From: a virus
IMG/VR virus record: IMGVR_UViG_3300032282_001564
Coordinates: 49,158 to 113,157 of that record
Length of the DNA: 64,000 nucleotides
Reading direction: 5' to 3' (one strand)
Position numbers and translations under genes: made by a program. Positions 1 to 64,000 of the stretch are shown piece by piece. The notes under the pieces are model-generated. The model saw only the letters and a program-made list of their open reading frames with translations. It made no database searches and was not told the DNA's origin. Positions within the stretch are counted from its first letter, which is position 1; each line of letters begins with the position of its first letter.

Positions 1-132
1 GGTGTTTCACAAGCCGCTGACCATATACACTCAATTACAATAACAGGTAATACTGGATCTATTGGTTCTAGTACATCATTTGATACACGCCCACCATATT
101 ATACATTGTGCTTCTTACAAAAGGCGTATTAA
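1..132 (+). CDS. Tail fibre / collar protein, C-terminal end (partial)
   Basis: Frame 1 is open from the window edge to a TAA at 130-132, giving the last 43 residues of a longer protein. The segment has an H-I-H-S stretch, a glycine/serine/threonine-rich turn region and ends in DTRPPYYTLCFLQKAY. That ending is typical of phage tail-collar and fibre tips, where R-P-P-Y is followed by a short hydrophobic strand. It probably acts outside the cell as part of the adsorption apparatus. The stop overlaps the ATG of the next gene (TAATG), so the two are likely translated together. Family assignment rests on the terminal motif only. Confidence 0.7.
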   Translation, partial: GVSQAADHIHSITITGNTGSIGSSTSFDTRPPYYTLCFLQKAY

Positions 133-722
133 TGATAATTGAGCTTGACAATTATGTAAATGCTGAGGACCTTGCTTATATACGTGAGCAAATTGAACCA
201 CGCATTACCGGATATGGCGAGCCAAACGAATACCATAGGGCTGGCACTACTTTAACAATAGCGAAAATTTCAGAATTAACAGATTTGAATTCTCGTTTGA
301 GCAACATATTCCGCAATGTTAAAGTACGCATCAGAAGAGATTACCGCCCAAGTTATAGTGGCATGGGTGATAGTGGCTACGAATTCCATAGATATCAGCC
401 CGGGGATATTTGCAAACCCCACGGCGACAGCGAAATTGTAGCTGGGGAACCACATTTACGTTACGCCAGTGTGGTACTGCACTTAAATACAGTAGAAACT
501 GGCGGGGAATTAATATTCCCAACCCAAGATATTCGGGTAAAAACAAAAGCAGGAAAAATAGTAGTTTTTCCGCCCTACGGCATGTTTAATCATTACACAA
601 CCCCAAGCGAAGAAGTACGAGATGTAATAGTAACTTGGTTTACATATGATGGATTAAGTGTTGTTAAAAACGGCATAAATATAACGAGCAATCAAGGATT
701 ATTAAATGGCATACACAATTGA
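132..722 (+). CDS. 2OG-Fe(II) oxygenase (prolyl 4-hydroxylase-like)
   Basis: A 196-residue protein with the double-stranded beta-helix signature of 2-oxoglutarate/Fe(II) dioxygenases. The HxD iron ligands are H97 and D99 (KPHGDS), the distal histidine is H154 (MFNHYTTPS), and R163 lies nine residues later where the 2-oxoglutarate carboxylate is bound. Such enzymes hydroxylate protein side chains or small molecules. The ATG at 132 overlaps the preceding fibre stop and is preferred to an upstream GTG at 108. It lies between fibre genes, so a fibre or another virion protein is a reasonable substrate, which is inference. Confidence 0.85.
   Translation: MIIELDNYVNAEDLAYIREQIEPRITGYGEPNEYHRAGTTLTIAKISELTDLNSRLSNIFRNVKVRIRRDYRPSYSGMGDSGYEFHRYQPGDICKPHGDSEIVAGEPHLRYASVVLHLNTVETGGELIFPTQDIRVKTKAGKIVVFPPYGMFNHYTTPSEEVRDVIVTWFTYDGLSVVKNGINITSNQGLLNGIHN
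674..681 (+). promoter_or_regulatory. Candidate T4-type late promoter box
   Basis: CATAAATA differs from the T4 late box TATAAATA at one base. It lies about 30 bases before the fibre gene start at 706, leaving room for initiation and for the AAGGA Shine-Dalgarno at 694-698. A single short match in AT-rich DNA is weak evidence. Confidence 0.35.
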
Positions 723-2532
723 CCTTAGCAACGGTACCAGTCTAATTACAGGCGGTCTTTCAGACGGAACCGTAGATACTAGCCACACAAGTTTAGTTTT
801 AATTGGTAAAAACTACGCCGGTTACGGACAGTTCCTCAATGACAACTTTGTTCGATTGTTGGAAAACTTTGCTAACAGTACTAGCCCAGCTAATCCTTTA
901 GCAGGACAATTATGGTGGGACACAACAAACGCGGTTATGCGTGTATACACCGGCAATAGCTGGAAAATTTCTACAGGTGCTACATCAAGCCCTGCAAGTA
1001 GTCCTCCTGGAGACCTAAGCGCCTTGGGTGGCGACCTATGGTTTGACAGTACAAACAACCAATTAAAGTTATACACTGGTAGCCAATGGTTAGTTGTTGG
1101 TCCAGTTGCAACAACAGCAACAGGTGACTCTGGTGCGTTTCCGGCTCTAATTACAGACTCGGGCGGTGCTGTGCGTACAATCGTACAACTTAAAATTAAA
1201 GGTATTGTATATGCCATATTTGCATATGAAAACTTTAACACAAGTACACCAGGCTTTGCCACAATCCGTGCAGGTTTAAACTTTAATACAAACAATACCC
1301 CAGCAATGGGCCTAAGCACACAAGATACAGCCGCTACAGCAAGTACACTAGTACAACGTGACAGCAGTGGTGGTATTACTGCCGCATCAGTAGCATCAGG
1401 GACTATTAATACCACCGGATTGATTACAAGCGGCGGTGGTTTTAGCGGATCACTAAGCGGTAACGTTGCTGGCCAATTAGTTAACTCGACTCAAGTATTA
1501 GCTACTACTGTTAGTACAGCTAGTACAGTAACAGCCGCAGGCGGTTTTGTCGGCACAATAAACACAGCCGCACAACCAAACATTACTACCTTGGGTAACG
1601 TATTCAACTTATCAACCAATGGTCAAACTAGTTTAACTGGTTATGCTACTTATAATGGTGCTGAAATTGCTACTACTGGTGCTAATGCTAGTATTACTTT
1701 TGGCTACTTAGACAGCACTATCATTGGTTCTATTACACCACGTCTAGGTAAGTTTACAGATTTAATTGTTAGTAACGTAGCATATCCATTTGCAACTGGC
1801 GTTATTAACTTAGGACAACCCGGTGCAGTATGGAACGGTGTTTACGCTAACGCGGCAATCACCAGCAGAATTATTAACTCTGGTAATGCATCCATTGGTG
1901 GTATATTAACTGTTACTGGTAATGCCAATATGTTGGCTAACCTAAGCATTACATCTCAAGTTAATGCAACAACGGTAATGGCGTCGGTTGCAAATATTTC
2001 AACTAGCGTTTATACTCCTTCATTAACAATAGTCAATGGTACTGTTTCTGGTAACATCAATCCTAGTGCTAACCTAGTTAGCAATTTGGGCTCAGTAACC
2101 AACTGGTACAATAACATTTATGGTACTGCTATCCATGCGTTATATGCTGACGTTGCAGAACGATTCCACAGCGATGCTCCATATTCACCAGGAACTGTAG
2201 TTGAATTGGGCGGTCCAGTAGAAATTACCAAAGTGAAAGACGAATTAAGCGATAAAGTCTTTGGCGTCATAAGTACTAATGCGGCTTACTTAATGAATTC
2301 CGGTGCCGGTTCAAACGAAACACACCCACCTGTAGCAATGAGCGGACGAGTTCCAGTTAGAGTAATTGGTTTAATCGCCAAAGGTGAACGTTTAGTAAGT
2401 GCTGGAAATGGTTTAGCTCGAGCTGGAAAATCCACAGAATTAACACCTTGGAATGTAATCGGACGTAGTTTAGTTGACAAAACGGACACCGGTGAAAGTA
2501 CAATTGAAGCTATTGTAAAAATAAATTCATAA
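706..2532 (+). CDS. Tail fibre-like structural protein
   Basis: A 608-residue protein rich in Ser, Thr, Gly and Asn. The N-terminal third holds two related segments ending in RVYTGNSWK and KLYTGSQW, each preceded by a G-x-LW(W/F)D motif, which look like repeated beta modules. The middle is a low-complexity T/S/N/A repeat region expected of a trimeric fibre shaft. The C-terminus (from about residue 480) has a DVAERFHSDAPYSPGTVVEL segment that recurs in T4-like marine phage structural proteins. AAGGA stands before the start, which overlaps the oxygenase gene. It probably belongs to the adsorption apparatus; the exact position is unknown. Confidence 0.75.
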   Translation: MAYTIDLSNGTSLITGGLSDGTVDTSHTSLVLIGKNYAGYGQFLNDNFVRLLENFANSTSPANPLAGQLWWDTTNAVMRVYTGNSWKISTGATSSPASSPPGDLSALGGDLWFDSTNNQLKLYTGSQWLVVGPVATTATGDSGAFPALITDSGGAVRTIVQLKIKGIVYAIFAYENFNTSTPGFATIRAGLNFNTNNTPAMGLSTQDTAATASTLVQRDSSGGITAASVASGTINTTGLITSGGGFSGSLSGNVAGQLVNSTQVLATTVSTASTVTAAGGFVGTINTAAQPNITTLGNVFNLSTNGQTSLTGYATYNGAEIATTGANASITFGYLDSTIIGSITPRLGKFTDLIVSNVAYPFATGVINLGQPGAVWNGVYANAAITSRIINSGNASIGGILTVTGNANMLANLSITSQVNATTVMASVANISTSVYTPSLTIVNGTVSGNINPSANLVSNLGSVTNWYNNIYGTAIHALYADVAERFHSDAPYSPGTVVELGGPVEITKVKDELSDKVFGVISTNAAYLMNSGAGSNETHPPVAMSGRVPVRVIGLIAKGERLVSAGNGLARAGKSTELTPWNVIGRSLVDKTDTGESTIEAIVKINS

Positions 2533-2547
2533 TAGGAAATATAGAAT

Positions 2548-3567
2548 ATGGCGTACCAACAACTAGGACTAATACAAGCATCAGATTACAATGCTTTAGT
2601 CGATACCAACTGGAGTACATCGGCAAATACTCTTAATGCTATTTGGTCCGGTGGACAATATGACGGCGGATATGGCCAAACAGCTATTCCGCAAGTTTCA
2701 ACTGCTGGTACAGTAACAGCTACACAATGGGCGTCATTAATCAATACTTTAAACAGCGTTAAAACACACCAAACAGGTACAGGTACAGGTATTAGTGCTA
2801 CAACAGCTGGTGGTACAATTAACTATCTAACTACATTACAAAGCAGTTTAAGCACAGCATGGTCAAGCCGTTTGTTGTTTAACAGCGTTCAAGGTACAAC
2901 ATCCACTGGTAGTACATACAGCCCTAACTACACATACACCAATGCTCCAACTTTGCGTAGTGATACTATTGTTCGTACTATTACATTTGCATCAGCTGAC
3001 CAAGCTCGTTGGTTCTTTAATGCCGGTGGTCAAATTAACTTTATTGTTACTAGCTGTTCAAACGGCGACGGTACAAACCGTTCTGGAGATATTGTTACTT
3101 TAGTTGGTACAAACTTTGCTAGTTTAACAGCGTTCCGTGCTCATACAAACGGCGGACGTCAGGGCACAGGTGGCACAGCTAACACCAACAACACAGCACT
3201 TGGTTATTATGAAATGACTACAAGCCCACAAACCCTTTCCCAAATTACTAGTACAACCAGTTTATATACCGGTGACTACATGACATTAACTGCTTACACA
3301 AACGGTACACAAGGTCTATACCAAGACCGCGGTAGCGTATTGTACATGGCCTTAACTTATGTAAGTGCATTGCGTACTGACGGTATTTACACAACCAGCG
3401 ATCCACAGGGTTCACAAGGCTCACAAAAAGAAACTGGCGGTGTTAACTACAGCAACTACTGGTACTTTAACGATTCATTAAACGTAACCATTAACCATCG
3501 TGTTGACGTAGTATATCCAGAAACAACAAACATCTCCAATACTTGGGGTACTGTAACAGTTTCCTAA
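2548..3567 (+). CDS. Tail fibre-associated / structural protein
   Basis: A 339-residue Thr/Ser/Asn/Gly-rich protein starting MAYQQLGLIQASDYNAL. It has a GGYGQTAI segment near residue 50 and a W-A-S-L-I-N-T-L helix near residue 70, followed by beta-type sequence. Composition matches the fibre gene immediately upstream (15-base gap). Both begin MAY, suggesting co-expression. A structural role is inferred from composition and neighbourhood; no catalytic motif is visible. Confidence 0.6.
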   Translation: MAYQQLGLIQASDYNALVDTNWSTSANTLNAIWSGGQYDGGYGQTAIPQVSTAGTVTATQWASLINTLNSVKTHQTGTGTGISATTAGGTINYLTTLQSSLSTAWSSRLLFNSVQGTTSTGSTYSPNYTYTNAPTLRSDTIVRTITFASADQARWFFNAGGQINFIVTSCSNGDGTNRSGDIVTLVGTNFASLTAFRAHTNGGRQGTGGTANTNNTALGYYEMTTSPQTLSQITSTTSLYTGDYMTLTAYTNGTQGLYQDRGSVLYMALTYVSALRTDGIYTTSDPQGSQGSQKETGGVNYSNYWYFNDSLNVTINHRVDVVYPETTNISNTWGTVTVS

Positions 3568-3577
3568 TCCAAAGTAG

Positions 3578-3606
3578 TTGACATACCGGGTGTAGACTAG
3601 TATAAT
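3578..3606 (+). promoter_or_regulatory. Sigma70-type promoter for the modification operon
   Basis: TTGACA (3578-3583), a 17-base spacer and TATAAT (3601-3606) match the bacterial consensus exactly. It faces the gene starting at 3632 and probably drives the long operon to about 18.7 kb. Confidence 0.85.
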
Positions 3607-3619
3607 TACTGTCTACACC
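3589..3619 (+). repeat. Inverted repeat spanning the -10 box
   Basis: GGTGTAGAC (3589-3597) and GTCTACACC (3611-3619) form a perfect nine-base inverted repeat around a 13-base centre that contains the -10 box. It is followed by TTTCTTTCT. It could be an operator, a 5' leader element, or the terminator of the upstream fibre genes. Confidence 0.7.
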
Positions 3620-3631
3620 TTTCTTTCTATT

Positions 3632-3946
3632 ATGAGCGAACTCGAAAAACTTACTGCCGAAATACGACAGGCCACTGATTATCAAATTAATAAACGCATC
3701 CTACGAGAAAAAATCCAAACAGATTTGCATTTACCCTATAATGGCGGATTGTTTAAAATTACACCCGAGCTATTAGCCTTTATGCAAGGTTGGCCAATTG
3801 ATGATATGTATCTTGAAGATGCATATGGTAATCCTATTCAAGTTGACCGACAGGTATTTTTGATTCAAGCACAACAGCATTATCAACAAGTAATGAACAG
3901 ATGGCATCAACAACATGGCGAACTTAAGAAAATCCGCAAAGTCTAG
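3632..3946 (+). CDS. Conserved-looking small protein, unknown function
   Basis: A 104-residue soluble protein, first gene after the strong promoter at 3578. It is mostly helical, with charged N-terminal helices and a C-terminal Q/H-rich helix ending in KKIRKV. A central segment (residues 35-70, GLFKITPELLAFMQGWP) looks like a compact folded core. No catalytic motif or membrane segment is visible. It overlaps the next gene by 32 bases in another frame, so it is likely coupled to the glycosyltransferase-like genes downstream. Confidence 0.6.
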   Translation: MSELEKLTAEIRQATDYQINKRILREKIQTDLHLPYNGGLFKITPELLAFMQGWPIDDMYLEDAYGNPIQVDRQVFLIQAQQHYQQVMNRWHQQHGELKKIRKV

Positions 3947-4730
3947 GGGCGCCGTAGTATTTGCTCTTAATAACGGGCAAACAGATTATGTAGCCATGGC
4001 GGATCAAACAAGCCGTTTGATCCAACACAACATGGGCATGCCAGTTACACTTGTTACAGATTTAACCAGCGAACCGGAGTTTGCGTATGATCGTATTGTT
4101 CGTATAGACATTGCTGGACACAATTTTAAATTAGATAATGCCACAGTTCGTTGGCGTAATTTTGGACGCTACATGGCATACGAAGCCAGCACATATGATG
4201 AGACATTGTTGCTAGACACTGACTATCTAGTACTTGATGATAGTTTGTTAAAATTATTTGCCACGGACTTTGACTATAGACTAATGCATCACAACGTAAC
4301 TGATTCTGGTCCGCTGTATGAAGAAATGGGAGAAACTAGTTTACCATTTATCTGGGCCACAGTAGTAGCATTTAGAAAAACTGAACGCTCAAGACTATTC
4401 TTTAATCTTGTTGGACGTATACAACGTAATTACAACTACTATAGGACTTTGTTTAATGTTCGCGAAAGTAATTTTAGAAACGATTATGCATTTGCAATGG
4501 CTAATATAATTATAAGTGGTTACGACATTAACGAAGACCAAGGCATTCCTTGGCCAATGTACACATTAGAAAAACCAGTGGTGTCTATTAAACCTACTGA
4601 TAATTTCTTACATGTCAAGTACGCCGATTTGGCAACAGTAGTTCCTTACCAGAATATACACGTAATGGATAAAGAATATTTGTTAAGTGACAATTTTAAA
4701 AATTTAGTAGGAGAACTCTGTGAATCATAA
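3915..4730 (+). CDS. GT-A-like glycosyltransferase
   Basis: A 271-residue soluble protein. After a basic N-terminus comes VVFALNNGQTDYVAMA, then a beta-alpha pattern ending in LLLDTDYLVLDD (about residues 94-105). D-T-D in that setting resembles the DxD metal/nucleotide-sugar site of GT-A glycosyltransferases. It probably transfers a sugar from a nucleotide donor, acceptor unknown. The next gene is a paralogue. RBS-like bases overlap the upstream coding end, consistent with coupling. The family is inferred from the DxD region and alternating strand/helix pattern, not from a database match. Confidence 0.55.
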   Translation: MANLRKSAKSRGAVVFALNNGQTDYVAMADQTSRLIQHNMGMPVTLVTDLTSEPEFAYDRIVRIDIAGHNFKLDNATVRWRNFGRYMAYEASTYDETLLLDTDYLVLDDSLLKLFATDFDYRLMHHNVTDSGPLYEEMGETSLPFIWATVVAFRKTERSRLFFNLVGRIQRNYNYYRTLFNVRESNFRNDYAFAMANIIISGYDINEDQGIPWPMYTLEKPVVSIKPTDNFLHVKYADLATVVPYQNIHVMDKEYLLSDNFKNLVGELCES

Positions 4731-5538
4731 AGAACAAGCTGGCTTTGTTACTTTTGCACAGAACACAGACCAAGTTGATTATTTAGAACTGGCCGCAGTA
4801 CAAGCACAAAACATTAAACTAACACAAAAGTTAAATCGTACAGCAGTAATAGTAGATAGTGCAACCAAGGAAAAAGTAAATGACGATCATCGTGGCGTTT
4901 TTGATTATATCATTGATCTTCCCCATGATTATAATGATCCTACTAATGCTAGAAAGTTTGCTAATGAGTGGCAAGTCTTTTGGCTTACGCCTTTTAAAGA
5001 AACTGTTAAATTAGAAAGTGATTTACTGTTTACTCGTAGCATTGATCATTGGTGGACAGCATTTAGGTTACGCAACGTTTGTTTAAGCGTAGGGGCAAGA
5101 GATTATCGCGGTAATAGAAATTATAAAAATTTATACCGTAGAGAATTTCCAGAAAATGAACTACCTGATGTATACAACGGATTAATGTATTTTAGATATA
5201 GCCAAGAAGCTGTACAATTTTTTAATGTTGCCCGTGCTGTTTTTAATAATTGGGCACACATAAGAGACAACCTACTGATTAACTGTAGAGATGAAACTCC
5301 GAGCACAGATGTACTGTATGCGGTTACTGCACTTATAGTTGGACCAGAAAATTGTACAGCACACAGTTTAGATTTTATAAACTTTACACACATGAAATCG
5401 GCATTCAATGGATGGAGTGATAACCGTATGTGGACCGACACAGTAGTCGGCGAAACAGATGGTAATATGATACGAATTAATAATTTAAATCAATACCATC
5501 CGGTACATTACTACGATAAAGATTATGTTAAAAGATGA
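4720..5538 (+). CDS. GT-A-like protein, paralogue of the preceding gene
   Basis: A 272-residue protein starting at GTG 4720, four bases after AGGAGAA-type Shine-Dalgarno sequence. It shares the opening pattern of its neighbour (GFVTFAQNTDQVDYLELA versus AVVFALNNGQTDYVAMA). Where the neighbour has D-T-D this copy reads LESDLLFTRSIDHW, keeping one aspartate, so metal binding may differ. It may be a transferase with changed specificity or a partner subunit. Family is inferred from similarity to the neighbour. Confidence 0.5.
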   Translation: MNHKEQAGFVTFAQNTDQVDYLELAAVQAQNIKLTQKLNRTAVIVDSATKEKVNDDHRGVFDYIIDLPHDYNDPTNARKFANEWQVFWLTPFKETVKLESDLLFTRSIDHWWTAFRLRNVCLSVGARDYRGNRNYKNLYRREFPENELPDVYNGLMYFRYSQEAVQFFNVARAVFNNWAHIRDNLLINCRDETPSTDVLYAVTALIVGPENCTAHSLDFINFTHMKSAFNGWSDNRMWTDTVVGETDGNMIRINNLNQYHPVHYYDKDYVKR

Positions 5539-5866
5539 AGATGTATTTGCGTTACTAACTCCTGCACCGCAAGTAGAAATAGAGTATAGGATCTACTACA
5601 ACGATGCAGGCGATATTACGCATTGCTCAATGATAGAACACGCCGATGGAAATTACATTGTTGTGGATAAAGACACATACAATAATTATTTCCAATACCA
5701 CATAGTCAACGGTAAGTTAAAAAAGATAGAATCGGACGCTAGATATATCGTAAAATTGCGTAAGTCAACAAAAGGATATCCTGTAGTAGCAGGAAACGCC
5801 AGCTTAATATTAGAGCCGGGCGAAACACATGAAAATATAGAATACTATGAACGAACAGATAATTGA
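5525..5866 (+). CDS. Small protein of unknown function
   Basis: A 113-residue protein that overlaps both neighbours (14 and 20 bases). The predicted strands (EIEYRIYYNDAGDI, NYIVVDKDTYNNYF, RYIVKLR) suggest a small beta-rich fold. It has no signal peptide, membrane segment or cysteine cluster. It lies between glycosyltransferase-like genes, so an accessory role there is possible, but nothing in the sequence demonstrates it. Confidence 0.5.
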   Translation: MLKDEDVFALLTPAPQVEIEYRIYYNDAGDITHCSMIEHADGNYIVVDKDTYNNYFQYHIVNGKLKKIESDARYIVKLRKSTKGYPVVAGNASLILEPGETHENIEYYERTDN

Positions 5867-6743
5867 TATTGCTGATATAGATTGCATTTACCTTAGTTAT
5901 GATGAACCACGTAAAGAAGAATTTTGGATTATGATTCAAAATATGGTTCCTTGGGCTGAACGTGTTGATGGTATTAAAGGGTCAGACGCCGCACATAAAG
6001 CGGCCGCAATGACTAGTACCACTGATTGGTTTGTACTAATTGATGGAGACAATATACCAGACCCTGACTTCTTTAATAAACAATTAATACTAACAGACGA
6101 ACACCAAGGTGGTGCATTTCGTTGGCGAGCTCGTAATGTTGTTAACGGATTAATGTATGGCAACGGTGGTATGAGTGTGTGGTCAAAAGAATTTGTAATG
6201 AATATGCGTACACACGAAGCAAGTGATGGTACTGCGGCCAACGATGTAGAGTTTTGTTTTTATCCTAACTACTACAGTATGAATGATTGTTATAGTACAA
6301 CACATCCTAATGCTACTCCATTCCAGGCCTGGCGTGCCGGATTCCGCGAAGGTGTTAAGATGTCGTTAGATCGCGGAGCAAAGCCTAGTCTTGAAGAATT
6401 TGAACAGCGTGTACATAGTCGCAATTATGATCATTTGTGCATTTGGCAAAGCGTTGGCGCCGACGCAGAAAATGGCTTTTGGTCTATTTACGGAGCACGA
6501 CTTGGTACTTACATGACCATGATTGAAGGATGGAATCACAAAGAAGTACAAGACTTTGATGTGCTGGCTAAACTATGGGAATCGTTTAGCCAAGACGGCG
6601 CTGACCAATGTTGTAGTGTAGGCGACACACTACGTAGAAAATTAGGCATGCCTATAGTAGATATGGATCCTGCTGAAAGTGAGTTCTTTAAACATCACTA
6701 CAGATCGCAACATAAAAATTTAGGAATAATGATTCGTGAGTAA
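5847..6743 (+). CDS. Glycosyltransferase-like protein (GT-A-type, DGDN motif)
   Basis: A 298-residue soluble protein. After DCIYLSYDEPRKEEFW comes a GT-A-like core with WFVLIDGDNIPDPDFF (about residues 54-69); D-G-D resembles a DxD nucleotide-sugar site. A second block, NVVNGLMYGNGGMSVWSKEF, and FQAWRAGFREGVKMS recur in the C-terminal half of the reverse-strand protein at 31779-33434, so the two are paralogues. It probably transfers or senses a sugar moiety. It is in the operon directly before the radical SAM cluster. The exact activity is unknown. Confidence 0.55.
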   Translation: MNEQIIDIADIDCIYLSYDEPRKEEFWIMIQNMVPWAERVDGIKGSDAAHKAAAMTSTTDWFVLIDGDNIPDPDFFNKQLILTDEHQGGAFRWRARNVVNGLMYGNGGMSVWSKEFVMNMRTHEASDGTAANDVEFCFYPNYYSMNDCYSTTHPNATPFQAWRAGFREGVKMSLDRGAKPSLEEFEQRVHSRNYDHLCIWQSVGADAENGFWSIYGARLGTYMTMIEGWNHKEVQDFDVLAKLWESFSQDGADQCCSVGDTLRRKLGMPIVDMDPAESEFFKHHYRSQHKNLGIMIRE

Positions 6744-8121
6744 AAGCGATTTTATGTCTGCCGCAGAGCAGATGCAGGCAAAGCTAGGCCCAGCACTATG
6801 TTTGGCTAAATGGAAACAAGTAAGTTTACATTTACCTACAGGGTTAACTAACAGTTGTTATCATCCTCCGCTACACACAATCGATGCTGAAGAGATTAAA
6901 ACAAAACCCGGAGCACTACACAACACAGCACATAAAAAGGCTCAGCGTGTTATTATGCTTAAGAATGAGCGTCCGCAAGAGTGTAGTTATTGTTGGACAC
7001 AGGAAGACTTAGGTAATTTAAGCGATCGTCATTATAGGTCAGGTGAGCCTTGGGCCGCAGAAGATTATGACGTTATTAAAAACAGCAAAGGAACTGAAGA
7101 TGATGTTATTCCGTCGTATGTCGAGGTTAACTTTAATCATGCGTGTAATTTGCGATGTAGTTATTGTAGCCCTCAGTTTAGCAGTAGCTGGCAAACAGAA
7201 GTGGACAAGTATGGCGGCTACCCAACAAGTGTCATTCATAATGATCCTAGTCATTTTACTGGCAATCGTCGGCCTATACCACATTCCCACGATAATCCTT
7301 ATGTTGATGCCTTCTGGGAATGGTGGCCTACACTATATCCTAAACTAAAACATTTCCGCATGACCGGTGGTGAGCCATTGATGGACAAGAATACATACAA
7401 AGTATTTGACTATGTATTGGCCTTACCTAACCCAGAATTGCATTTGGATGTGACCAGCAACTTCAGTGTGGAAGATAACTTGATGAATAAGTATCTTGAC
7501 TATGTAAAACAATTATGTTCTACACAAATTGAACATTTTATGCAGTATGTTAGTGTAGACACCGGCAACGTCAAACATGCTGAATATATCAGGCACGGAC
7601 TTGATATGAATCGACTACACGAGAATGTCAACAGATTCTTAACAGAAATTCCATACCGTAATAGTCTAACATTTATTATTACCATGAATAATCTAAGTGT
7701 ACTTGGATTACAACGACAATTAAATTGGATTCTTGAATTGCGTAAAAAGTACAGCACTACATATCAACGTGTTTGGTTTGACACTCCGTTGCTACGTACA
7801 CCGACTTGGCAAAGTCTACAAATACTGCCACCTGTGTATGCCGGTGTGCTAGAACGTGTGGCCGATTGGATGGAATTACATTTAGAAACCGCAGACAAGC
7901 CATTTCAAGGTTTTAAAGACTATGAAGTACAGCGTATGCGTAGGGATATAGATTGGATGAAAGAAGGTTGTAATCTAGATCCAAAATATGTTAAACTGCA
8001 ACGTGCAGATTTTTATCGTTTCTTTAATGAACACGATAAACGTCGTGGCACAGACTTTTTAGCAACATTTCCTGAAATGCGAGAATTTTGGAAAGAATGT
8101 GAGTACCATGCCAAGAATTAA
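6736..8121 (+). CDS. Radical SAM protein with N-terminal auxiliary Cys region (1 of 6)
   Basis: A 461-residue enzyme starting at GTG 6736, eight bases inside the upstream gene. The CX3CX2C motif (HACNLRCSYC, C137, C141, C144) binds the [4Fe-4S] cluster that cleaves S-adenosylmethionine. FRMTGGEPLMDK is the GGEP SAM-binding motif. N-terminal cysteines C22, C41, C83 and C86 (ECSYCW) look like ligands of an auxiliary cluster. Most SPASM/twitch domains are C-terminal, so this order is unusual. Members of such families often modify peptides. The substrate is unknown. The next gene is a close paralogue. Confidence 0.85.
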   Translation: MSKSDFMSAAEQMQAKLGPALCLAKWKQVSLHLPTGLTNSCYHPPLHTIDAEEIKTKPGALHNTAHKKAQRVIMLKNERPQECSYCWTQEDLGNLSDRHYRSGEPWAAEDYDVIKNSKGTEDDVIPSYVEVNFNHACNLRCSYCSPQFSSSWQTEVDKYGGYPTSVIHNDPSHFTGNRRPIPHSHDNPYVDAFWEWWPTLYPKLKHFRMTGGEPLMDKNTYKVFDYVLALPNPELHLDVTSNFSVEDNLMNKYLDYVKQLCSTQIEHFMQYVSVDTGNVKHAEYIRHGLDMNRLHENVNRFLTEIPYRNSLTFIITMNNLSVLGLQRQLNWILELRKKYSTTYQRVWFDTPLLRTPTWQSLQILPPVYAGVLERVADWMELHLETADKPFQGFKDYEVQRMRRDIDWMKEGCNLDPKYVKLQRADFYRFFNEHDKRRGTDFLATFPEMREFWKECEYHAKN

Positions 8122-9457
8122 TAACGAGTCAGACTTAGAATACAAACGCCGTGTAATTGACATTAAGTCAGAAAGTTTCTGCGGTGCAAAATGGTATAAC
8201 GCTACTATATGGCTAGGTTCAGGTATGACTACAAGTTGTCATCACCCTTTACCGCATAAGGTAGAAGTAGCAGATGTCATAGCAAATCCTAAAGCATTAC
8301 ACAATACAACACAAAAGAAGATAGAACGCAGTCAGATGCAAAAGGGCGAACGTCCTACAGGTTGTGAATACTGCTGGAAAATCGAAGACATTGGTCGCGA
8401 CAATATTAGCGACCGTGTTTATAAAACTGTTATATACCAAGACAAGGACTTAGACTATGCATACAATCTTGACCCAACCACTGATGTGGATTTACAAACT
8501 CTTGAAATCGCCTTTGACCGCACCTGCCAGTTTGCTTGCTCTTACTGCAACCCTGCCTTTTCTTCCACCTGGGTCAAAGATATCGATCGCAATGGCCCTT
8601 ATACTGGCCTTGTCAGTGATGGCCGTAACCATTTCACTCATTCGCATGGAAGTAGCCAACTATACCGCTTTGGTGAAGAAAATCCATATGTCACAGCTTT
8701 CCACAAGTGGTGGGAATCAGATCTACATAAGACGCTTCAAGAACTCCGTATTACAGGTGGAGAGCCACTTATGTCAGGCGAAACGTGGAAACTTATCGAT
8801 TGGTTTAAGACGAACAAGGGCAAAAGCAAGACACGTCTAGCAATTAATAGTAACCTAGGTACACAAGTAGATATTGATCGTTTGCTTGCAAGTATTGATG
8901 GTGTTGAAATAGATTTATATACCAGCAACGAAGCAATGAATCTACAGGCCGAATATATCCGCGATGGGCTTGTATTTGATGATTGGGCAAACAATGTAGA
9001 ACGACTACTAGACTCAGGTAAGTTCCGTGGGCTTCACGTTATGTGTACAATTAATGCCTTGTGTCTCGATAGCCTTGATAGTTTTCTTGAAATGGTTTAT
9101 AACTGGAAACTAGAATACGGCAAAGACAGTATTAATTTTTCTCTAAATATATTACGCTTTCCTAGTTTTCAAAGTCCGCTAGTATTACCTGACTCGTCAA
9201 GAACGTACTATAGAGAAAAACTGCAAGAGTGGCTGGATCATAACTACAGCAGTGAATTTATACACCGCTTTGAACTTGATCAGTTAAAACGATTAATAGA
9301 TTATCTTGACGTAGTTAAAACTCCACATGCCGGCGCCGCAGAGCAAGAAATATTGCGTAGGGATTTTAAATTGTTTTATCAACAATACGATCAACGCCGC
9401 GGCAAAAACTTTACAGAAACATTTCCTGCATTAGCAGAATGGTATAATACACTATGA
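8099..9457 (+). CDS. Radical SAM protein with N-terminal auxiliary Cys region (2 of 6)
   Basis: A 452-residue paralogue of the preceding gene. The radical SAM cluster is C143, C147 and C150 (RTCQFACSYC) and the SAM motif is RITGGEPLMSG. N-terminal cysteines C28, C47, C89 and C92 (GCEYCW) match those of the first copy. GTG 8099 is the annotated start; an ATG nine bases later would also work. Bases about 8465-8690, which encode the cluster, use C-rich codons (GCC, ACC, TTC, TCC) unlike the rest of the gene, suggesting recombination with a diverged relative. Substrate unknown. Confidence 0.85.
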   Translation: MSTMPRINNESDLEYKRRVIDIKSESFCGAKWYNATIWLGSGMTTSCHHPLPHKVEVADVIANPKALHNTTQKKIERSQMQKGERPTGCEYCWKIEDIGRDNISDRVYKTVIYQDKDLDYAYNLDPTTDVDLQTLEIAFDRTCQFACSYCNPAFSSTWVKDIDRNGPYTGLVSDGRNHFTHSHGSSQLYRFGEENPYVTAFHKWWESDLHKTLQELRITGGEPLMSGETWKLIDWFKTNKGKSKTRLAINSNLGTQVDIDRLLASIDGVEIDLYTSNEAMNLQAEYIRDGLVFDDWANNVERLLDSGKFRGLHVMCTINALCLDSLDSFLEMVYNWKLEYGKDSINFSLNILRFPSFQSPLVLPDSSRTYYREKLQEWLDHNYSSEFIHRFELDQLKRLIDYLDVVKTPHAGAAEQEILRRDFKLFYQQYDQRRGKNFTETFPALAEWYNTL

Positions 9458-10770
9458 GTAAAGACTTTTATAACAAAGGTTACGATTATATGGCTCGCAA
9501 GCCATATTTCATTGAACGTGAAGAACTAACACCACGCCAATGGCAATTACTAACTGAAAGCGATCGCTTCTGTATGCTTCCGTGGATGCACATGCATGCC
9601 TTTCCGGATGGTCGTGCTTATCCTTGTTGTTTAGCTGACTACTGGCATCCAGTCGGTGATTTACGCAAAGACACAATGGCGGAAGTATGGAACCAAGACG
9701 CATATAAAACAATGCGTACAAATATGTTAACTGAGCGTGAGTGCAAAGAGTGTACAAAATGTTACGAACAAGAAGCAAATGGTTTCTTTAGTATGCGTAA
9801 CGATAGCAATCGTAATTATGGACATCATATAGCCGAAGTAGAAAACACCAAGCCAGATGGCACTAACCCAGAATTTAAAATTCGTTATTGGGACGTTCGC
9901 TTTAGTAACTTATGTAATTTTAGCTGTCGTAGTTGCGGTCCTATTTTTAGCTCAAATTGGTATAACGATCATGTAAAGTTATATAATCGTAAACCTGATG
10001 TACTTGGTCGTGATATGGCTAGAGTTGAATACACTACCGGTGACGAAGATAATATGATAGCTCAAATGATGCCACACGTACCACATCTAGAGCAAGTATA
10101 CTTTGCCGGTGGCGAACCATTGATCATGAAAGAACATTACTTTCTGTTAGAAAAATTAGAAGAACTAGATAAAACAGAAGTGCGAATTCAATACAACACA
10201 AACTTTAGCGAACTACGCTACAAGGACAAGCACGTATTTGATTACTGGCGAAAGTTTAAGAATGTCAGTGTGGGTGCAAGTCTTGATGCTAGTGGAGCCA
10301 GGGCAGAGCTAATGCGTAAAGGAACAGACTGGGCACAAGCAGTTGATAACCGTCGACGTATGCAAACAGAAGTGCCACACGTAGACTTTTATATCAGTGC
10401 CACAGTTAGTGCTATGAACATTCTACACGTACTAGACTTTCATCAAGAGTGGACTGAATTAGGATTAATTAGAGCACAAGACTTTAATGTAAATATTTGC
10501 CAAAGTCCCGAATGGTATCGTATTGATATCTTCCCTGAATGGTTTAAGAACGATGTTATTATTCCTGCATATGAACGACATATTGCTTGGTTGGAGCCAC
10601 AGGATAATCTTAAACGTGCCACTAACGGATTTAAGTCAGCCTTGAACTTTTTACGTTCCGGAGATCAAAGTCATCACTGGCCACGCTTTGTAGAAGAAAT
10701 ACGTAAGTTAGATGAAATACGTGGCGAAGATTTTTGGGCAACTTTCCCAGAGCTTGCTAGTTTAAAATGA
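9454..10770 (+). CDS. Radical SAM protein with SPASM-like N-terminus (3 of 6)
   Basis: A 438-residue enzyme. Residues 40-110 carry a SPASM-like pattern: C40, then C58-C59 in RAYPCCLAD, an E-V-W-N helix, and C97, C100, C103. This is normally found after the radical SAM barrel, not before. The radical SAM cluster is C154, C158 and C161 (NLCNFSCRSCG), and YFAGGEPLIMKEH binds SAM. Such proteins modify peptides or proteins. The start overlaps the upstream stop as ATGA, so it is coupled to the other radical SAM genes. Confidence 0.87.
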   Translation: MSKDFYNKGYDYMARKPYFIEREELTPRQWQLLTESDRFCMLPWMHMHAFPDGRAYPCCLADYWHPVGDLRKDTMAEVWNQDAYKTMRTNMLTERECKECTKCYEQEANGFFSMRNDSNRNYGHHIAEVENTKPDGTNPEFKIRYWDVRFSNLCNFSCRSCGPIFSSNWYNDHVKLYNRKPDVLGRDMARVEYTTGDEDNMIAQMMPHVPHLEQVYFAGGEPLIMKEHYFLLEKLEELDKTEVRIQYNTNFSELRYKDKHVFDYWRKFKNVSVGASLDASGARAELMRKGTDWAQAVDNRRRMQTEVPHVDFYISATVSAMNILHVLDFHQEWTELGLIRAQDFNVNICQSPEWYRIDIFPEWFKNDVIIPAYERHIAWLEPQDNLKRATNGFKSALNFLRSGDQSHHWPRFVEEIRKLDEIRGEDFWATFPELASLK

Positions 10771-11768
10771 TAAACTATAAAGATATACGTAGCGTACATT
10801 TTGAGATTAGTACTAGATGTAATAGTACTTGTCCTGATTGTCCACGCAACTTTCGCGGGGTAGACTTAGTAGATACATATCCAGTTACTGATATGAGTCT
10901 TGCTGATGCTAAACGTGTGTTTACTGTTGATTTCCTACAACAGTTAAATCATATTACTATCAATGGTAACTTTGGTGACTTTGTTACTGCACGTGATGGA
11001 TTAGAAATTGTAAAGTATTTTAAATCGGCTAACCCTGGTTTGTATATAGAAATTAGTACCAACGGTAGTGCTCGCCCGGACATCTGGGATCCATTAGGTC
11101 GACTAGGTGTTAAAGTTTATTTTAGGCTTGATGGATTAAAAGACACACATCATCTATATAGACAGGGAACAGACTTTGAGTTTATACTAGATAATGCCAG
11201 CAAATTTATTGCCGCCGGTGGCAATGCAGTTTGGTCTATGATTGTATTTGATCACAATCGCTACCAAATTGAAGAAGCCAGAGCAATGAGCCAAACTTTG
11301 GGTTTTCAAGAGTTTGATGAAGTATACGCAGGGAGAGATGTAATGCCTGTGTTTACTAGAGATAAAAAATTAAGTCATGTAATTGGTGACTATCGCGGTA
11401 GCACAGATTTTGATCAACTATTCAATGCCTATAACTATTATAAAGTAGATCCTACTGTAGCGGTAAAGGCAGAAAAGACAAATTATAAAATTGATTGTTA
11501 CGCTAAACGTAATCAAGAAATATACATCTGTGCCAATGGCGAAGTTTATCCTTGCTGTTGGATTGGCAACTATCCACGACATAGTTGTGCTCGCCCTAGT
11601 AACTATCAACTACAGCCGTTAATTAAAGACAACAACGCAATTGAACATGGAATAGAAACAGCCATTACATGGTTCAACCAAATAGAAAAAACTTGGGATA
11701 TAGATGGAGTCCCAAATGGTAAAATATATGAATGCAACGAAACCTGCGGAATTAAAAATGCTTCCTAA
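10767..11768 (+). CDS. Radical SAM protein with C-terminal SPASM-like region (4 of 6)
   Basis: A 333-residue enzyme with its CX3CX2C motif at the very start (C18, C22, C25 in RCNSTCPDCPRN). Unlike its neighbours the extra cysteines are at the C-terminus: KIDCYAKRN, then YICANGEVYPCCWIGNYPRH, and final C residues in YECNETCG. This is the conventional SPASM order. It therefore differs in architecture from the other five and may act on a different substrate or recognise a shared one. ATGA overlap at the start supports co-translation. Confidence 0.85.
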   Translation: MINYKDIRSVHFEISTRCNSTCPDCPRNFRGVDLVDTYPVTDMSLADAKRVFTVDFLQQLNHITINGNFGDFVTARDGLEIVKYFKSANPGLYIEISTNGSARPDIWDPLGRLGVKVYFRLDGLKDTHHLYRQGTDFEFILDNASKFIAAGGNAVWSMIVFDHNRYQIEEARAMSQTLGFQEFDEVYAGRDVMPVFTRDKKLSHVIGDYRGSTDFDQLFNAYNYYKVDPTVAVKAEKTNYKIDCYAKRNQEIYICANGEVYPCCWIGNYPRHSCARPSNYQLQPLIKDNNAIEHGIETAITWFNQIEKTWDIDGVPNGKIYECNETCGIKNAS

Positions 11769-12972
11769 GACTATCTGTATGCTACCTTGGATTAGTGTTG
11801 AAACTAGCCCAATGGGTACAGTACGCCCGTGCTGTATGGCACATGATGAGATAGTAGATGACAATGGAAAGAAATACGACTTAAATGAAACAACGATTGA
11901 AGAAGCGTACCATAGTACTTATATGCAAAAATTGCGACAGGAGTTCCGTGATGGAAACAGACCGGGAACCTGTAACCGCTGTTGGGAGGAAGAGGCAGCG
12001 GGCCGAGACAGCAAACGAATCCACAGTCAAGTTCGTCTTAAAGAACTGTTTAAAAAAGTAGACTGGGATAATAACAATCCTGACCAACTTTGGTTTGTTG
12101 ATTTAAAACTAGGTAATATCTGTAACTTAAAATGTCGTATATGTGGCTCGTGGTCCAGCTCAAGTTGGGCTACAGAAGAAATGGCCTACTTAGAACCTGG
12201 ACGCAACAAGAAAGAACACATTGCCTACACTTGGTTAAAACAAGGCGCATGGCCACGTAAGACAACAACGTTCTGGGATAATATGCGTGAGCTTATTCCT
12301 AACATCAGATACTTTGAGTTTACTGGCGGTGAGCCTTGGATGATTCAGGAGCACTGGGACCTATTAAAATTTGCCGCAGATAATAGATACAGTCAAAACA
12401 TTGACATACATTACAACACCAATGCCACACAAGAGCTAGGCGAACATACTGCGGTATGGAGCAAATTTGGTCGGGTAGACATTGCCTTCAGCGTTGACAA
12501 TGTGGAAGAACGTTTTGAATATGAACGTTACGGTGCTGATTGGGTGTTGGCAAATAAAATCATCGACGATGTGCATTTTGCCAAAGAAGTGGATAGCCCT
12601 AACATAACCACACAACTTTGTTTTACTATCAATATTCAGAATGTTTACTACCTAGATGAATTACTTGCGTGGGCAAACACTAAAAACTTTGGTGACATAT
12701 ATTTTAATATGCTACACAGTCCAGACCATATGAGCATACAGCATATGACTCCGCAAGCACAAGAATTAGTCTTAAACAAACTTAAAACTACATTTTGGAC
12801 TAGCCGTAAGTATCAAGAAGAAATCAATAGTGTCATTAATTTTATCGAAGCGGGCCCAGGTAGTGATGGTCAAGAGTTCTTACGTAAAATGAAACAAACA
12901 GATGCGTATCGCAAACAAGACTTTAGAGATACACATAGAGAAATAGCTATTGCTATGGGTTATGAAGATTAA
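11758..12972 (+). CDS. Radical SAM protein with SPASM-like N-terminus (5 of 6)
   Basis: A 404-residue protein when started at ATG 11758, giving MLPKTICMLPW, which parallels the start of the sixth copy (MNKPETLCMAPW). An upstream in-frame ATG at 11704 would give a long overlap. N-terminal cysteines are C7, C25-C26 and C72/C75 (TCNRCW). The radical SAM cluster is C122, C126, C129 (NICNLKCRICG) and the SAM motif is FTGGEPWMIQEH. It probably acts on a peptide or protein; substrate unknown. It overlaps both neighbours by about ten bases. Confidence 0.85.
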   Translation: MLPKTICMLPWISVETSPMGTVRPCCMAHDEIVDDNGKKYDLNETTIEEAYHSTYMQKLRQEFRDGNRPGTCNRCWEEEAAGRDSKRIHSQVRLKELFKKVDWDNNNPDQLWFVDLKLGNICNLKCRICGSWSSSSWATEEMAYLEPGRNKKEHIAYTWLKQGAWPRKTTTFWDNMRELIPNIRYFEFTGGEPWMIQEHWDLLKFAADNRYSQNIDIHYNTNATQELGEHTAVWSKFGRVDIAFSVDNVEERFEYERYGADWVLANKIIDDVHFAKEVDSPNITTQLCFTINIQNVYYLDELLAWANTKNFGDIYFNMLHSPDHMSIQHMTPQAQELVLNKLKTTFWTSRKYQEEINSVINFIEAGPGSDGQEFLRKMKQTDAYRKQDFRDTHREIAIAMGYED

Positions 12973-13903
12973 ACTAGTTCACTTCAACAATGAATTTGGT
13001 AAATTTGTTTACCCAGCGTTTGCTGATTGTTTTTCTAACTACTTTGAATTAGAAGAATATGATACTACAAAAACGTACGATAAAGCCAGTACTGTATTTG
13101 TAATTAACACGCATCAATATATTTTTGTTAATCATTTAGTAAACGATGGATACAAAGTTTTAGTAGAAAATCTACAGGAAAATTCTATTAACACACCATT
13201 GTCAGGCGAGCGAGTACAGCATATGATTTGTGTACACGATACTCGCATTACTGATATGATTACTGTACCTTTGTATTTTTGGTACAAAGAAAGTCGGCAG
13301 TTTGACTACAGGTCTTTACCAAGAACTAACACAGCCGATCTTAAATTTTTATTAATGATGAATTACCAAAGGGGTTTTAGAGATGCAATACATTATGTGT
13401 TTGACGACATACGTAATGAAGGCCTATATAGCTATGTTAGCCACGGCATACAAATGCCCAGAGACATTAGGCAAAGCCAACCCCATTGGGATAGATACAT
13501 TAACGCCGAATGGTATAACCGTACACAATTTAGTGTAGTAGTAGAAACGGCAATGACCCGTGGCCCAAGGGAAGTTTTTATAACAGAAAAAACAACAAAG
13601 CCGTTGGCAATGCGGCATCCGTTTATTACTTTGGCTTGTCCCGAAACACTAGCATTACTTAGAGCCGCAGGATTTGAAACGTACAATAACTTATTTGACG
13701 AAACATATGATACGGTCTTAGATGAACATGAAAGAATTAGAAACGTATATCAACAAGTAAAAAATTACAACCATAATGGTTACGATAAAATTACACAAGA
13801 TAAAATAGACTATAACTATAATTACTTTTACGATTATAATCAAGTAAACAAAAGATTTACACAAGACATAGTAACACCAATATTAGAATTTGCCAATGAA
13901 TAA
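12962..13903 (+). CDS. GT-B-like glycosyltransferase with TEK-KP motif
   Basis: A 313-residue soluble protein starting at ATG 12962, near the radical SAM stop. The C-terminal third has FSVVVETAMTRG, then VFITEKTTKPLAMRHPFI and GFETYNNLFDETYD. This T-E-K-x(2)-K-P block followed by a G-F-x-T and D-E-x-Y-D run resembles the donor site of fucosyltransferase-like and exostosin-like GT-B enzymes. The protein at 33433-34587 has the same block and is a paralogue. It is embedded between two radical SAM genes, which points to a shared pathway. The sugar donor cannot be read from sequence. Confidence 0.6.
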   Translation: MKIKLVHFNNEFGKFVYPAFADCFSNYFELEEYDTTKTYDKASTVFVINTHQYIFVNHLVNDGYKVLVENLQENSINTPLSGERVQHMICVHDTRITDMITVPLYFWYKESRQFDYRSLPRTNTADLKFLLMMNYQRGFRDAIHYVFDDIRNEGLYSYVSHGIQMPRDIRQSQPHWDRYINAEWYNRTQFSVVVETAMTRGPREVFITEKTTKPLAMRHPFITLACPETLALLRAAGFETYNNLFDETYDTVLDEHERIRNVYQQVKNYNHNGYDKITQDKIDYNYNYFYDYNQVNKRFTQDIVTPILEFANE

Positions 13904-15197
13904 ACCCGAAACACTATGTATGGCTCCATGGGTACATACTTACCTAAGCCCGCAAACTGAAAGACGTATGTGCTGTGCGTCTAGAGAGCCTGCACAAAAC
14001 TTTCAACAGTATATTGACACTAGTTCGGGTACTGGAAAGTACATACCTATTACGTTAGATAAGCATTGGAATAGTGAACACATGCGTAGTGTACGTCGAC
14101 GCATGATGGCCGGAGAAACATTACCAGAATGCGAAGTGTGTAATGACAAACTTTTAAACACAGACGTTTACCGTAGTTATTTTGAACGCCTGTTTGGGCA
14201 TAAGTATTTACAAGTAGTAGAAAATACAGATTCTACAGGCTATACAACAATGAAGCCTGTTTCGTGGGATTACCGTTTCAGTAATCTTTGTAACTTCAAA
14301 TGTCGTATGTGCGGTGATATGTTATCCAGTGCTTGGGAAACAGAACAACGTCAACATAATATGATCGACTGGAAAGATCCAAACACACACTGGATGAAAC
14401 CTGAAGTCAAAGAGCAAATAACGAAGTTTCAAGACACCCAGGTAGAGCAAGAGTTTGCTACTGCTGTTGAAGAGCACCGAATAGAAGAGGTGTATTGGGT
14501 GGGAGGTGAACCGCTAATGTACGAACAACATTGGAAGTATATGCGGCGCATCATTGAACTTGGAGATGGAAAAAATGTTTATGCTAGGTATAACACAAAT
14601 CTTAGTCGCGTTAATTATCGTGGTATTAATCTCTATCGGGACATACTATCTGGGTTACGTGACTGGCAAATCTGTGCAAGCATCGACGGAACGGGCAGAA
14701 TTGGAGAGTATATTAGATCAGGTCTTAATTTTGATTCGTGGCTTGAGAATCTCCGCGAGGGACTTAACTACAACCGTAGCCGCCGCCAAATCCGTTTGGA
14801 TTTCACTCTTACTACACCAGGACTCTTTGAAGTACAAAAGATACAAGAACTTGCGGACTCGCTCGGAATAGATGTTCTTGCCAAAGTAATTTTTAGTTTT
14901 AGCCCGGACATAGTTATGTCACCTTTAGCCCTACCCAAGGACGTATTACATCCTTGGGTAGACGAGATTATTAACCAGATGCAACATTCCGGCGGCGCCT
15001 TAAAGGATATCTTAGTCCAGCTAAAAACTAGACCTACTTTTGCTGAACAGTGGCCTGACACTTACCAACAAATGGCTCTAAAGGGCAAATTAAGAACTTT
15101 AGAGATTGAAAAAATTCGAAATGACAAGTATACTATGCGTGACATCTTGGCAGAACGTCCAGACGCATTAGCTTGGTGGGATTCAATTGGCAATTAA
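13896..15197 (+). CDS. Radical SAM protein with SPASM-like N-terminus (6 of 6)
   Basis: A 433-residue enzyme when started at ATG 13896; a TTG six bases upstream is also open. Auxiliary cysteines are C8, C26-C27, C79 and C82. The radical SAM cluster is C132, C136, C139 (NLCNFKCRMCG) and the SAM motif is YWVGGEPLMYEQH. It is the last of the six. Bases 14550-14870 have altered codon usage and contain an overlapping open frame with a membrane-like segment (14575-14871), reported in the findings. The substrate is unknown. Confidence 0.85.
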   Translation: MNKPETLCMAPWVHTYLSPQTERRMCCASREPAQNFQQYIDTSSGTGKYIPITLDKHWNSEHMRSVRRRMMAGETLPECEVCNDKLLNTDVYRSYFERLFGHKYLQVVENTDSTGYTTMKPVSWDYRFSNLCNFKCRMCGDMLSSAWETEQRQHNMIDWKDPNTHWMKPEVKEQITKFQDTQVEQEFATAVEEHRIEEVYWVGGEPLMYEQHWKYMRRIIELGDGKNVYARYNTNLSRVNYRGINLYRDILSGLRDWQICASIDGTGRIGEYIRSGLNFDSWLENLREGLNYNRSRRQIRLDFTLTTPGLFEVQKIQELADSLGIDVLAKVIFSFSPDIVMSPLALPKDVLHPWVDEIINQMQHSGGALKDILVQLKTRPTFAEQWPDTYQQMALKGKLRTLEIEKIRNDKYTMRDILAERPDALAWWDSIGN

Positions 15198-16266
15198 AAT
15201 ACTATTAAGCAACCCTTTACTTAGAAATGATTTTGTTGATTACACAATCGTTCCTAACGATACCCTGCTGGCACATGATTGGCAACAGGCCTTAAAAGGA
15301 ATATTGCAGTCGGGAAATTTATTAGAAAAAAACTTTTGCTTTATGGGCTTTCCAAAAACAGCTCGTACAGTAGAATATTTGTGTAATGAATTAAACGAAC
15401 ACGTAAAGACTATTAATAAGTTCTTTGACAACGAGTATTTTATTTGGGAAATATTTACTCCTGACAATGTAGTGGGATTTGACTATGCTGAAAATGGCAT
15501 TAACCACGACATGATGAATAAGTTACATAATCACTTTGAACGTTTACAAGGTACTGTTGGCGGATTAAGTGTTTATTACCGAAGTGCTGATTATGAAACA
15601 AAGTATGCTATACGACAATTAAATAATATTTGTCACGAGTTAGAAACATTGATATTAAGCAGACGTAAACTAGCAACAGATCCGTATTGGGTACGCCCTA
15701 GCCAAATTACTACGTTCCTACAAGCACAACGCTATGACTTAAAACAGGAACATCGTCAAGGCTTTGTTACCAACGGATATGATCGTGTCTTTGGCGGCGT
15801 CTATATGCATTGGACACAGATAGGCAAGACATTGTTTGAAGTATTCCGTGATGAAAATGCTCCAGAGCTAACAGCAACAGTATGTGAAGCTATTACAGAA
15901 TTAAAATACTACTCGGGCGAATTCGACATTGAGTGGGGCAATAATGTAGTGCGTAATGGTGGTCATCCTTGGCACGACAAAGAACAAAGTCATTTTGAAC
16001 AGTGGTTAATTGAAAACAATAGAGATCCTCAGGATCCTGAATTGAGTTTAGGCTACTTGCCATTGGGACAAGTAGATTTAATGGCCAGCTTTGGGACCAC
16101 AGATTACAAACAAATTTGGGACGTATTAGGTAGTCACTTAGATATACACAGTATAGAAATAGATGGAGTCAGTAGGACCTACGAGTATTGTTGGTCAAAT
16201 CCTGGCTACAAACAAATGCAAATAGATATAATGAAGCCAGGATATGATTATAGTAGCCGGGGGTGA
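15187..16266 (+). CDS. Unrecognised 359-residue protein of the modification operon
   Basis: The protein would start at TTG 15187, overlapping the upstream stop by 11 bases. It is soluble and mixed alpha/beta. Notable segments are CFMGFPKTARTVEYLCNEL, an amphipathic helical region (residues 100-170) and NGGHPWHDKEQSHFEQWL near residue 260. Histidines and acidic residues in that last segment could bind a metal, but no known motif is matched. It lies between the last radical SAM gene and the SGNH hydrolase and overlaps both, so it is likely part of the same pathway. Confidence 0.55.
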   Translation: MAIKILLSNPLLRNDFVDYTIVPNDTLLAHDWQQALKGILQSGNLLEKNFCFMGFPKTARTVEYLCNELNEHVKTINKFFDNEYFIWEIFTPDNVVGFDYAENGINHDMMNKLHNHFERLQGTVGGLSVYYRSADYETKYAIRQLNNICHELETLILSRRKLATDPYWVRPSQITTFLQAQRYDLKQEHRQGFVTNGYDRVFGGVYMHWTQIGKTLFEVFRDENAPELTATVCEAITELKYYSGEFDIEWGNNVVRNGGHPWHDKEQSHFEQWLIENNRDPQDPELSLGYLPLGQVDLMASFGTTDYKQIWDVLGSHLDIHSIEIDGVSRTYEYCWSNPGYKQMQIDIMKPGYDYSSRG

Positions 16267-17056
16267 TAGTTTTGTTTACGGTAGTGAGTTAGCAGACTGT
16301 AATGGAGAATACAGTCAAAGCACCTTTACGGCGCTACTAGCCAGTGGACAAGAATACGAATGTGTAGCGTGGCCGGGCAACGGCAATGACGCTATTGCTC
16401 GTCGTGTTGTCAGTGAGTGCGAAGCACTATATCCAGTAAAACCTTTTGTTATTGTGTCTTGGACTTTTCCCGGACGATATGAATTCCGTTTTAACTACCA
16501 TACTGGACAGCGTACAGGCAATTGGTACAGCATCAATGCCTGGACAGTAGAACAAGATGTTACTCGTATTGAACGCGAGTTTATGATAGAAGACAAAGAT
16601 ATATTAGATTATCAAGTTGCTACAATTAAACGTGCTAGACAAACCGGTGTTGCTGATTTTGCTGAAACTTTTTACAAACACATAGGTGATAGCGAGTACT
16701 GGGAAGTATACAGTAGTCTTAAAGAAATAGTATATTTGCAAAACTATTTAAAAGCCAATGGCATTGGTTATATGTTTACTTGTGCAGATAATAGCATTTG
16801 GTACAACTACACTATCAATAATGCCGACACTACAATACATAGCCTAACTGAACAAATACACAGAGACCAGGAGCATTGGTTTTGGTTCCCTGCAGGATCC
16901 GGTAGTCATCAAACCGAACAGCCAAGAGGGTTTTACCAATGGGCAGTAGAGAATAAATACCCAGTAGGCACTACACATCCTCTCGAAGCGGCACACGCTG
17001 ATGCCGCTAAATTAATGAAAGATCAATTCAATGAACTGGTTAAAAAATCTGTATAA
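16244..17056 (+). CDS. SGNH/GDSL-type hydrolase (1 of 4)
   Basis: A 270-residue protein with the blocks of SGNH hydrolases: the nucleophile block GGDSFVYGSEL at the N-terminus, WPGNGNDAIARR with the G-x-N-D element, and HPLEAAHADAA near the C-terminus with the catalytic His. These are usually esterases or acetyl-transfer enzymes. Three paralogues lie on the reverse strand (36966, 40721, 41403). It overlaps the upstream gene by 23 bases. A role in removing or moving acyl groups on a glycan is possible; the substrate is not evident. Confidence 0.7.
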   Translation: MIIVAGGDSFVYGSELADCNGEYSQSTFTALLASGQEYECVAWPGNGNDAIARRVVSECEALYPVKPFVIVSWTFPGRYEFRFNYHTGQRTGNWYSINAWTVEQDVTRIEREFMIEDKDILDYQVATIKRARQTGVADFAETFYKHIGDSEYWEVYSSLKEIVYLQNYLKANGIGYMFTCADNSIWYNYTINNADTTIHSLTEQIHRDQEHWFWFPAGSGSHQTEQPRGFYQWAVENKYPVGTTHPLEAAHADAAKLMKDQFNELVKKSV

Positions 17057-17132
17057 CAGAATTAAGTTAGAAATTCGCTATCGCAAAAAACTTAAAGAGT
17101 TGCGTAAACGTGATCCTTTTATTTACAAATGA
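17031..17132 (+). CDS. Basic 33-residue peptide
   Basis: ATG 17031 opens a short frame ending at TGA 17130-17132: MNWLKNLYNR, a K/R-rich helix (YRKKLKELRKRDP) and a terminal FIYK. It starts inside the SGNH gene in another frame, and its stop overlaps the halogenase ATG as ATGA. That placement and the amphipathic, highly basic composition support a real gene. It holds one Trp (W3) and three Tyr. It may bind nucleic acid or act as a small partner; whether it is a substrate of the neighbouring enzymes is speculation. Confidence 0.65.
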   Translation: MNWLKNLYNRIKLEIRYRKKLKELRKRDPFIYK

Positions 17133-18703
17133 TTAATGTTTGCATAGTTGGCGGCGGCTTTACTGGATGGATGACTGCGGTTATCCTAAAGAAAGAATGC
17201 CCTCGGGCTCGTATTACTATTATTGATAGCCCTACCGAGCCACAACGCATGGGCGTCGGCGAAAGCTGTCCTGACAATTGGCTCATATGGTTATTAGACC
17301 ATCTTAAAGTACCAATGGATCAACGTAGCGATTGGTTTAAGAACTGGCTACTTGAAACTAACAGTATGCTCAAGTATGGTGTACGTTGGTATGATTGGAA
17401 TGGCGTAGGCACAAGAGATTTCTTAGTTCCATGGACTCCAAACTCAGACGCACATAATATAATGAATGGCGGAATTATACAGTTTCCCAAGACAGCCGCT
17501 GATGCATACAAGATGTCAGACATATGGTATGAGTTGTACTTGCAAGGCCGACGCAACATAGAAGATTTTAACGTTGACCTAGGCGACCTATATTGGACTA
17601 TCAGTCAAAATCGTGTTCCATACTATCAAGGTAAGTTTCATAATTTCCAAAGTTACACTTGTCAAATTAATACCACAGATGTAACAGCATGGTTCAAACG
17701 CACATACGCACACGAAATAGATCAAATATTAAATGTAACAATAGCCGACGCAGAATTAACAGAATCGGGTGCTGTCCGTGCTGTAGTTGATACAGAAGGC
17801 AACAGACATACTGCCGATCTGTTTATTGACTGTTCGGGTTTTAAACGTATTTTTAATCGTTACGTAGATTTTGATTTCCGTCCTGGATATAATCGTGTTG
17901 TCCATCGTTCAGCGGCTGTTACTATCAATCGTTATAACAGCAACGAAGATATACTAAATGAAATGGTGCCTTACACACGTTTCAATACTATGCGTAATGG
18001 CTGGCGCTGGGAAATACCTTTACTAAAGACCAAGAGCTTTGGTTATGTCTTTGATAGAGAATTTACTAACAAAGAAGAAGCATTTGCTGAGTTAACAGAA
18101 CGCACAGGTACTGACCGTCGTGTATTAGATCCTGTGCTAATAGAATGGGAACCAGGATTCTGCAGACGTGCTTGGTCTAAGAATGTAATTACCTTGGGAC
18201 TAAGTACAGGCTTCATTGACCCAATTGATGGTAACAGTATTGCTACACAACGATTACAAATAGATCATATTGTTAATGCTGTACGTAACCCTACTAGCCT
18301 TAACACTGAACGTGAAACATACAATCAAAAAGTTGACCGTATGTTTGCAGATATCTGTTTACGCAAAGATGTAACCTTCTGTCTAGCACCACGTAATGAT
18401 ACAGCCTATTGGCAACGCAATAAAACTCTTTATGATAAACAAGAATTATTAGATCGTTGCCGTGAGCGTCTAAACAATAATGAGTTCTACGGACGTTACC
18501 CATTGTTCTACGACAATGCTTGGCTAGTTTATTTTATCTACTACGGCAATGATGCCAGTTTCCGTACACGCACAAGCGACCCTGAGTTCTTAGATTTTGC
18601 AGATACTTTCTTTGTACATAAAAACAAAGTAGGACAAGCCCGTGCAAAAATCATGCCTACCCAAGTGCAATGGCTTGATTCTATTGGTGCAAAAGTGTTG
18701 TAA
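17129..18703 (+). CDS. Flavin-dependent halogenase (tryptophan halogenase family)
   Basis: A 524-residue protein close in length to PrnA-type halogenases. The FAD-binding GxGxxG is VGGGFTGW (residues 7-14), followed by GVGES at 42-46. K82 (NSMLKYGVRWYDW) is placed like the lysine that carries the halogenating species. GWRWEIPL is the WxWxIP motif that distinguishes these from monooxygenases. In the segment equivalent to PLEST this protein reads DPIDGNSI, so the usual glutamate is Asp. Viral members are known, including the cyanophage iodinating enzyme VirX1. It is the last gene of the operon. A flavin reductase is not seen nearby. Confidence 0.88.
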   Translation: MINVCIVGGGFTGWMTAVILKKECPRARITIIDSPTEPQRMGVGESCPDNWLIWLLDHLKVPMDQRSDWFKNWLLETNSMLKYGVRWYDWNGVGTRDFLVPWTPNSDAHNIMNGGIIQFPKTAADAYKMSDIWYELYLQGRRNIEDFNVDLGDLYWTISQNRVPYYQGKFHNFQSYTCQINTTDVTAWFKRTYAHEIDQILNVTIADAELTESGAVRAVVDTEGNRHTADLFIDCSGFKRIFNRYVDFDFRPGYNRVVHRSAAVTINRYNSNEDILNEMVPYTRFNTMRNGWRWEIPLLKTKSFGYVFDREFTNKEEAFAELTERTGTDRRVLDPVLIEWEPGFCRRAWSKNVITLGLSTGFIDPIDGNSIATQRLQIDHIVNAVRNPTSLNTERETYNQKVDRMFADICLRKDVTFCLAPRNDTAYWQRNKTLYDKQELLDRCRERLNNNEFYGRYPLFYDNAWLVYFIYYGNDASFRTRTSDPEFLDFADTFFVHKNKVGQARAKIMPTQVQWLDSIGAKVL

Positions 18704-18711
18704 AAAAGCGA

Positions 18712-18741
18712 CAGACCAAAAAATACCCAAAATAGTATACT
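18712..18741 (+). promoter_or_regulatory. Promoter with shared spacer motif (a)
   Basis: TATACT at 18736-18741 is preceded by ATACCCAAAATAG, matching three other promoters in this window in the same register. The -35 region (CAGACC with an 18-base spacer) is poor, suggesting help from an activator. It faces the cell-wall hydrolase gene at 18773. Confidence 0.6.
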
Positions 18742-18772
18742 GATTACTTATTGTAACTCTTTTGGGGGTTTT

Positions 18773-19306
18773 GTGAGTAATCGTATTCTTGTTGCCGTTA
18801 GCATAGTCATTGTTATTATGCTTGTCCGTATTGATATACGAACTACGGATCTAGCTGATAGGGTTGATAATATTGAACGGGTAGTTCATACTAATCATAG
18901 AATTGAATATACTAAACGTGACATTGAATGTTTGGCACGAAACATTTACTACGAAGCTGGTGTTGAATCAGACATTGGCAAGTATGCTGTAGCCCACGTT
19001 ACTGTTAATCGTGTTAAATCTGGTTATTGGGGTAATACTGTTTGCAAAGTAGTTCATGCTCCAAAACAATTCTCCTGGACATTGATTAAACGCCTGCGTC
19101 ATCCTGACCCGGCACTATATGAACGCTGTAAAGATATTGCCGTTGCTACACTAAGTGGCCGTGGTGTTAAAGGTCTTGAGCGTAGTTTATTCTATCATGC
19201 TGACTATATTAAAACTCCACATTGGGCCGATCCCAATCAACAAGTAAAGAAAATCGGACAGCATCTTTTCTACAATAAAGCAAAGAATTCCAATTTGGAA
19301 ATCTAA
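18773..19306 (+). CDS. Cell-wall hydrolase, SleB/Hydrolase_2 family, membrane-anchored
   Basis: A 177-residue protein starting at GTG 18773 after a GGGGG-containing leader. Residues 5-20 (ILVAVSIVIVIMLVRI) form a membrane or signal-anchor segment. From residue 50 comes CLARNIYYEAGVES, AVAHVTVNRV and later SLFYHAD and PHWA, matching the SleB-type lytic transglycosylase/amidase fold; E in YYEAG is the likely catalytic residue. The signal anchor would place it in the periplasm, where it could cleave peptidoglycan at lysis. It has its own promoter and is not coupled to its neighbours. Confidence 0.85.
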   Translation: MSNRILVAVSIVIVIMLVRIDIRTTDLADRVDNIERVVHTNHRIEYTKRDIECLARNIYYEAGVESDIGKYAVAHVTVNRVKSGYWGNTVCKVVHAPKQFSWTLIKRLRHPDPALYERCKDIAVATLSGRGVKGLERSLFYHADYIKTPHWADPNQQVKKIGQHLFYNKAKNSNLEI

Positions 19307-19309
19307 AGG

Positions 19310-19338
19310 TTGACGTAGTCAAAGTTTTGTAGTACAGT
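19310..19338 (+). promoter_or_regulatory. Sigma70-type promoter for the nuclease-like module
   Basis: TTGACG (19310-19315), 17-base spacer and TACAGT (19333-19338). It lies just after the hydrolase stop, with a leader of about 60 bases containing the palindrome GACATGTC before the gene at 19405. Confidence 0.7.
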
Positions 19339-19404
19339 AACACTATTGCCGATGGACATGTCATGGGGACTACGCCGGAGGGAATTACAACTAGGAGAAT
19401 TATT

Positions 19405-20607
19405 ATGGCGACAGCCAATTTCATTGCAGTACAACCGCAGTCATATGCGGCACAACAAAACGCCCAGTATAACCACTCGGGTTCAAAGTTCGTAGATCTT
19501 GGTACAAGATTTAACAACACAATCTCAAACCTTCCACGCATTAAACAAACAGGTGCTCGTAGTATGATTACGAATGCTTGTAACGAGTTTATAAAAAAGC
19601 ATACCCACCTTACCTGTTTTGAAGACATGGATCTTGCTATTGCTGGCGAGACTTATATGTCAGAAATTCTAATTGACATTACCATTCAGCGTATCCTTAA
19701 CTTGCCTTGGTGTGCAGAAATTCTAACTAACTTCCGTGAAGTGCAAGCAGACCCGATTAAACTTTATGAAGTCACTGCTGGCGGAGACTTAGCAGATCGT
19801 TACCCTGTAGGTACTAAACTGTTTGCTAGTTGGGACGCCCAGCACACCGCTATTGTCTACTGGATTATTGCAGTAATGATCTTTAAACAAGATCCTAAAA
19901 AAGTCAAAGTGCCAAGTATCTTGTACAAGGTTAAAAACCGTGCAGATATCCGTATGAACTTTGTAGGCGGTAATAGCGACAAAGGTAAACTTACACTAGA
20001 CAAGATTGACTTGTTCCGCCAAATGGTACTAGGTGTACGTCTTGACGGCAACACCGAGCCTAAATGGATTGAATCTGAACTTAAACAGCAATACCTTGAA
20101 GGTGCTGATTTGTTTGTAACGGCAGAAAAATTTGGCGATACTCATATGCCAGGTGCAATTAGTCGTATGGCAGAGATTGACAAGTACAGTAGTGACATTA
20201 TTCGTAAGTTTGCACTATACACAACTACTATACCCGCACCCCGCCCAATTGATTCGCAGGAAATCGAGATCATGTGTGCGTGGTTTAACCTTGCCAAAGA
20301 AGATGGCATCGACTACACTGATGACGAAGTAATTAGCATTGGCAATCATTTGCACCATTTGTTTAATGCAGACTTCCATGAGTCTAGTCCGTTCTGGGTT
20401 AAGGTGCGTACAGCCTACGAGCATTGGCATAAGAAATACTATGCTGGCCTACCATCTACACATCAACCCAAGCACATGAAGATGAGTAAGAATTGGAACA
20501 CTGGCGGCACGTTCTTGTGGCACCAACTTACCAAGACTTGGAATGGCCGTATTCCGGCACTAAACTCCAGTACTCCGTTTATGCCTGCTGTAAAGGACTT
20601 GTACTAA
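19405..20607 (+). CDS. ParB/DGQHR-like domain protein
   Basis: A 400-residue protein started at ATG 19405, which has AGGAG nine bases upstream; an open ATG at 19363 lacks one. Residues 85-160 follow the ParB/DndB-type pattern: ITIQRILNLPWCAEIL, a fold with FREVQADPIKLYEV, then SWDAQHTAIVYW in place of the DGQHR motif. The rest is helical, and the C-terminus ends with a W-N-T-G-G-T-F-L-W-H segment. Such domains bind DNA or nucleotides. It heads a three-gene unit with two nuclease-like proteins. Assignment rests on motif pattern and is moderate. Confidence 0.5.
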   Translation: MATANFIAVQPQSYAAQQNAQYNHSGSKFVDLGTRFNNTISNLPRIKQTGARSMITNACNEFIKKHTHLTCFEDMDLAIAGETYMSEILIDITIQRILNLPWCAEILTNFREVQADPIKLYEVTAGGDLADRYPVGTKLFASWDAQHTAIVYWIIAVMIFKQDPKKVKVPSILYKVKNRADIRMNFVGGNSDKGKLTLDKIDLFRQMVLGVRLDGNTEPKWIESELKQQYLEGADLFVTAEKFGDTHMPGAISRMAEIDKYSSDIIRKFALYTTTIPAPRPIDSQEIEIMCAWFNLAKEDGIDYTDDEVISIGNHLHHLFNADFHESSPFWVKVRTAYEHWHKKYYAGLPSTHQPKHMKMSKNWNTGGTFLWHQLTKTWNGRIPALNSSTPFMPAVKDLY

Positions 20608-20608
20608 T

Positions 20609-21205
20609 ATGGATATCCTAGAACAAAACCTAAAAGAGATTAGGCCTAAACGTAAGTCTAGTGTAAAACGCAACGACAAAGCCTATACAGATTGTTTAAC
20701 TACGACTACCGCAGAACTTGAGCGTCTACTAGAACTGTATCGTACTACAGTATTTGATGAAGACATGCGGGCTCGTTTGCTACGTGATAGCATTGACCAT
20801 CATATCCGTCGATACCACGGGTACGCTATCCAAGGCAAAATTAAATCACACTATCATCAAAAGGGTGTGAGTTTAAAAGCCAAGGATACAATCTTTGAAC
20901 ACGTTATTCCAGCGGCACAGGTGCGTGACTTGTTGATTGAAAACAAGCTGTCTATTAATCAAGCACTAAATGTACCTACGTGTCGTGTATCACGCAAAGG
21001 AAATAGTTTGCTTAATGCCAGAGGTATGCATGATCGTAATACTGATCCGTGGAACTTCTTTAAACGCTATAAAGCAGGTATGGCAGACTTAGACAGCGAT
21101 GGTAATACAGTATTCCCAGAGTTTGAAGCATACAATGGTCAATTGGTTACTGATCTTGATACTTGGACTTTGCGTGATCACTTTAACTTGTTTGGCGTAG
21201 TATGA
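20609..21205 (+). CDS. EHVIP-motif protein, possibly nuclease-related
   Basis: A 198-residue protein, basic at the N-terminus (RPKRKSSVKRNDK). The central part has FEHVIPAAQVRDLL (residues about 91-104), reminiscent of the first histidine block of HNH-type nucleases, followed by CRVSRKGNSLLNARGMHDRN. The remaining HNH residues cannot be placed with certainty. It begins one base after the upstream stop and overlaps the downstream gene by four bases (ATGA), so the three genes form a unit. Function is unproven; DNA binding or cleavage is a possibility. Confidence 0.5.
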   Translation: MDILEQNLKEIRPKRKSSVKRNDKAYTDCLTTTTAELERLLELYRTTVFDEDMRARLLRDSIDHHIRRYHGYAIQGKIKSHYHQKGVSLKAKDTIFEHVIPAAQVRDLLIENKLSINQALNVPTCRVSRKGNSLLNARGMHDRNTDPWNFFKRYKAGMADLDSDGNTVFPEFEAYNGQLVTDLDTWTLRDHFNLFGVV

Positions 21206-21960
21206 CACCTTTGATTACACAAGAAGTGGCCGTAAACATTGCGGCACATACTCAGATGGCATGGCAGTACGGAGCACCAAATGATGATGCAGGTGAAATT
21301 ATAATCACCTGCGGACTTAAACCTTGGTATCCCGAAGCCGAACAGCGTGGCGGATCAACAACTATCGTTGACGTTAAAGTTGGACGTATAGCCTACGACA
21401 TTAAGTGTAGAGATGTCTTAGGCATCTTTTTAAAAGAGCATAGTGATAAACAAAAAGCACGAGCTCCGGGCAAAGAATATCATAAAATCAATGACACACT
21501 ATTTGTTAGTTTACCTAAGTCGGTAGTTAGTCCTGTACGACGTCCAAGTGTAGATCTTGAAAACTACACAGGCGATTGTCAACGCATTATGACCGAGCAA
21601 ATTGCTGAGTATAGAGCTTATGCTAATCGTACCATGACTGAAGCTGGATGTAACGAACTTAGGAGTGTGCTGTTGCTCTACGGAGAAAAGAATGGCTACA
21701 AGGCCATGTATGTTGAAGAACAGGCATTTGGTACACCCACGCCCGACTCTTATGCAACAGGCAAAGGATATCATGCCTACGACAGCAATAACAAGCTCTT
21801 GTATGAAATCCTGGACTATAGCAAGGGCAGTAGTAACTTCAACAAACGGTTTGATTGCACTACAGGATACCTTTTTGTTTGGCCCAGCCAAGCATTGGGT
21901 ACGCAAATTAGCACCCTGGAAACCTGGGAAAAAATGGGGAATTTTGCCCTAAAACTATAG
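21202..21960 (+). CDS. PD-(D/E)XK-like protein
   Basis: A 252-residue protein. TTIVDVKVGRIAYDIKCRDV (about residues 52-71) fits a D-x(n)-D-x-K pattern, the catalytic core of PD-(D/E)XK nucleases, with preceding strand and helix in keeping. The C-terminal half has SRVLLLY-like strands and a K-G-S-S-N-F-N-K-R run. It ends 24 bases before a strong terminator, closing the module. Candidate roles are host DNA degradation, exclusion of other phages or recombination. A search with HHpred-type profiles would decide. Confidence 0.5.
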   Translation: MTPLITQEVAVNIAAHTQMAWQYGAPNDDAGEIIITCGLKPWYPEAEQRGGSTTIVDVKVGRIAYDIKCRDVLGIFLKEHSDKQKARAPGKEYHKINDTLFVSLPKSVVSPVRRPSVDLENYTGDCQRIMTEQIAEYRAYANRTMTEAGCNELRSVLLLYGEKNGYKAMYVEEQAFGTPTPDSYATGKGYHAYDSNNKLLYEILDYSKGSSNFNKRFDCTTGYLFVWPSQALGTQISTLETWEKMGNFALKL

Positions 21961-21983
21961 TGTTGCGAAAAAACCACACGTAC

Positions 21984-22007
21984 AAGCCCCTGTTTATGGG
22001 GCTTTTT
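21984..22007 (+). terminator. Rho-independent terminator
   Basis: AAGCCCC (21984-21990), a seven-base loop and GGGGCTT (21998-22004) followed by TTT. It closes the 19.4-22.0 kb unit. Confidence 0.9.
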
Positions 22008-22023
22008 GCCCTAAAAATTTCGG

Positions 22024-22052
22024 TTGAGCCATAATTCCCAAAATGCTATACT
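22024..22052 (+). promoter_or_regulatory. Promoter with shared spacer motif (b)
   Basis: TTGAGC (22024-22029), 17-base spacer, TATACT (22047-22052). ATTCCCAAAATGC precedes the -10 box, matching promoters a, c and d. The inverted repeat TACTAT-GGGT-ATAGTA (22049-22064) overlaps the start region and may be an operator. Confidence 0.8.
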
Positions 22053-22083
22053 ATGGGTATAGTAATTAATAAGGAGCTAGAAA

Positions 22084-22347
22084 ATGCTGAAATTTGAAAA
22101 CATTGCTAAAATTGGTGACACTATCCGTGCATACGATTTTAAACCCATGGTTGGCCGTGAAGACTGCTATGTCGAAGGTGTTGTTAAGAAAGTCGACAAC
22201 CGTGGCTATGACTGTTTTGTGATTGACGTTACTTACGACTCGTGGAGCGACGCCGAAGACAAAGGCCGTGTTGGCAAAGAAGTTCTTGTTCCGTTTGAAG
22301 TCAGTTTCATGGAATTTGATGCTCGTGTTATGAACTTGAGCCGTTAA
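22084..22347 (+). CDS. Small beta-rich protein, unknown function
   Basis: An 87-residue protein after a strong RBS (AAGGAG). Segments KIGDTIRAYDF, GVVKKVDNRGYDCFVIDVTYD and KEVLVPFEV suggest a small SH3-like or Tudor-like beta barrel. No catalytic residues are evident. It is a single-gene unit with its own promoter, just ahead of the MoxR gene. High expression early in infection is plausible from the promoter. Confidence 0.7.
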   Translation: MLKFENIAKIGDTIRAYDFKPMVGREDCYVEGVVKKVDNRGYDCFVIDVTYDSWSDAEDKGRVGKEVLVPFEVSFMEFDARVMNLSR

Positions 22348-22351
22348 GGCG

Positions 22352-22380
22352 TTGACGATTAATTGCCAATAAGATATAAT
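22352..22380 (+). promoter_or_regulatory. Promoter with shared spacer motif (c)
   Basis: TTGACG (22352-22357), 17-base spacer and consensus TATAAT (22375-22380). ATTGCCAATAAGA precedes the -10 box and aligns with the motif in promoters a, b and d. It drives the MoxR-type gene. Confidence 0.85.
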
Positions 22381-22411
22381 AGAACTGTAACAACTTTTTA
22401 AGGAACCTGTG

Positions 22412-23521
22412 ATGAGCAATACTATTAGTGAGAATCGTACCGTTACCCCAAATGAATGCCGTAGCCGTTTGCTTCGTGCGTTCAAAGTAAAACGTCCTGT
22501 TTTTATTTGGGGTCCTCCCGGAATTGGCAAATCAGAATTGGTTGCTGGACTAACCGAAGAACTTGGTGGTCATTGCATCGACTTGCGTCTAGGCCAGATG
22601 GAGCCCACTGACTTGCGTGGTATCCCGTTTTATAATAAAGATTTGGGCAAGATGGATTGGGCTGAGCCCGTGGATCTGCCAACTGAAGAAATGGCTAAGG
22701 ACTATCCTATTATTACCTTGTTCTTGGATGAGATGAACGTGGCGGCTCCTGCTGTACAAGCGGCGGCGTATCAGTTGATTCTTAACCGTCGCCTAGGCAA
22801 ATATAAATTGCCGGACAATGTTGTGCTGGTTGCCGCAGGTAACCGCGAAAGCGACAAAGGTGTTAGTTTCCGTATGCCAATGCCGTTGGCAAACCGTTTC
22901 GTTCACTTGGAAGTACGTGCCGACTACGACAGCTGGAACGAATGGGCTGTTAAGAATCGTGTACACAAAGACGTGGTAGGTTACATTGGTTTTGCCAAAC
23001 AAGACTTGATGGACTTTAACCCACGCTCGGCATCACGTGCCTTTGCTACTCCACGTTCATGGAGCTTCGTGTCCGAATTCTTGTACGACAATGATGCTAC
23101 TGACCCAGAATTGAGCGATTTGATTGCTGGTACTATTGGTGACGGCTTGGCTATTAAGTTCATGGCTCACCGTAAACACGCAGGTCAGATGCCTAAGCCT
23201 GAAGATATCTTGCACGGTAAGGTTAAAGAACTTAAAGTCAAAGAAGTGTCAGCTATGTACTCGTTGACTGTTTCTATGTGCTATGAGCTTCAAGACGCAT
23301 TTACTAAACTTGGTAAATCTAAGATTAGCGAATGGCATGAAATGGCAGATAACTTCTTCCGCTTTATGATGGATAACTTTAGCACTGAGTTGGTTGTTAT
23401 GGGTGCTCGTGTTGCACTTACTACATACAACCTGCCCCTGGTGCCAGGTAAGCTCAAGAACTTTGACGAGTTCCACAAACGCTTCGGCAAGTACATTATT
23501 GCCGCAGGCGGTAAGAACTAA
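22412..23521 (+). CDS. MoxR-type AAA+ ATPase
   Basis: A 369-residue ATPase. Walker A is GPPGIGKS (residues 34-41), Walker B is LFLDEMN (103-109), and GNRESDKG contains sensor-like residues; the C-terminal part is helical. MoxR/CbbQ proteins work as hexameric chaperones that mature or activate a target, usually paired with a VWA protein. Such a protein is encoded at 24406, and its promoter carries the same motif. ATG 22412 is chosen over GTG 22409 because AGGA lies seven bases upstream. Terminator follows the gene. Confidence 0.88.
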   Translation: MSNTISENRTVTPNECRSRLLRAFKVKRPVFIWGPPGIGKSELVAGLTEELGGHCIDLRLGQMEPTDLRGIPFYNKDLGKMDWAEPVDLPTEEMAKDYPIITLFLDEMNVAAPAVQAAAYQLILNRRLGKYKLPDNVVLVAAGNRESDKGVSFRMPMPLANRFVHLEVRADYDSWNEWAVKNRVHKDVVGYIGFAKQDLMDFNPRSASRAFATPRSWSFVSEFLYDNDATDPELSDLIAGTIGDGLAIKFMAHRKHAGQMPKPEDILHGKVKELKVKEVSAMYSLTVSMCYELQDAFTKLGKSKISEWHEMADNFFRFMMDNFSTELVVMGARVALTTYNLPLVPGKLKNFDEFHKRFGKYIIAAGGKN

Positions 23522-23538
23522 AGGTTGCTGTCACAGGC

Positions 23539-23574
23539 AAGGAGGCAGGAGAAATCCGTAAGCCCTCCTTTTTT
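23539..23574 (+). terminator. Rho-independent terminator after the MoxR gene
   Basis: AAGGAGG (23539-23545) pairs with CCTCCTT (23564-23570) and a T run follows. The loop contains a smaller hairpin, GGA-GAAA-TCC. It ends the MoxR transcript just before the ATG at 23578. Confidence 0.8.
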
Positions 23575-23577
23575 ACT

Positions 23578-23775
23578 ATGAACTACGACTTTTGCCCCGA
23601 ATTAGATACCCCAGAGATCTGTGTAATAATGGATCGTAAGTGGTGGGTAGAAAACAAGGATGCAATTGGTGCTTGGTTAGGCGAAGATAAGATAGCTCTA
23701 GGACAGATGATGTTATATATTCCCAAGCCAGCAGATCGTACCTACTTTATGTTACGGTGGCCACAATGCTCATAG
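23578..23775 (+). CDS. Small protein, unknown function
   Basis: A 65-residue soluble protein starting four bases after the MoxR terminator T-run. It contains ICVIMDRKWWVENKDAIGAW and an acidic N-terminus. No membrane segment, cysteine cluster or catalytic motif is visible. Its end overlaps the following gene. Since it begins right after a terminator, expression may depend on read-through. Confidence 0.5.
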   Translation: MNYDFCPELDTPEICVIMDRKWWVENKDAIGAWLGEDKIALGQMMLYIPKPADRTYFMLRWPQCS

Positions 23776-24050
23776 AAGCAATAGTGTTAGCAGTTGGTGT
23801 TGGTAGTGTAGTTAGCTACGAAACTACTGGCAAAGGCCTAGCTGACCATGCAATTAGTAGTGTAACCAACAAAGATTGTAAAATAGCAAGGGTCGTACAT
23901 AATGAACAAGTGTGCCAAACTACTGAACCACAAGGATCTGTTATTGTATCAGCGCCAAACCCTCCAGTGGCTAGCAACACTATCGCAAGGGCCAACGACA
24001 TCTTCGCAGAGCGAGCAAGGAAGTACAATGAAGGTAACAAAACTAGATAA
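23766..24050 (+). CDS. Small membrane/periplasmic protein of host type
   Basis: A 94-residue protein starting at ATG 23766 (GTG 23757 is also open). The N-terminal segment MLIEAIVLAVGVGSVV is a membrane or signal segment. It is followed by TGKGLADHAISSVTNKDCKI and a second cysteine in NEQVCQ, a pattern resembling small periplasmic proteins of proteobacteria. The C-terminal part is charged and helical. It may have been acquired from a host. Function is not known. Confidence 0.55.
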   Translation: MLIEAIVLAVGVGSVVSYETTGKGLADHAISSVTNKDCKIARVVHNEQVCQTTEPQGSVIVSAPNPPVASNTIARANDIFAERARKYNEGNKTR

Positions 24051-24333
24051 GCGACATACCGGATATGGTAAATTTATGTATTCGGTTGATGCCGGCGGAA
24101 ACGGGCCTGCTACAGTTGTAATCCTACATCGTTGGAGAGAATGGTGTTGGCAAGTATATGGCCCTGGTATTGAATTGCGTTTTATTGCATCCAACGATGG
24201 ATATCGTATGGGAAAGACCATGGGCATTGATCTTCCAGATCGGTGGGCTTGGCAAACCGAGTTTGGGAACCATAAACTGTATTTTAAAGATGAAGAAACA
24301 ATGAGCGGATTCTTGTTTCAGTGGAGTAAATAA
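24028..24333 (+). CDS. Small tryptophan-rich protein, unknown function
   Basis: A 101-residue protein. ATG 24028 is preferred to an ATG at 23902 because AAGGAA lies seven bases upstream and overlap with the preceding gene becomes short. Residues 30-60 (HRWREWCWQVYGPGIEL) hold four Trp. The end (DEETMSGFLFQWSK) is typical of a small alpha/beta domain. No known motif is recognised. It is the last gene before the VWA promoter. Confidence 0.6.
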   Translation: MKVTKLDKRHTGYGKFMYSVDAGGNGPATVVILHRWREWCWQVYGPGIELRFIASNDGYRMGKTMGIDLPDRWAWQTEFGNHKLYFKDEETMSGFLFQWSK

Positions 24334-24350
24334 CCGTTGTTTTTTAGCCA

Positions 24351-24379
24351 CAGACAGTTAATTCCCATAATGTTATAAT
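24351..24379 (+). promoter_or_regulatory. Promoter with shared spacer motif (d)
   Basis: TATAAT at 24374-24379 with an extended TG; -35 CAGACA (24351-24356), 17-base spacer. ATTCCCATAATGT precedes the -10 box, in the same register as promoters a to c. AAAGGAG precedes the ATG at 24406. Confidence 0.8.
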
Positions 24380-24405
24380 ATAAGTATTGTAAAGGAGCCC
24401 TTCAA

Positions 24406-25662
24406 ATGTCAGACACTACACTATCAGAAAAAAGCAAAGCAGTCACAGTTACTGATCCCAAAATTGATGCCGCCGCTAAAGAAAAATTGGTAACGGCACG
24501 TATTGGTTTGCTACTCCGTGCTCCGTTTTTTGGCAATCTTGCTACACGCCTAACTCTTATTAATGCCGACGATTGGTGCCCTACTGCCGCAACCGACGGA
24601 CGTCGTTTTTATTACAATAGCCAATTTGTCAATGCACTTCCGCTCAAACAATTAGAGTTCCTAGTTGGCCACGAAGTATTGCATGCCGTTTATGATCACA
24701 TGGGACGTCGTGGCAATCGTGATCCTAAATTGTGGAATATTGCTGATGACTATTGTGTAAACTGGGACTTGGTAGAACAGCGTGTTGGCGATAAAATTCC
24801 AATCGCCCTGTACGATCAGAAATACAAAGGCATGAGTGCCGAAGAAGTCTACGATGACTTGTACGAAAACGCAGACAAAATTAATGTTGACGAACTATTA
24901 AAACGTCTATTGGACGAGCACTTGGATGGCGAAGGCGATAGCGATGGCGAAGGTGATGGCGACAAGCCCGGTAACGGTCGCCCTAAACTCAGCGAAGAAG
25001 AAAAGAAGGCTATCCGTGACGAGATTAAAGATGCTGTACTAAATGCGGCTAATGCCGCAGGTGCTGGCAATATCCCTGGTGGTGTTAAACGTCTTATTAA
25101 GGACTTGACTGAGCCAGTTATTAGTTGGAAAGAACTGTTGCCCCAGCAGATTGAATCGTGCATCAAGTCTGACTTTACTTGGATTCGTCCTAGCCGTAGA
25201 GGTTGGCATATGGATGCAGTTATGCCTGGTATGAAGCCCGGCGAGCAGATTGATGTTGTTATTGGTATTGACACGTCTGGTTCTATTACTGACAACGATC
25301 TTAAGATTTTCTTGAGTGAAATCAAAGGTATTATGGAATCCTACGATGAGTACAAGATCCATGTACTGGGTTGGGACACTGAAGTTCATAACCACGAAAT
25401 CTTTACTAGCGACAACCTAGAAGATATTAGCTCGTTTGAACCTGGCGGTGGCGGTGGTACAGATCCGCATTGTGTTTGGAATTGGTTGCAAGAGAATCAA
25501 ATCGAACCCAAGAAGCTGATTATGTTTACTGACTTCTGTTTCTTTGGTTGGAGCCCAGCAGAAGTTGAGCAGTATTGCGATACTGTTTGGATCATCAAAG
25601 GCAACAAATCAGCAGAGCCCGAGTTTGGCGTGTATGCTCACTACGAGGACGCAGAAAAATGA
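24406..25662 (+). CDS. DUF2201-type metallopeptidase-like and VWA domain protein
   Basis: A 418-residue protein. The N-terminal half has GHEVLHAVYDH (H89-E90-x2-H93), a zinc-peptidase HExxH, followed by LWNIADDYCVNWDL. An acidic DGEGDSDGEGDGD linker follows at about 170-185. The C-terminal VWA domain has IGIDTSGSIT, the DxSxS MIDAS metal site, and FTDFCFFG. This is the architecture of DUF2201/VWA partners of MoxR ATPases, and the MoxR gene lies upstream under a similar promoter. Together they may remodel a host or virion protein. Intact HExxH and MIDAS suggest activity. Confidence 0.85.
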   Translation: MSDTTLSEKSKAVTVTDPKIDAAAKEKLVTARIGLLLRAPFFGNLATRLTLINADDWCPTAATDGRRFYYNSQFVNALPLKQLEFLVGHEVLHAVYDHMGRRGNRDPKLWNIADDYCVNWDLVEQRVGDKIPIALYDQKYKGMSAEEVYDDLYENADKINVDELLKRLLDEHLDGEGDSDGEGDGDKPGNGRPKLSEEEKKAIRDEIKDAVLNAANAAGAGNIPGGVKRLIKDLTEPVISWKELLPQQIESCIKSDFTWIRPSRRGWHMDAVMPGMKPGEQIDVVIGIDTSGSITDNDLKIFLSEIKGIMESYDEYKIHVLGWDTEVHNHEIFTSDNLEDISSFEPGGGGGTDPHCVWNWLQENQIEPKKLIMFTDFCFFGWSPAEVEQYCDTVWIIKGNKSAEPEFGVYAHYEDAEK

Positions 25663-25820
25663 TGTCACAAATGGAAAAATGTATTGTTGGTCTTTTTGCC
25701 TCTATCATTGTCATAATGTTTTTAGGCGCAGGTATTGCCGCAGACCAACGTAATAACTGTAGACTAGAATTGGCCAAGGCTGGCCGTAGTGTCGAAGACA
25801 TTGTAAAGATCTGCCCATGA
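25659..25820 (+). CDS. Small single-span membrane protein
   Basis: A 53-residue protein starting at ATG 25659, which overlaps the VWA stop (ATGA); a second ATG is at 25662. Residues 10-25 (VGLFASIIVIMFLGAG) form one transmembrane helix. The C-terminal half is soluble with two cysteines (NNCRLEL, KICP). Its stop overlaps the next start in another ATGA. Topology N-in or N-out cannot be decided. Function unknown. Confidence 0.65.
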   Translation: MMSQMEKCIVGLFASIIVIMFLGAGIAADQRNNCRLELAKAGRSVEDIVKICP

Positions 25821-25999
25821 ACGAACGTATACTGGAACTGATGCGACAGGCAGACTATCCTGCTCCAGAGATTGCCCTACGTGCTCAGAAGTTGGCCGAG
25901 TTGATTGTGCGGGAATGTGCTGATATTGCGTCAATGAATCAATTTCAGTATGATTCTGTTGGTAACTATGTGTTGAAACATTTCGGAGTTGAAGAATGA
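25817..25999 (+). CDS. Small helical protein, unknown function
   Basis: A 60-residue acidic protein made of three probable helices (ERILELMRQADYP, EIALRAQKLAELIVRECADI, and a final YVLKHFGVEE). No motif is identified. ATGA overlap at the start and four-base overlap at the end tie it to both neighbours. Confidence 0.6.
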   Translation: MNERILELMRQADYPAPEIALRAQKLAELIVRECADIASMNQFQYDSVGNYVLKHFGVEE

Positions 26000-26232
26000 C
26001 ATTTACTGTAAGCGAAACACCGTGGGTCACTTTGCGTCAAGGTGATCCCAGTTTTCAACTACAAGGTACTTACGCTTTAACTACTCGTGCTGGTATTGAA
26101 ATTACACAGGACTGCCCGAAACATTTAGTTGATAATATTACCTGGGCTATAAATCAAGGTTGGCTCGAAGCTGTAGCATTTGTACCAAAAACAGATCCTA
26201 CGCTGATATGGGATACTTTAAAAAATGAATAA
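25996..26232 (+). CDS. Small protein, unknown function
   Basis: A 78-residue protein. It starts with a beta-type region (WVTLRQGDPSFQLQGTYALT) and ends with a helix (NITWAINQGWLEAVAF). No membrane segment or catalytic motif is visible. The start and stop overlap its neighbours, so it belongs to the same translational chain. Confidence 0.55.
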   Translation: MTFTVSETPWVTLRQGDPSFQLQGTYALTTRAGIEITQDCPKHLVDNITWAINQGWLEAVAFVPKTDPTLIWDTLKNE

Positions 26233-26443
26233 ACCGCGTTCAGCAAACGGTAAAACTGGATTACTAATCAGACTGTATAACGGTACTTACTGTTTTCGAG
26301 TGTATAATCGAGACAACACTTTTACTGATTACGATTTACTTCACAGTGACTTATGTGTTACAATTAAAGACAAAGATGCGTTCTTTTATCGAGACGCAAA
26401 TGGTAGTAGTTTAGATCACAGTCCCGCAACCCTAGGAAAATAA
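26225..26443 (+). CDS. Small protein, unknown function
   Basis: A 72-residue soluble protein with a likely beta sheet (LLIRLYNGTYCFRVYN, CVTIKDKDAFFYR). It starts eight bases within the upstream gene and stops one base before the next ATG. No known motif is seen. Confidence 0.55.
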   Translation: MNKPRSANGKTGLLIRLYNGTYCFRVYNRDNTFTDYDLLHSDLCVTIKDKDAFFYRDANGSSLDHSPATLGK

Positions 26444-26444
26444 A

Positions 26445-26735
26445 ATGGAATTCCAAGACCCAACTAAATTAAAACCCAAAGCCGCACGTGAGCTGTCGTT
26501 GACTTTGCAAAAACGTATTCTTAAACTAGAGAATACTCTAGACGATTTGATGCGTAGTGTTGAAATTGCACAATACACTAAACAGTATAATGTCACTGAA
26601 GTCTTTGTACGTGATGCCGAAGAACTGCTAAAGGATCGTTTGGTTCTGCCGGAGATTAATCAAGCAAATACCAAGTACACTTTAGTCGAAGGTGAAATAA
26701 GTCAAGAAACCATCGATAAAATTAAATCTAAATAA
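26445..26735 (+). CDS. Small coiled-coil protein, unknown function
   Basis: A 96-residue protein that is largely helical. Residues 14-45 (ARELSLTLQKRILKLENT and on) have heptad-like spacing of leucines, suggesting a coiled coil. The C-terminal region (LPEINQANTKY) is more extended. Its stop overlaps the start of the next gene by one base (TAATG). Size fits small T4-like regulatory proteins, but no specific homologue is claimed. Confidence 0.55.
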   Translation: MEFQDPTKLKPKAARELSLTLQKRILKLENTLDDLMRSVEIAQYTKQYNVTEVFVRDAEELLKDRLVLPEINQANTKYTLVEGEISQETIDKIKSK

Positions 26736-27022
26736 TGCTTAAATACGGCGAAGTTAATCCGTTGTCAGTCTTTGGACTGAGAGAATTAGACTATTGTCCG
26801 CCCCATTTTACTCGGGTAGACTTTGCACTTAAGACCAACGAAAAAATAATTTCGGATTGGATTTGGGCAAACTTAGAAGGCCGTTTTTGGTATGGCGATC
26901 ATTACTACAAAGAAGAAAATACAGTACAGTTTACCAAATCTGTAGCATTCGAAAACGCCGGTGAAGCCAGTATGTTTGCTCTGATACTGGACCAAATTAA
27001 TAAGAGCAATTACGACTTCTAA
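26735..27022 (+). CDS. Small protein, unknown function
   Basis: A 95-residue protein, acidic and aromatic-rich (WIWANLEGRFWYGDHYY). The overall pattern is alpha/beta with a C-terminal helix (ASMFALILDQIN). It ends the chain of small genes before the inverted repeat at 27048. Function unknown. Confidence 0.55.
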   Translation: MLKYGEVNPLSVFGLRELDYCPPHFTRVDFALKTNEKIISDWIWANLEGRFWYGDHYYKEENTVQFTKSVAFENAGEASMFALILDQINKSNYDF

Positions 27023-27047
27023 GAAAATTTTTCCAGTGTCTTCGTAA

Positions 27048-27074
27048 GTAGTAAATATATGCATAGTTTACTAC
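27048..27074 (+). repeat. Inverted repeat before the gene at 27084
   Basis: GTAGTAAA (27048-27055) and TTTACTAC (27067-27074) form a perfect eight-base repeat with an 11-base centre. AGTAAATA within it resembles a T4 late promoter box. It directly precedes the GGAG Shine-Dalgarno, so it may form a leader hairpin or an operator. Confidence 0.6.
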
Positions 27075-27083
27075 GGAGATACT

Positions 27084-27338
27084 ATGTCAGACCAAGCACA
27101 ACAAGATCAAGCACCAGCACAAGAGCCGGTACAATTAAAGATAGCAGACTTGCTATTAGCGGCACAAGTTATTCAACTTGTTAGCCAGCGTGGCGCAATT
27201 AAGCCAGAAGAATTCACACAAGTAGGTGGACTGTATGAGCGCCTTGTAGCGTTCCTACAAGCCAGCGGTGCAATACAACCACCGTCTGCAGACGCACCTG
27301 CTGGTGAACAGCCAGCTGAAGAATTGCCAGCGGCATAA
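27084..27338 (+). CDS. Small protein with Q/P/A-rich termini
   Basis: An 84-residue protein. The N-terminus (AQQDQAPAQEPV) and C-terminus (ADAPAGEQPAEELPAA) are low-complexity and acidic, while residues 17-62 (KIADLLLAAQVIQLVSQRGA and following) form helices with a F-T-Q-V-G-G-L-Y-E-R motif. Such proteins are common in T4-like marine phages but have no assigned function here. It follows an inverted repeat that may regulate translation or transcription. Confidence 0.65.
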   Translation: MSDQAQQDQAPAQEPVQLKIADLLLAAQVIQLVSQRGAIKPEEFTQVGGLYERLVAFLQASGAIQPPSADAPAGEQPAEELPAA

Positions 27339-27352
27339 TAAGGAAAATCAAA

Positions 27353-28051
27353 ATGATTAAACACGTCGGTAAACACAATAACAAGAAAATTGTTATACTA
27401 TGGCGCAAAGTACCAAACGAAGACCATATGTCTTTAGTTTGCTACAGCGACACTCTTCCAAGATTAATTCATGACGAAGTTATGAAGGCATTGGAAAGTG
27501 CAATTGGCCAGAACGCTAAAGATTTTAGCGATGTATTATTCCGCACCGTAATGGGTGATGGTCGTAATGCATTAGAAGTAATGCACAAAGAAGGATTTAT
27601 CAAGAAGGTCCCAGCTAGCCAAGTATTAGTGACACCGACTGCAAAATCAAGTGTGCGATTAGATGAATTAAACAACATCTTAGACGAAATGGAAAAAGGT
27701 GAAGAGGCTATTAAGCGTCTTTCAGACATTGACAAAAACTCTGGATTGCAAACCAAGAAACGTCGTACTGAAGGTCGCGAAGTTGGAATGCCTCCTAACA
27801 ATGCTAGTGTAAGCAGAACTAACATTGATGTTGAAGCAACAGATAGTGCCGCGGCATATCTTAAAGGTGCGTTAAGCGACAGCGACTTGGCCGAGCAACG
27901 ACTAAGCCAAGCCCAGCAAATGCAAAAACAAGCCGAGCAGTTATTGGCTGAAGCAAAACGCTTAACAGAAGAAGCGAAATCACTATCACCTGCGAAAAAT
28001 GTCACAACAAAAACCAAAAAAACCGCGACTACCAAAAAGCAAGCGGCTTAA
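27353..28051 (+). CDS. Conserved T4-like phage protein with coiled coil and basic tail
   Basis: A 232-residue protein. The N-terminal domain (KKIVILWRKVPNEDHMSLVC and on) looks like a compact alpha/beta fold. Residues 165-215 (DLAEQRLSQAQQMQKQAEQL and on) form an alanine/glutamine-rich coiled coil. The C-terminus is a Lys/Thr tail (TTKTKKTATTKK) that could contact nucleic acid. It resembles proteins found in this position in T4-like marine phages, but no function is established. The 3' end overlaps the next gene by 53 bases in another frame. Confidence 0.6.
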   Translation: MIKHVGKHNNKKIVILWRKVPNEDHMSLVCYSDTLPRLIHDEVMKALESAIGQNAKDFSDVLFRTVMGDGRNALEVMHKEGFIKKVPASQVLVTPTAKSSVRLDELNNILDEMEKGEEAIKRLSDIDKNSGLQTKKRRTEGREVGMPPNNASVSRTNIDVEATDSAAAYLKGALSDSDLAEQRLSQAQQMQKQAEQLLAEAKRLTEEAKSLSPAKNVTTKTKKTATTKKQAA

Positions 28052-28343
28052 CTTTAGTAGAAAAGACCAATGGGAAAAGTTACTCAAAGAAGTAAAGAAA
28101 GAGCAGGTTCCCATTGGCGTGTTACGTTACATTACTGTTAATCTCAAAGACGGGACCAGTGTCGATGTTAACATTGAAGAAATGTTAGCAGAAGGTGCCG
28201 ATCCTGTTCATGTTGAACATTTAATTAACAGTAAACTAAATGCTCTCGACGACATTATTAAAGATGTCGACTTTCATATCAGCGTTGATAGTGTAGCCAA
28301 CGTAGTACAACCTTTCACAGATCAATTACTTAAGGACCTATGA
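27999..28343 (+). CDS. Small protein with basic N-terminus, unknown function
   Basis: A 114-residue protein. The start lies inside the upstream gene and gives a very basic N-terminus (QQKPKKPRLPKSKRLNFSRK). The rest is alpha/beta with an I-T-V-N-L-K-D-G-T-S-V-D-V strand pair and a helix EHLINSKLNALDDIIKDV. The last four bases overlap the DHFR gene start (ATGA-type). An alternate shorter start is possible but none is clearly better. Function unknown. Confidence 0.55.
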   Translation: MSQQKPKKPRLPKSKRLNFSRKDQWEKLLKEVKKEQVPIGVLRYITVNLKDGTSVDVNIEEMLAEGADPVHVEHLINSKLNALDDIIKDVDFHISVDSVANVVQPFTDQLLKDL

Positions 28344-28846
28344 TTAATGCCATATTTGCCGTTGACTTCAACGGCGGTATGGGGTTTAACGGTACATTAC
28401 CGTGGCCTCATAACAGTGAAGATTTAAAGCATTTCCAAAAATTAACAGATGGACATGTTGTAGTCTGCGGACGTAAGACTTGGGACGATCCAAAAATGCC
28501 CAAGCCTCTTAACGGTCGCATTGTGTATGTAGCAACCCATAGGCCTGTTGCTTACGCTACACAGGTTACCGGTAACATAGTTGAAGAGATTGTAAAAATT
28601 GAACAACGGCATTCAGATAAAAAAATCTTTGTCATAGGCGGTGCCGAAATATTAGAAGCCACTTTGGAATTAACGGATAGGATATACTTGACACACATCA
28701 AGGGTTCGTATAAAGTAGATACTAGAATACATTTAAAAGAATATCTAACAGGATTTGTTCCGGTTAGAGCAGAAGTAAGCAAAGATTTTCAATCAACATT
28801 CACTGTCTATGATCCAATATTTAAACGCATTAAAACAAGTCCTTGA
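28340..28846 (+). CDS. frd: Dihydrofolate reductase
   Basis: A 168-residue DHFR that reduces dihydrofolate with NADPH, regenerating tetrahydrofolate for thymidylate synthesis. The N-terminus INAIFAVDFNGGMGF is the substrate/NADPH start; LPWPHNSEDLKHF contains the conserved W and acidic substrate-binding residue (here E27 region); VVCGRKTWDD binds NADPH; and IFVIGGAEIL is the GG motif. Overlaps with thymidylate synthase (38 bases) suggest coupled translation. The two act in the same dTMP cycle. Confidence 0.92.
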   Translation: MINAIFAVDFNGGMGFNGTLPWPHNSEDLKHFQKLTDGHVVVCGRKTWDDPKMPKPLNGRIVYVATHRPVAYATQVTGNIVEEIVKIEQRHSDKKIFVIGGAEILEATLELTDRIYLTHIKGSYKVDTRIHLKEYLTGFVPVRAEVSKDFQSTFTVYDPIFKRIKTSP

Positions 28847-29720
28847 ACAAGGCGAACAACGAGATGACCGAACAGGTGTAGGTACTATTAGCCTGTTTGG
28901 CATGCAACAACGCTACGATCTTAGCACAACATTTCCCGCAGTAACAACAAAAAAATTAGCCTGGAAAGCCTGTGTAGGCGAGCTACTATGGATGCTTGAA
29001 GGTTCAGGAAACGAACGTCGTCTTGCTGAGATTACACACGGTGATCCAGAGGGTGCTGTAACTATCTGGACACCAAATGCATTATCGCATTATTGGAAAC
29101 CACACGCACAATACGAAGGCGACCTAGGCCGTGTATACGGTGTACAATGGCGTCACTGGCGTACAGTACAACACGTTAAAACTGGTAGCATTAAAAATGA
29201 AATGGGCAGTTACTTTAGTATCCAGGGTGGTATTCACGAAGTTGAAACTGACCAACTTAGAACATTAATTGAAGGTATTAAGCGAGACCCACACGGACGT
29301 CGACATATATTATCTGCATGGAATCCGGGCGAGATAGAAGCCATGGCCCTGCCACCGTGTCATGTCTTAGCACAGTTTTATGTAAGTAAAGACAACAGAT
29401 TAAGTTGTCAAATGTATCAACGCAGTTGTGACATGTTTTTAGGTGTCCCCTTTAATATCGCAAGCTACAGCCTACTAACGGCCATGATAGCTCAAGTGTG
29501 CGACCTACAGGTCGGGGAGTTCGTTCACGTTCTCGGCGATGCACACATCTACCTAAACCATGTTGAACAGGTAAAAGAACAGCTAACACGTGAACCATTA
29601 CCTGCACCGACTCTTCGTCTTAATCCTGATATCAAAGATATTACTAAGTTTACCATGGCAGACATTAGTTTAGAGGGTTATACAAGCCACGGCACTATCA
29701 AAGCAGAAATGGCAGTATGA
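28809..29720 (+). CDS. td: Thymidylate synthase
   Basis: A 303-residue ThyA-type enzyme that methylates dUMP with methylenetetrahydrofolate. The catalytic Cys is in ALPPCHVLAQFYV (near residue 185); CQMYQRSCDMFLGVPFNIAS is the dUMP-binding block; RDDRTGVGT near the N-terminus binds phosphate. Paired with the DHFR upstream, it makes dTMP for phage replication. The start codon lies within the DHFR gene, and its stop overlaps the next ATG by four bases. Confidence 0.95.
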   Translation: MIQYLNALKQVLEQGEQRDDRTGVGTISLFGMQQRYDLSTTFPAVTTKKLAWKACVGELLWMLEGSGNERRLAEITHGDPEGAVTIWTPNALSHYWKPHAQYEGDLGRVYGVQWRHWRTVQHVKTGSIKNEMGSYFSIQGGIHEVETDQLRTLIEGIKRDPHGRRHILSAWNPGEIEAMALPPCHVLAQFYVSKDNRLSCQMYQRSCDMFLGVPFNIASYSLLTAMIAQVCDLQVGEFVHVLGDAHIYLNHVEQVKEQLTREPLPAPTLRLNPDIKDITKFTMADISLEGYTSHGTIKAEMAV

Positions 29721-30685
29721 AGTTTTTAATTACAGGTGGTGCTGGCTTTATCGGGCACAACGTAGTACGTCAGCTCGAAGCACAAGGACATGATTGTTTT
29801 ATTTTAGACAACATAACTAATTATGGTTTTATTGATCATGAAGAGCTTCAATACTTAACCAAAGAAAGATCTAATAGAGTACGCAGTACTACACATCATG
29901 TCGATTTACGTGAACATGATCGTGTTAGCAATTTCTTTTTAAATTTTAGTTTTAGTGCAGATGCGGTTATCCATCTTGCCAGTTTTCCGAGACAAAAAGT
30001 AGTCAGTGCTAACCCAGTATGGGGCAGTGAAGTAATGGCAACTAGTTTGGTAAACTTATTAGAACTTACGAAAAAACATAAAATTCCAAAATTCGTTTAT
30101 GTCAGTAGCAGTATGGTTTACGGAGACTTTGACAATGATGTCAAAGAAGAGTATAATTGTAAACCGCAAGGCCAATATGGCATAATGAAATTAATGGGAG
30201 AGCACCTTGTACAAGACTATACTCGTCGTAACTGTTTTGATCACGTTATTATACGGCCCTCTGCTGTATATGGTGAATACGACGTCGAGGACCGGGTGGT
30301 ATCAAAATTTATGCTCACAGCCATGCGAGGAGGCGTTCTTAAAGTTAATGGGTCAAGGGAAACGTTAGACTTTACCTACGTAGAAGATGCGGCTCGTGGT
30401 ATTGTACAGGCTACACTGAGTCCTAATGCTGTAAACAAAACATACAACATTACCAAGAGCCATAGTTATAGTTTGTTGGATGCGGCTAAATTAGCAGTTT
30501 CCATTGTTGGTAATGGAACAATCGAAGTACGTGATAAAGATGCAGACTTTCCATCACGTGGTGCATTAAACATTGATGCGGCACGTAGAGACTTTGGGTT
30601 CAATCCTGAAGTAGATGTTGAAGAAGGATTTAAGCGGTATCATCGTTGGTTTAAGGAATCTAAATTTTGGCAAGGTCGCTTGTAA
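29717..30685 (+). CDS. NAD-dependent sugar-nucleotide epimerase/dehydratase (SDR)
   Basis: A 322-residue extended SDR protein. LITGGAGFIGHNVVRQ is the NAD-binding GxxGxxG, DNITN is the acidic residue of the second strand, HLASF, and YGIMK supplies the YxxxK catalytic pair. SxSxVYGDF is the active-site serine region. It would epimerise, dehydrate or reduce a nucleotide sugar. The DegT-type aminotransferase that follows suggests synthesis of an amino-deoxysugar for glycan decoration. Its start overlaps the thymidylate synthase stop (ATGA). Confidence 0.85.
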   Translation: MKFLITGGAGFIGHNVVRQLEAQGHDCFILDNITNYGFIDHEELQYLTKERSNRVRSTTHHVDLREHDRVSNFFLNFSFSADAVIHLASFPRQKVVSANPVWGSEVMATSLVNLLELTKKHKIPKFVYVSSSMVYGDFDNDVKEEYNCKPQGQYGIMKLMGEHLVQDYTRRNCFDHVIIRPSAVYGEYDVEDRVVSKFMLTAMRGGVLKVNGSRETLDFTYVEDAARGIVQATLSPNAVNKTYNITKSHSYSLLDAAKLAVSIVGNGTIEVRDKDADFPSRGALNIDAARRDFGFNPEVDVEEGFKRYHRWFKESKFWQGRL

Positions 30686-31782
30686 CGAAAATCCCATTCT
30701 TTGGTGTAGATCGCCAATATAAAGATCTACGCGACGAAATCATCGACGCAGTGGACGAAGTATATCTAACAGGGCAAGTGTTAGACGGTCCTAATACTGT
30801 GGCGTTTGAACAAGAAATAGCACGTCGATGTAACCGTGAATATGCTGTAGCAGTCAATAGCTGTACGCAAGGTTTGATCTTTGCTCAACAAGTGTGCTTG
30901 CCGGCTGAATCTAGAGTATTAATTCCTACACTAAGTTTTGCCGCAACAATCAATTCAGTACTGTATGCTAAACATACTCCGGTATTTTGTGACACTGATA
31001 ACAATGCATTAATTGATTTAGAAACTATGGACATGGCATTAACAGGTGCAGGTGTTAACTGTATCATGTATGCTAACCTGTTTGGACATTGTGTTGATTA
31101 CGATCGTATGCGTGTGCAAACAGAGTTCTTTAACGAAGATATATTTGTTATTGAAGATGCGGCACAATCATTTGGCGCCAAGTATAAAGGTATACCAAGT
31201 GGCAAGCTAGGCGATGTAAGTGTGCTAAGTTTTGATCCTACAAAAAATCTAAACAACTACGGATCCGGCGGTATGGTGCTTACTGACAGTTTTGCTATAT
31301 ACGAAGATCTAATGGACCTGCGTGATAACGGCAAAAAGATGCATCACCAAGCATTTGGCACCAATAGTAAAATGAGTGAAGCTGATTGTTCAGCAATGCT
31401 GATTAAATTGTCTTATTTTGATCTATGGCAAAAGCGTCGACAAAAAATTGCTGAATACTATACTGCCGAATTATCGGAATACGTTGATGTTGCACTACCT
31501 GGTGCCGATGTTGAAAGTGCTTGGTCAAAGTTTGTTATTCGACTAAGTGAGCGACATGCTCTTAAAGAACGTTTAGCAATGGCTGGTATTGAAACTAAGT
31601 TCCACTACGACAAACCATTGTTTGAGTTACACGTTGGGTTTGACTATATTGATTATGCTAGAGAACTGTTTAGGGAATCGACAGCATTTAGTAGAGAGTG
31701 TTTGAGCCTGCCGATATACCCAGAGTTATCAGACAGTGAAGTAACTCGCGTTATTGAAGTTATTGAAGACTTCCTACGTTAG
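30667..31782 (+). CDS. DegT/DnrJ/EryC1-family sugar aminotransferase
   Basis: A 371-residue PLP enzyme. IPFFGVDRQYKDL is the typical start, EYAVAVNSCTQGL binds phosphate, VIEDAAQSFGAKY binds the cofactor, and SFDPTKNLNNYGSGG contains the PLP-lysine. It would add an amino group to a keto-sugar nucleotide. TTG 30667 is taken as start, with AAGGAA about nine bases upstream; no ATG is available before the conserved start. Together with the epimerase upstream it may make a sugar for the glycosyltransferases. Its stop overlaps the convergent gene. Confidence 0.88.
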   Translation: MARSLVTKIPFFGVDRQYKDLRDEIIDAVDEVYLTGQVLDGPNTVAFEQEIARRCNREYAVAVNSCTQGLIFAQQVCLPAESRVLIPTLSFAATINSVLYAKHTPVFCDTDNNALIDLETMDMALTGAGVNCIMYANLFGHCVDYDRMRVQTEFFNEDIFVIEDAAQSFGAKYKGIPSGKLGDVSVLSFDPTKNLNNYGSGGMVLTDSFAIYEDLMDLRDNGKKMHHQAFGTNSKMSEADCSAMLIKLSYFDLWQKRRQKIAEYYTAELSEYVDVALPGADVESAWSKFVIRLSERHALKERLAMAGIETKFHYDKPLFELHVGFDYIDYARELFRESTAFSRECLSLPIYPELSDSEVTRVIEVIEDFLR

Positions 31783-33434
31783 CTGGGATAATACTTCCAA
31801 TCCCAGTATCCTTTCAACCACGCCCACTCAAAGCTCAGTTTGAGTTTATCGTAATCTCCCCCGACTTGATTATAGTATAGCACAGCATCATGGGCTCCGG
31901 CCAAACAATATTCAGCAAAATCACCTTCAGCAACTTCGCACCAAGTTGCTAATCTATGACTGGTTTCTACGGTAGGCTCTGTTGCCATAAAGTGCTTGAG
32001 TTTAACTACTTCGCGGAACGCAGTACGCCAGGTCATCCACGGTGTTTGATTAAAGTGTGCAATTCCTGACAATATAGGTACAGACTCATGTGGCTGACTT
32101 AGAGTAAAATCGATGCCAGGTGTATTGTTTTCAAGTACTAACTTTTTATTGTATGCAATAATACCTTGATGTCCGTACTCTAATCCATTTACAGGATTAC
32201 GACTGTTAAAGATATAGTGTTTAGGTTCTTGGAAATAATCTGGTTGCCAATCAAACCAAGGGAACTCACTACCTAGTACTTCTAGTTTGGCAAACACCGC
32301 AAAGAACCACAGAGTGTCACTACGACGTGCGGCTTCTTGGTAAGCGGCAGTACGCCCATTTACTCCACGTACCCATTTTGCATCAGTGTTGCTCATATAG
32401 CATAAGTGCTCATACCAGCGTTCTTCATCTGGTTCGCCGTTACTGATATAAACTATGTCTAACCCGGAAAAATCTCTATCCTTGTGGTATTCGTTTACTT
32501 GATAAACCGACGTTTCGAGGTAAGGATAATCGTAGATTTGCCGCTTAAGGTGTCGCTTTATATCGCGTGGTATCAGTGCCGTAGCGCCACTGCGACTACA
32601 ACGTTCTACAACACGGTCTTTTTCAGTCCACAAGCAAGGGGAAGGAGAAAAACGCATATCCTTTTGATTAGTGAACAGCACGTAAGGTGTTTCGAATTTG
32701 TAATTTTTTACTTCGGTTACCAGATCATCGGAATCATAATAGTAGGCCGGCGTATCAAAACGATCTACATACTGATCATCACAATAGTTTATAACATTAA
32801 ACCAATCTAGCAATTCTAACTCGATCATTTGCTGTTTAAATGATTCTACGTGTATATAGAATGTGTCGCCACGCTCTTGCATACCACTAGGAAAGCAATG
32901 AATCATTTCACGTTGAAATTCATCTGGGTGCCAGGTAAAGTCAAATGTAGTATAGTCACAAACACTATTAATAATCCAAACAAATTCGGTAGTAGCTACA
33001 TTCATAATACGTTTGAATGTATCTAGGTAATTATCTACGAATCTAGTTTTGTGTATGTTTGGATTAAACTCTTTAAGTACATCAAATTGGTGCCGTGCTA
33101 TACTACCGTTGCCATGATCAACATAATAAATGTCAGCATGGTTCACCCGCCTGTTAATTATTTTAGGCAAATAATGTTTTGGTGCATCGGGATTGGATTT
33201 ACAGCCTAGGTATACATCGCCGTTGCGTTGATGTTGACTTTCCCAGACATGAGTAAAATTGCTTTCCCATGGCGGCGGTGTATAATCAAAGTCGAACCCG
33301 CGGTAGTCATTACCCCCATAAATATACCAGTAGTGTGCTGTACGAGATTGTCGTGCGGCATCGGCTAAGTCTATAGCTGGTTTTTCAAATTCAACAATGT
33401 TGGGTTTTGGTCCCCAATAAAAAACATCAAACAT
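31779..33434 (-). CDS. Large two-part glycosyltransferase-like protein
   Basis: A 551-residue protein started at ATG 33434-33432; an in-frame TTG at 33449 is also open. The C-terminal half (from LDIVYISNGEPDEERWYEH) is clearly related to the protein at 5847-6743: shared NPVNGLEYGHQGII, and TPWMTWRTAFREVVKLKHF. The N-terminal half has a similar FVWIINSVCDYTTFDF segment and seems an ancient duplication. No clear DxD is seen in the C-terminal part. It probably acts on sugars. It converges with the aminotransferase and diverges from 33433. Confidence 0.6.
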   Translation of the reverse strand: MFDVFYWGPKPNIVEFEKPAIDLADAARQSRTAHYWYIYGGNDYRGFDFDYTPPPWESNFTHVWESQHQRNGDVYLGCKSNPDAPKHYLPKIINRRVNHADIYYVDHGNGSIARHQFDVLKEFNPNIHKTRFVDNYLDTFKRIMNVATTEFVWIINSVCDYTTFDFTWHPDEFQREMIHCFPSGMQERGDTFYIHVESFKQQMIELELLDWFNVINYCDDQYVDRFDTPAYYYDSDDLVTEVKNYKFETPYVLFTNQKDMRFSPSPCLWTEKDRVVERCSRSGATALIPRDIKRHLKRQIYDYPYLETSVYQVNEYHKDRDFSGLDIVYISNGEPDEERWYEHLCYMSNTDAKWVRGVNGRTAAYQEAARRSDTLWFFAVFAKLEVLGSEFPWFDWQPDYFQEPKHYIFNSRNPVNGLEYGHQGIIAYNKKLVLENNTPGIDFTLSQPHESVPILSGIAHFNQTPWMTWRTAFREVVKLKHFMATEPTVETSHRLATWCEVAEGDFAEYCLAGAHDAVLYYNQVGGDYDKLKLSFEWAWLKGYWDWKYYPS

Positions 33435-34587
33435 GTATAATATCGCCAATCATTACGAAAACATATACCAACACCTACGCACTATTATAGCAGATCCTCG
33501 CCTGGCATATCTACATCCTTTTGGATCAACTCAACCAGAAAACATAGAATTGTTTATCAATAAAAATGATACTAGACTACGTAAAGATCCTATATTCATT
33601 TTTTACGATCAAGAACCATTGGACTTAGAATATAACCGAGCGGTCTTTGACAGTATAATACAACGTACAGCGGCTCCGTATATATTAGTTAGCACTGAAA
33701 AAACCAGCGAAGAAAAGAACCGCATACTAGAAGCATATCCATTTGCCGATGTTAATTATTTCTTTCACGTCTTTGCCGCTGCCGATTGGTTTCGCGGACA
33801 CAAGTATTTGCCGGGATTGCGTTTGCCCAGTGATAGGACTTTAAACAAAACATATATTACATTTAATCGACTAACTAGCAATAAACGTGTTTACCGCAGT
33901 TTATTAATCAGTGAGCTTTACAAAAATGATTTATTAAAAGCCGGGCACGTTAGTTTTAGCAAGGATTGTCCCGATGGCGGAAACTTTGCCGACAATTTAA
34001 AATCTAGCGGGTTAGATAATGTACTAGTTGAAGAAGCTATAGCAAACATTGGCAATCTACCTGAGCTACGTATAGACTACTTAGATCAACACATACCAAA
34101 TCAAAGTATGTTATTAACACCTATGCACGAGTTAATGGAAAGTTTTGTATTCCTAGTAACAGAGACTTGTTACTTTGAAAGTAAAACACATTTGACTGAA
34201 AAAATATTTAAACCTATTGCACTACGCATGCCATTCTTGCTGTTAGGTTGTGCTAACAATTTAGAATACTTACGCAGTTATGGATTTAAAACGTTCAGTG
34301 ATTTTTGGGATGAAAGTTACGACACTATAGAAGATCCGGTACTACGTCTACGGGCAGTTGTTGATATTGTAAAAGATTTATCAAATATGAGTCCTGCACA
34401 ACAACAAGCAATGTTACGAGATATGATACCTATACTAGAACACAACTATCAACGTTTTGCCGATGGCAGTTTAGTACGAGATGAATGGAATTCATTGACC
34501 AGCAGTCTTAACAACATTGCCAAACTTTACGAGTTTAAACCACCCTATCGTCCTAACACAAGATTAGGGCAAGCGATTCCATGCTAA
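33433..34587 (+). CDS. GT-B-like glycosyltransferase with TEK-KP motif
   Basis: A 384-residue paralogue of 12962-13903. VFLVTETCYFESKTHL is followed by TEKIFKPIALRMPFLLLG and GFKTFSDFWDESYD, the same donor-site-like block. The N-terminal part contains FIFYDQEPLDLEYN. A sugar transferase role is likely, donor unknown. Its ATG overlaps the opposite-strand ATG inside ACATGT, so there is no intergenic space. The last bases overlap the membrane protein encoded at 34564-34740 on the other strand. Confidence 0.6.
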   Translation: MYNIANHYENIYQHLRTIIADPRLAYLHPFGSTQPENIELFINKNDTRLRKDPIFIFYDQEPLDLEYNRAVFDSIIQRTAAPYILVSTEKTSEEKNRILEAYPFADVNYFFHVFAAADWFRGHKYLPGLRLPSDRTLNKTYITFNRLTSNKRVYRSLLISELYKNDLLKAGHVSFSKDCPDGGNFADNLKSSGLDNVLVEEAIANIGNLPELRIDYLDQHIPNQSMLLTPMHELMESFVFLVTETCYFESKTHLTEKIFKPIALRMPFLLLGCANNLEYLRSYGFKTFSDFWDESYDTIEDPVLRLRAVVDIVKDLSNMSPAQQQAMLRDMIPILEHNYQRFADGSLVRDEWNSLTSSLNNIAKLYEFKPPYRPNTRLGQAIPC

Positions 34588-34740
34588 CTCGTGTATGTAA
34601 TACAGTATAGTATTTGCTATTATTTGAGCAATGGCAATGCTTGTGGCGACAAACATTTGCCCTGTGACTATATAACTAATTAGGAATGTACTAGTTGACC
34701 CAACTACTCGCCAGGTTAATGTTTTCCATACTGTTCTCAT
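34564..34740 (-). CDS. DUF2061-type small membrane protein
   Basis: A 58-residue membrane protein. It has the DUF2061 pattern: a start with KTLTWRVVGST, a first hydrophobic segment (TFLISYIVTG), a second (ATSIAIAQIIANTILYYI) and the ending HELAW. The start overlaps the stop of the upstream kinase-fusion gene (ATGA). It would sit in the host inner membrane. Function of the family is unknown. It overlaps the + strand gene at its end by 24 bases. Confidence 0.75.
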   Translation of the reverse strand: MRTVWKTLTWRVVGSTSTFLISYIVTGQMFVATSIAIAQIIANTILYYIHELAWNRLP

Positions 34741-35528
34741 TTTAAGCCAAGTTCTCGACGTATATTAGTAGCACTAATAGCACCAATTTCCTCGTCTGGT
34801 ACTTCTTCTGCGTGTGTATATCCAACTCCGCGACCCCAACCAATGTGTACAATATTAGGTACTACCTGGATATCATATTGTCCTTGATATAGTGGATCTA
34901 GGTCACGCTTGATAAAGCTCTTGACCTTTTCGACTTCAAAAGGATTACTACCTTGCCAGCCCTGTACATCGCGTATCTGTATAATAACTTGTCCTGTACG
35001 TGCCAACAGGCGTTCAAACAACCAACGATGTCCATCGTGCCAAGGTTGCCAACGACCTAACATCTGTACAGTTTCTTTACGCCAATCAAACACAGGACGT
35101 CTACGATTATCAACAATATGGTCGGCAACAAAGTCTGCCCACTTAGTGGCATTCTGTTCATTAATACGGAAATCATAAATTTCTGGCTCAACAAACATTC
35201 GGTTTGTGTCGGCATATCGACCTTCCCGGATAGTGTCCATCCAGACTGTCCAGTCTGCTTTGAAATTATTACGCATTTCAACTAAAGGTGCAACAAAGTC
35301 GCATAATGCATAGTCGGTATTACAAGTAGCAGACAAATCGTACATACGCTTACTTTGACGAATACGACCTGCTTCGCTAAAATCCCAATCATCAAATTGT
35401 TTGCGTACTTCGTCAGCATTAAACCATGTTACGGTTTTGCCACAGTCTTCTAATAGCTTTTTTAGTTCTGTTGCTAGTGTTGTTTTACCAGAGCCAGGAA
35501 GGCCCATAATTAAAATACGTTGTGTCAT
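34737..35528 (-). CDS. APS kinase-like / nucleotidyltransferase fusion
   Basis: A 263-residue bifunctional protein. The N-terminal half is CysC-like: Walker A GLPGSGKTT (9-17), WFNADEVRKQFDDWDF and GRIRQSKRM, as in adenylylsulfate kinases. The C-terminal half is a nucleotidyltransferase: GRWQPWHDGHRWLF (the HxGH type) and ISATNIRREL, as in NMN or cytidylyl transferases. It could make an activated sulfate or a nucleotide-linked small molecule. The sulfotransferase at 58745 might use PAPS. Adjacent overlap with the carbamoyltransferase suggests joint use. True substrates are unknown. Confidence 0.75.
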   Translation of the reverse strand: MTQRILIMGLPGSGKTTLATELKKLLEDCGKTVTWFNADEVRKQFDDWDFSEAGRIRQSKRMYDLSATCNTDYALCDFVAPLVEMRNNFKADWTVWMDTIREGRYADTNRMFVEPEIYDFRINEQNATKWADFVADHIVDNRRRPVFDWRKETVQMLGRWQPWHDGHRWLFERLLARTGQVIIQIRDVQGWQGSNPFEVEKVKSFIKRDLDPLYQGQYDIQVVPNIVHIGWGRGVGYTHAEEVPDEEIGAISATNIRRELGLK

Positions 35529-37000
35529 GAGTGTACCTTTACGTTATAGAGTTTTTCAAAGCGATCTGCATCTGCACGGTCATTGACCATTGGCTCGCCT
35601 TTAATGTTAAGACTTGTGTTTAGTAGCATTGGACAACCTGTTACAACGTACCATTTTTCTAGTAGTTCCCGGATCCCCGACCCGTCTCTGGAGACAGTTT
35701 GCACCCGACTAGTATTATCGTGATGAGTGATAGCAGGGAATAAAACCGGATGTTTACATACTCCCACGGACTGCATGTAAGGACTATCCACAAAACCACG
35801 TGGCATATCAAAATAATCGTGAACGTGCTCGGCCAGTATGACCGGGGCGAATGGTCTAAATTTTTGTCTTCGTTTGATTTCATTTACTCGATCCTTTATA
35901 TCTTGTCCTCGGGGGTCGGCGAGGAGACTTCTATTCCCAAGTGCCCTTGGCCCAAACTCTGCTTTACCGGAAGCAACTCCAACGATTTTATCGCGGAGTA
36001 AACTATCGAGGACGGCATTAACAGGGTATGGACCGCTAATCTCTCTACCGAGAAATGCATCTTTAAATTGGATCTTACCACCGTAGGCAAGAGCTCCAGC
36101 GCCAAGGCTAGAACCAGCATCGCCAGGATTAGGCATAATCCAAATTTTTTCAAAATATTCACCAAGGTTTCTATTAGCTAAACAATTTAGGGCAACACCG
36201 CCCATGTACACCAAATTTGTGCTCCAGCCAAAGTCCTTTGCCCGACGCATTACATTATATATCAAATTTTCTGCCAATGACTGTGCTGAACTGGCAATAT
36301 GCATGTCTTCGAAGCTTTCTGTGTAATCCCTAGCAATGCCAGTGTGCATATTCTCATTAAATCTTATGTCGTATTCGTTTTCTACTAAATCCATCTTCAT
36401 TACTGAGCTTATGTTTTTGCTACCATAAGCGGCCATGCCCATTAGTATGTATTCTTCTTCATTGGGTTTTAAGCCAACTTGTTGTGTCATAGCACTATAA
36501 AAGAGTCCTATGCTGTGTGGATAGCGTTGTCCCCATAAACGATGATATTGGGCTCGTCCATCTACGTAGTGAGCACCCCATATACTAATTGTGTCCCATT
36601 CCCCAATAGCATCAATTACAACTACTGTGGCCTTGTTAAATGTGCTTGTTTGAAATCCCGCGGCCGCATGGCTTAGGTGATGATTGTGACTACTATATTC
36701 AGGGAATTTTATACCGCCAAGTTGTTTGTTTAATACTTGCTTTAAGGTGATCTTATCCCACTCAACACCTTCACTGCTGTATAGTCTGCGTAATTGTTTT
36801 GCCCAAGGACGCTCATAATAAGCAACGTGTACAATAGGACTGTGTTCCATAACATCGTCAATTAGCCCCGATGCAAGATTGGCATCGTTTTTAATTTTGC
36901 TGTAACGCTCTGAGTGCCCGGCAAACAGTATCTCGCCGTATTCGTTAATTACAGTTGCGGAGGCATCATGAAACCCAGCCGAGATTCCTAATATGTTCAT
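35525..37000 (-). CDS. Carbamoyltransferase (NodU/TobZ family)
   Basis: A 491-residue protein of the NodU/CmcH/TobZ type, using carbamoyl phosphate and ATP to carbamoylate a sugar or other hydroxyl. ILGISAGFHDASAT is the N-terminal ATPase/Kae1-like signature, HNHHLSHAA binds metal, YMGGVALNCLANRN is the nucleotide-site motif, and EFGPRALGNRSLLADPR is the YrdC-like C-terminal hallmark. It overlaps the kinase fusion. Bases about 35640-36120 show GC-rich codon use unlike the rest of the gene. Likely part of glycan decoration. Confidence 0.9.
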   Translation of the reverse strand: MNILGISAGFHDASATVINEYGEILFAGHSERYSKIKNDANLASGLIDDVMEHSPIVHVAYYERPWAKQLRRLYSSEGVEWDKITLKQVLNKQLGGIKFPEYSSHNHHLSHAAAGFQTSTFNKATVVVIDAIGEWDTISIWGAHYVDGRAQYHRLWGQRYPHSIGLFYSAMTQQVGLKPNEEEYILMGMAAYGSKNISSVMKMDLVENEYDIRFNENMHTGIARDYTESFEDMHIASSAQSLAENLIYNVMRRAKDFGWSTNLVYMGGVALNCLANRNLGEYFEKIWIMPNPGDAGSSLGAGALAYGGKIQFKDAFLGREISGPYPVNAVLDSLLRDKIVGVASGKAEFGPRALGNRSLLADPRGQDIKDRVNEIKRRQKFRPFAPVILAEHVHDYFDMPRGFVDSPYMQSVGVCKHPVLFPAITHHDNTSRVQTVSRDGSGIRELLEKWYVVTGCPMLLNTSLNIKGEPMVNDRADADRFEKLYNVKVHS

Positions 37001-37625
37001 TGATCTTTTCTGCTATTCTTTTGTGTCCTAACTCTAGTGGATGTCCACCCGGGCCTTTAGGACAATCGCCCTGCCAATCTATCATTCCCCATCTAGGCCA
37101 TTCAACATAGTATCTAGGATCTACTTGCATAATTAAATTTACTAGTTTTAAAGAAAATTCATTATACAATTCTTCTCTTAGGTCCGACCACATGCCAAAC
37201 GTGCTACAAAATAAGTAAGGTTTTTCAATTTGTTTTAGATAGCTTTGCAACATAATGATTTGTCTAAACCAACGTTGGTAACTATAAAGTCTATCATAAT
37301 GTAATTTATAATATTCTTCTACCCAGCCAATTTTTCTTTTGCGAGCAGTATTAACATTAACATCCAATAATTCATTTTGATAAGGAACTTCAAAGCGGTC
37401 TGGCTGAGTCCATGCAACTACAATTAGATCGTAGTTGTTAACTTCTTCAAAAACAATACGGATATTACGGTCGTTACTTCCGCCACCTTTGCCTTGGTTT
37501 GTAACATTCCAGTTATTAGCATCGGCTAATAACACTGGCCAGGCTTGTGTTGCAGGATCTGATAACTCTTCACCTGCGGTAAAACTACATCCTACTGTTA
37601 GTACATTTGGTTTAACTAATGTCAT
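36966..37625 (-). CDS. SGNH-type hydrolase (2 of 4)
   Basis: A 219-residue paralogue of 16244-17056. VGCSFTAGEELSDPATQAWP holds a GCS rather than GDS nucleophile block, GKGGGSNDRN supplies the third block, VVAWTQPDRFE matches the second, and GHPLELGHKRIAEKI holds the terminal histidine. The SGNH fold implies esterase or transferase action on acyl groups. It overlaps the carbamoyltransferase by 35 bases. Confidence 0.7.
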   Translation of the reverse strand: MTLVKPNVLTVGCSFTAGEELSDPATQAWPVLLADANNWNVTNQGKGGGSNDRNIRIVFEEVNNYDLIVVAWTQPDRFEVPYQNELLDVNVNTARKRKIGWVEEYYKLHYDRLYSYQRWFRQIIMLQSYLKQIEKPYLFCSTFGMWSDLREELYNEFSLKLVNLIMQVDPRYYVEWPRWGMIDWQGDCPKGPGGHPLELGHKRIAEKINEHIRNLGWVS

Positions 37626-38001
37626 TTATATTTTCTAAATTATCTAAGTAGGCTTTTAAATTGTTTCCGTGCAGGGTCAGCATCAATGCTTCCTCTTCTT
37701 CAAATACAATTATTTTTTGTCTCTTTAGTAGATAGTACGGACCCTTAAGGTAACGCTCTAACTGTAGTAAGTTGTGATTTGTTAATTCGTCTGGCAATGA
37801 AAATTCATAGCTTTGCATTTTCAATATAGCTTTGACAAATTGTAAACCTTGTAGACTTAATCTGAGACTGTCAACGTCTGTGGGATTCTGCCACCAGCGT
37901 ATTTGCATATTCCCAGCTTCAGCAACAGGAATATCACCAGCCTTGATAAAAATTTGTGTAAGCTGGCGTTGGGTGTAACGCTTAGGGGTAGATTTTTTCA
38001 C
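37612..38001 (-). CDS. Conserved-looking protein, unknown function
   Basis: A 129-residue soluble protein, basic at the N-terminus (KKSTPKRYTQRQ). The core SLRLSLQGLQFVKAILKMQS and YLKGPYYLLKRQKIIVFEEE suggests an alpha/beta fold, and LHGNNLKAYLDNL near the end is a recognisable recurring phrase in T4-like marine phages. No function is known. It overlaps both neighbours. Confidence 0.65.
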   Translation of the reverse strand: MKKSTPKRYTQRQLTQIFIKAGDIPVAEAGNMQIRWWQNPTDVDSLRLSLQGLQFVKAILKMQSYEFSLPDELTNHNLLQLERYLKGPYYLLKRQKIIVFEEEEALMLTLHGNNLKAYLDNLENINDIS

Positions 38002-38269
38002 CGGCTTTTAACAGCACAACGGTGAACTTATCTGTCTTGAATAGTACGTTAAGTTTCTTGGCTAGGTTAATAGCATGACCAGGATTACTGAAACTTACCT
38101 TTTTGTACTTAGGTCCAGGGTATGAAACAAGTATGTTGTGAGTTTTTAAATTAATAGGTTGATTGTCGTAAAAGACCGCCCAGATTCCTTCGGAGCTCAA
38201 TACCTGTTCGCTCTTGTAGTTTGTTTTATTAACGTGGTCCAACAACACAGTTGGTTTTGGTCTTGACAT
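37982..38269 (-). CDS. Small protein, unknown function
   Basis: A 95-residue protein with a basic C-terminal region (KLNVLFKTDKFTVVLLKAG) and a central strand pair (YDNQPINLKTHNILVSYPGP). It overlaps the downstream gene by 20 bases. No known motif is visible. Confidence 0.55.
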   Translation of the reverse strand: MSRPKPTVLLDHVNKTNYKSEQVLSSEGIWAVFYDNQPINLKTHNILVSYPGPKYKKVSFSNPGHAINLAKKLNVLFKTDKFTVVLLKAGEKIYP

Positions 38270-38293
38270 TTCAAATATCCTTGATATACAATT

Positions 38294-38301
38294 TATTTAT
38301 C
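38294..38301 (-). promoter_or_regulatory. Candidate late promoter box
   Basis: On the reverse strand the bases read GATAAATA, one mismatch from the T4 late box. It lies about 25 bases before the ATG at 38269, with AAGGA in the leader. Single match in AT-rich DNA. Confidence 0.3.
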
Positions 38302-38318
38302 ACAGTAATATACGTAGT

Positions 38319-38537
38319 TTATTTAAAAGTGCCACCATTTAATGATACCGTTATATTATTGTCAGCATTGCCGGTATTTTTTGCTAGGTTACTAATAGTG
38401 GCCATTAAATCAAAAATTTCAGCGTGTAAACTACGAGCTTCTTGCGTATTTAAGGTAATAACTTTACCATTGGTTTGATTCATGGTCCTTACCTTGTCAT
38501 TAAACTGTTTAATGTGAAAAGGTAAGTTATTGTCCAT
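38319..38537 (-). CDS. Small protein, unknown function
   Basis: A 72-residue protein that is mainly helical (ARSLHAEIFDLMATISNLA) and ends with a N-N-I-T-V-S-L-N strand. It overlaps the upstream gene by 11 bases. No motif is recognised. Confidence 0.5.
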   Translation of the reverse strand: MDNNLPFHIKQFNDKVRTMNQTNGKVITLNTQEARSLHAEIFDLMATISNLAKNTGNADNNITVSLNGGTFK

Positions 38538-39003
38538 TGGCTTCTTTCATTGATTCAATCATACGTTCTTGTGTTTTAAACGGACCTTGATATTCATAAC
38601 GATTTAGTGTAATAAGTTTTGGACAATATGCACGAACCCAGGTGCTACTAAATTTGATGATATAATAACCGGCACAAAAGAAACTCTTAGACTTTGCACC
38701 TTTTGTATAGATAGGCAAATAGCGTTGAACATCAAGTACTTGATTGTGTGGGAAAGTATTAGTAGGATATCCGTATACATCATAAACATCAAGTTTGACT
38801 TTTTTAGTTTTCTCTGGTTTAGCAAATTCAATATTGTATTTCTTGCTTAGTAATTTAATACTAGGAAAAATTTCTCTTTGATTGTCATGAATATATACAA
38901 CTCCGCCTTCGTCGATAGTCATGATATTACCGACCTTGGATCCTTCGGACTCAACAATCCAAATTTTATTTTTTACAACTGGTTTTGCAATTAGTTCGGT
39001 CAT
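38527..39003 (-). CDS. Conserved-looking protein, unknown function
   Basis: A 158-residue protein. ATG 39003-39001 is chosen because its A-T-G-A overlaps the upstream stop; a longer start at 39069 would overlap 60 bases. The beta-rich N-terminal part (KIWIVESEGSKVGNIMTID) resembles a KOW- or SH3-type barrel; the middle carries VKLDVYDVYGYPTNTF. No catalytic motif is visible. Confidence 0.6.
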   Translation of the reverse strand: MTELIAKPVVKNKIWIVESEGSKVGNIMTIDEGGVVYIHDNQREIFPSIKLLSKKYNIEFAKPEKTKKVKLDVYDVYGYPTNTFPHNQVLDVQRYLPIYTKGAKSKSFFCAGYYIIKFSSTWVRAYCPKLITLNRYEYQGPFKTQERMIESMKEANGQ

Positions 39004-39362
39004 AATACAATTAATCCTATAATTAGTAAGTATGTCAAGTAGTGTAGGCATTGGTCTGCACCAAACCACACCCAGAACATACGATCCGCAGTAGTTAGTC
39101 CGCGGCTGAGCTGATGTTTAAGCCAGTCAATATGATAATGTAAAACACCATCAATAAGACCGAGTATCATAATATCTAAGAATGTTGCACATACAAACGC
39201 AGTAACAATCATAGTACCAACAGCATGATACAACGCATGATGGATACCACCGGGCATTCCATACACACCCTTTTGTTCAATCATGTAAGGGTATTGCCAA
39301 ACAAAGTCGCAAAGAAAATGTTTTATTCCAAACAACGTTAATAGTGTTAGTATGGTAATCAT
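39000..39362 (-). CDS. DUF3307-type membrane protein
   Basis: A 120-residue inner-membrane protein with about four transmembrane helices. KHFLCDFVWQ near the N-terminus, the mid segment IHHALYHAVGTMIVTAF, and HYHIDWLKHQL match the DUF3307 family pattern of paired His and Asp residues. The family has no established function. ATGA overlaps join it to both neighbours. Confidence 0.75.
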   Translation of the reverse strand: MITILTLLTLFGIKHFLCDFVWQYPYMIEQKGVYGMPGGIHHALYHAVGTMIVTAFVCATFLDIMILGLIDGVLHYHIDWLKHQLSRGLTTADRMFWVWFGADQCLHYLTYLLIIGLIVL

Positions 39363-39535
39363 TTATTGATTCTTTCCATTCTTGCTCTGCGGCATGCTTC
39401 TTTAACTTCAATTGGGTAGTCAGGACTGATTTCAGAAATGCTACAGTCATAGCGACGTACTTTGCTATCGTTGTCTAAAACACCGGATAACAAAATAACT
39501 ATAATAGCTATAGCAGTTGGTATTAAAAATCTCAT
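39359..39535 (-). CDS. Small membrane-anchored protein with DCS-EISPDYP motif
   Basis: A 58-residue protein. A hydrophobic N-terminus (FLIPTAIAIIVILLSG) anchors it; the rest is RYDCSISEISPDYP and VKEACRRARMERINK, with two cysteines that might pair in the periplasm. ATGA overlaps exist at both ends. It recurs in T4-like marine phages but has no function I can name. Confidence 0.75.
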   Translation of the reverse strand: MRFLIPTAIAIIVILLSGVLDNDSKVRRYDCSISEISPDYPIEVKEACRRARMERINK

Positions 39536-39702
39536 TTGTTTCTTAAAAAATAGTTAAATGCGGCAATAGCCCAGTACATTAACGCACCAACCCAATCGCC
39601 TTTTCCAAAATCGGCTAAGCCGGCCATAACCAAGAACCCAATTAGGAACCAAGTAATTTCAAAATAATTATATCTGTACCATGCAACAAATTTATCTAAC
39701 AT
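39532..39702 (-). CDS. Small membrane protein
   Basis: A 56-residue protein starting at ATG 39702-39700; an upstream start at 39732 is open but unlikely. Two probable membrane segments are FEITWFLIGFLVMAGL and GALMYWAIAAFNYFL. The stop overlaps the next start (ATGA). It stands two bases after the exonuclease gene in the direction of transcription. Function unknown. Confidence 0.7.
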   Translation of the reverse strand: MLDKFVAWYRYNYFEITWFLIGFLVMAGLADFGKGDWVGALMYWAIAAFNYFLRNK

Positions 39703-39703
39703 T

Positions 39704-40699
39704 TTATTCCTTTTCCGGGTATGCGGCTTCAAGCCAGGTTACATATTGGTTAGCATAATCACTCATTTTAACCAAATCATATTTGCCACAAAACTTTAAG
39801 AACTGAGCACCAATCATTGGACGACTCAATGAGGTCGAACCTACTGTAATTGTTTCTTTAATCTTTGTTTTAATGTCTTCGGGTTGTGCAGTAAGATCAA
39901 CTAGCGTAACATTACGACTATAGTCATCTAAGACTTTGTGCTCCACACCATTGTGGTCAACCCAACGCTGTAACATTAGATTATTCCACGCAAAACCTTT
40001 TTTCTCGCGGTCCTCGAAAGCTTCGACGAGTCCCACTTTATTTTTACTTCCAACTTTCCTAACCCCCGGGAAGGCAGAAAAGATATTGTCGGTTGGATCC
40101 CCACGCATACACTTCTCGAATAAAATCCACTGAGGAGCCGGAATTGTTTTTGCCTCCTTAGTTTTTTTATCAATGACTGGCTTACCTTTTTTGTCAAAAA
40201 TACCTTGCGTAGTATGGAGCTCATCGCTAATTCCGTTATATTGATTTACATTTTCTGCTAGTAGCTGGTGAAAGTCTGTGTCGCTACTTACAATGGTGTG
40301 GTGATCCTGAGGGTGACTTTGGATCCATCCTGCCACCAAGTCATCTGCTTCCAACTCTGGGTGCTGGAGAACAGTACAATTTGTCTTTGTGCCGAGGAAC
40401 TCTTTGAGAGCGTCAAAAGTTTCCCAAAATAGTCGATCTTCTTCTTGCTCGCTTTCGGTAAGCGCCGCACGGGCAACTGCCCGGTTTGCTTTGTATGGTG
40501 CATAGTAATCCTTACGCCAGCTACGTCCCTCCAAACAGAAGATAACGTGGTCTGCTTGTTGATCTCTCCAGCACTTATTAACACTATTTAGTGTTACGTG
40601 GATAGCGAAACCCAAGCGATCCCAAGTATCAGCCTGACGATGTGCCGCATGACGGGCACGGAAGAAAGTATTAGCGGTGTCAACAATTAGATATCTCAT
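39704..40699 (-). CDS. rnh: 5'-3' exonuclease / T4 RNase H-like FEN nuclease
   Basis: A 331-residue FEN-family nuclease that would remove RNA primers from lagging-strand fragments. IVDTANTFFRARH is the first metal-binding block, ELEADDLVAGWI the acidic second block, VSSDTDFHQLL the third, and RGDPTDNIFSAFPG the last, all with aspartates in place. It is slightly longer than T4 rnh. The start shows no Shine-Dalgarno; a promoter close upstream would give an almost leaderless mRNA. A short GC-rich patch covers the GDPTDN region. Confidence 0.87.
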   Translation of the reverse strand: MRYLIVDTANTFFRARHAAHRQADTWDRLGFAIHVTLNSVNKCWRDQQADHVIFCLEGRSWRKDYYAPYKANRAVARAALTESEQEEDRLFWETFDALKEFLGTKTNCTVLQHPELEADDLVAGWIQSHPQDHHTIVSSDTDFHQLLAENVNQYNGISDELHTTQGIFDKKGKPVIDKKTKEAKTIPAPQWILFEKCMRGDPTDNIFSAFPGVRKVGSKNKVGLVEAFEDREKKGFAWNNLMLQRWVDHNGVEHKVLDDYSRNVTLVDLTAQPEDIKTKIKETITVGSTSLSRPMIGAQFLKFCGKYDLVKMSDYANQYVTWLEAAYPEKE

Positions 40700-40705
40700 G
40701 TAGTA

Positions 40706-40734
40706 ATAGTAGCATATTATTCATATATTGTCAA
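40706..40734 (-). promoter_or_regulatory. Promoter of the exonuclease gene
   Basis: On the reverse strand: TTGACA (40734-40729), 17-base spacer, TACTAT (40711-40706). Initiation would fall at or next to the ATG at 40699. It overlaps the end of the SGNH gene upstream. Confidence 0.65.
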
Positions 40735-41416
40735 ACATTTCGGTAGCCCAAGCCTGGTGCCCCGCTGTTAACGGATGTCCAGCGGAATCAAATTCAAAAT
40801 TATTTTTTCGACACCAATACTGCATAGTTGGTTTCATAAAATGGTTTTGGTTAATTTGGGTTAATTTGGTTTGTAAGTTTAAGTTAGCGTCCACTAACTT
40901 ATAGTCGAGTTGGTGCTCTTCGTACTGGTAATATTCGTGGTAATCTTTAAGTATTGGTGCAACCTCAATGTCGGTAAATGCATTAAAAAATAGATACTCA
41001 ATGCCTTTGGCTTGGCACACAGTTTGTAATGTAATAATGTAGGTTAATAAATTGTCTACAGAGAGATATGCGTTATGTAAGTATTTATAATAAAATTCAT
41101 GTAGTTTTTTTGGGTCCGGGTTACTAGTCAAAGGTTCATGGAATAATACGTCAGAATTAGTTACTCGAGCATACGTTCCATTTACTACAGGAAGTTCGTA
41201 ACGGCTAGTATCTGTCCACCCTATTGCAAGATATTTGGGAGTGTTGGTTGTAAGATATTCTAATGTAGTTCTAAAGATGCGTTGATTACTTGCACCACCT
41301 TGTGCTAGATTTACTACAGGTGTGTTGACTAATGCGCCAAGTTGATATGGCCAAGCATCTTCTAGTGTGGGTAAGTAATAGCCTTCAGTAAAGCTACATC
41401 CATTAGCCAATAACAT
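40721..41416 (-). CDS. SGNH-type hydrolase (3 of 4)
   Basis: A 231-residue paralogue. LANGCSFTEGYYLP is the nucleophile block (GCS), LAQGGASNQRIFRT the next, IGWTDTSRYELP the strand block, and AGHPLTAGHQAWA the terminal His block. It is similar in size and order to 36966 and is 14 bases overlapping with the next copy. A hydrolytic or acyl-transfer role is inferred from the fold. Confidence 0.7.
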   Translation of the reverse strand: MLLANGCSFTEGYYLPTLEDAWPYQLGALVNTPVVNLAQGGASNQRIFRTTLEYLTTNTPKYLAIGWTDTSRYELPVVNGTYARVTNSDVLFHEPLTSNPDPKKLHEFYYKYLHNAYLSVDNLLTYIITLQTVCQAKGIEYLFFNAFTDIEVAPILKDYHEYYQYEEHQLDYKLVDANLNLQTKLTQINQNHFMKPTMQYWCRKNNFEFDSAGHPLTAGHQAWATEMFDNI

Positions 41417-42128
41417 TTTGAACTAAAGGTAATAGGTAATCAGCCCAGGCTTCATGGCCGGCTGTGCCTAAATGATAACTAGTAGGTGTTGCTGTTGGAT
41501 ATCCGCGACCAGTTAGAAAATTATAATAAGTCATGGAATCGTTGTAAGGATCAATGTAACTGGTACCCCAATCTTGTACTTTGGCACCTAGATGTTGTAG
41601 ATTTTTAATGTTGGCAAAACTATGATAGGTACTAAAAAAGATATGTTTAACTTCTTGTTCTTCCAATTCTTTATGGAACTGGTATATAGTATCGTGTGCA
41701 GAAATAGTTTGTTGATTAATAACATTGGAGTCTGCTTGATTGATCACCCACTCTTTGTAGCGTGTTTCAAGTTCCTTGGGTACAGCATCATATCCGCTGG
41801 CAGTTACTTGATAATATGTACCATCGTGTAACCACTCTTCGCGTTCCCATGTAGCCCAACCTATGATAACAATATCAGGCTTGTCCATAGTTGCAAGATA
41901 ATCTCTAGTGGTACGAATGATACGACTATTGCTACTAGCAGATTCAGCATTGCAATGTAGTACAGCAAACAAGTGATTGGCTAACAAACATCCATAACTA
42001 ACACGTTCATTATCGGGATGAGGCTGCCGGCCAAGACCGTAGTACAAAGGATCATCTTCGGCAAAACAAAAGCTGTTTACTGCTTCAGCGCCAGCACTAT
42101 GACTGTCGCCATTTACATATACTATCAC
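41403..42128 (-). CDS. SGNH-type hydrolase (4 of 4)
   Basis: A 241-residue paralogue with a GTG start at 42128-42126, overlapping the upstream stop as GTGA. VNGDSHSAGAEAVNS keeps the GDS form, SASSNSRIIRTTRDY is the next block, IGWATWEREEWL the strand block, and LGTAGHEAWADYLL the His block. It is the most divergent of the four. Two such genes in tandem suggest different substrates or a hetero-oligomer. Confidence 0.68.
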   Translation of the reverse strand: MIVYVNGDSHSAGAEAVNSFCFAEDDPLYYGLGRQPHPDNERVSYGCLLANHLFAVLHCNAESASSNSRIIRTTRDYLATMDKPDIVIIGWATWEREEWLHDGTYYQVTASGYDAVPKELETRYKEWVINQADSNVINQQTISAHDTIYQFHKELEEQEVKHIFFSTYHSFANIKNLQHLGAKVQDWGTSYIDPYNDSMTYYNFLTGRGYPTATPTSYHLGTAGHEAWADYLLPLVQNVIG

Positions 42129-42556
42129 GATACTTCGGTCTTCCCGTTACCAAGATCTCTACGTTGAATTTCACGAGGGCGTTCACCAATTGGTTGATTG
42201 GCTTCCCATTGCTCGTAATTTTCCGCTATAACATTTTTACAAACGTCTTGGAACCATTGATCAACCATGTCGCTATCAGTCTTGCCTTTGTAACCAGCAC
42301 GTACTAGATTAGTAATAAACTTATCGTTCCAATCTAATTCAAATGCGCCATTGCCAATGTTGTCTGGGTCTAGTTCTACTTGAACTACGCTAACCCAAGG
42401 TTCTCCTTTAGCGTCAGCAATTTGACGTGGAGTCATTCCTGTAAAGTCAATTTTCTTTGTGCGTGGTGTTTTTGCGGCTACTGCTTTTACAGGAGCCTTT
42501 TTAGCCACTGGCTTTTTTGCTACTGTTTTCTTTGCTACTGGCTTTTTAGTTGCCAT
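42125..42556 (-). CDS. Protein with AKKP-rich basic tail
   Basis: A 143-residue protein. Residues 1-35 are alternating Lys, Ala and Pro (ATKKPVAKKTVAKKPVAKKA), like histone H1 or polyA/K tails that bind nucleic acid. The rest (FELDWNDKFITNLVRAGYKG and DMVDQWFQDVCKN) is a folded helical domain that recurs in T4-like marine phages. A role in DNA packaging or nucleoid interaction is a guess based on the tail. Confidence 0.65.
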   Translation of the reverse strand: MATKKPVAKKTVAKKPVAKKAPVKAVAAKTPRTKKIDFTGMTPRQIADAKGEPWVSVVQVELDPDNIGNGAFELDWNDKFITNLVRAGYKGKTDSDMVDQWFQDVCKNVIAENYEQWEANQPIGERPREIQRRDLGNGKTEVS

Positions 42557-43034
42557 TGTCGTTCTCCTTAACTTCCATCCATGTATGGTCGCCCATATAT
42601 TTTACTTGAGTTATATACTCATAGTCAACCGGCGGACCGGAAGACCAATCCGCAGGGCCATTATGAGTTAAAATTGTTTTGTTTTTTCGTTGATCCCATA
42701 CCAACCAATAACACTTGCCCATTACTACTTGAAACTGATACTTGGCGGCATGTACTGCATCTGTTACTTCTAGCCTACGTTTAATATCGTGTGCTTGTTT
42801 TTGTAATACTGTAACCAATTCCATAATACGATCGTACTCTTGCTGGGCATACATCCTAGCATGATTGATCATTAGATCTTTTTGCTTAGTAACAGGAATT
42901 AGGTCAAACTTTGGTCCGCCCGATTCAGTAGGATAGGGACTAACATTCCTATTAAAGAAAGGAATTAGTTCACCAGTAGACGTAGAATCATAACTTAGCC
43001 TACCATCGGCTGAGTTAGACTTTTTCTCGGTCAT
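42546..43034 (-). CDS. DUF2452-like protein
   Basis: A 162-residue protein starting at ATG 43034, overlapping the upstream stop (ATGA); an upstream start at 43079 would overlap more. It has the DUF2452 pattern: GGPKFDLIPVTKQKDLMINH, helices with QKQAHDIKRRLEV, AAKYQFQVVMGKCYWLVWDQ and HNGPADW. The family has no established role. It is probably cytoplasmic. Confidence 0.6.
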   Translation of the reverse strand: MTEKKSNSADGRLSYDSTSTGELIPFFNRNVSPYPTESGGPKFDLIPVTKQKDLMINHARMYAQQEYDRIMELVTVLQKQAHDIKRRLEVTDAVHAAKYQFQVVMGKCYWLVWDQRKNKTILTHNGPADWSSGPPVDYEYITQVKYMGDHTWMEVKENDNGN

Positions 43035-43384
43035 TTGATCCAGTGTTGTGCTAATACCATCAAGCTCAACCAAGCCCACATGGTGTTAAATCCTACTAAG
43101 GTTGGTAATGCTTTTTTACGACTAGCCCAAATAAGTGTTATGCTGGTTAACAATGTTAGATAATACAATTCCCAAATACTAATGCCAAAAATTAGTCCCG
43201 GAATAATAATGATAGCCTTGGCTACCCAACTAACAAACTCTACTGTATTATAGTTTGTCCAATATTCTCGTGTAAACAACATCATGTAGCATTCTCTGAT
43301 ATTGCGCCAGCCACTGTGCGTGTAACTGATTGCTATCAATACTGCCCATACGCCACATGCTAATAAAATTTGATTTGTTGTCAT
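43031..43384 (-). CDS. Membrane protein, unknown function
   Basis: A 117-residue protein with about three transmembrane helices (ACGVWAVLIAISYTH, KAIIIIPGLIFGISIWELYY, TSITLIWAS, MWAWLSLMVLA). ATG 43384 is chosen because it overlaps the upstream stop in ATGA; an ATG at 43399 is also open. A conserved W-R-N-I-R-E-C-Y-M-M segment lies between helices. Function unknown. Confidence 0.6.
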   Translation of the reverse strand: MTTNQILLACGVWAVLIAISYTHSGWRNIRECYMMLFTREYWTNYNTVEFVSWVAKAIIIIPGLIFGISIWELYYLTLLTSITLIWASRKKALPTLVGFNTMWAWLSLMVLAQHWIK

Positions 43385-43614
43385 TTCTTTAAACTCCATA
43401 TTAAATGTTCAATTTTTTCATGATATCTAAACTCAAATACAGCCTCCCCAGGCCCATGATACATTGCTGTACCTTCGTATACTTGACGCAACCATAACCA
43501 ACGTCCTGTTATGGCACTACGTTTAGGACACCATAAAAATCGTAGTCGCCAAATGGCACGATCGTAAAAATAATCGTATGTTTCTACGCCGGGAATATAT
43601 CCAACTCCCATCAT
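43381..43614 (-). CDS. Small aromatic-rich protein, unknown function
   Basis: A 77-residue protein starting at ATG 43614, overlapping the QueE stop (ATGA). It is rich in Trp, Tyr and Arg (WRLRFLWCPKRSAITGRWLW). No membrane helix is certain, and no catalytic motif is visible. It follows QueE in the operon. Confidence 0.6.
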   Translation of the reverse strand: MMGVGYIPGVETYDYFYDRAIWRLRFLWCPKRSAITGRWLWLRQVYEGTAMYHGPGEAVFEFRYHEKIEHLIWSLKK

Positions 43615-44465
43615 GTGCCCCACTCATTCTTAAACAATGGCACCTGTAGTCGATCACTGTAACGTAAACCATTACGCATGGCAATATCTGCTACTGAACG
43701 ATTATTCAAAGCATATACGCTTTCAACACCGCCTACTGGCATTAAGTATACGTGACCTTTAAAGCCGGCTTTACGATAAGCGGCAATAGCACATTCTGCA
43801 TCAGCAAAATCTTGTTCGGTTGCAATTACAAATTTCAAGTATGCTGTACCAACTTGTTCGTATTCACATACAACTTCTGGAAGGATAGCATCTTCCCACT
43901 TTTCACCACTACATGGAAGTTTGGCACTAACACTAAACGTTAATTCTTTCTGCTCACATCCATATGTCCAATAATTGTCGATTAAATATTGTTTAAATTC
44001 TTCTGTTAGTTTTTGGGTTCCATTTGTTTCAAATGTAATTTCTTTAAGACCTTGCATTTTAGGATGACTTAACAAGTCTGGATAAGCACGTTGCCAACCT
44101 AACAAAGGCTCACCACCGGTAATAACCAAGTGTTCATCTTCCCAGTGATTGTGTGGCAGTATCTCCATAATACGATCTACGATTGCATCACTAGTAAGCA
44201 TTGGACTTAAATCTTTAAATGCAGGATGCCAACTTGCATAGCTATCACAACCTGTGCTAACTAGTGGCAAGTCTTCATACTTATTAAACATATGAGCAAC
44301 TTCGGCAATGTCTTCTGCTTCTCCACTTAGTTCACCACGTGGCATACCAAAGCCTGCACATTTAAAGTTACATCCAAATGTACGTAAGAACACACTTGGT
44401 ACACCCATGTAACGTCCTTCGCCTTGTATGCTGTAGAATAATTCTGCTATTTTGATTTTACTCAT
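43611..44465 (-). CDS. queE: 7-carboxy-7-deazaguanine synthase (QueE)
   Basis: A 284-residue radical SAM enzyme that rearranges 6-carboxytetrahydropterin to 7-carboxy-7-deazaguanine. IAELFYSIQGEGRYMGVPSV is the typical N-terminus. The cluster cysteines are C32 and C36 (GCNFKC), and the third expected Cys is Phe; C73 (TGCDSY, matching the WCDT of classic QueE) lies 36 residues beyond, so CX3CX36C. LVITGGEPLLGWQ binds SAM. Together with QueD and FolE it supplies 7-deazaguanine for DNA modification. Confidence 0.87.
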   Translation of the reverse strand: MSKIKIAELFYSIQGEGRYMGVPSVFLRTFGCNFKCAGFGMPRGELSGEAEDIAEVAHMFNKYEDLPLVSTGCDSYASWHPAFKDLSPMLTSDAIVDRIMEILPHNHWEDEHLVITGGEPLLGWQRAYPDLLSHPKMQGLKEITFETNGTQKLTEEFKQYLIDNYWTYGCEQKELTFSVSAKLPCSGEKWEDAILPEVVCEYEQVGTAYLKFVIATEQDFADAECAIAAYRKAGFKGHVYLMPVGGVESVYALNNRSVADIAMRNGLRYSDRLQVPLFKNEWGT

Positions 44466-44727
44466 AGATTTTTGACCATTGTTTAAGTTTCTCTTGTTTA
44501 GCTCTAGCGGCTTCTTCTAACCTGTCGGCATTTAAAATACCGCGGTCTACTAGAATATCGACTAGTGCAAGCACATCGCCAATTTCCATTTCTAGCATAG
44601 TGCTATGTTTAAGGTTAGTTTTGTAGTGTAGACTATCTAGACCAAATCGTCTACACTTACTAACTTCTTGAATAACTTCTGCACATTCTTCTTGCAGAAT
44701 ATCTAGAGCTTCTTGGATACGATCCAT
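44458..44727 (-). CDS. MazG-like nucleotide pyrophosphohydrolase
   Basis: An 89-residue all-alpha protein. EECAEVIQEVSKC and EMEIGDVLALVDIL carry the E-x2-E and E-x3-D acidic pairs that bind magnesium in MazG-type enzymes. It would hydrolyse NTPs or modified nucleotides. It overlaps QueE by eight bases, so house-cleaning of modified nucleotides in the deazaguanine pathway is a possible role. A second MazG-like gene lies at 54854. Confidence 0.7.
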   Translation of the reverse strand: MDRIQEALDILQEECAEVIQEVSKCRRFGLDSLHYKTNLKHSTMLEMEIGDVLALVDILVDRGILNADRLEEAARAKQEKLKQWSKIYE

Positions 44728-45056
44728 TAGTGGTTCCTTTTACCGTCAAACACACAAACAAAATAAAGATCCACAGCGCCTGTATTATGTACACGATGGA
44801 ATACACCATCTTTGATTAATACAACATCGCCGGGCCCAACTTTGAAACGATCGCTGTCAAGTTCCATTTCGCCAGTGCCCCAAATAAATTGGTACACTTC
44901 TTCTTGACCAGCATGACTATGTCCGCTAGTACTCATACCTCTGTGTAAGGTAGTTGAACTAACAACTAGGTTTTTTAATTCTTTATTGTCTTTAACAGTA
45001 TAGCGTTCGTCTTGTTTAACGATTTCGCCACCTACATCGTATCCACCAAATTTCAT
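44727..45056 (-). CDS. Cupin-fold protein
   Basis: A 109-residue single cupin when started at ATG 45056 with AAGGAT upstream; an upstream start at 45098 is also open. The two motifs are SGHSHAGQEEVYQFIWG (H-x-H...E) and VGPGDVVLIKDGVFHRVHNTG (second His). Cupins can be sugar isomerases or dioxygenases; the metal ligands are present. It sits between QueD and MazG. Confidence 0.7.
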   Translation of the reverse strand: MKFGGYDVGGEIVKQDERYTVKDNKELKNLVVSSTTLHRGMSTSGHSHAGQEEVYQFIWGTGEMELDSDRFKVGPGDVVLIKDGVFHRVHNTGAVDLYFVCVFDGKRNH

Positions 45057-45057
45057 A

Positions 45058-45507
45058 TCATCCTTCGTATATAGCTGAGTTAGCACCGTGTTCTGCACAT
45101 TCTACCCTTACGCAATAACAACGGTTATTAGTCTTTTCTCGAATCAATTGATTGGCAAAGTTGAAAGCGTGTTCAGCAAACTTCTCTGCACCCACACCAT
45201 CAAAGATTCGTATCTCTGCTAAGTCTAGTGTTTCTAATTCACGAAACTTGGCCAAATGTGGATCTTGTCGATCCAACGCCAACTTGTGATCAAAGTTATC
45301 TTCTAACCATGCTTTGAGCAGTTTAAGTCCGCCAAAGTCTACTGCCCAGTTCTTGTTGTCTAATGTATCACACCCAAATGTGAATGTGAATGCTAGACTG
45401 TAACCGTGTAGCAAATGACAGTGACTATGGTCAGCATTGGGTTGACGGAATACAGCACTTAGCCCAATGTTGTGTCCATAGTGTTTTGTTGAATAAAATT
45501 TTGCCAT
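45058..45507 (-). CDS. queD: 6-carboxytetrahydropterin synthase (QueD)
   Basis: A 149-residue tunnel-fold protein. HCHLLHGYSLAFTFTFG provides the zinc histidines, VDFGGLKLLKAWLEDNFDHKL is the characteristic D-F-G-x-L-K...D-H block, and ECAEHGANSAIY is the Glu/His end. It converts dihydroneopterin triphosphate (made by FolE) to 6-carboxytetrahydropterin, the substrate of QueE. A promoter stands 20 bases upstream. Confidence 0.92.
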   Translation of the reverse strand: MAKFYSTKHYGHNIGLSAVFRQPNADHSHCHLLHGYSLAFTFTFGCDTLDNKNWAVDFGGLKLLKAWLEDNFDHKLALDRQDPHLAKFRELETLDLAEIRIFDGVGAEKFAEHAFNFANQLIREKTNNRCYCVRVECAEHGANSAIYEG

Positions 45508-45524
45508 TGTAATTCTCCTATGTT

Positions 45525-45555
45525 ATTATAGCATAGGCCTGCAGAATTTGTATAG
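45525..45555 (-). promoter_or_regulatory. Extended -10 promoter for the queD operon
   Basis: On the reverse strand TGCTATAAT (TATAAT at 45530-45525) is an extended -10 element. The -35 region is poor. AGGAGA follows before the QueD ATG. Confidence 0.7.
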
Positions 45556-45596
45556 CGGGATGAATGCCAGAAAGGCCGCTGTTTGTGGGGATAATA

Positions 45597-45752
45597 CTAT
45601 TTAGTATCATCCTGTTTTGTTTTTACTTCTTCTACTCGTTTTTCTTTGTAGACCGGTTCGGGCAAGTATGGAGTGATAACATAGTAGTTAGCACCATACC
45701 AACCGATGGCTGAAAAGAAACCTACTACAGTCCAAGTAGCAATTAATATCAT
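45597..45752 (-). CDS. Small single-span membrane protein
   Basis: A 51-residue protein. Residues 1-20 (MILIATWTVVGFFSAIGWYG) form a membrane helix; the remainder ends in a charged KEKRVEEVKTKQDDTK tail. Its ATG overlaps the stop of the upstream gene region. It lies in front of the QueD promoter, ending the preceding transcript. Function unknown. Confidence 0.65.
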   Translation of the reverse strand: MILIATWTVVGFFSAIGWYGANYYVITPYLPEPVYKEKRVEEVKTKQDDTK

Positions 45753-46099
45753 TTTTTTTTCCTTTGAAATTCTAGATGAAATTTTAGTGCCGCACCACAG
45801 GAAAATTGTTCGCCTTTTTTAAACCGTAGTCCATTTAATTGAAATGGTTTTAGTACACGATCGCCATTCCACCAACTGCGTTGACATTCAATGTAGCCCA
45901 GTTCTTCTAACTGATTGCGTAAGGCTTTAAACTCTGGGCCGTCGTCACTGCCAGTTGAACTCCAGTTGCCAATACCCTTGAGTGCGTTAACAAGATCGTC
46001 GTCGGTAACAACGTCTTTGTTTAAATAGGAATTATACTCTTTATGTATAGTTAGATGCCACTCCAGTGTTTCATCTAGGTAAAACTGTTTTAACGCCAC
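45749..46099 (-). CDS. Small protein, unknown function
   Basis: A 116-residue protein. The start is uncertain: GTG at 46099 has GGAGG four to seven bases upstream; a TTG at 46126 and GTGs at 46123 and 46102 are also open. It has a helical N-terminal part and a C-terminal R-F-K-K-G-E-Q-F-S-C-G-A-A-L-K-F-H segment. It overlaps the phosphoribosyltransferase gene by ten bases. No known motif. Confidence 0.55.
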   Translation of the reverse strand: MALKQFYLDETLEWHLTIHKEYNSYLNKDVVTDDDLVNALKGIGNWSSTGSDDGPEFKALRNQLEELGYIECQRSWWNGDRVLKPFQLNGLRFKKGEQFSCGAALKFHLEFQRKKK

Positions 46100-46641
46100 C
46101 ACTCCTCCCAAGGAAACACACACCAAATAGGTTCTTCCATCTTGTTGATGCTTAAACCTACATAGTCCACATCTTTAAAATCGCTGGCTTCGTTGTTGAT
46201 CAATACAGCAAAGCGAACATTGTTGCCAAATACCTCGTCCCAAGCCGGATCATCGGGCAGGCAACCACTGCGCCAATCTTCTTGGATCCAGTTCAATGTA
46301 GAACCAGTGTCATTGATATCGTCAACAATTAGGATATTTTTCTTGAATGCTGGATCAGATCTGCCAGCGTTTTCAATAACAGTAAGATCTTTGGGCACAT
46401 AGCCAAACGCTTCTTCGGCCATCCATAGATTGCTTTCTGGGCCAATTTCGCTGTCACGCAAACTTACATTAAGCGTCTGCATTGGAATATTCATGTAGTG
46501 ACTCAGCATAGTAGCAGGAACCAATCCGCCACGTGTTAGTCCCACAATATAGTCTGGACGCCATTGATCTTCGGCCATACCACGGATAATATCGTGCATC
46601 CAGGCCCGAACAGTTGAATCTTTGTAATATACTTTAGACAT
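46090..46641 (-). CDS. Phosphoribosyltransferase-like protein
   Basis: A 183-residue type I PRTase-fold protein. ILIVDDINDTGSTL is the PRPP-binding signature (residues about 102-115), and YIVGLTRGGLVPATML is the PRPP/PPi loop. Hood-domain residues differ from textbook enzymes, so the base specificity is unclear; xanthine/hypoxanthine salvage is a candidate. Neighbouring genes point to nucleotide metabolism. Confidence 0.8.
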   Translation of the reverse strand: MSKVYYKDSTVRAWMHDIIRGMAEDQWRPDYIVGLTRGGLVPATMLSHYMNIPMQTLNVSLRDSEIGPESNLWMAEEAFGYVPKDLTVIENAGRSDPAFKKNILIVDDINDTGSTLNWIQEDWRSGCLPDDPAWDEVFGNNVRFAVLINNEASDFKDVDYVGLSINKMEEPIWCVFPWEEWWR

Positions 46642-46957
46642 AATCTTCTGCTTCTTTCAGGTTGTGTGATTGAATTTGGTCCATGAACTTAATTAAAAAC
46701 ATACTTGCTACGCTGGCATCAGCACCATCAAAACGGATCATTGTAAGATTGGTGCCGTCCTTGGTCACGTAGCTAGTTTTTGCTTTACCATATTGTACTT
46801 GATTTATAATATGTTCGCGACCTCTCCAGTCATACTCTTTAACCGATGTGGCTCGACCGCCAATCAAGTTAAACCATTCTCCCATTTCGTTTGTAAGTTC
46901 TGGAACCATAAAACGGATTTCATAGCCTCTCTTGCAACCAGGGGGTAAAGGAATCAT
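46634..46957 (-). CDS. Small protein, unknown function
   Basis: A 107-residue alpha/beta protein (GYEIRFMVPELTNEMGEWFN, SYVTKDGTNLTMIRFDGADA, SMFLIKFMDQI). It overlaps the PRTase gene by eight bases and has ATGA coupling with the upstream microprotein. No motif recognised. Confidence 0.6.
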   Translation of the reverse strand: MIPLPPGCKRGYEIRFMVPELTNEMGEWFNLIGGRATSVKEYDWRGREHIINQVQYGKAKTSYVTKDGTNLTMIRFDGADASVASMFLIKFMDQIQSHNLKEAEDYV

Positions 46958-47043
46958 CGTACAAGGTGGTGCATTTGGTAGTAAATAAAAGCAACTAGAA
47001 CAAGAGCTGAAATAGTTAGTCCAACAATTTCGGATGTTTTCAT
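46954..47043 (-). CDS. Membrane microprotein
   Basis: A 29-residue peptide of which residues 5-24 (EIVGLTISALVLVAFIYYQM) make one transmembrane helix. ATGA overlaps join it to the gene before and the gene after, which strongly supports translation. Function unknown. Confidence 0.65.
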   Translation of the reverse strand: MKTSEIVGLTISALVLVAFIYYQMHHLVR

Positions 47044-47504
47044 TTTACTGCCCTTTCTTGAAGATATTGTTTGTGTTGTACCCACTTAGTTGATTCGTTA
47101 CTGCCTTTTAAGAAACCCCACTCACGTACATGAGGCCCAGGAAAAAACAAAGTCCAAGGAGTTACCCCAGGCTTGAGTTCAATGCGATGAAAGCTATTAG
47201 GACGACATACCCTAAAATGTCCGGGCCCACGCCACATGCGATACTCGCCAAACTTTTCACCCAAAGTGTTAATTTTTGGAATCCACTCATAATAACCTCC
47301 AGACAGAATTAAAGTGCAATAGCCCCAAGGATGATCATGTACATCATCGGGATCGGATTTAAGAAATTTATGTAAGAATGCATTAAATGGAAACCATGTG
47401 CGTTCTTTTAAGAAAATGTAGTAGCGTTCAAGATATGGTTCGTTGTCAATACGATCCATAATGATACGTTTACGTCCCATTTGTTCTAATAGCTTTAACA
47501 GCAT
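47040..47504 (-). CDS. Cupin-like protein, unknown function
   Basis: A 154-residue soluble protein. DVHDHPWGYCTLILSGGYYE and RPNSFHRIELKPGVTPWTLF fit the two cupin histidine motifs. A basic N-terminus (GRKRIIMDRIDN) precedes. It may be a metal-dependent enzyme or sugar-binding protein. The family is inferred from the His spacing. Confidence 0.6.
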   Translation of the reverse strand: MLLKLLEQMGRKRIIMDRIDNEPYLERYYIFLKERTWFPFNAFLHKFLKSDPDDVHDHPWGYCTLILSGGYYEWIPKINTLGEKFGEYRMWRGPGHFRVCRPNSFHRIELKPGVTPWTLFFPGPHVREWGFLKGSNESTKWVQHKQYLQERAVK

Positions 47505-47506
47505 TT

Positions 47507-47860
47507 TTATTCCTTGGTAAGAGTTAATACAACGGAAAGTTGTTCAGCCGCTTTTTTGTACTGTGCTAGAGCATCAGCTATAGTTACATTTTCTTTAGCA
47601 CGAGCTTCAAGCTCTCGGTCAGTTCGCATTTTATCTAAAGCCCAATTAATAGCATCTTCGGCTACGGGACTTAATCTAACATCAACATAGTTAGTCATAA
47701 TGCGTTGCCATACATTGCCATCAAATACTTCTAAGTCTTGGCCAGTGTATCTAACTTGCCCTGTAGCAGGATTAACACTGGACAAATTAACGTAAATAGA
47801 TCCTGGTTGCCCACCATTGACTTGAACATACTGACTTGAAGAACTAATACCTTTGATCAT
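47507..47860 (-). CDS. Small protein, possible virion-associated
   Basis: A 117-residue protein. The N-terminal part (VQVNGGQPGSIYVNLSSVNP and VRYTGQDLEVFDGNVWQR) is beta-rich and reminiscent of the Y-T-G...W motifs in the fibre gene at 706. The C-terminal half is helical. This similarity is by eye and short. ATGA overlap with the gene before. Confidence 0.5.
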   Translation of the reverse strand: MIKGISSSSQYVQVNGGQPGSIYVNLSSVNPATGQVRYTGQDLEVFDGNVWQRIMTNYVDVRLSPVAEDAINWALDKMRTDRELEARAKENVTIADALAQYKKAAEQLSVVLTLTKE

Positions 47861-48159
47861 GACCGCAGTATTTCCATGCTAACAATTTGACCAATGCGTT
47901 CAGCAACTGGTTCACCGTCGGGAATTAAATGAGTGTGAGATGTATGTCTATCAGTTTTGTGATCGTAATTTGTCATTTGTACAACAACACCGCCATGGCA
48001 TGCCATAACTTTAAACGATAAGCCTTCAACATTAACACTATTGTCTCGCATAACTCGACTAGGTACAGCACAATCCTCACCAATGGTAAGGCTGTTACGA
48101 ATGTTCCGATTGTAGTCCCAACCCCATTTTAGAATAAAAGACCAAATTAATCTAATCAT
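47857..48159 (-). CDS. Small protein, unknown function
   Basis: A 100-residue protein with a hydrophobic N-terminus (IRLIWSFILKWGW) and a beta-rich remainder (GLSFKVMACHGGVVVQMTNY). The first segment may be amphipathic rather than transmembrane. It overlaps FolE by four bases. No motif recognised. Confidence 0.5.
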   Translation of the reverse strand: MIRLIWSFILKWGWDYNRNIRNSLTIGEDCAVPSRVMRDNSVNVEGLSFKVMACHGGVVVQMTNYDHKTDRHTSHTHLIPDGEPVAERIGQIVSMEILRS

Positions 48160-48929
48160 CGCGGTGCAAATTCCTGTTGTAATTTAATGTTATCAAAGAA
48201 CTCTTTCTTTGTATTCATGTCTGTTTCAAACGCACCTGTTAATACAGTAGTTTGTGTTAGACTGCTACCGGCCATAATACCGCGATTCTCACAGCATCCG
48301 TGTGTAGCTTGAATATAAACTGCTATGTTCTTTGAGCCTGTTGCTGTGGCAATTTCCCTAGCAATGTCATTACAAAGTTCCTCCTGGAGAGTACCACGTC
48401 GGGCACACCATTGGGCGATACGTGTGTATTTGCTAAGGCCAATAAGCCTATCAGCGGCAATGATACCAATGTAAGCAACACCAGTAACGGGCTGATGGTG
48501 ATGACTACACATACTACGAAGCTCACTGCGAACAACCAACATACCCTTGTAACCATCTTCTATCTCATTTGGAAAACTTGTTGCGTCTGGTACAGGATCA
48601 TAACGACCAGACATAATTTCATTAAAGTACATCTTAGCTAGTCGCTTTGCAGTACCTTTTGAGTTGGGATCATTTTCGCGATCAATTAGTAGTCTGTCGA
48701 GCACTACTTCAAATGCTTCTGTAGCTTCTTTAATTAAGATAGCTTTGTCTTCTTCGCTGACATAATCGCTAATGTTGTCACCGGCCCAAAAACGTTTCTT
48801 GTCACGTTTCATTTGGAAGCGAATAGCGTCACCGAGGTAACCTTCTTCGTAGCCTTTGTCGCTCATTTTCATTGCGGCATCTTCATACCCTGGATGGTAT
48901 GGCGCTTCTTCTACTAGTTTGTTTGTCAT
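48156..48929 (-). CDS. folE: GTP cyclohydrolase I (FolE)
   Basis: A 257-residue enzyme that turns GTP into dihydroneopterin triphosphate, the first step of 7-deazaguanine and folate synthesis. RSMCSHHHQPVTGVAYIGI has the zinc Cys and His, GLSKYTRIAQWCARRGTLQE the GTP contacts, and ATHGCCENRGI the second zinc Cys. It heads the pathway completed by QueD (45058) and QueE (43611). A strong promoter lies upstream. Confidence 0.93.
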   Translation of the reverse strand: MTNKLVEEAPYHPGYEDAAMKMSDKGYEEGYLGDAIRFQMKRDKKRFWAGDNISDYVSEEDKAILIKEATEAFEVVLDRLLIDRENDPNSKGTAKRLAKMYFNEIMSGRYDPVPDATSFPNEIEDGYKGMLVVRSELRSMCSHHHQPVTGVAYIGIIAADRLIGLSKYTRIAQWCARRGTLQEELCNDIAREIATATGSKNIAVYIQATHGCCENRGIMAGSSLTQTTVLTGAFETDMNTKKEFFDNIKLQQEFAPR

Positions 48930-48970
48930 TGTTTCTCCGAGTTAATGCCGAGGATGGCTAGTTTTTTAAA

Positions 48971-48999
48971 ATTATATAATATCTAGACATTGAAGTCAA
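48971..48999 (-). promoter_or_regulatory. Sigma70-type promoter for folE
   Basis: On the reverse strand TTGACT (48999-48994), 17-base spacer and TATAAT (48976-48971). The -35 lies at the end of the DegT-like gene; RBS CGGAG precedes the folE ATG. Confidence 0.8.
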
Positions 49000-49570
49000 T
49001 AGTTCGTAAGTCCGGATATTGATGATATTTAGGCTCTGGATCAACAAAAGGTAATTTTTCCAGACCTAAACTACAAGTTTCTAAAGTTGGACAGTAGTGA
49101 TATCCTTCTTCAAAAGTTGTTTGTTCTTCCCATGGGCTGATACGTAGGTCACGACCATCGCTACGCATACGACTAAACATCAAGTATTCAGCTTTATCGT
49201 CTAACAGTATTGCGCCAGCTTTGCCAATGCTTAATGGTTTACCGTGACCAAAACTTAGACATTGTAATTGCCCTGCACGATACATATTGGGACGTAGTAG
49301 TCTAGCACTATCCCAAATACGTGTGCCGTGGAAATGATACTCGCCGACAGATTGCCAATAATCTGTTTTAAAATTATAACTAATATCTAGTTTATGCATC
49401 AACTGCGGTATACTTAGATATGTAAAGGCTGTGAATTCGCAGTACTTATTTCTTTCGTGTCTAAAGCAAAGTTCTAGTGCGTGTGTGCATCCATCAGTAA
49501 CAACTGCATAAGGAGCACCGGTATAACGTGCTAGTTCTTCTTCGAACTGAAATAGTATGTCGTAGGTCAT
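48983..49570 (-). CDS. Short DegT-like PLP aminotransferase
   Basis: A 195-residue protein about half the usual length. It retains the large-domain features: APYAVVTDGCTHALELC (phosphate loop), RIWDSARLL (cofactor aspartate) and CLSFGHGKPLSIGKAG, with a lysine for PLP. The C-terminal small domain is missing. It may be an active minimal form, need a partner, or be decaying. It sits next to GalE and so belongs to sugar-nucleotide genes. Confidence 0.6.
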   Translation of the reverse strand: MTYDILFQFEEELARYTGAPYAVVTDGCTHALELCFRHERNKYCEFTAFTYLSIPQLMHKLDISYNFKTDYWQSVGEYHFHGTRIWDSARLLRPNMYRAGQLQCLSFGHGKPLSIGKAGAILLDDKAEYLMFSRMRSDGRDLRISPWEEQTTFEEGYHYCPTLETCSLGLEKLPFVDPEPKYHQYPDLRTIDFNV

Positions 49571-49926
49571 TCTGATAAATGATCCTGTTTAATTTCTCTA
49601 ACTGGACAGTCAAGTCTTTCAGCAATGGCATTCTTAACACGTATACGTTGATTGTTCCAATCGCGTATAGCAATAGCACGACGTCCAATTTCTTCTAATG
49701 CTAGTTCTGCTTCACGTCCTGTTTTTAATTCAGCTTCTAAGTCCCAAATTTGATTGTGTATAGAAACTAGGTTAATATACAGATCCTCAATAGATTCCAT
49801 CTCTAATGGAATAGCTTGATTCATGTACCAAGTAAGTTCTTCAGCGTTAGCACCATTGGTGCGTTTAAATTTAACGTCAGCAATAGCTAACCGATCAATT
49901 AATTCAATAACAGGAAAATGTATCAT
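49567..49926 (-). CDS. Helical protein resembling DUF6165
   Basis: A 119-residue helical protein started at ATG 49926 (ATGA overlap with galE stop). IELIDRLAIADVKFKRTNGA, EDLYINLVSIHNQIWDLEA, and EIGRRAIAIRDWNNQRIRVK are recognisable, matching a family pattern of Asn/Arg-rich helices that I recall as DUF6165. Function unknown. It overlaps both sugar genes. Confidence 0.55.
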   Translation of the reverse strand: MIHFPVIELIDRLAIADVKFKRTNGANAEELTWYMNQAIPLEMESIEDLYINLVSIHNQIWDLEAELKTGREAELALEEIGRRAIAIRDWNNQRIRVKNAIAERLDCPVREIKQDHLSE

Positions 49927-50894
49927 TTGCGAGTGTACCACTTATAGGCTGAATCAATGATAGTTTTAATATCACTGTTAACCGGAGTCCATCCAAGTTC
50001 TTCTTGAGCACGGCTAGAATCAGCAACAAGCTCTGCTGGGTCGCCTGCACGAATAGGACCGTAGTTTACAAATGGTAATCCGTATTTTCCGTTAACATAG
50101 TCTACAATTTCTTTATTGCTTGTACCTTTGTTAGTACCTAGATTAAATGTTTCGCTGGAGATTTGTCCTTTACGAGCAAAGTAACCAACTGCACGTACAT
50201 GAGCTAGAGCAATGTCCCATACATGAACATAATCACGAATACAAGTACCATCCTCGGTATCGTAATCACAGCCGTTAATAGTAAATGCACGACCAGCGAT
50301 GCTGGCTTCTAGTACACGAGCAACAATATGCGTAGCTTCGGGTTCTTGGCCTAAGTCATGTGTAACAGGCATAGCACCTGCGGCATTAAAGTAACGGAAG
50401 CAAACAGTATTAATACCATAGGCACGACCGTAGTCTTGTAGTACCAGCTCGCAAGTGGCCTTAGTACTACCATATGGACTCAGTGGCTTTACTTCGTCGT
50501 ATTCTTTGATAGGCAAGCAGTCGGGTTCGCCATATACTGACGCACTAGAACTAAACATAATAATAGGTTTCTTGTCTAAGTTCTTGACCAAGTTCATCAA
50601 TGCAATAGTTTTAACTACATTATTTTCGTAGTACTCTGCAGGATCGGTCATCGAAGGACCGACTAAACTAGTGCCTGCACAATGAACAATAACGTCCGGA
50701 GCCAAATCGAAAATAGTGCTAAGACTAGCGTCACTAACAACATCTCCAATAAAAAATCCATCGATATCCTTTAATGTATGATCACGTTGAACACGATCAA
50801 TAACAAATACTTGATCACCGTTTTCTTTAAATGCACGAGCAACGTGGCTACCAATATAACCACATCCGCCAGTTACTACAATTTTCTTAGTCAT
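49923..50894 (-). CDS. galE: UDP-glucose 4-epimerase (GalE-type)
   Basis: A 323-residue SDR enzyme. VTGGCGYIGSHVARAF is the NAD site, YGSTKATCE gives YxxxK, SSSASVYGEP the serine, and FRYFNAAGA and GTCIRDYVHVWDIA are typical GalE motifs. It interconverts UDP-glucose and UDP-galactose (or the acetylated forms) for glycan building. Six bases overlap a membrane microprotein upstream. Confidence 0.92.
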   Translation of the reverse strand: MTKKIVVTGGCGYIGSHVARAFKENGDQVFVIDRVQRDHTLKDIDGFFIGDVVSDASLSTIFDLAPDVIVHCAGTSLVGPSMTDPAEYYENNVVKTIALMNLVKNLDKKPIIMFSSSASVYGEPDCLPIKEYDEVKPLSPYGSTKATCELVLQDYGRAYGINTVCFRYFNAAGAMPVTHDLGQEPEATHIVARVLEASIAGRAFTINGCDYDTEDGTCIRDYVHVWDIALAHVRAVGYFARKGQISSETFNLGTNKGTSNKEIVDYVNGKYGLPFVNYGPIRAGDPAELVADSSRAQEELGWTPVNSDIKTIIDSAYKWYTRK

Positions 50895-50994
50895 TATATT
50901 TCTTTGTAAAGATATGCACTAGCCACAGTATGCCTAAGTTTAACATAAAATATATAGACAATACAATAGCAATCTGAATATCTAATTCACTCAC
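50887..50994 (-). CDS. Membrane microprotein
   Basis: A 35-residue peptide beginning at GTG 50994, which overlaps the stop of the upstream CDGSH gene (GTGA). Residues 6-28 (QIAIVLSIYFMLNLGILWLV) form a transmembrane helix; a Lys/Tyr tail follows. Its stop lies eight bases into galE. Function unknown. Confidence 0.6.
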   Translation of the reverse strand: MSELDIQIAIVLSIYFMLNLGILWLVHIFTKKYND

Positions 50995-51212
50995 TCGGGT
51001 TTGCCACCTGTGCAACTACCACCATCAAACCAAAGTCCCATTGCTTCTTTGCGATACTTTTCTAGCTCAACTTTATCAGCCCATTCTTTTAATTCTTCAT
51101 CATTGCGAGCATGACTGCCATCGCAGTAAGGTTGGTGTAGACTACGCCCACACCCGCAACGAGCACGACCATCGTCTATTGCTTGTCTATCTTCGGTAGT
51201 GAATGTTGTCAT
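50991..51212 (-). CDS. CDGSH iron-sulfur domain protein
   Basis: A 73-residue protein. CGCGRSLHQPYCDGSH matches the CDGSH signature C-x-C-x2-S-x3-P-x-C-D-G-S-H, which binds a redox-active [2Fe-2S] cluster through three Cys and one His. It may supply electrons or transfer clusters, for example to radical SAM or oxygenase enzymes. The start overlaps a second, shorter CDGSH-like gene. Confidence 0.85.
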   Translation of the reverse strand: MTTFTTEDRQAIDDGRARCGCGRSLHQPYCDGSHARNDEELKEWADKVELEKYRKEAMGLWFDGGSCTGGKPE

Positions 51213-51337
51213 TCTGTTTGAAACTCCGGATTAGATTGAATAGTCAGGCCATGCCAACCACAGCATTTACCAGTTGGACTGCGGCCGCAACCACACTTGC
51301 CAAATTCTTCAGGGGTTTCCTTTACTCTCACTTGCAT
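51209..51337 (-). CDS. Short CDGSH-like peptide
   Basis: A 42-residue protein with CGCGRSPTGKCCGWH, a variant of the CDGSH signature: the C-x-C and the C-x2-x-H ending remain, but D is C and S is W. It may bind an iron-sulfur cluster with altered properties. Its stop overlaps the next gene start (ATGA), so both are co-translated. Confidence 0.65.
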   Translation of the reverse strand: MQVRVKETPEEFGKCGCGRSPTGKCCGWHGLTIQSNPEFQTE

Positions 51338-51338
51338 A

Positions 51339-52037
51339 TTAATCTTTCTTGTCACCAAAAAGTTGTAGTAAGTTCAAAAACAAATTAATAAAATCCATAT
51401 ATAAAGTCAATGCACCGCTAACTTCTGCGGCAGGGCTAGTATCCACACTGAGTTCTTCACGAATCTTTTGTGTGTCATACGCAGTCAATCCCAAAAAGAT
51501 AACGATAGCTAGGGCACTAATAACCATTTGCATCACAGTTGAGCCGATAAAGATATTAACGATGCTGGCAATAACAATAGCAATTAGGCCAACAATCATA
51601 AACTTGCCCATGCTATCTAGGCTACGTTTGGTAAAGTAACCATATCCGCTCATGACACCAAACAAGATAGCCGCACCCATAAACGATGACACAATTGACC
51701 CCATGGCAAACACAGCAAAGATAGTGGCAAAGCTCAGGCCCATCAATGCCGCAAAGCCATGTAGGCATAACTGTGCTACACCTTTGCTGGGATTATTGCC
51801 CAATACATAACCAATACCAAATATTGCCGCAAGTGGTGCAAAGATTACAATCCACTTTAGTACACCAGTGAAAAAGAATTGCAACAACTCTGGACTGGTA
51901 CCTACCAAGTAACTAATCATCATTGATACTACAACTGCTAGACTCATATGTCCGTAAACACGACCCATGGCACTATTGATTTCTTCTGCTGAGCGATAAT
52001 TTAAAACGCCGTTATCTGTATAATTTGCACCAAACAT
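51339..52037 (-). CDS. Bax inhibitor-1/YccA-type membrane protein
   Basis: A 232-residue membrane protein with about seven transmembrane segments. Regions YGHMSLAVVVSMMISYLVG, GLSFATIFAVFAMGSIVSS and VIFLGLTAYDTQKIREELS match the BI-1/TMBIM family pattern, with the conserved Y-D-T-Q-x-I. In bacteria YccA-like members interact with FtsH protease; in a phage it may protect against membrane stress or proteolysis. Inner membrane location expected. Confidence 0.87.
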   Translation of the reverse strand: MFGANYTDNGVLNYRSAEEINSAMGRVYGHMSLAVVVSMMISYLVGTSPELLQFFFTGVLKWIVIFAPLAAIFGIGYVLGNNPSKGVAQLCLHGFAALMGLSFATIFAVFAMGSIVSSFMGAAILFGVMSGYGYFTKRSLDSMGKFMIVGLIAIVIASIVNIFIGSTVMQMVISALAIVIFLGLTAYDTQKIREELSVDTSPAAEVSGALTLYMDFINLFLNLLQLFGDKKD

Positions 52038-52059
52038 ATTACATCTCCTTAATTAAAAT

Positions 52060-53259
52060 TTAATCTGTAACTGGAAACTCTTTGTAGAGTCGTTCCAACG
52101 ATACCGCAGGATCCCACTCTTTGCAATACTTTTTACGATTAGCACGACCTTTGGCAGAGTCTGGATCGTAGTCGATCCACGTAAACTCTGTGCCATCGCA
52201 TTCAGGGCAATGACTATTGTAGTCATCATCGTCACGCATTTGATCACGCATGCCAACCCAACCACATGTTTTATTATCACATTGTGCATCTGCTGGTTCT
52301 GGTGGTTGGTTAACCCATGAACTTGTGTCCCAGTTATAACCAGACCAGGTAACAACTTCTCCGGTGATTGGCTTAAACTGTCCATATTCCCATTCACCAA
52401 ACTGTGCGCCATCCCAGTAGGCCGAACCATAGGTTGTGCCAAAGTGTCGCCAGGTACAACTGTAGTAACCAGGAATAGTGGGTTTAACTTTCTTAAACTT
52501 AAATGTCTCGGACCGTTCCCATGTGCTGGGACTTGTACCGCACGGAGGATGACCCCAATCTTTTTCTTCTGGACTATAAGTTTCCCATGAATTACTATCT
52601 TTTACAAGATACATTCCAAAGTCTGAACTTTTGCCATCTGTACTACCGCCGAAGTTATCAATATCTTCGCCATCATACGTAACACCGTTTACTAGTTCTT
52701 CACCGTCGATTTCGTCATAATTCAATTCTAACTTTTCAATGTCAAATGGCTCACGGAGTTCTATTTCACCTTCGAAGAATGTACCTTTTTCATTACTGCT
52801 ACCGATAAAAACTACAGTACCTTCTGGCTTACTACCAATCCATACTTCGTCTTGGCAATTCCATACTGGGCTGTCTTCACTGCCACCATCACAATCCTCT
52901 AGGCTTTTTTGGAAAACTGTCTCACCGTTTTCATCTTCAATCTGTAGTGTACCAGCACTACGGCTAACACCATGGACATGTGCCATATCATCGCATTCGT
53001 ACCACGAACCTGGTGGGAACGGCAACCGATCAACATCAAGATCCATTTCATCTTGAACAGTATCTTCATCGCTCCATGCAATTTCAGTAAGGTCAACTTG
53101 GTTATCCATACAGTAGTCCCATACTTCACGGTCTACAGTACCCATAACCTTTTCGCCACCATAACCCCACATACTAATCTTGTATGTGCGTGGTGTAAAT
53201 TTAAGTACAGCTACTAGTTCTTCGGCTGTAATTTCTTTAGTTTCTGCTTTAGTTGCCAT
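52060..53259 (-). CDS. Acidic protein with C-terminal zinc-ribbon-like motif
   Basis: A 399-residue protein started at ATG 53259 with GGAGGAGAT upstream; a longer frame to 53346 is open. The N-terminal half is acidic. At 325-355, CDNKTCGWVGMRDQ and SHCPECDG give four cysteines spaced like a zinc ribbon. The middle has many W-D/T-S-W and G-x-Y-Y-S segments. It could bind nucleic acid or act as a virion component. No known enzymatic motif is seen. Confidence 0.6.
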   Translation of the reverse strand: MATKAETKEITAEELVAVLKFTPRTYKISMWGYGGEKVMGTVDREVWDYCMDNQVDLTEIAWSDEDTVQDEMDLDVDRLPFPPGSWYECDDMAHVHGVSRSAGTLQIEDENGETVFQKSLEDCDGGSEDSPVWNCQDEVWIGSKPEGTVVFIGSSNEKGTFFEGEIELREPFDIEKLELNYDEIDGEELVNGVTYDGEDIDNFGGSTDGKSSDFGMYLVKDSNSWETYSPEEKDWGHPPCGTSPSTWERSETFKFKKVKPTIPGYYSCTWRHFGTTYGSAYWDGAQFGEWEYGQFKPITGEVVTWSGYNWDTSSWVNQPPEPADAQCDNKTCGWVGMRDQMRDDDDYNSHCPECDGTEFTWIDYDPDSAKGRANRKKYCKEWDPAVSLERLYKEFPVTD

Positions 53260-53459
53260 ATCTCCTCCCTGAGATTCTTTTCCATGTTTCGGTATTGTTG
53301 AACTTCCGACAATAATGTTTGATTTAGCGTTGATATGTATTGACATTGTTGCCGTTCTTTTTCAGATAAATCTGGTACTTCAACTTCTCTTAAAGGTGCC
53401 GAAGTACGTCCTGCAATAAAGGACAATACTCCAACAACCAGTAAAAGAATGTATTCCAT
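53214..53459 (-). CDS. Membrane-anchored coiled-coil protein
   Basis: An 81-residue protein. The N-terminus (MEYILLLVVGVLSFIAGRTS) is a membrane segment; residues 30-75 form a coiled coil (EVQQYRNMEKNLREEIWQL). It overlaps the following gene by 46 bases in another frame. A spanin-like or structural function is possible, not shown. Confidence 0.6.
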   Translation of the reverse strand: MEYILLLVVGVLSFIAGRTSAPLREVEVPDLSEKERQQCQYISTLNQTLLSEVQQYRNMEKNLREEIWQLKQKLKKLQPKN

Positions 53460-53466
53460 TAATAAA

Positions 53467-53655
53467 TTAAGCCTTTGCTTCTTTACGAGCGTTTTTAGTT
53501 TCGGTAATTTCGTTACGGCGAGCCTTAACTGCTTTACCTAATTCTGCCAATGCTTTACGAGCACGAGTACCTGCGGCATTGTTACCTTTTTCAAATTTCT
53601 CGTGTTCAGCTTCATATGCTTCAAGTGCTGATTTAATTTCTGTGTGTGCTGACAT
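53467..53655 (-). CDS. Histone H1-like protein
   Basis: A 62-residue basic protein. KFEKGNNAAGTRARKALAEL and KAVKARRNEITETKNA match the N-terminal domain of bacterial histone H1-like proteins found in beta-proteobacteria. It would bind DNA non-specifically and may help compact host or phage DNA. A clue to a proteobacterial host. Confidence 0.75.
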   Translation of the reverse strand: MSAHTEIKSALEAYEAEHEKFEKGNNAAGTRARKALAELGKAVKARRNEITETKNARKEAKA

Positions 53656-53666
53656 TTTAATTCCTT

Positions 53667-54857
53667 TTAATATTTTGATTCATGTGTATGTTTACGATAA
53701 TCCGTACTCATACGTTTCCATTGTTCACCCTTGCCCTCAAGGATATCAACAATTCGGTCAATGGTTCCATCAGTCCAATCACTGATCAGTCCCATGTTGT
53801 GATGCGGTTCTTGTAATAGACCCCATAGCTTGGTCATTGCGTCGTCTAGTGACCAAGGGACATAGAGCCTGTCAGGGTCATTTGCAAAAGTTTCAGGGAA
53901 ACTGCGATAAGCAGGATATAAAACGTTGGCTCCGAGAGTATCTGCTTCAGAGACTGTGTTTGAGACCCAATCTTGGAGAGCACAATTAAACAGCACACGA
54001 GTATCGTTAAGGAGAGCATAGTAGTCGTTCTTTTCTAAGTCTTCGTATAGTGTTAACAATCCGCGGGCCTGTAGATCACGTGTGCGTTGCATATAGCTAT
54101 CGTTATTAGACTTTAATTTACTACCAGCAAATACACAAAACTCTACACTACTCATTGGGTAGCTATTTTTATATTCTTTATGCCAAGCTTCAATCAAGTC
54201 CATATAGAAGTCTGGTTGTTTCTCTTGGTCCCAACGAGCCGCAAAGCCTACACGATATTTGCGTTCATTAAATGGCTTCAGTGGACCAGCAATACGATTG
54301 CGTACTTCTTCTTTGCCAAATGCAAGTCCGCTGATATTATAGATTGGGCTTTCCCAGCCAGCAATCTTCATGTGCATGGCCATTTCTTCATTTGACGCAA
54401 GGGTAATATCTACGAACGAGTCCACCATCTTTTCATAGAGGCCCATCCATTTAGACATGCCCCATACGTGTACAAAGTCATCCGGATCAATGGATTGAGC
54501 AAGACAGCGAACGGCAATACGAGGACGATGAGCAGGATCGATTTGATCAAGAATGTAAGGTAAGCTCTCGATACCGGGTTGAAACATGTCTTCAAAGTAG
54601 ATAACGTCTTCATAGGTAACTTCTCCTTGTTTCATCTTGCGTACAAGATTCATTAGCTGACTCATACCAAAGTAAGTACGACCATGTGCATCAAGTACTT
54701 GCCCAGTTACAATAGCTTGGTCATTGCTTAATGTTTCGCCAGTAACCAATTCATAATTAATACCACGACGTTTAAATACTCGTTCGTTCCAGTCCTGTAA
54801 CTGTAGCGTATAACGTGCTTTATAGGGCTCTAGGCCCATGTACCATAATTTTCTCAT
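53667..54857 (-). CDS. GT4-like glycosyltransferase
   Basis: A 396-residue GT-B-fold enzyme. The C-terminal half has VGFAARWDQEKQPDFYMDLI, the usual donor-domain start, then VFAGSKL and LFNCALQDWVSNTVSEADT, where E corresponds to the EX7E donor-site acid. It would transfer a sugar from an NDP donor. It overlaps the MazG gene by four bases. Confidence 0.75.
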   Translation of the reverse strand: MRKLWYMGLEPYKARYTLQLQDWNERVFKRRGINYELVTGETLSNDQAIVTGQVLDAHGRTYFGMSQLMNLVRKMKQGEVTYEDVIYFEDMFQPGIESLPYILDQIDPAHRPRIAVRCLAQSIDPDDFVHVWGMSKWMGLYEKMVDSFVDITLASNEEMAMHMKIAGWESPIYNISGLAFGKEEVRNRIAGPLKPFNERKYRVGFAARWDQEKQPDFYMDLIEAWHKEYKNSYPMSSVEFCVFAGSKLKSNNDSYMQRTRDLQARGLLTLYEDLEKNDYYALLNDTRVLFNCALQDWVSNTVSEADTLGANVLYPAYRSFPETFANDPDRLYVPWSLDDAMTKLWGLLQEPHHNMGLISDWTDGTIDRIVDILEGKGEQWKRMSTDYRKHTHESKY

Positions 54858-55219
54858 TTAATAAACTTTCCTAATTCTGGAGGTTCCCACCCCAGTGGTT
54901 TCAATACCTTGCCATCTTCACGCTTACGCACCTTGCCAGTTTCTTTGTCAATCTTAGCAAAGTTAGTACGCATTACTTCTTTCCATGCACCTTCAGCGTC
55001 GTAACCTGCTGAATGAATAGCACCAATAGTAACAACAAGAATATCAATTAATGCGTCTAGTTGTTCAACTTCATCATGTGCCAAGACGGCCTGGTGAAGT
55101 TCTCCGACTTCTTCGTCAATCAATTTCATGTACATTGCATACTGACTTAAATCTGAGCCATCAACTTGTTGATCACATGCCCGCATAAATTTTTCTTGAT
55201 CACGAAAAGGATTTGTCAT
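54854..55219 (-). CDS. MazG-like nucleotide pyrophosphohydrolase
   Basis: A 121-residue all-alpha protein. DEEVGELHQAVLAHDEVEQL and DALIDILVVTIGAIHSAG have the E-x3-E and E/D-x3-D metal sites. The C-terminal GKVLKPLGWEPPEL is typical of this subfamily. It would degrade NTPs or modified nucleotides. The gene overlaps both neighbours. Confidence 0.8.
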   Translation of the reverse strand: MTNPFRDQEKFMRACDQQVDGSDLSQYAMYMKLIDEEVGELHQAVLAHDEVEQLDALIDILVVTIGAIHSAGYDAEGAWKEVMRTNFAKIDKETGKVRKREDGKVLKPLGWEPPELGKFIK

Positions 55220-55352
55220 TTTCTACCTTATCCAAAGAATATACATCGCAGGATCTAATACGATAAATGGAAAACATTACAGCCTCGTGCAATGTCTTGA
55301 AGTATTTAGACACTAGAGTTCCGCCTGACAAATAATATCTCAATTTATACAT
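55200..55352 (-). CDS. Small protein, unknown function
   Basis: A 50-residue protein (KLRYYLSGGTLVSKYFKTLH and so on). It starts eight bases inside the upstream gene and ends 20 bases inside the MazG gene, typical of this gene chain. It looks like a small alpha/beta fold. No motif known. Confidence 0.6.
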   Translation of the reverse strand: MYKLRYYLSGGTLVSKYFKTLHEAVMFSIYRIRSCDVYSLDKVENDKSFS

Positions 55353-55689
55353 TTTTCTTTTTAAATTCTTCTACATCCTTAACCGCAGATTTTAACACTT
55401 CTGCATAATTAAGTGCCTGTTGTTGCGTTAAGATTAAACTAGCTTCGCATTCTACATAGCCTTGAGTAAGCAAGGTCCAAATAGTTTGCCAGCGATTTAA
55501 TTTCCACCATTTACTTTTAGTAGTAGTGTAAATAGTGACGCTAATACTATTAGTGTCATCTGCTTCTACCCACAAGTTGTGGCTATGGTTTGAATCACTG
55601 CACTCGCAAGCAACCTGGTATGATTTAGCATCACCAAAATCACCTTGTTTTAAAATACCTTCAGCAGGTTGTTGCGGTGCTAGTTTCAT
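55345..55689 (-). CDS. Small protein with CxC...H motif
   Basis: A 114-residue protein. ACECSDSNHSHNLWVEAD has C-x-C and two His that could bind metal. The rest is beta-rich with a C-terminal helix (ALNYAEVLKSAVKDVEEF). Overlaps at both ends. Function unknown. Confidence 0.55.
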   Translation of the reverse strand: MKLAPQQPAEGILKQGDFGDAKSYQVACECSDSNHSHNLWVEADDTNSISVTIYTTTKSKWWKLNRWQTIWTLLTQGYVECEASLILTQQQALNYAEVLKSAVKDVEEFKKKNV

Positions 55690-55961
55690 GAGTGATCTCT
55701 ATTTTTCCATGGGCGATTAGTATCGCGGGGCTTAAAGTCAGTGCGTTCACGCTTAGGAGTACGCCATTGATCCCAAGGTTCACGACCTTTGGTCATTTTA
55801 ATGAACTCGCCATAAGGGCCACGTTCATTGTACAAGTGCTTCTCGTCGTATGGATATCCATAGTCACGGCAGAATTGGTGGTACACTTCCAAATCTTCAA
55901 AGATTTGCTCTACCTCTGGTTTCAGACGAAGGTACTTGTTCAGCCATTCAGGTTTGGCCAT
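55686..55961 (-). CDS. Small charged protein, unknown function
   Basis: A 91-residue soluble protein rich in Arg, Lys, Asp and Trp (EVYHQFCRDYGYPYDEK and KGREPWDQWRTPKRERT). No motif is recognised. It overlaps the downstream gene by four bases. Confidence 0.55.
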   Translation of the reverse strand: MAKPEWLNKYLRLKPEVEQIFEDLEVYHQFCRDYGYPYDEKHLYNERGPYGEFIKMTKGREPWDQWRTPKRERTDFKPRDTNRPWKNRDHS

Positions 55962-55976
55962 GATTTACTTCTCCTA

Positions 55977-56441
55977 TTAAATTACGATTGAATGTGTTGG
56001 ACGGGTGAGGTTATAAGAAATTGAGCATCCGTTTTCACCGTCCTCAGATACATCAATTGTTACTGCACGATTAGGGTAACGTGCGGCAATTTGTACGTAC
56101 AAGTCGTCAGCGATCATTTCACAGGACTTGTAGTTTAATTCTAAAACTCGATTTTCATTATAGGGACCGGTCCCACTGTAAAGGTTCTCGAGCCAGCGTT
56201 TGAATTGGATGAATTCGATATCTCTGTCATTATGGAAGACATCGATCCACACGCGGAAATGGAAAATGTGGCGATGAGGAGTAGCAAGAAAACTAACATC
56301 GTATTCATCACCTGTTGCCAGTAACGGATCGTTAGCGGCCGCCGGATAGCAGTGAATACCTTCTTTGCTAAACGTGACCCAGATTTGGCGTTGTGCCGCT
56401 TGTTGGATACGTTCAATTTTATCTCGTTGCTCTTGGTTCAT
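55977..56441 (-). CDS. Tunnel-fold (QueD/PTPS)-like protein
   Basis: A 154-residue protein. EGIHCYPAAANDPLLATG is followed by PHRHIFHFRVWIDVFHNDRD, an H-x-H and H element reminiscent of the pterin/zinc site, and LNYKSCEMIADDLYVQIAAR plus VSEDGENGCSISY follows the T-S/C-E...E order of QueD/PTPS proteins. A true QueD is at 45058, so this could be a tailoring enzyme in the same pathway. Assignment rests on motif order. Confidence 0.45.
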   Translation of the reverse strand: MNQEQRDKIERIQQAAQRQIWVTFSKEGIHCYPAAANDPLLATGDEYDVSFLATPHRHIFHFRVWIDVFHNDRDIEFIQFKRWLENLYSGTGPYNENRVLELNYKSCEMIADDLYVQIAARYPNRAVTIDVSEDGENGCSISYNLTRPTHSIVI

Positions 56442-56953
56442 TTGATGACTTCATCTTGTGTATATTTTGACCAATCCGTAAAAACTTTACGGTCCCTTAA
56501 TTCGTGTACGCTGTGACACCACACACCTGGATTTGTTTTAGCAAAGTCTGTGTCGTCTAGCTTAATTGTAGCATTATATCCTAGCATTTGTATATAGGGC
56601 AATTTAACCGAAATCATCGGAATAAAGTTGTTATATTCAACCAAACAGCCTTCAACTAATCCTTCAACAGCCTTAACATCTAGGTCAAGGGTACATAAGA
56701 ATCCGGCTTGTAATGCTTCTTGGATCATTAACTCCCATTGCTTCCATGTTTCGGCATCGTTAACTTCTGGATTGGGGAAACTTTGGTTAGCACCAAAATA
56801 GATATGACTACATTTATGATCTTTGGCTAGGTTCACAATGATCTGCTCATTCTGAATACCAATAACAAAAAGTGTTTTGTGTCCGTATGCAGGACTGTGT
56901 TCTACTTCACGTCCTGTAAAGAAATCTATTTGATTATGTCCGTCTCTGTTCAT
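56438..56953 (-). CDS. Protein of unknown function near DpdA-like gene
   Basis: A 171-residue protein. TLFVIGIQNEQIIVNLAKDH, HIYFGANQSFPNPEV, and MISVKLPYIQMLGYNATIK give a Rossmann-like alternating pattern. Close coupling to the tunnel-fold and DpdA-like genes suggests a role in DNA modification. No catalytic motif is identified. Confidence 0.55.
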   Translation of the reverse strand: MNRDGHNQIDFFTGREVEHSPAYGHKTLFVIGIQNEQIIVNLAKDHKCSHIYFGANQSFPNPEVNDAETWKQWELMIQEALQAGFLCTLDLDVKAVEGLVEGCLVEYNNFIPMISVKLPYIQMLGYNATIKLDDTDFAKTNPGVWCHSVHELRDRKVFTDWSKYTQDEVIK

Positions 56954-57146
56954 TGCTTCTCTCAGTTATATTAGATTTAATTATAGCAATTTCGTCTTTA
57001 ATATGCAACTTTTGTTTTTTCAAATCTTCAAGTTGAAAGTCGCTAAACAAACCCGTTTTTTCTAAACCGTCAATTCGTTTGTTTAATCTATGATGCTCTT
57101 CTTCGAGATGTTTTAAATGGTTAGAAAGGTGAGTGAGGTCTGACAT
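56934..57146 (-). CDS. DUF465-like helical protein
   Basis: A 70-residue helical hairpin protein. HLKHLEEEHHRLNKRIDGLE and LEDLKKQKLHIKDEIAIIKS match the YdcH/DUF465 pattern. It overlaps the gene behind by 20 bases. Function of the family is unknown. Confidence 0.75.
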   Translation of the reverse strand: MSDLTHLSNHLKHLEEEHHRLNKRIDGLEKTGLFSDFQLEDLKKQKLHIKDEIAIIKSNITERSNEQRRT

Positions 57147-58748
57147 TTATTCTCCTAGGTGTTCAAGTTTTTCTTCATCAAAATCGGATTCTTCTGTTTG
57201 TTCTTCGTCAGCAACTTCAAACAAAGCATCAAACATTGTTTGACTGTTAAATGCTTTCTTACCTTTGAATCCGCGAGTGCCTACAATTTCCATCCAATAG
57301 TATTTGTAGTATTCAATGATGGCCATTGAATCTTCTTTGGTAGGAGCGGCAAATATTGCTTCAACTGCATCTTCAAACTTGACAAAGTCGCCGGTGCTAC
57401 GTTGCATCATTGCTGGGCGGGTGCCTGAATCAAAACGTCTATTTGCTTCTTGTACTGCTGTAATATGCATCCAGACATTGTGTCCCATTAAGAGAGCATA
57501 GCTAAAACTATCCCAAGATGTTTTACCCCATTTGCCGTTTTTATTAACGTCGGGCAATAGATCATACATTTCAGGATCTTTAAAGTTTTCTTCTGTAAGT
57601 ACAACACCAGACTTAGGTACGCCGGGCCTGTAAATACAAATATCTTTCATTTGTAACAAATCGCTAATAGGACTATCTTCCCATCGGGGGTATATTCCAT
57701 CTGCCACGACTCCTTGACTCCACTTGCGAGTGTCAACTGCGTAGGCTTTATTGTCAGCCGATGGAGCCATACGGTAACTCCATTTATCACCATCGGGGAA
57801 TACGTTTTCAAAGTAAACTTGCCCGTTAGCGGTGGCCAAAAAAGGGCTGGCACAATCGAAACTGATTGTAAATTGGGGATTGACATATTTCCTCACCATA
57901 CGTTGTATAACTGTAAGTAATACTGCCCATTCTAATTTGCTTGTACCCAAGAAGTGCATCCAATCGTGTACGCCTTCTTGTAGTAAGTTATCATACTTTA
58001 ATGTGATCAATCGTTTAAGAATTAACTCAACGTCACACATATTCTGCCCACCCATTGACCAACCGTTAAAGTGTGTGTCCGGATAAACTGTAGGATCGCA
58101 ATAGTGTTTCATTGTTTGATACCATTCTTCGGCATCTTTATGATTAGCACCTTGTAACACGTTTAGTACTTTCATGCCGCCATTTTTAACTCCTTTGCGA
58201 TTCTTCATATAAAAATCGTTGTTAAACTTTGTAGCGTCTACTGCTTCTTTAAGTGTACTAATACCGCATTTTTCGCTGGCATTCTTATCGTGAATAACCC
58301 ACGTCGGAATATCAAGAGTCATGCCATATTCAGCAATGCCGTCAAGCCAAGCTAAAACTTGTTCGCGTTTTTTCTGAGCTTTCGGGCATCCTGAACCAGC
58401 TTTCCAATCTCCTTCCCATAGCCCTTTGGCAATCTGGAATCCACCAGAGTCGCCTAAGACTAGTGTGTTGGGATCTCGATTTCGAACCATGTCCTCGGAC
58501 CAATCTTGTTTGGTCAAGTCCAGGTTAGCATGGCCGCCGGAGTAAAGCGACCATTTATATGGGAACAGGGCTTGGTGTGCATTAAGCCAATTCATCTGTT
58601 CCATATCCGTTATACCCTGCGGAAAACGTGCAGGGTCTACATATTCTTCGTTACGTTGTTTGCCTACAAAGGTAGCATAGAAGCCGCTAATAGCCGGCAA
58701 AAATATTGCATAGTCGTTTTGTTTAGCAGTTAAGTTATCTTGGGTCAT
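57147..58748 (-). CDS. dpdA: DpdA-like 7-deazaguanine transglycosylase
   Basis: A 533-residue protein of the tRNA-guanine transglycosylase superfamily. LGDSGGFQIAKG (about residues 100-111) is the substrate-binding motif, HFNGWSMGGQNMCDVE the loop near the base, and TISFDCASPF carries an Asp at the nucleophile position. Such DpdA proteins exchange guanine in DNA for a 7-deazaguanine. With FolE, QueD and QueE encoded nearby, the phage can make the base. C-terminal DFDEEKLEHLGE is an acidic tail. Confidence 0.85.
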   Translation of the reverse strand: MTQDNLTAKQNDYAIFLPAISGFYATFVGKQRNEEYVDPARFPQGITDMEQMNWLNAHQALFPYKWSLYSGGHANLDLTKQDWSEDMVRNRDPNTLVLGDSGGFQIAKGLWEGDWKAGSGCPKAQKKREQVLAWLDGIAEYGMTLDIPTWVIHDKNASEKCGISTLKEAVDATKFNNDFYMKNRKGVKNGGMKVLNVLQGANHKDAEEWYQTMKHYCDPTVYPDTHFNGWSMGGQNMCDVELILKRLITLKYDNLLQEGVHDWMHFLGTSKLEWAVLLTVIQRMVRKYVNPQFTISFDCASPFLATANGQVYFENVFPDGDKWSYRMAPSADNKAYAVDTRKWSQGVVADGIYPRWEDSPISDLLQMKDICIYRPGVPKSGVVLTEENFKDPEMYDLLPDVNKNGKWGKTSWDSFSYALLMGHNVWMHITAVQEANRRFDSGTRPAMMQRSTGDFVKFEDAVEAIFAAPTKEDSMAIIEYYKYYWMEIVGTRGFKGKKAFNSQTMFDALFEVADEEQTEESDFDEEKLEHLGE

Positions 58749-59353
58749 TTTGAAGTGTTTTGTAACAAGCGATAGTCGTCTGCGTAAACGTTTTTAAGTT
58801 TTTGTTCTAGACTCGGAGTAAGCCGACCACGTATGAAGTTACTAAGTTGATTATTGTCGTAATTAGTTTCTTTACTATTGTCGTCTAGGCCGTCTGTTAC
58901 ATTTAGCAAATGTCCTGTTATAGTAGAAATTGAATCAACCAATGTTTTATGATCAAGTGTAATATACAATCGTTTAACTATATTTGGTATTTCATTTATA
59001 AATACTGTCTGCGGTGCAGTATGATCATCAAACACGATGGTATCAAACAGTAGCCGTTCAACTGCTTCGTTGTAATCTGCAACAAAATGATCACTGCCGT
59101 AATTTTCGCCTAGCACATAAGAACACAAATAAGTGGAAATACCACTTACCCAACGTTCAACTGGATCTCGGAGGACAATAATAACATTTTTATATGTTCC
59201 GTTAGTTAAATTCCAATGAGTCCACCCATTGTCTTTAAGTAAGTTGGTAGTAAATGTACTAGCATTTTTGGGTATGTTTAGATAAAAGTATTCTTTATCA
59301 GGAGATAACATACCCCCACCAATTAAATGTCCGCGTTTGATCAAATTGAACAT
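58745..59353 (-). CDS. Sulfotransferase-family protein
   Basis: A 202-residue protein. LNIPKNASTFTTNLL is the 5'-phosphosulfate loop for PAPS, and VIIVLRDPVERWVSGI is the 3'-phosphate-binding segment. It would move sulfate from PAPS onto a hydroxyl of a sugar or protein. The APS kinase-like gene at 34737 could supply PAPS. It overlaps the DpdA-like gene by four bases. Confidence 0.8.
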   Translation of the reverse strand: MFNLIKRGHLIGGGMLSPDKEYFYLNIPKNASTFTTNLLKDNGWTHWNLTNGTYKNVIIVLRDPVERWVSGISTYLCSYVLGENYGSDHFVADYNEAVERLLFDTIVFDDHTAPQTVFINEIPNIVKRLYITLDHKTLVDSISTITGHLLNVTDGLDDNSKETNYDNNQLSNFIRGRLTPSLEQKLKNVYADDYRLLQNTSK

Positions 59354-60079
59354 TTACTTACTTTGTGCTGGTAACAAATAATGATAAACAGCAAGTCCAG
59401 AGTCCACAGTAATTTCTGCTACACCCTCGTCACTGATCTTAAATGTTTTGTCTCCTGGCAAGCTCAAGATGCTGTTGACTACAGCAACTGGCCAATATAG
59501 TTGTTTGCTAAGACTGCCACCACACCCTGGAGCAAAAGTAAAATTGCCAGCGTGGCTACTATGGTCACCGAAGTAAAACTTCAAATCACCATTTTCAGTC
59601 TTTGTGCTGAATGCAGTAGCATCACTATGTGCCATGCTTTGGAATTTAAGTTTCTGAATACTTTGTGCGGTTGGCACAATACTAACACCCCAGTTAATTT
59701 GTTTTTTCATTACAACATTTTTAAGCTGGTCGTTAATAATAGCCGCACTCATAAAGCGATAGTTATTTTTAAAGTCGCCTGTTTTGTTTTCAAAGTCAAT
59801 ACCACTTGGGTCCGTACCTTGTTTGGTTACTGTAATTTTAGCACTTTCTTTATATTCGGGAATATTAAGAATAGTGTTTAGTCGATCTAGGTTTGGCATA
59901 CCAAATGTGCCAACAAAGTCTGCTACCGGTGCTTTAAATTCTGCATTTAAAATAACAGTTTTAGTCTGTTGATCAAAAGCGTTAATAGTTGTTTCTGTTG
60001 ATGTGCCTGTAATTTTAATTAAGTTAATTACATTCAAGCCATATGTATGTTGTACAATATCTTTTAAGTGGTCAAGCAT
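59354..60079 (-). CDS. 45: DNA polymerase sliding clamp (gp45-like)
   Basis: A 241-residue protein of T4 gp45 size, a trimeric clamp that tethers the polymerase and also activates late transcription. KTVILNAEFKAPVADFVGTF is the typical strand region, and GVSIVPTAQSIQKLKFQ the middle domain. Its own promoter is upstream. It lies near gp43 as in other T4-like genomes. Confidence 0.85.
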   Translation of the reverse strand: MLDHLKDIVQHTYGLNVINLIKITGTSTETTINAFDQQTKTVILNAEFKAPVADFVGTFGMPNLDRLNTILNIPEYKESAKITVTKQGTDPSGIDFENKTGDFKNNYRFMSAAIINDQLKNVVMKKQINWGVSIVPTAQSIQKLKFQSMAHSDATAFSTKTENGDLKFYFGDHSSHAGNFTFAPGCGGSLSKQLYWPVAVVNSILSLPGDKTFKISDEGVAEITVDSGLAVYHYLLPAQSK

Positions 60080-60102
60080 TTGTGTTCTCCGTAAGTGTTG
60101 TT

Positions 60103-60131
60103 AGTGTATAGGTATATTTAGAATTTGTCAA
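60103..60131 (-). promoter_or_regulatory. Sigma70-type promoter for the clamp gene
   Basis: Reverse strand TTGACA (60131-60126), 17-base spacer and TACACT (60108-60103). The -35 overlaps the stop of the methyltransferase gene. CGGAG precedes the gp45 ATG. Confidence 0.75.
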
Positions 60132-61063
60132 TAGTTGTATCTTTTTATTTCGCCCAATGTTTGATGTGCTTTTGGTGTTTCAAGCATACCAGGTTTTTTA
60201 ACTTCAAGCCAGCTAATAGCCTGCTCACGTGCTTGGTCGCTAATAACTTCAAGTCCTAAACTTTCACATAAAGGTATCAACATACTCTTTGGCATGTATG
60301 TCATAAAGAAGTTCTCGGTATATCCGGCACCTGCTGGTCTATCACCATCGTTGTAGCTAAACAAAAACACACCGCCAGGGCGTAATAATTCTTTGGCGTG
60401 TTTAAGATATTCTTTTATTGTATCCAAACTTCTATAATTTAAAAAGTTCCAACACAATATAAAACTAAATTGGTTCTTTGGTAGTATACTTAGATCATGA
60501 TCTGGGGTTAGGTACACTCGTATTCTACGTTGATATTCTTCAGGGAAATCTTTAATAGCACTATCAGTAAATTCTCTGTAGTGGTCAACAATGTATAATG
60601 GGTCGGCACTAACCATGTGCTGTGTTAATTCTCCGTCCCTGCACCCAATTTCCAATGCTGGATATTGCCAACTTGTATAAAGCCTAATGCGGGTTACAAT
60701 CTCATCATAAATTTCATCACTTAACGGCAATACTCGAATTGTACGTATTTTTTCTACAGCATCGTACTTTAATTCTAGTTTATAGTTGTCACTAAAGAAT
60801 TTTTGCCCTTCAACAGATATGTATTCGTTAATGCTGTCTAATAATGATTTGTATAATTCGGTATTGTAACAAAGATTATCTTTGAGATTATTTAGATCAC
60901 TAGCAAGGCTGTGTACGTTATCTGTAAAGGTACTTGGAGTAGTACTGCCACGTATAGCGTATAAATTGTTTTGTAAAATATCGACGTCGGTTGTAATGGC
61001 ATTTGTGTTATATGCCTCTTGTAACCTATCTCGAAGTTGAACAATTTCGCTAAACTTTATCAT
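60128..61063 (-). CDS. Class I SAM-dependent methyltransferase-like protein
   Basis: A 311-residue protein. The N-terminal half is helical. ALEIGCRDGELTQHMVS is the SAM-binding G-x-G region (about residue 155), followed by LYIVDHYREF and SFILCWNFLNYRSLDTIKEY and HAKELLRPGGVFLFSYNDGD, the typical post-I motifs. The acceptor is unknown. It lies between gp43 and gp45, with a four-base overlap with gp43. Confidence 0.75.
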   Translation of the reverse strand: MIKFSEIVQLRDRLQEAYNTNAITTDVDILQNNLYAIRGSTTPSTFTDNVHSLASDLNNLKDNLCYNTELYKSLLDSINEYISVEGQKFFSDNYKLELKYDAVEKIRTIRVLPLSDEIYDEIVTRIRLYTSWQYPALEIGCRDGELTQHMVSADPLYIVDHYREFTDSAIKDFPEEYQRRIRVYLTPDHDLSILPKNQFSFILCWNFLNYRSLDTIKEYLKHAKELLRPGGVFLFSYNDGDRPAGAGYTENFFMTYMPKSMLIPLCESLGLEVISDQAREQAISWLEVKKPGMLETPKAHQTLGEIKRYNY

Positions 61064-63720
61064 TCGAATGTAAACAAATCATCAAAGGTTGTTTTAATAT
61101 CTGTGCTTTCGGCAATACGCCACTCTAGTACACCTAATAAGTTCTCTACCTTTTGATCTACAATAGTCATTTCCATACTTGAATCATCAAACGGCAACTC
61201 TTTGAACCACTGCGGAATATGAGTTTCATCTGTTGGGTAACCCACGGATGTATATCCCACTGGATTGTCTTTGAGTTTACATACAACAGTTTTCATACCG
61301 TCTACAATAGTTGTAGAATAGTTGTCACCATGCATACGTTTTAGGTTATTCCAGTTCATCGCGGCACGAACGTGCCCGGGCATGTTGGCTCGACCTAGTC
61401 TAGCTTCTTCTGCTGAGTACTTGGTCAAGTTGTTTACACGCTTAGGTGTACCTTTTTCCCAAGCCGGGCGTTCAGCAAACAGCAATTTAAAATCTTTAAC
61501 CTTGGCAATAATGTGTTCTTTTTCTTTGCCAGTTAATACGTCTAGTAGAATATCACTTAAGAAGTCTTGTACTACTTTAGGTGTATCCGACCGCTTCAAG
61601 TCAAGACCCATGGCTTTAACTTTACCTGGCTTGCCGTGTGTATCTAAACGCACACCTTCCATATCAAAGATTAGTACAGCATAGCGTTTTTTCTTAATAA
61701 ACAAACCTTTGGCCGCAATAAGTTCGCGACCTGCTTTAATAATAGCACCCATGTCACGTGGACAATGGCAAGCACGTTCCATAAACGCAGGGAAGCTATC
61801 ATTTACAGAGTCGGCAATAGTGTCATATAGTTGTACACAGATTTCTCTGTTCCACTCCATTGAGCCTTTGTCTACTTCCTCTTTGATTTGCGGCCAGGCT
61901 GAGAAATAGACCGAGTCCGTGTCCCCGTAGATGATAGCGTCGCCGACATGGTTATACTCCCCCGTAATCGCTTCGTTGACATGACTGTCCATGTGCTTCG
62001 CGATGATACGCCCAGTGAGCGTAGTCGACTGGCCAATGCGTTGATCGAAGAAGCGACACCCCGGGTTAAGGATCGCGCCGTATAGCGAATTGAGGTTAAT
62101 TTTCTTAACGAGTTGCCTTTTATCCCAGAACGCTTGATCTTCCTTAGATGTTGCGGCTTTCTTTTTAGCTTGCATTTCTTTTCGTTCTGCATACCACCTT
62201 TCTAGCAGTCCGGGAATAATACCCTTCATGTCGAATCTAAATATTGTACCATTGGCACTTAATGTCCAAGGTTGATTACTATCGAATATTAGCCTCCACA
62301 CGTCTTTGGCGCTCATAACATCACTAGTACCGTCTTGCCAGTCTAGTGTTATTTCTGTTCCGGGCTCCATATTCATTACTGCTTGATACTCTAATGTACC
62401 AAACATATTTTCCCACGCATCAGCAAATGATGAACCAGCGGCCATCTTTTCCTTAATGTAGTGGTCGGTCATTATCGTCCGGAGTTGCCCGACGATTGTT
62501 TCCGGTCCCATGTTGAGGGCTCTAATAGCCGAGGGATAGAGCGAGTTGATATCGATTGCTCCGATGTACTCGTGAACCCCCCTTTTGGGATAAGCAACAT
62601 AGGCACCTGCGGCTTGAGTTTCTCCTTGATCATCTCTACTTCTCCTGTTTGGAACTATCATATTACGAGAATGAGCTTCATTGATAATAGCTTGTTCTGT
62701 AACAGCAACCGCACCCATTGTGGTTGGCAACAAAACAGTATTGTCATGAGCCAGTTCATTAGCTAGATCTAAGAAACGTAATTTCTTATCTAATCTAGCC
62801 AACAACATAGTATCCTGTCTATTGTAATCAATAAACTTTGGAAAATCTTTATTATAAAGTTGATCTAATGTACCTTCGTACTGTAACTTACGTTCATCAA
62901 GTTCGTATTCGCCAATGGCGTCCAAACTATAACTATGACGTTCTTCGTATGTGTATTTGCGATACAGTTGCATATAGTCCATATGCACACGACCAATTAA
63001 GTCAAACGTCAAGTTCTCTGCACCAAAGCGTTCAAAGGTACGTTGTTTTGGATATTGTCCCCACAGGCATAGACGTCGTGTATCGTCTTTGGACAGCACA
63101 CGGTGTACCCGCATGGTTACATACGGAATATCGAAGCCTTCTGAGTTCCAACCACTTAAAATATCTGCATCTTGTATCAAGTCCAAAAACGTGTCAAGCA
63201 TATCCTCTTCACGTTCAAATAGGAAACAGTTATCGTATTGTTTACAAATTTCGTCAGCAGTCTCCCAACTATAACTCTTAGGTGGAACCACCATAGTTAC
63301 AAGTTTATCCATCCAGTCTAGGTAAACTGAAATAGCAGTAATGGGATTGAATGGATCTTCGGGTTTACTAAAACCTCTAAGTGGATCAAAGTCCACCTCA
63401 ATGTCGAAGAAAGCTGTTTGTAGTTTGGGAGATTCTACACCTAAGTAATTGTCTTCAAGGCAACGGAAGATAGGATTAATATCCGACTCCCAAAGTCGTT
63501 TGTTTGAATTGACTTTTACTTCTTTGTGGAACTCTTTTGAATTGCGTGTAGTGAATCGGGTAACAGGCGTATCGTAAATGGTACGATGTTTTCCCCGAGG
63601 GTCATCATAGTAAAATGTGTAGTTAGCTGGATACTCGCGATAAACACGTTCTCCATTAACACGTTCTACTACATGAATACGATCTTTGTCTCTGTCAAAC
63701 AGAGCGTCAATATAACTCAT
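61060..63720 (-). CDS. 43: DNA polymerase, family B (gp43-like)
   Basis: An 886-residue replicative polymerase (T4 gp43 is 898). AFFDIEVDFDP (D106, E108) is exonuclease motif I; AIDINSLYPSAIR is polymerase motif A, KKINLNSLYGAIL motif B, YGDTDSVYF motif C with the catalytic Asp pair. ATG 63720 with GGAGAGA upstream is chosen over an ORF start at 63753. Two GC-rich patches (about 61880-62130 and 62470-62590) cover motifs A, B and C. All motifs are intact. Confidence 0.95.
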   Translation of the reverse strand: MSYIDALFDRDKDRIHVVERVNGERVYREYPANYTFYYDDPRGKHRTIYDTPVTRFTTRNSKEFHKEVKVNSNKRLWESDINPIFRCLEDNYLGVESPKLQTAFFDIEVDFDPLRGFSKPEDPFNPITAISVYLDWMDKLVTMVVPPKSYSWETADEICKQYDNCFLFEREEDMLDTFLDLIQDADILSGWNSEGFDIPYVTMRVHRVLSKDDTRRLCLWGQYPKQRTFERFGAENLTFDLIGRVHMDYMQLYRKYTYEERHSYSLDAIGEYELDERKLQYEGTLDQLYNKDFPKFIDYNRQDTMLLARLDKKLRFLDLANELAHDNTVLLPTTMGAVAVTEQAIINEAHSRNMIVPNRRSRDDQGETQAAGAYVAYPKRGVHEYIGAIDINSLYPSAIRALNMGPETIVGQLRTIMTDHYIKEKMAAGSSFADAWENMFGTLEYQAVMNMEPGTEITLDWQDGTSDVMSAKDVWRLIFDSNQPWTLSANGTIFRFDMKGIIPGLLERWYAERKEMQAKKKAATSKEDQAFWDKRQLVKKINLNSLYGAILNPGCRFFDQRIGQSTTLTGRIIAKHMDSHVNEAITGEYNHVGDAIIYGDTDSVYFSAWPQIKEEVDKGSMEWNREICVQLYDTIADSVNDSFPAFMERACHCPRDMGAIIKAGRELIAAKGLFIKKKRYAVLIFDMEGVRLDTHGKPGKVKAMGLDLKRSDTPKVVQDFLSDILLDVLTGKEKEHIIAKVKDFKLLFAERPAWEKGTPKRVNNLTKYSAEEARLGRANMPGHVRAAMNWNNLKRMHGDNYSTTIVDGMKTVVCKLKDNPVGYTSVGYPTDETHIPQWFKELPFDDSSMEMTIVDQKVENLLGVLEWRIAESTDIKTTFDDLFTFE

Positions 63721-63786
63721 TTCTCTCCTTTGTGCGACTTTGAGCTCACACACACTCTACCTGTCCTTAAGTGGACGAACCTATAC

Positions 63787-63815
63787 ATTATACTAATTAA
63801 TTATCATTCTAGCAA
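63787..63815 (-). promoter_or_regulatory. Promoter for gene 43
   Basis: Reverse strand TTGCTA (63815-63810), 17-base spacer, TATAAT (63792-63787). The -35 and spacer lie inside the end of the upstream partial gene. Confidence 0.65.
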
Positions 63816-64000
63816 GAGCTATTAGATCAATTGTGCTCAGAAGCAAATAATTTGCTACCATACCAAAGGATCCTCTGGTCCAAGCGGCCCAGCAATAAAT
63901 TATGCATCCAGTAATCCAAAACGGATACATAAGTACCAGTGGTGGATTAGGTACTGTAAGCATCATAGCCACACTACAGCCGATGCTTAGGCACCATGCA
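63793..64000 (-). CDS. Membrane protein, C-terminal part (partial)
   Basis: The reverse strand is open from the window edge to TAG at 63795-63793. It encodes a hydrophobic protein with about three membrane helices (SIGCSVAMMLTVP, VLMYPFWITGCIIYCWAAWT, ANYLLLSTIDLIALARM) and a short R-G-S-F-G-M loop. No function can be given from this fragment. The 3' end contains the gp43 promoter. Confidence 0.7.
   Translation of the reverse strand, partial: AWCLSIGCSVAMMLTVPNPPLVLMYPFWITGCIIYCWAAWTRGSFGMVANYLLLSTIDLIALARMIIN

What the first reader, a model, noticed from the sequence alone, without database searches (positions are those of the whole stretch)
6736..18703. Radical SAM / glycosyltransferase / halogenase operon beside tail-fibre genes
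Six radical SAM proteins, a GT-B-like protein, an unrecognised 359-residue protein, an SGNH hydrolase, a 33-residue basic peptide and a halogenase form one overlapping operon, preceded by GT-A-like proteins and fibre genes with a 2OG oxygenase. No phage pathway I know uses this combination. It may decorate the fibre, a host glycan or a small peptide.
Basis: partly seen in the sequence, partly recalled or inferred. Interest (0 to 1): 0.78.

Follow-up and report, generated by a model that had tools for sequence, protein, structure and literature searches.

The report
Phage radical-SAM decoration gene island
A large uncultured bacteriophage carries, right behind its tail-fibre genes, a conserved row of sugar-adding and radical-chemistry enzymes shared with hundreds of related wild phages but almost absent from cultured ones; it probably decorates the structures involved in recognising its host, and it contains a protein with no known relatives outside phages and no known fold.

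Summary
The operon is real. Sixteen genes (window 3632-18703) overlap end to end and start just behind a perfect sigma-70-type promoter after the fibre genes. In 87 relatives with enough flank, the core rS1-rS2-rS3-rS5-rS6 upstream of the 359-aa protein (U359) is kept: rS2, rS5, rS6 in 87, rS3 in 83, rS1 in 82. The halogenase follows in 0 of 86, rS4 is in 5 of 87, the GT-B-like gene in 21 of 87: accessories. Instead a carbamoyltransferase follows in 84 of 86; in this window that block is inverted and about 18 kb away. The 33-aa peptide is coding and almost invariant (80/80), but it tracks the carbamoyltransferase, also where no radical SAM is seen, so it is probably not a RiPP precursor. U359 is phage-specific, matches no solved fold, and is once naturally fused to the SGNH protein. 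Relatives carry 5-16 radical SAMs each. Best reading: a glycan or glycoprotein tailoring island of a T4-like 'host recognition cluster', acting on fibre or host surface. Such islands with radical-SAM cassettes have been reported; this fixed core, U359 and the microprotein-carbamoyltransferase pair I have not found described.

The parts
108..722 (+). 2OG-Fe(II) oxygenase between fibre genes
   Evidence: PF13640 E 6.5e-9
706..2532 (+). fibre-like protein (fib1)
   Evidence: ORF; homologues at the same place in 4 of 4 relatives
2548..3567 (+). fibre-like protein (fib2), last gene before the operon
   Evidence: ORF; same place in 4 of 4 relatives, 39-46% identity; no Pfam hit
3578..3606 (+). sigma-70-type promoter-like site TTGACA-17-TATAAT; the -10 box lies in the loop of an inverted repeat
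   Evidence: 12/12 match; record has 2 such sites, 0.2 expected on shuffling; TTGACC-17-TATAAT at the same boundary in L246, TTGATT-17-TATAAT in L247, a -10-like box in L248 and L249. Function not shown
3632..3946 (+). g104, small protein, first gene of the operon
   Evidence: no Pfam hit; same place in 4 of 4 relatives
3915..4730 (+). GTA1, GT-A-like by inspection
   Evidence: same place in 4 of 4 relatives; distantly similar to GTA2, E 1e-5; no Pfam hit
4720..5538 (+). GTA2, GT-A-like by inspection
   Evidence: conserved between GTA1 and g113 where flank allows
5525..5866 (+). g113, unknown small protein
   Evidence: conserved between GTA2 and GTA3
5847..6743 (+). GTA3, GT-A-fold glycosyltransferase-like protein
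   Evidence: AF2 pLDDT 82.7; Foldseek best hits RmlT, HddC, SunS, K4CP, E 5e-4, TM about 0.3
6736..8121 (+). rS1, N-twitch radical SAM
   Evidence: NF033640 305 bits, cut-off 170; in 82 of 87 relatives
8099..9457 (+). rS2, N-twitch radical SAM
   Evidence: NF033640 285 bits; 87/87
9454..10770 (+). rS3, N-twitch/SPASM radical SAM
   Evidence: NF033640 399 bits; 83/87
10767..11768 (+). rS4, radical SAM of another subfamily, accessory
   Evidence: PF04055 E 1.5e-8; NF033640 only 16 bits; 5/87
11704..12972 (+). rS5, N-twitch/SPASM radical SAM
   Evidence: NF033640 332 bits; 87/87
12950..13903 (+). GTB, GT-B-like protein, accessory
   Evidence: no Pfam hit; similar to GTBb over its C-terminal part, E 9e-15; 21/87
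13890..15197 (+). rS6, N-twitch/SPASM radical SAM
   Evidence: NF033640 291 bits; directly upstream of U359 in 97 of 103 loci
15187..16266 (+). U359, phage-specific protein of unknown fold
   Evidence: at least 546 viral relatives, 2 metagenome-assembled cellular contigs; AF2 pLDDT 91.6; no PDB match
16244..17056 (+). SGNH-like protein related to DUF6071
   Evidence: S9, G45, N48, H245 invariant; 8 of 35 homologues hit PF19547; fused in frame to U359 in L077
17031..17132 (+). 33-aa DPFIYK microprotein
   Evidence: in 80 of 80 U359 loci; family coupled to a carbamoyltransferase
17129..18703 (+). flavin-dependent halogenase, accessory, at a rearrangement junction
   Evidence: PF04820; RebH E 2.2e-38 and phage VirX1 E 1.5e-33; absent behind the peptide in 86 relatives
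34737..37625 (-). kinase/nucleotidyltransferase-like protein, carbamoyltransferase (35525-37000) and second SGNH-like protein: in relatives this block directly follows the peptide, here it is inverted
   Evidence: PF02543, PF16861, PF01583; PF19547; position in relatives
29717..34587 (.). NDP-sugar epimerase (+), DegT aminotransferase (+), two-part GT-A-like protein P556 (-), GT-B-like GTBb (+): sugar genes of the same inverted block
   Evidence: PF01370 E 1.6e-41, PF01041 E 1.1e-74; P556 similar to GTA3 E 9e-14; order in relatives

Best explanation
The unit is a glycan or glycoprotein tailoring island of a T4-like phage, sited in the host-recognition region behind the fibre genes and read from its own host-type promoter. 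Inferred mechanism: the epimerase, aminotransferase and nucleotidyltransferase-like genes supply activated sugars; the GT-A-like proteins put sugars on an acceptor; the five orthologous N-twitch radical SAM enzymes make five separate C-H modifications (for example epimerisation, dehydration or cross-linking) on the acceptor or its sugars; U359 works with the SGNH protein, probably as one assembly, at an acyl-transfer or trimming step; the carbamoyltransferase, with its 33-aa partner, caps hydroxyls with carbamoyl groups. The halogenase is a late local addition in this phage. I favour the phage's own fibres as acceptor over a host surface glycan. Shown: gene content, motifs, overlaps, conserved order, fibre adjacency, coupling of peptide and carbamoyltransferase. 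Inferred: substrate, order of reactions, every chemical step.
For: Core order kept in about 100 viral contigs; the genes are co-inherited, with pairwise-distance correlations at the floor of p 0.005 on 199 permutations for all pairs but one (0.010); rS6 identity 65-84% where the capsid protein has 78-92%. The fibres-fib2-g104-GTA1 order is kept in 4 of 4 relatives. Sugar genes belong to the same block in relatives. GTA3 has a GT-A-type fold. The carbamoyltransferase's solved relatives act on small molecules and antibiotics (novobiocin carbamoyltransferase, GdmN, TobZ). U359-SGNH natural fusion. Precedent for such islands in pelagimyophages (PMC7029224).
Against: No substrate is shown. The operon has its own host-type promoter-like site apart from the fibre genes, which fits early expression and host-surface modification at least as well as fibre decoration. 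SPASM/twitch radical SAMs often act on peptides. GTA1, GTA2 and the GT-B-like gene are assigned by inspection only. The GTA3 structural match has a low TM-score (about 0.3).
Confidence: 0.5

Rival explanations
1. Early host-surface remodelling: the same enzymes alter the host's surface glycan so that competing phages no longer adsorb (superinfection exclusion or serotype conversion).
For: Own host-type promoter-like site at the head of the operon, with a similar box at the same boundary in relatives; pelagimyophage islands of this kind were read as O-chain modification by their authors (PMC7029224).
Against: No flippase, O-antigen ligase or acetyltransferase membrane protein was noticed among the ORFs read (not searched systematically); the position beside the fibre genes is conserved in 4 of 4 relatives.
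Confidence: 0.27
2. RiPP-like pathway: the 33-aa peptide is a precursor modified by the radical SAMs, and here halogenated on its conserved Trp.
For: Peptide in all 80 U359 loci with Trp near the N terminus in 79, next to SPASM-type radical SAMs; the halogenase follows with a 4-nt overlap here.
Against: The peptide family follows the carbamoyltransferase rather than the radical SAMs: 69 of 74 loci where U359 was not seen have a carbamoyltransferase within 2.2 kb, and two such contigs of 68 and 108 kb have no match to rS6. Sequence nearly invariant, unlike variable RiPP cores. Halogenase absent behind the peptide in relatives.
Confidence: 0.09
3. DNA or nucleotide hypermodification: the transferases and radical SAMs act on modified bases.
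For: A phage carbamoyltransferase of this superfamily modifies 5hmC (PMC8670742), 26% identical to the one here; the record carries QueE-, QueD- and FolE-like genes and a possible DpdA (by inspection).
Against: The carbamoyltransferase is closer to antibiotic-tailoring enzymes. The thymidylate synthase has the dUMP-type motif FNIASY (sequence; residue assignment from general knowledge). The paper reports carbamoyltransferases next to glycosyltransferases on unmodified contigs. No TET-type oxygenase was recognised.
Confidence: 0.08

Closest known systems
Host recognition cluster of pelagimyophages and other T4-like marine phages (PMC7029224)
   Same: Behind a giant baseplate/tail protein, with fibre genes and glycosyltransferases; radical-SAM cassettes were noted as the difference between two genomes
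   Different: Here a fixed ordered core of five radical SAMs plus U359, SGNH protein and carbamoyltransferase, kept across many contigs; that paper describes the island as hypervariable and does not assign the radical SAMs
N_Twi_rSAM, NCBIfam NF033640
   Same: Five of the six radical SAMs score 285-399 bits against a cut-off of 170
   Different: Family of unassigned reaction; here up to 16 copies per phage genome
Multi-radical-SAM T4-like marine virus TARA_ERS488813_N000010 (PMC5332604)
   Same: 12 radical SAM genes in a T4-like genome
   Different: Treated there as iron-sulphur metabolism; no cassette described
VirX1 and RebH flavin-dependent halogenases
   Same: Long similarity, GxGxxG and WxWxIP motifs
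   Different: Acidic site reads FIDPID instead of FVEPLE; substrate unknown
TobZ / GdmN / novobiocin O-carbamoyltransferases
   Same: Both Pfam halves present; best PDB hits
   Different: Family here coupled to a DPFIYK microprotein
DltX microprotein with the SGNH protein DltD (PMC12148441)
   Same: Small protein with a Tyr in an F-X-Y motif near its C terminus, beside an SGNH-like gene
   Different: No FXYXXF hexapeptide, no obvious membrane span, no MBOAT partner seen: an analogy only

Membership tests
N_Twi_rSAM (NF033640) | score above curated cut-off of 170 bits | tested here: met
   rS1 305, rS2 285, rS3 399, rS5 332, rS6 291 bits
N_Twi_rSAM (NF033640) | rS4 belongs too | tested here: not met
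   rS4 scores 16 bits
Radical SAM superfamily | CX3CX2C cluster motif conserved | tested here: met
   intact in all homologues at 40% identity or more for all six
SPASM/twitch auxiliary cluster | conserved extra cysteines | tested here: met
   N-terminal C...CC...CxxC at least 98% conserved in rS3, rS5 and rS6 (one further Cys of rS3 only 44%); four N-terminal Cys at 92-100% in rS1 and rS2
RiPP biosynthetic cluster | precursor peptide tied to its radical SAM | tested here: not met
   peptide family also found with a carbamoyltransferase where no radical SAM is detected
RiPP biosynthetic cluster | peptide is modified | not testable with these tools
   needs mass spectrometry
Flavin-dependent tryptophan halogenase | GxGxxG, WxWxIP and the aligned lysine | tested here: met
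   GGGFTG at 8, WRWEIP at 292, K82 aligned with a RebH lysine
Flavin-dependent tryptophan halogenase | acts on tryptophan | not testable with these tools
   assay needed
SGNH hydrolase superfamily | Ser, Gly, Asn and His invariants | tested here: met
   S9, G45, N48, H245 invariant in 35; assigning them to the SGNH blocks is inference
SGNH hydrolase superfamily | fold | not tested
T4-like host recognition cluster | located behind the giant VrlC-like protein with fibre genes and glycosyltransferases | tested here: met
   that the giant protein is VrlC is inference
T4-like host recognition cluster | bounded by neck gene gp14 | not tested
   gp14 was not looked for
5hmC carbamoyltransferase | acts on 5hmC, with a dCMP hydroxymethylase nearby | tested here: inconclusive
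   26% identity; thymidylate synthase is dUMP-type by its motif
DltX acyl shuttle | C-terminal FXYXXF and a transmembrane helix | tested here: not met
   ends in PFIYK, charged body without a long hydrophobic run

The most novel reading that the evidence does not exclude
The DPFIYK microprotein is a carbamoyl (acyl) carrier: the carbamoyltransferase loads the C-terminal tyrosine and the flanking SGNH proteins, one of them working with the new-fold protein U359, pass the group to a glycan that radical SAM enzymes have modified on the fibre. This would be a phage-borne soluble analogue of the DltX-DltD acyl shuttle.
Probability: 0.07. Interest if true: 0.9.

Novelty: new variant of a known kind. 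Interest (0 to 1): 0.62.

Why it matters
It turns scattered mentions of radical SAM genes in uncultured T4-like phages into a defined, ordered, co-inherited machine with testable parts: five orthologous enzymes, one protein of unknown fold, and a near-invariant microprotein tied to a carbamoyltransferase. If the fibre is the acceptor, phages would be using radical chemistry to tune host recognition; if the host envelope, it would be a widespread superinfection-exclusion system. It is common in environmental viral contigs and all but absent from the cultured phages searched here.

Tried and rejected
Near-DNA search in cultured phages: no match. U359, SGNH protein and GTA3 by tblastn in cultured phages: none; rS3 and rS6 only two Vibrio phages at 24%. 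Peptide by tblastn: none, possibly because low-complexity filtering masks it. Single-sequence scan of viral contigs with the halogenase: nothing. U359 against Pfam and PDB profiles: nothing significant, only uncharacterised phage proteins by fold. T4 late-promoter motif TATAAATA: absent near the operon and below chance, so late expression could not be argued. Peptide as RiPP precursor: considered first, dropped after the carbamoyltransferase link.
Full report
Observation. The window is G000:C1:49158-113157 of a 113,157-base viral record. From g104 (3632) to the halogenase (end 18703) all 16 genes lie on the + strand and each overlaps the next by 4 to 65 nt; the following gene is 69 nt away. 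Five radical SAMs belong to NCBIfam NF033640, N-twitch radical SAM, at 285-399 bits against a cut-off of 170; rS4 does not. All six keep CX3CX2C in every homologue at 40% identity or more. The halogenase is a true flavin-dependent halogenase by sequence (PF04820; RebH and phage VirX1 among solved relatives). The peptide is 17031-17132, MNWLKNLYNRIKLEIRYRKKLKELRKRDPFIYK.

Setting. The record has T4-like genes: major capsid-like and portal-like proteins, a 4225-aa tail protein and several fibres before the window, and a B-family DNA polymerase, DHFR- and thymidylate-synthase-like genes in it (these identities mostly by inspection, thymidylate synthase by Pfam). The first gene of the operon starts 25 nt behind the -10 box of a TTGACA-17-TATAAT site. 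Perfect sites number two in the record against 0.2 expected in shuffles. At the same fib2-g104 boundary, L246 has TTGACC-17-TATAAT, L247 has TTGATT-17-TATAAT, and L248 and L249 a -10-like box beside an inverted repeat with a T-rich tail. In the window and L246 the -10 lies in the loop of an inverted repeat whose arms differ between the two phages but still pair (read by eye). This is pattern evidence; promoter function is not shown.

Relatives. In the cellular genome collection two metagenome-assembled contigs matched; I suspect stray phage sequence but did not establish it. Synteny over these loci: of 103 loci with 2 kb upstream, rS6 directly precedes U359 in 97; of 87 with 8.5 kb upstream, rS2, rS5 and rS6 are in 87, rS3 in 83, rS1 in 82, GTA3 in 49 (its place is often beyond the stretch held), the GT-B-like gene in 21, rS4 in 5. 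Four to seven radical SAMs precede U359. Of 86 loci with 4 kb downstream, a carbamoyltransferase follows in 84, an SGNH-like protein in 62, the kinase/nucleotidyltransferase in 41, the halogenase in none. Loci are not all independent; some contigs are near-duplicates. Upstream, 4 of 4 relatives fetched have giant tail protein, fibres, fib2, g104, GTA1 in the window's order.

Co-inheritance. Pairwise distances of twelve genes correlate between genes (r 0.18 to 0.74; p at or near the floor of 0.005; the script's printed header says 999 permutations, 199 were run). Correlations with U359 and SGNH are lower, so some exchange occurs. rS6 is 65-84% identical to relatives in which the capsid protein is 78-92%. 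Seventeen records of this group carry 5 to 16 NF033640 matches each; none of 14 control genomes exceeds the cut-off.

Rearrangement here. In relatives the peptide is followed by SGNH-like protein, carbamoyltransferase and kinase/nucleotidyltransferase on the + strand, then glycosyltransferase-like genes, aminotransferase and epimerase. In the window these lie at 29717-37625 with every strand reversed, and the halogenase stands at the junction behind the peptide. The simplest account is an inversion; an assembly error is not excluded. Halogenases occur elsewhere in three of 20 relatives tested, never directly behind the peptide.

The peptide. It occurs in 80 of 80 U359 loci. D27-P28-F29-I30-Y31 are invariant in those 80 while their codons vary, and Trp near the N terminus is kept in 79 (one of the 81 rows printed there is an out-of-frame copy of the window and is disregarded). 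Neighbour clustering showed one common partner, a NodU/TobZ-type carbamoyltransferase, in 174 of 194 loci. Among loci where U359 was not seen, 69 of 74 have it within 2.2 kb, 50 at the ATGA overlap. A divergent homologue ending DPYIYEE precedes the carbamoyltransferase of a marine single-cell virus (L217). Two such contigs have no match to rS6. So the peptide is best seen as a carbamoyltransferase-coupled microprotein. The pattern sample was selected by its last residues, so invariance of that end is judged from the 80 U359 loci only.

U359. The AF2 model from 62 sequences is confident (pLDDT 91.6, pTM 0.88). Foldseek finds no PDB match (best E 0.6) and nine uncharacterised phage proteins, one from Agrobacterium phage Atu_ph07. 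Invariant N111, L113, H114, F117, E118 and C149-H150-E151, E153 suggest an active or metal site; that is inference. In L077 it is fused in frame to the SGNH protein, which suggests that the two act together.

Mechanism and rivals. GT-A-like fold of GTA3, sugar-nucleotide genes in the block, an O-carbamoyltransferase nearest to antibiotic-tailoring enzymes and SGNH-like proteins point to a glycan. Fibre adjacency points to the fibres; the separate host-type promoter points at least as well to the host envelope. I give the fibre/glycoprotein reading 0.5, host-surface remodelling 0.27, a RiPP 0.09 and DNA modification 0.08. No step of chemistry is shown.

Known or new. T4-like host-recognition islands with glycosyltransferases, and radical-SAM cassettes in them, were reported for pelagimyophages (PMC7029224), and a T4-like genome with 12 radical SAM genes for the ocean (PMC5332604). 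The ordered core, U359 and the microprotein-carbamoyltransferase pair were not found in the papers searched; subscription literature was not searchable. Hence a new variant of a known kind.

Noticed in passing
window 57147-58748 (-), 43611-44465 (-), 45058-45507 (-), 48156-48929 (-): A possible DpdA-like transglycosylase with QueE-, QueD- and FolE-like genes, suggesting 7-deazaguanine DNA modification; identities by inspection, the first with no Pfam hit and the second with a weak radical SAM hit.
   Followed up: partly
window 17132-37625: Block SGNH-carbamoyltransferase-kinase-glycosyltransferases-aminotransferase-epimerase inverted relative to relatives, halogenase at the junction.
   Followed up: partly
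record 11667-16556 (before the window; L092): Three further radical SAM ORFs on the - strand around gp46/gp47-like recombination genes, next to a 147-aa protein of unknown function.
   Followed up: no
L095, L097, L099, L208, L210: The DPFIYK peptide and carbamoyltransferase lie between a primase-like and a helicase-like gene in another group of viral contigs.
   Followed up: partly
L077 9971-11605: Natural in-frame fusion of U359 with the SGNH protein, 544 aa.
   Followed up: yes
L010 (Synechococcus phage S-CREM1): A halogenase beside a collagen-like protein followed by a long run of tandem 2OG oxygenases, an analogous array of tailoring enzymes near fibre-type genes.
   Followed up: no
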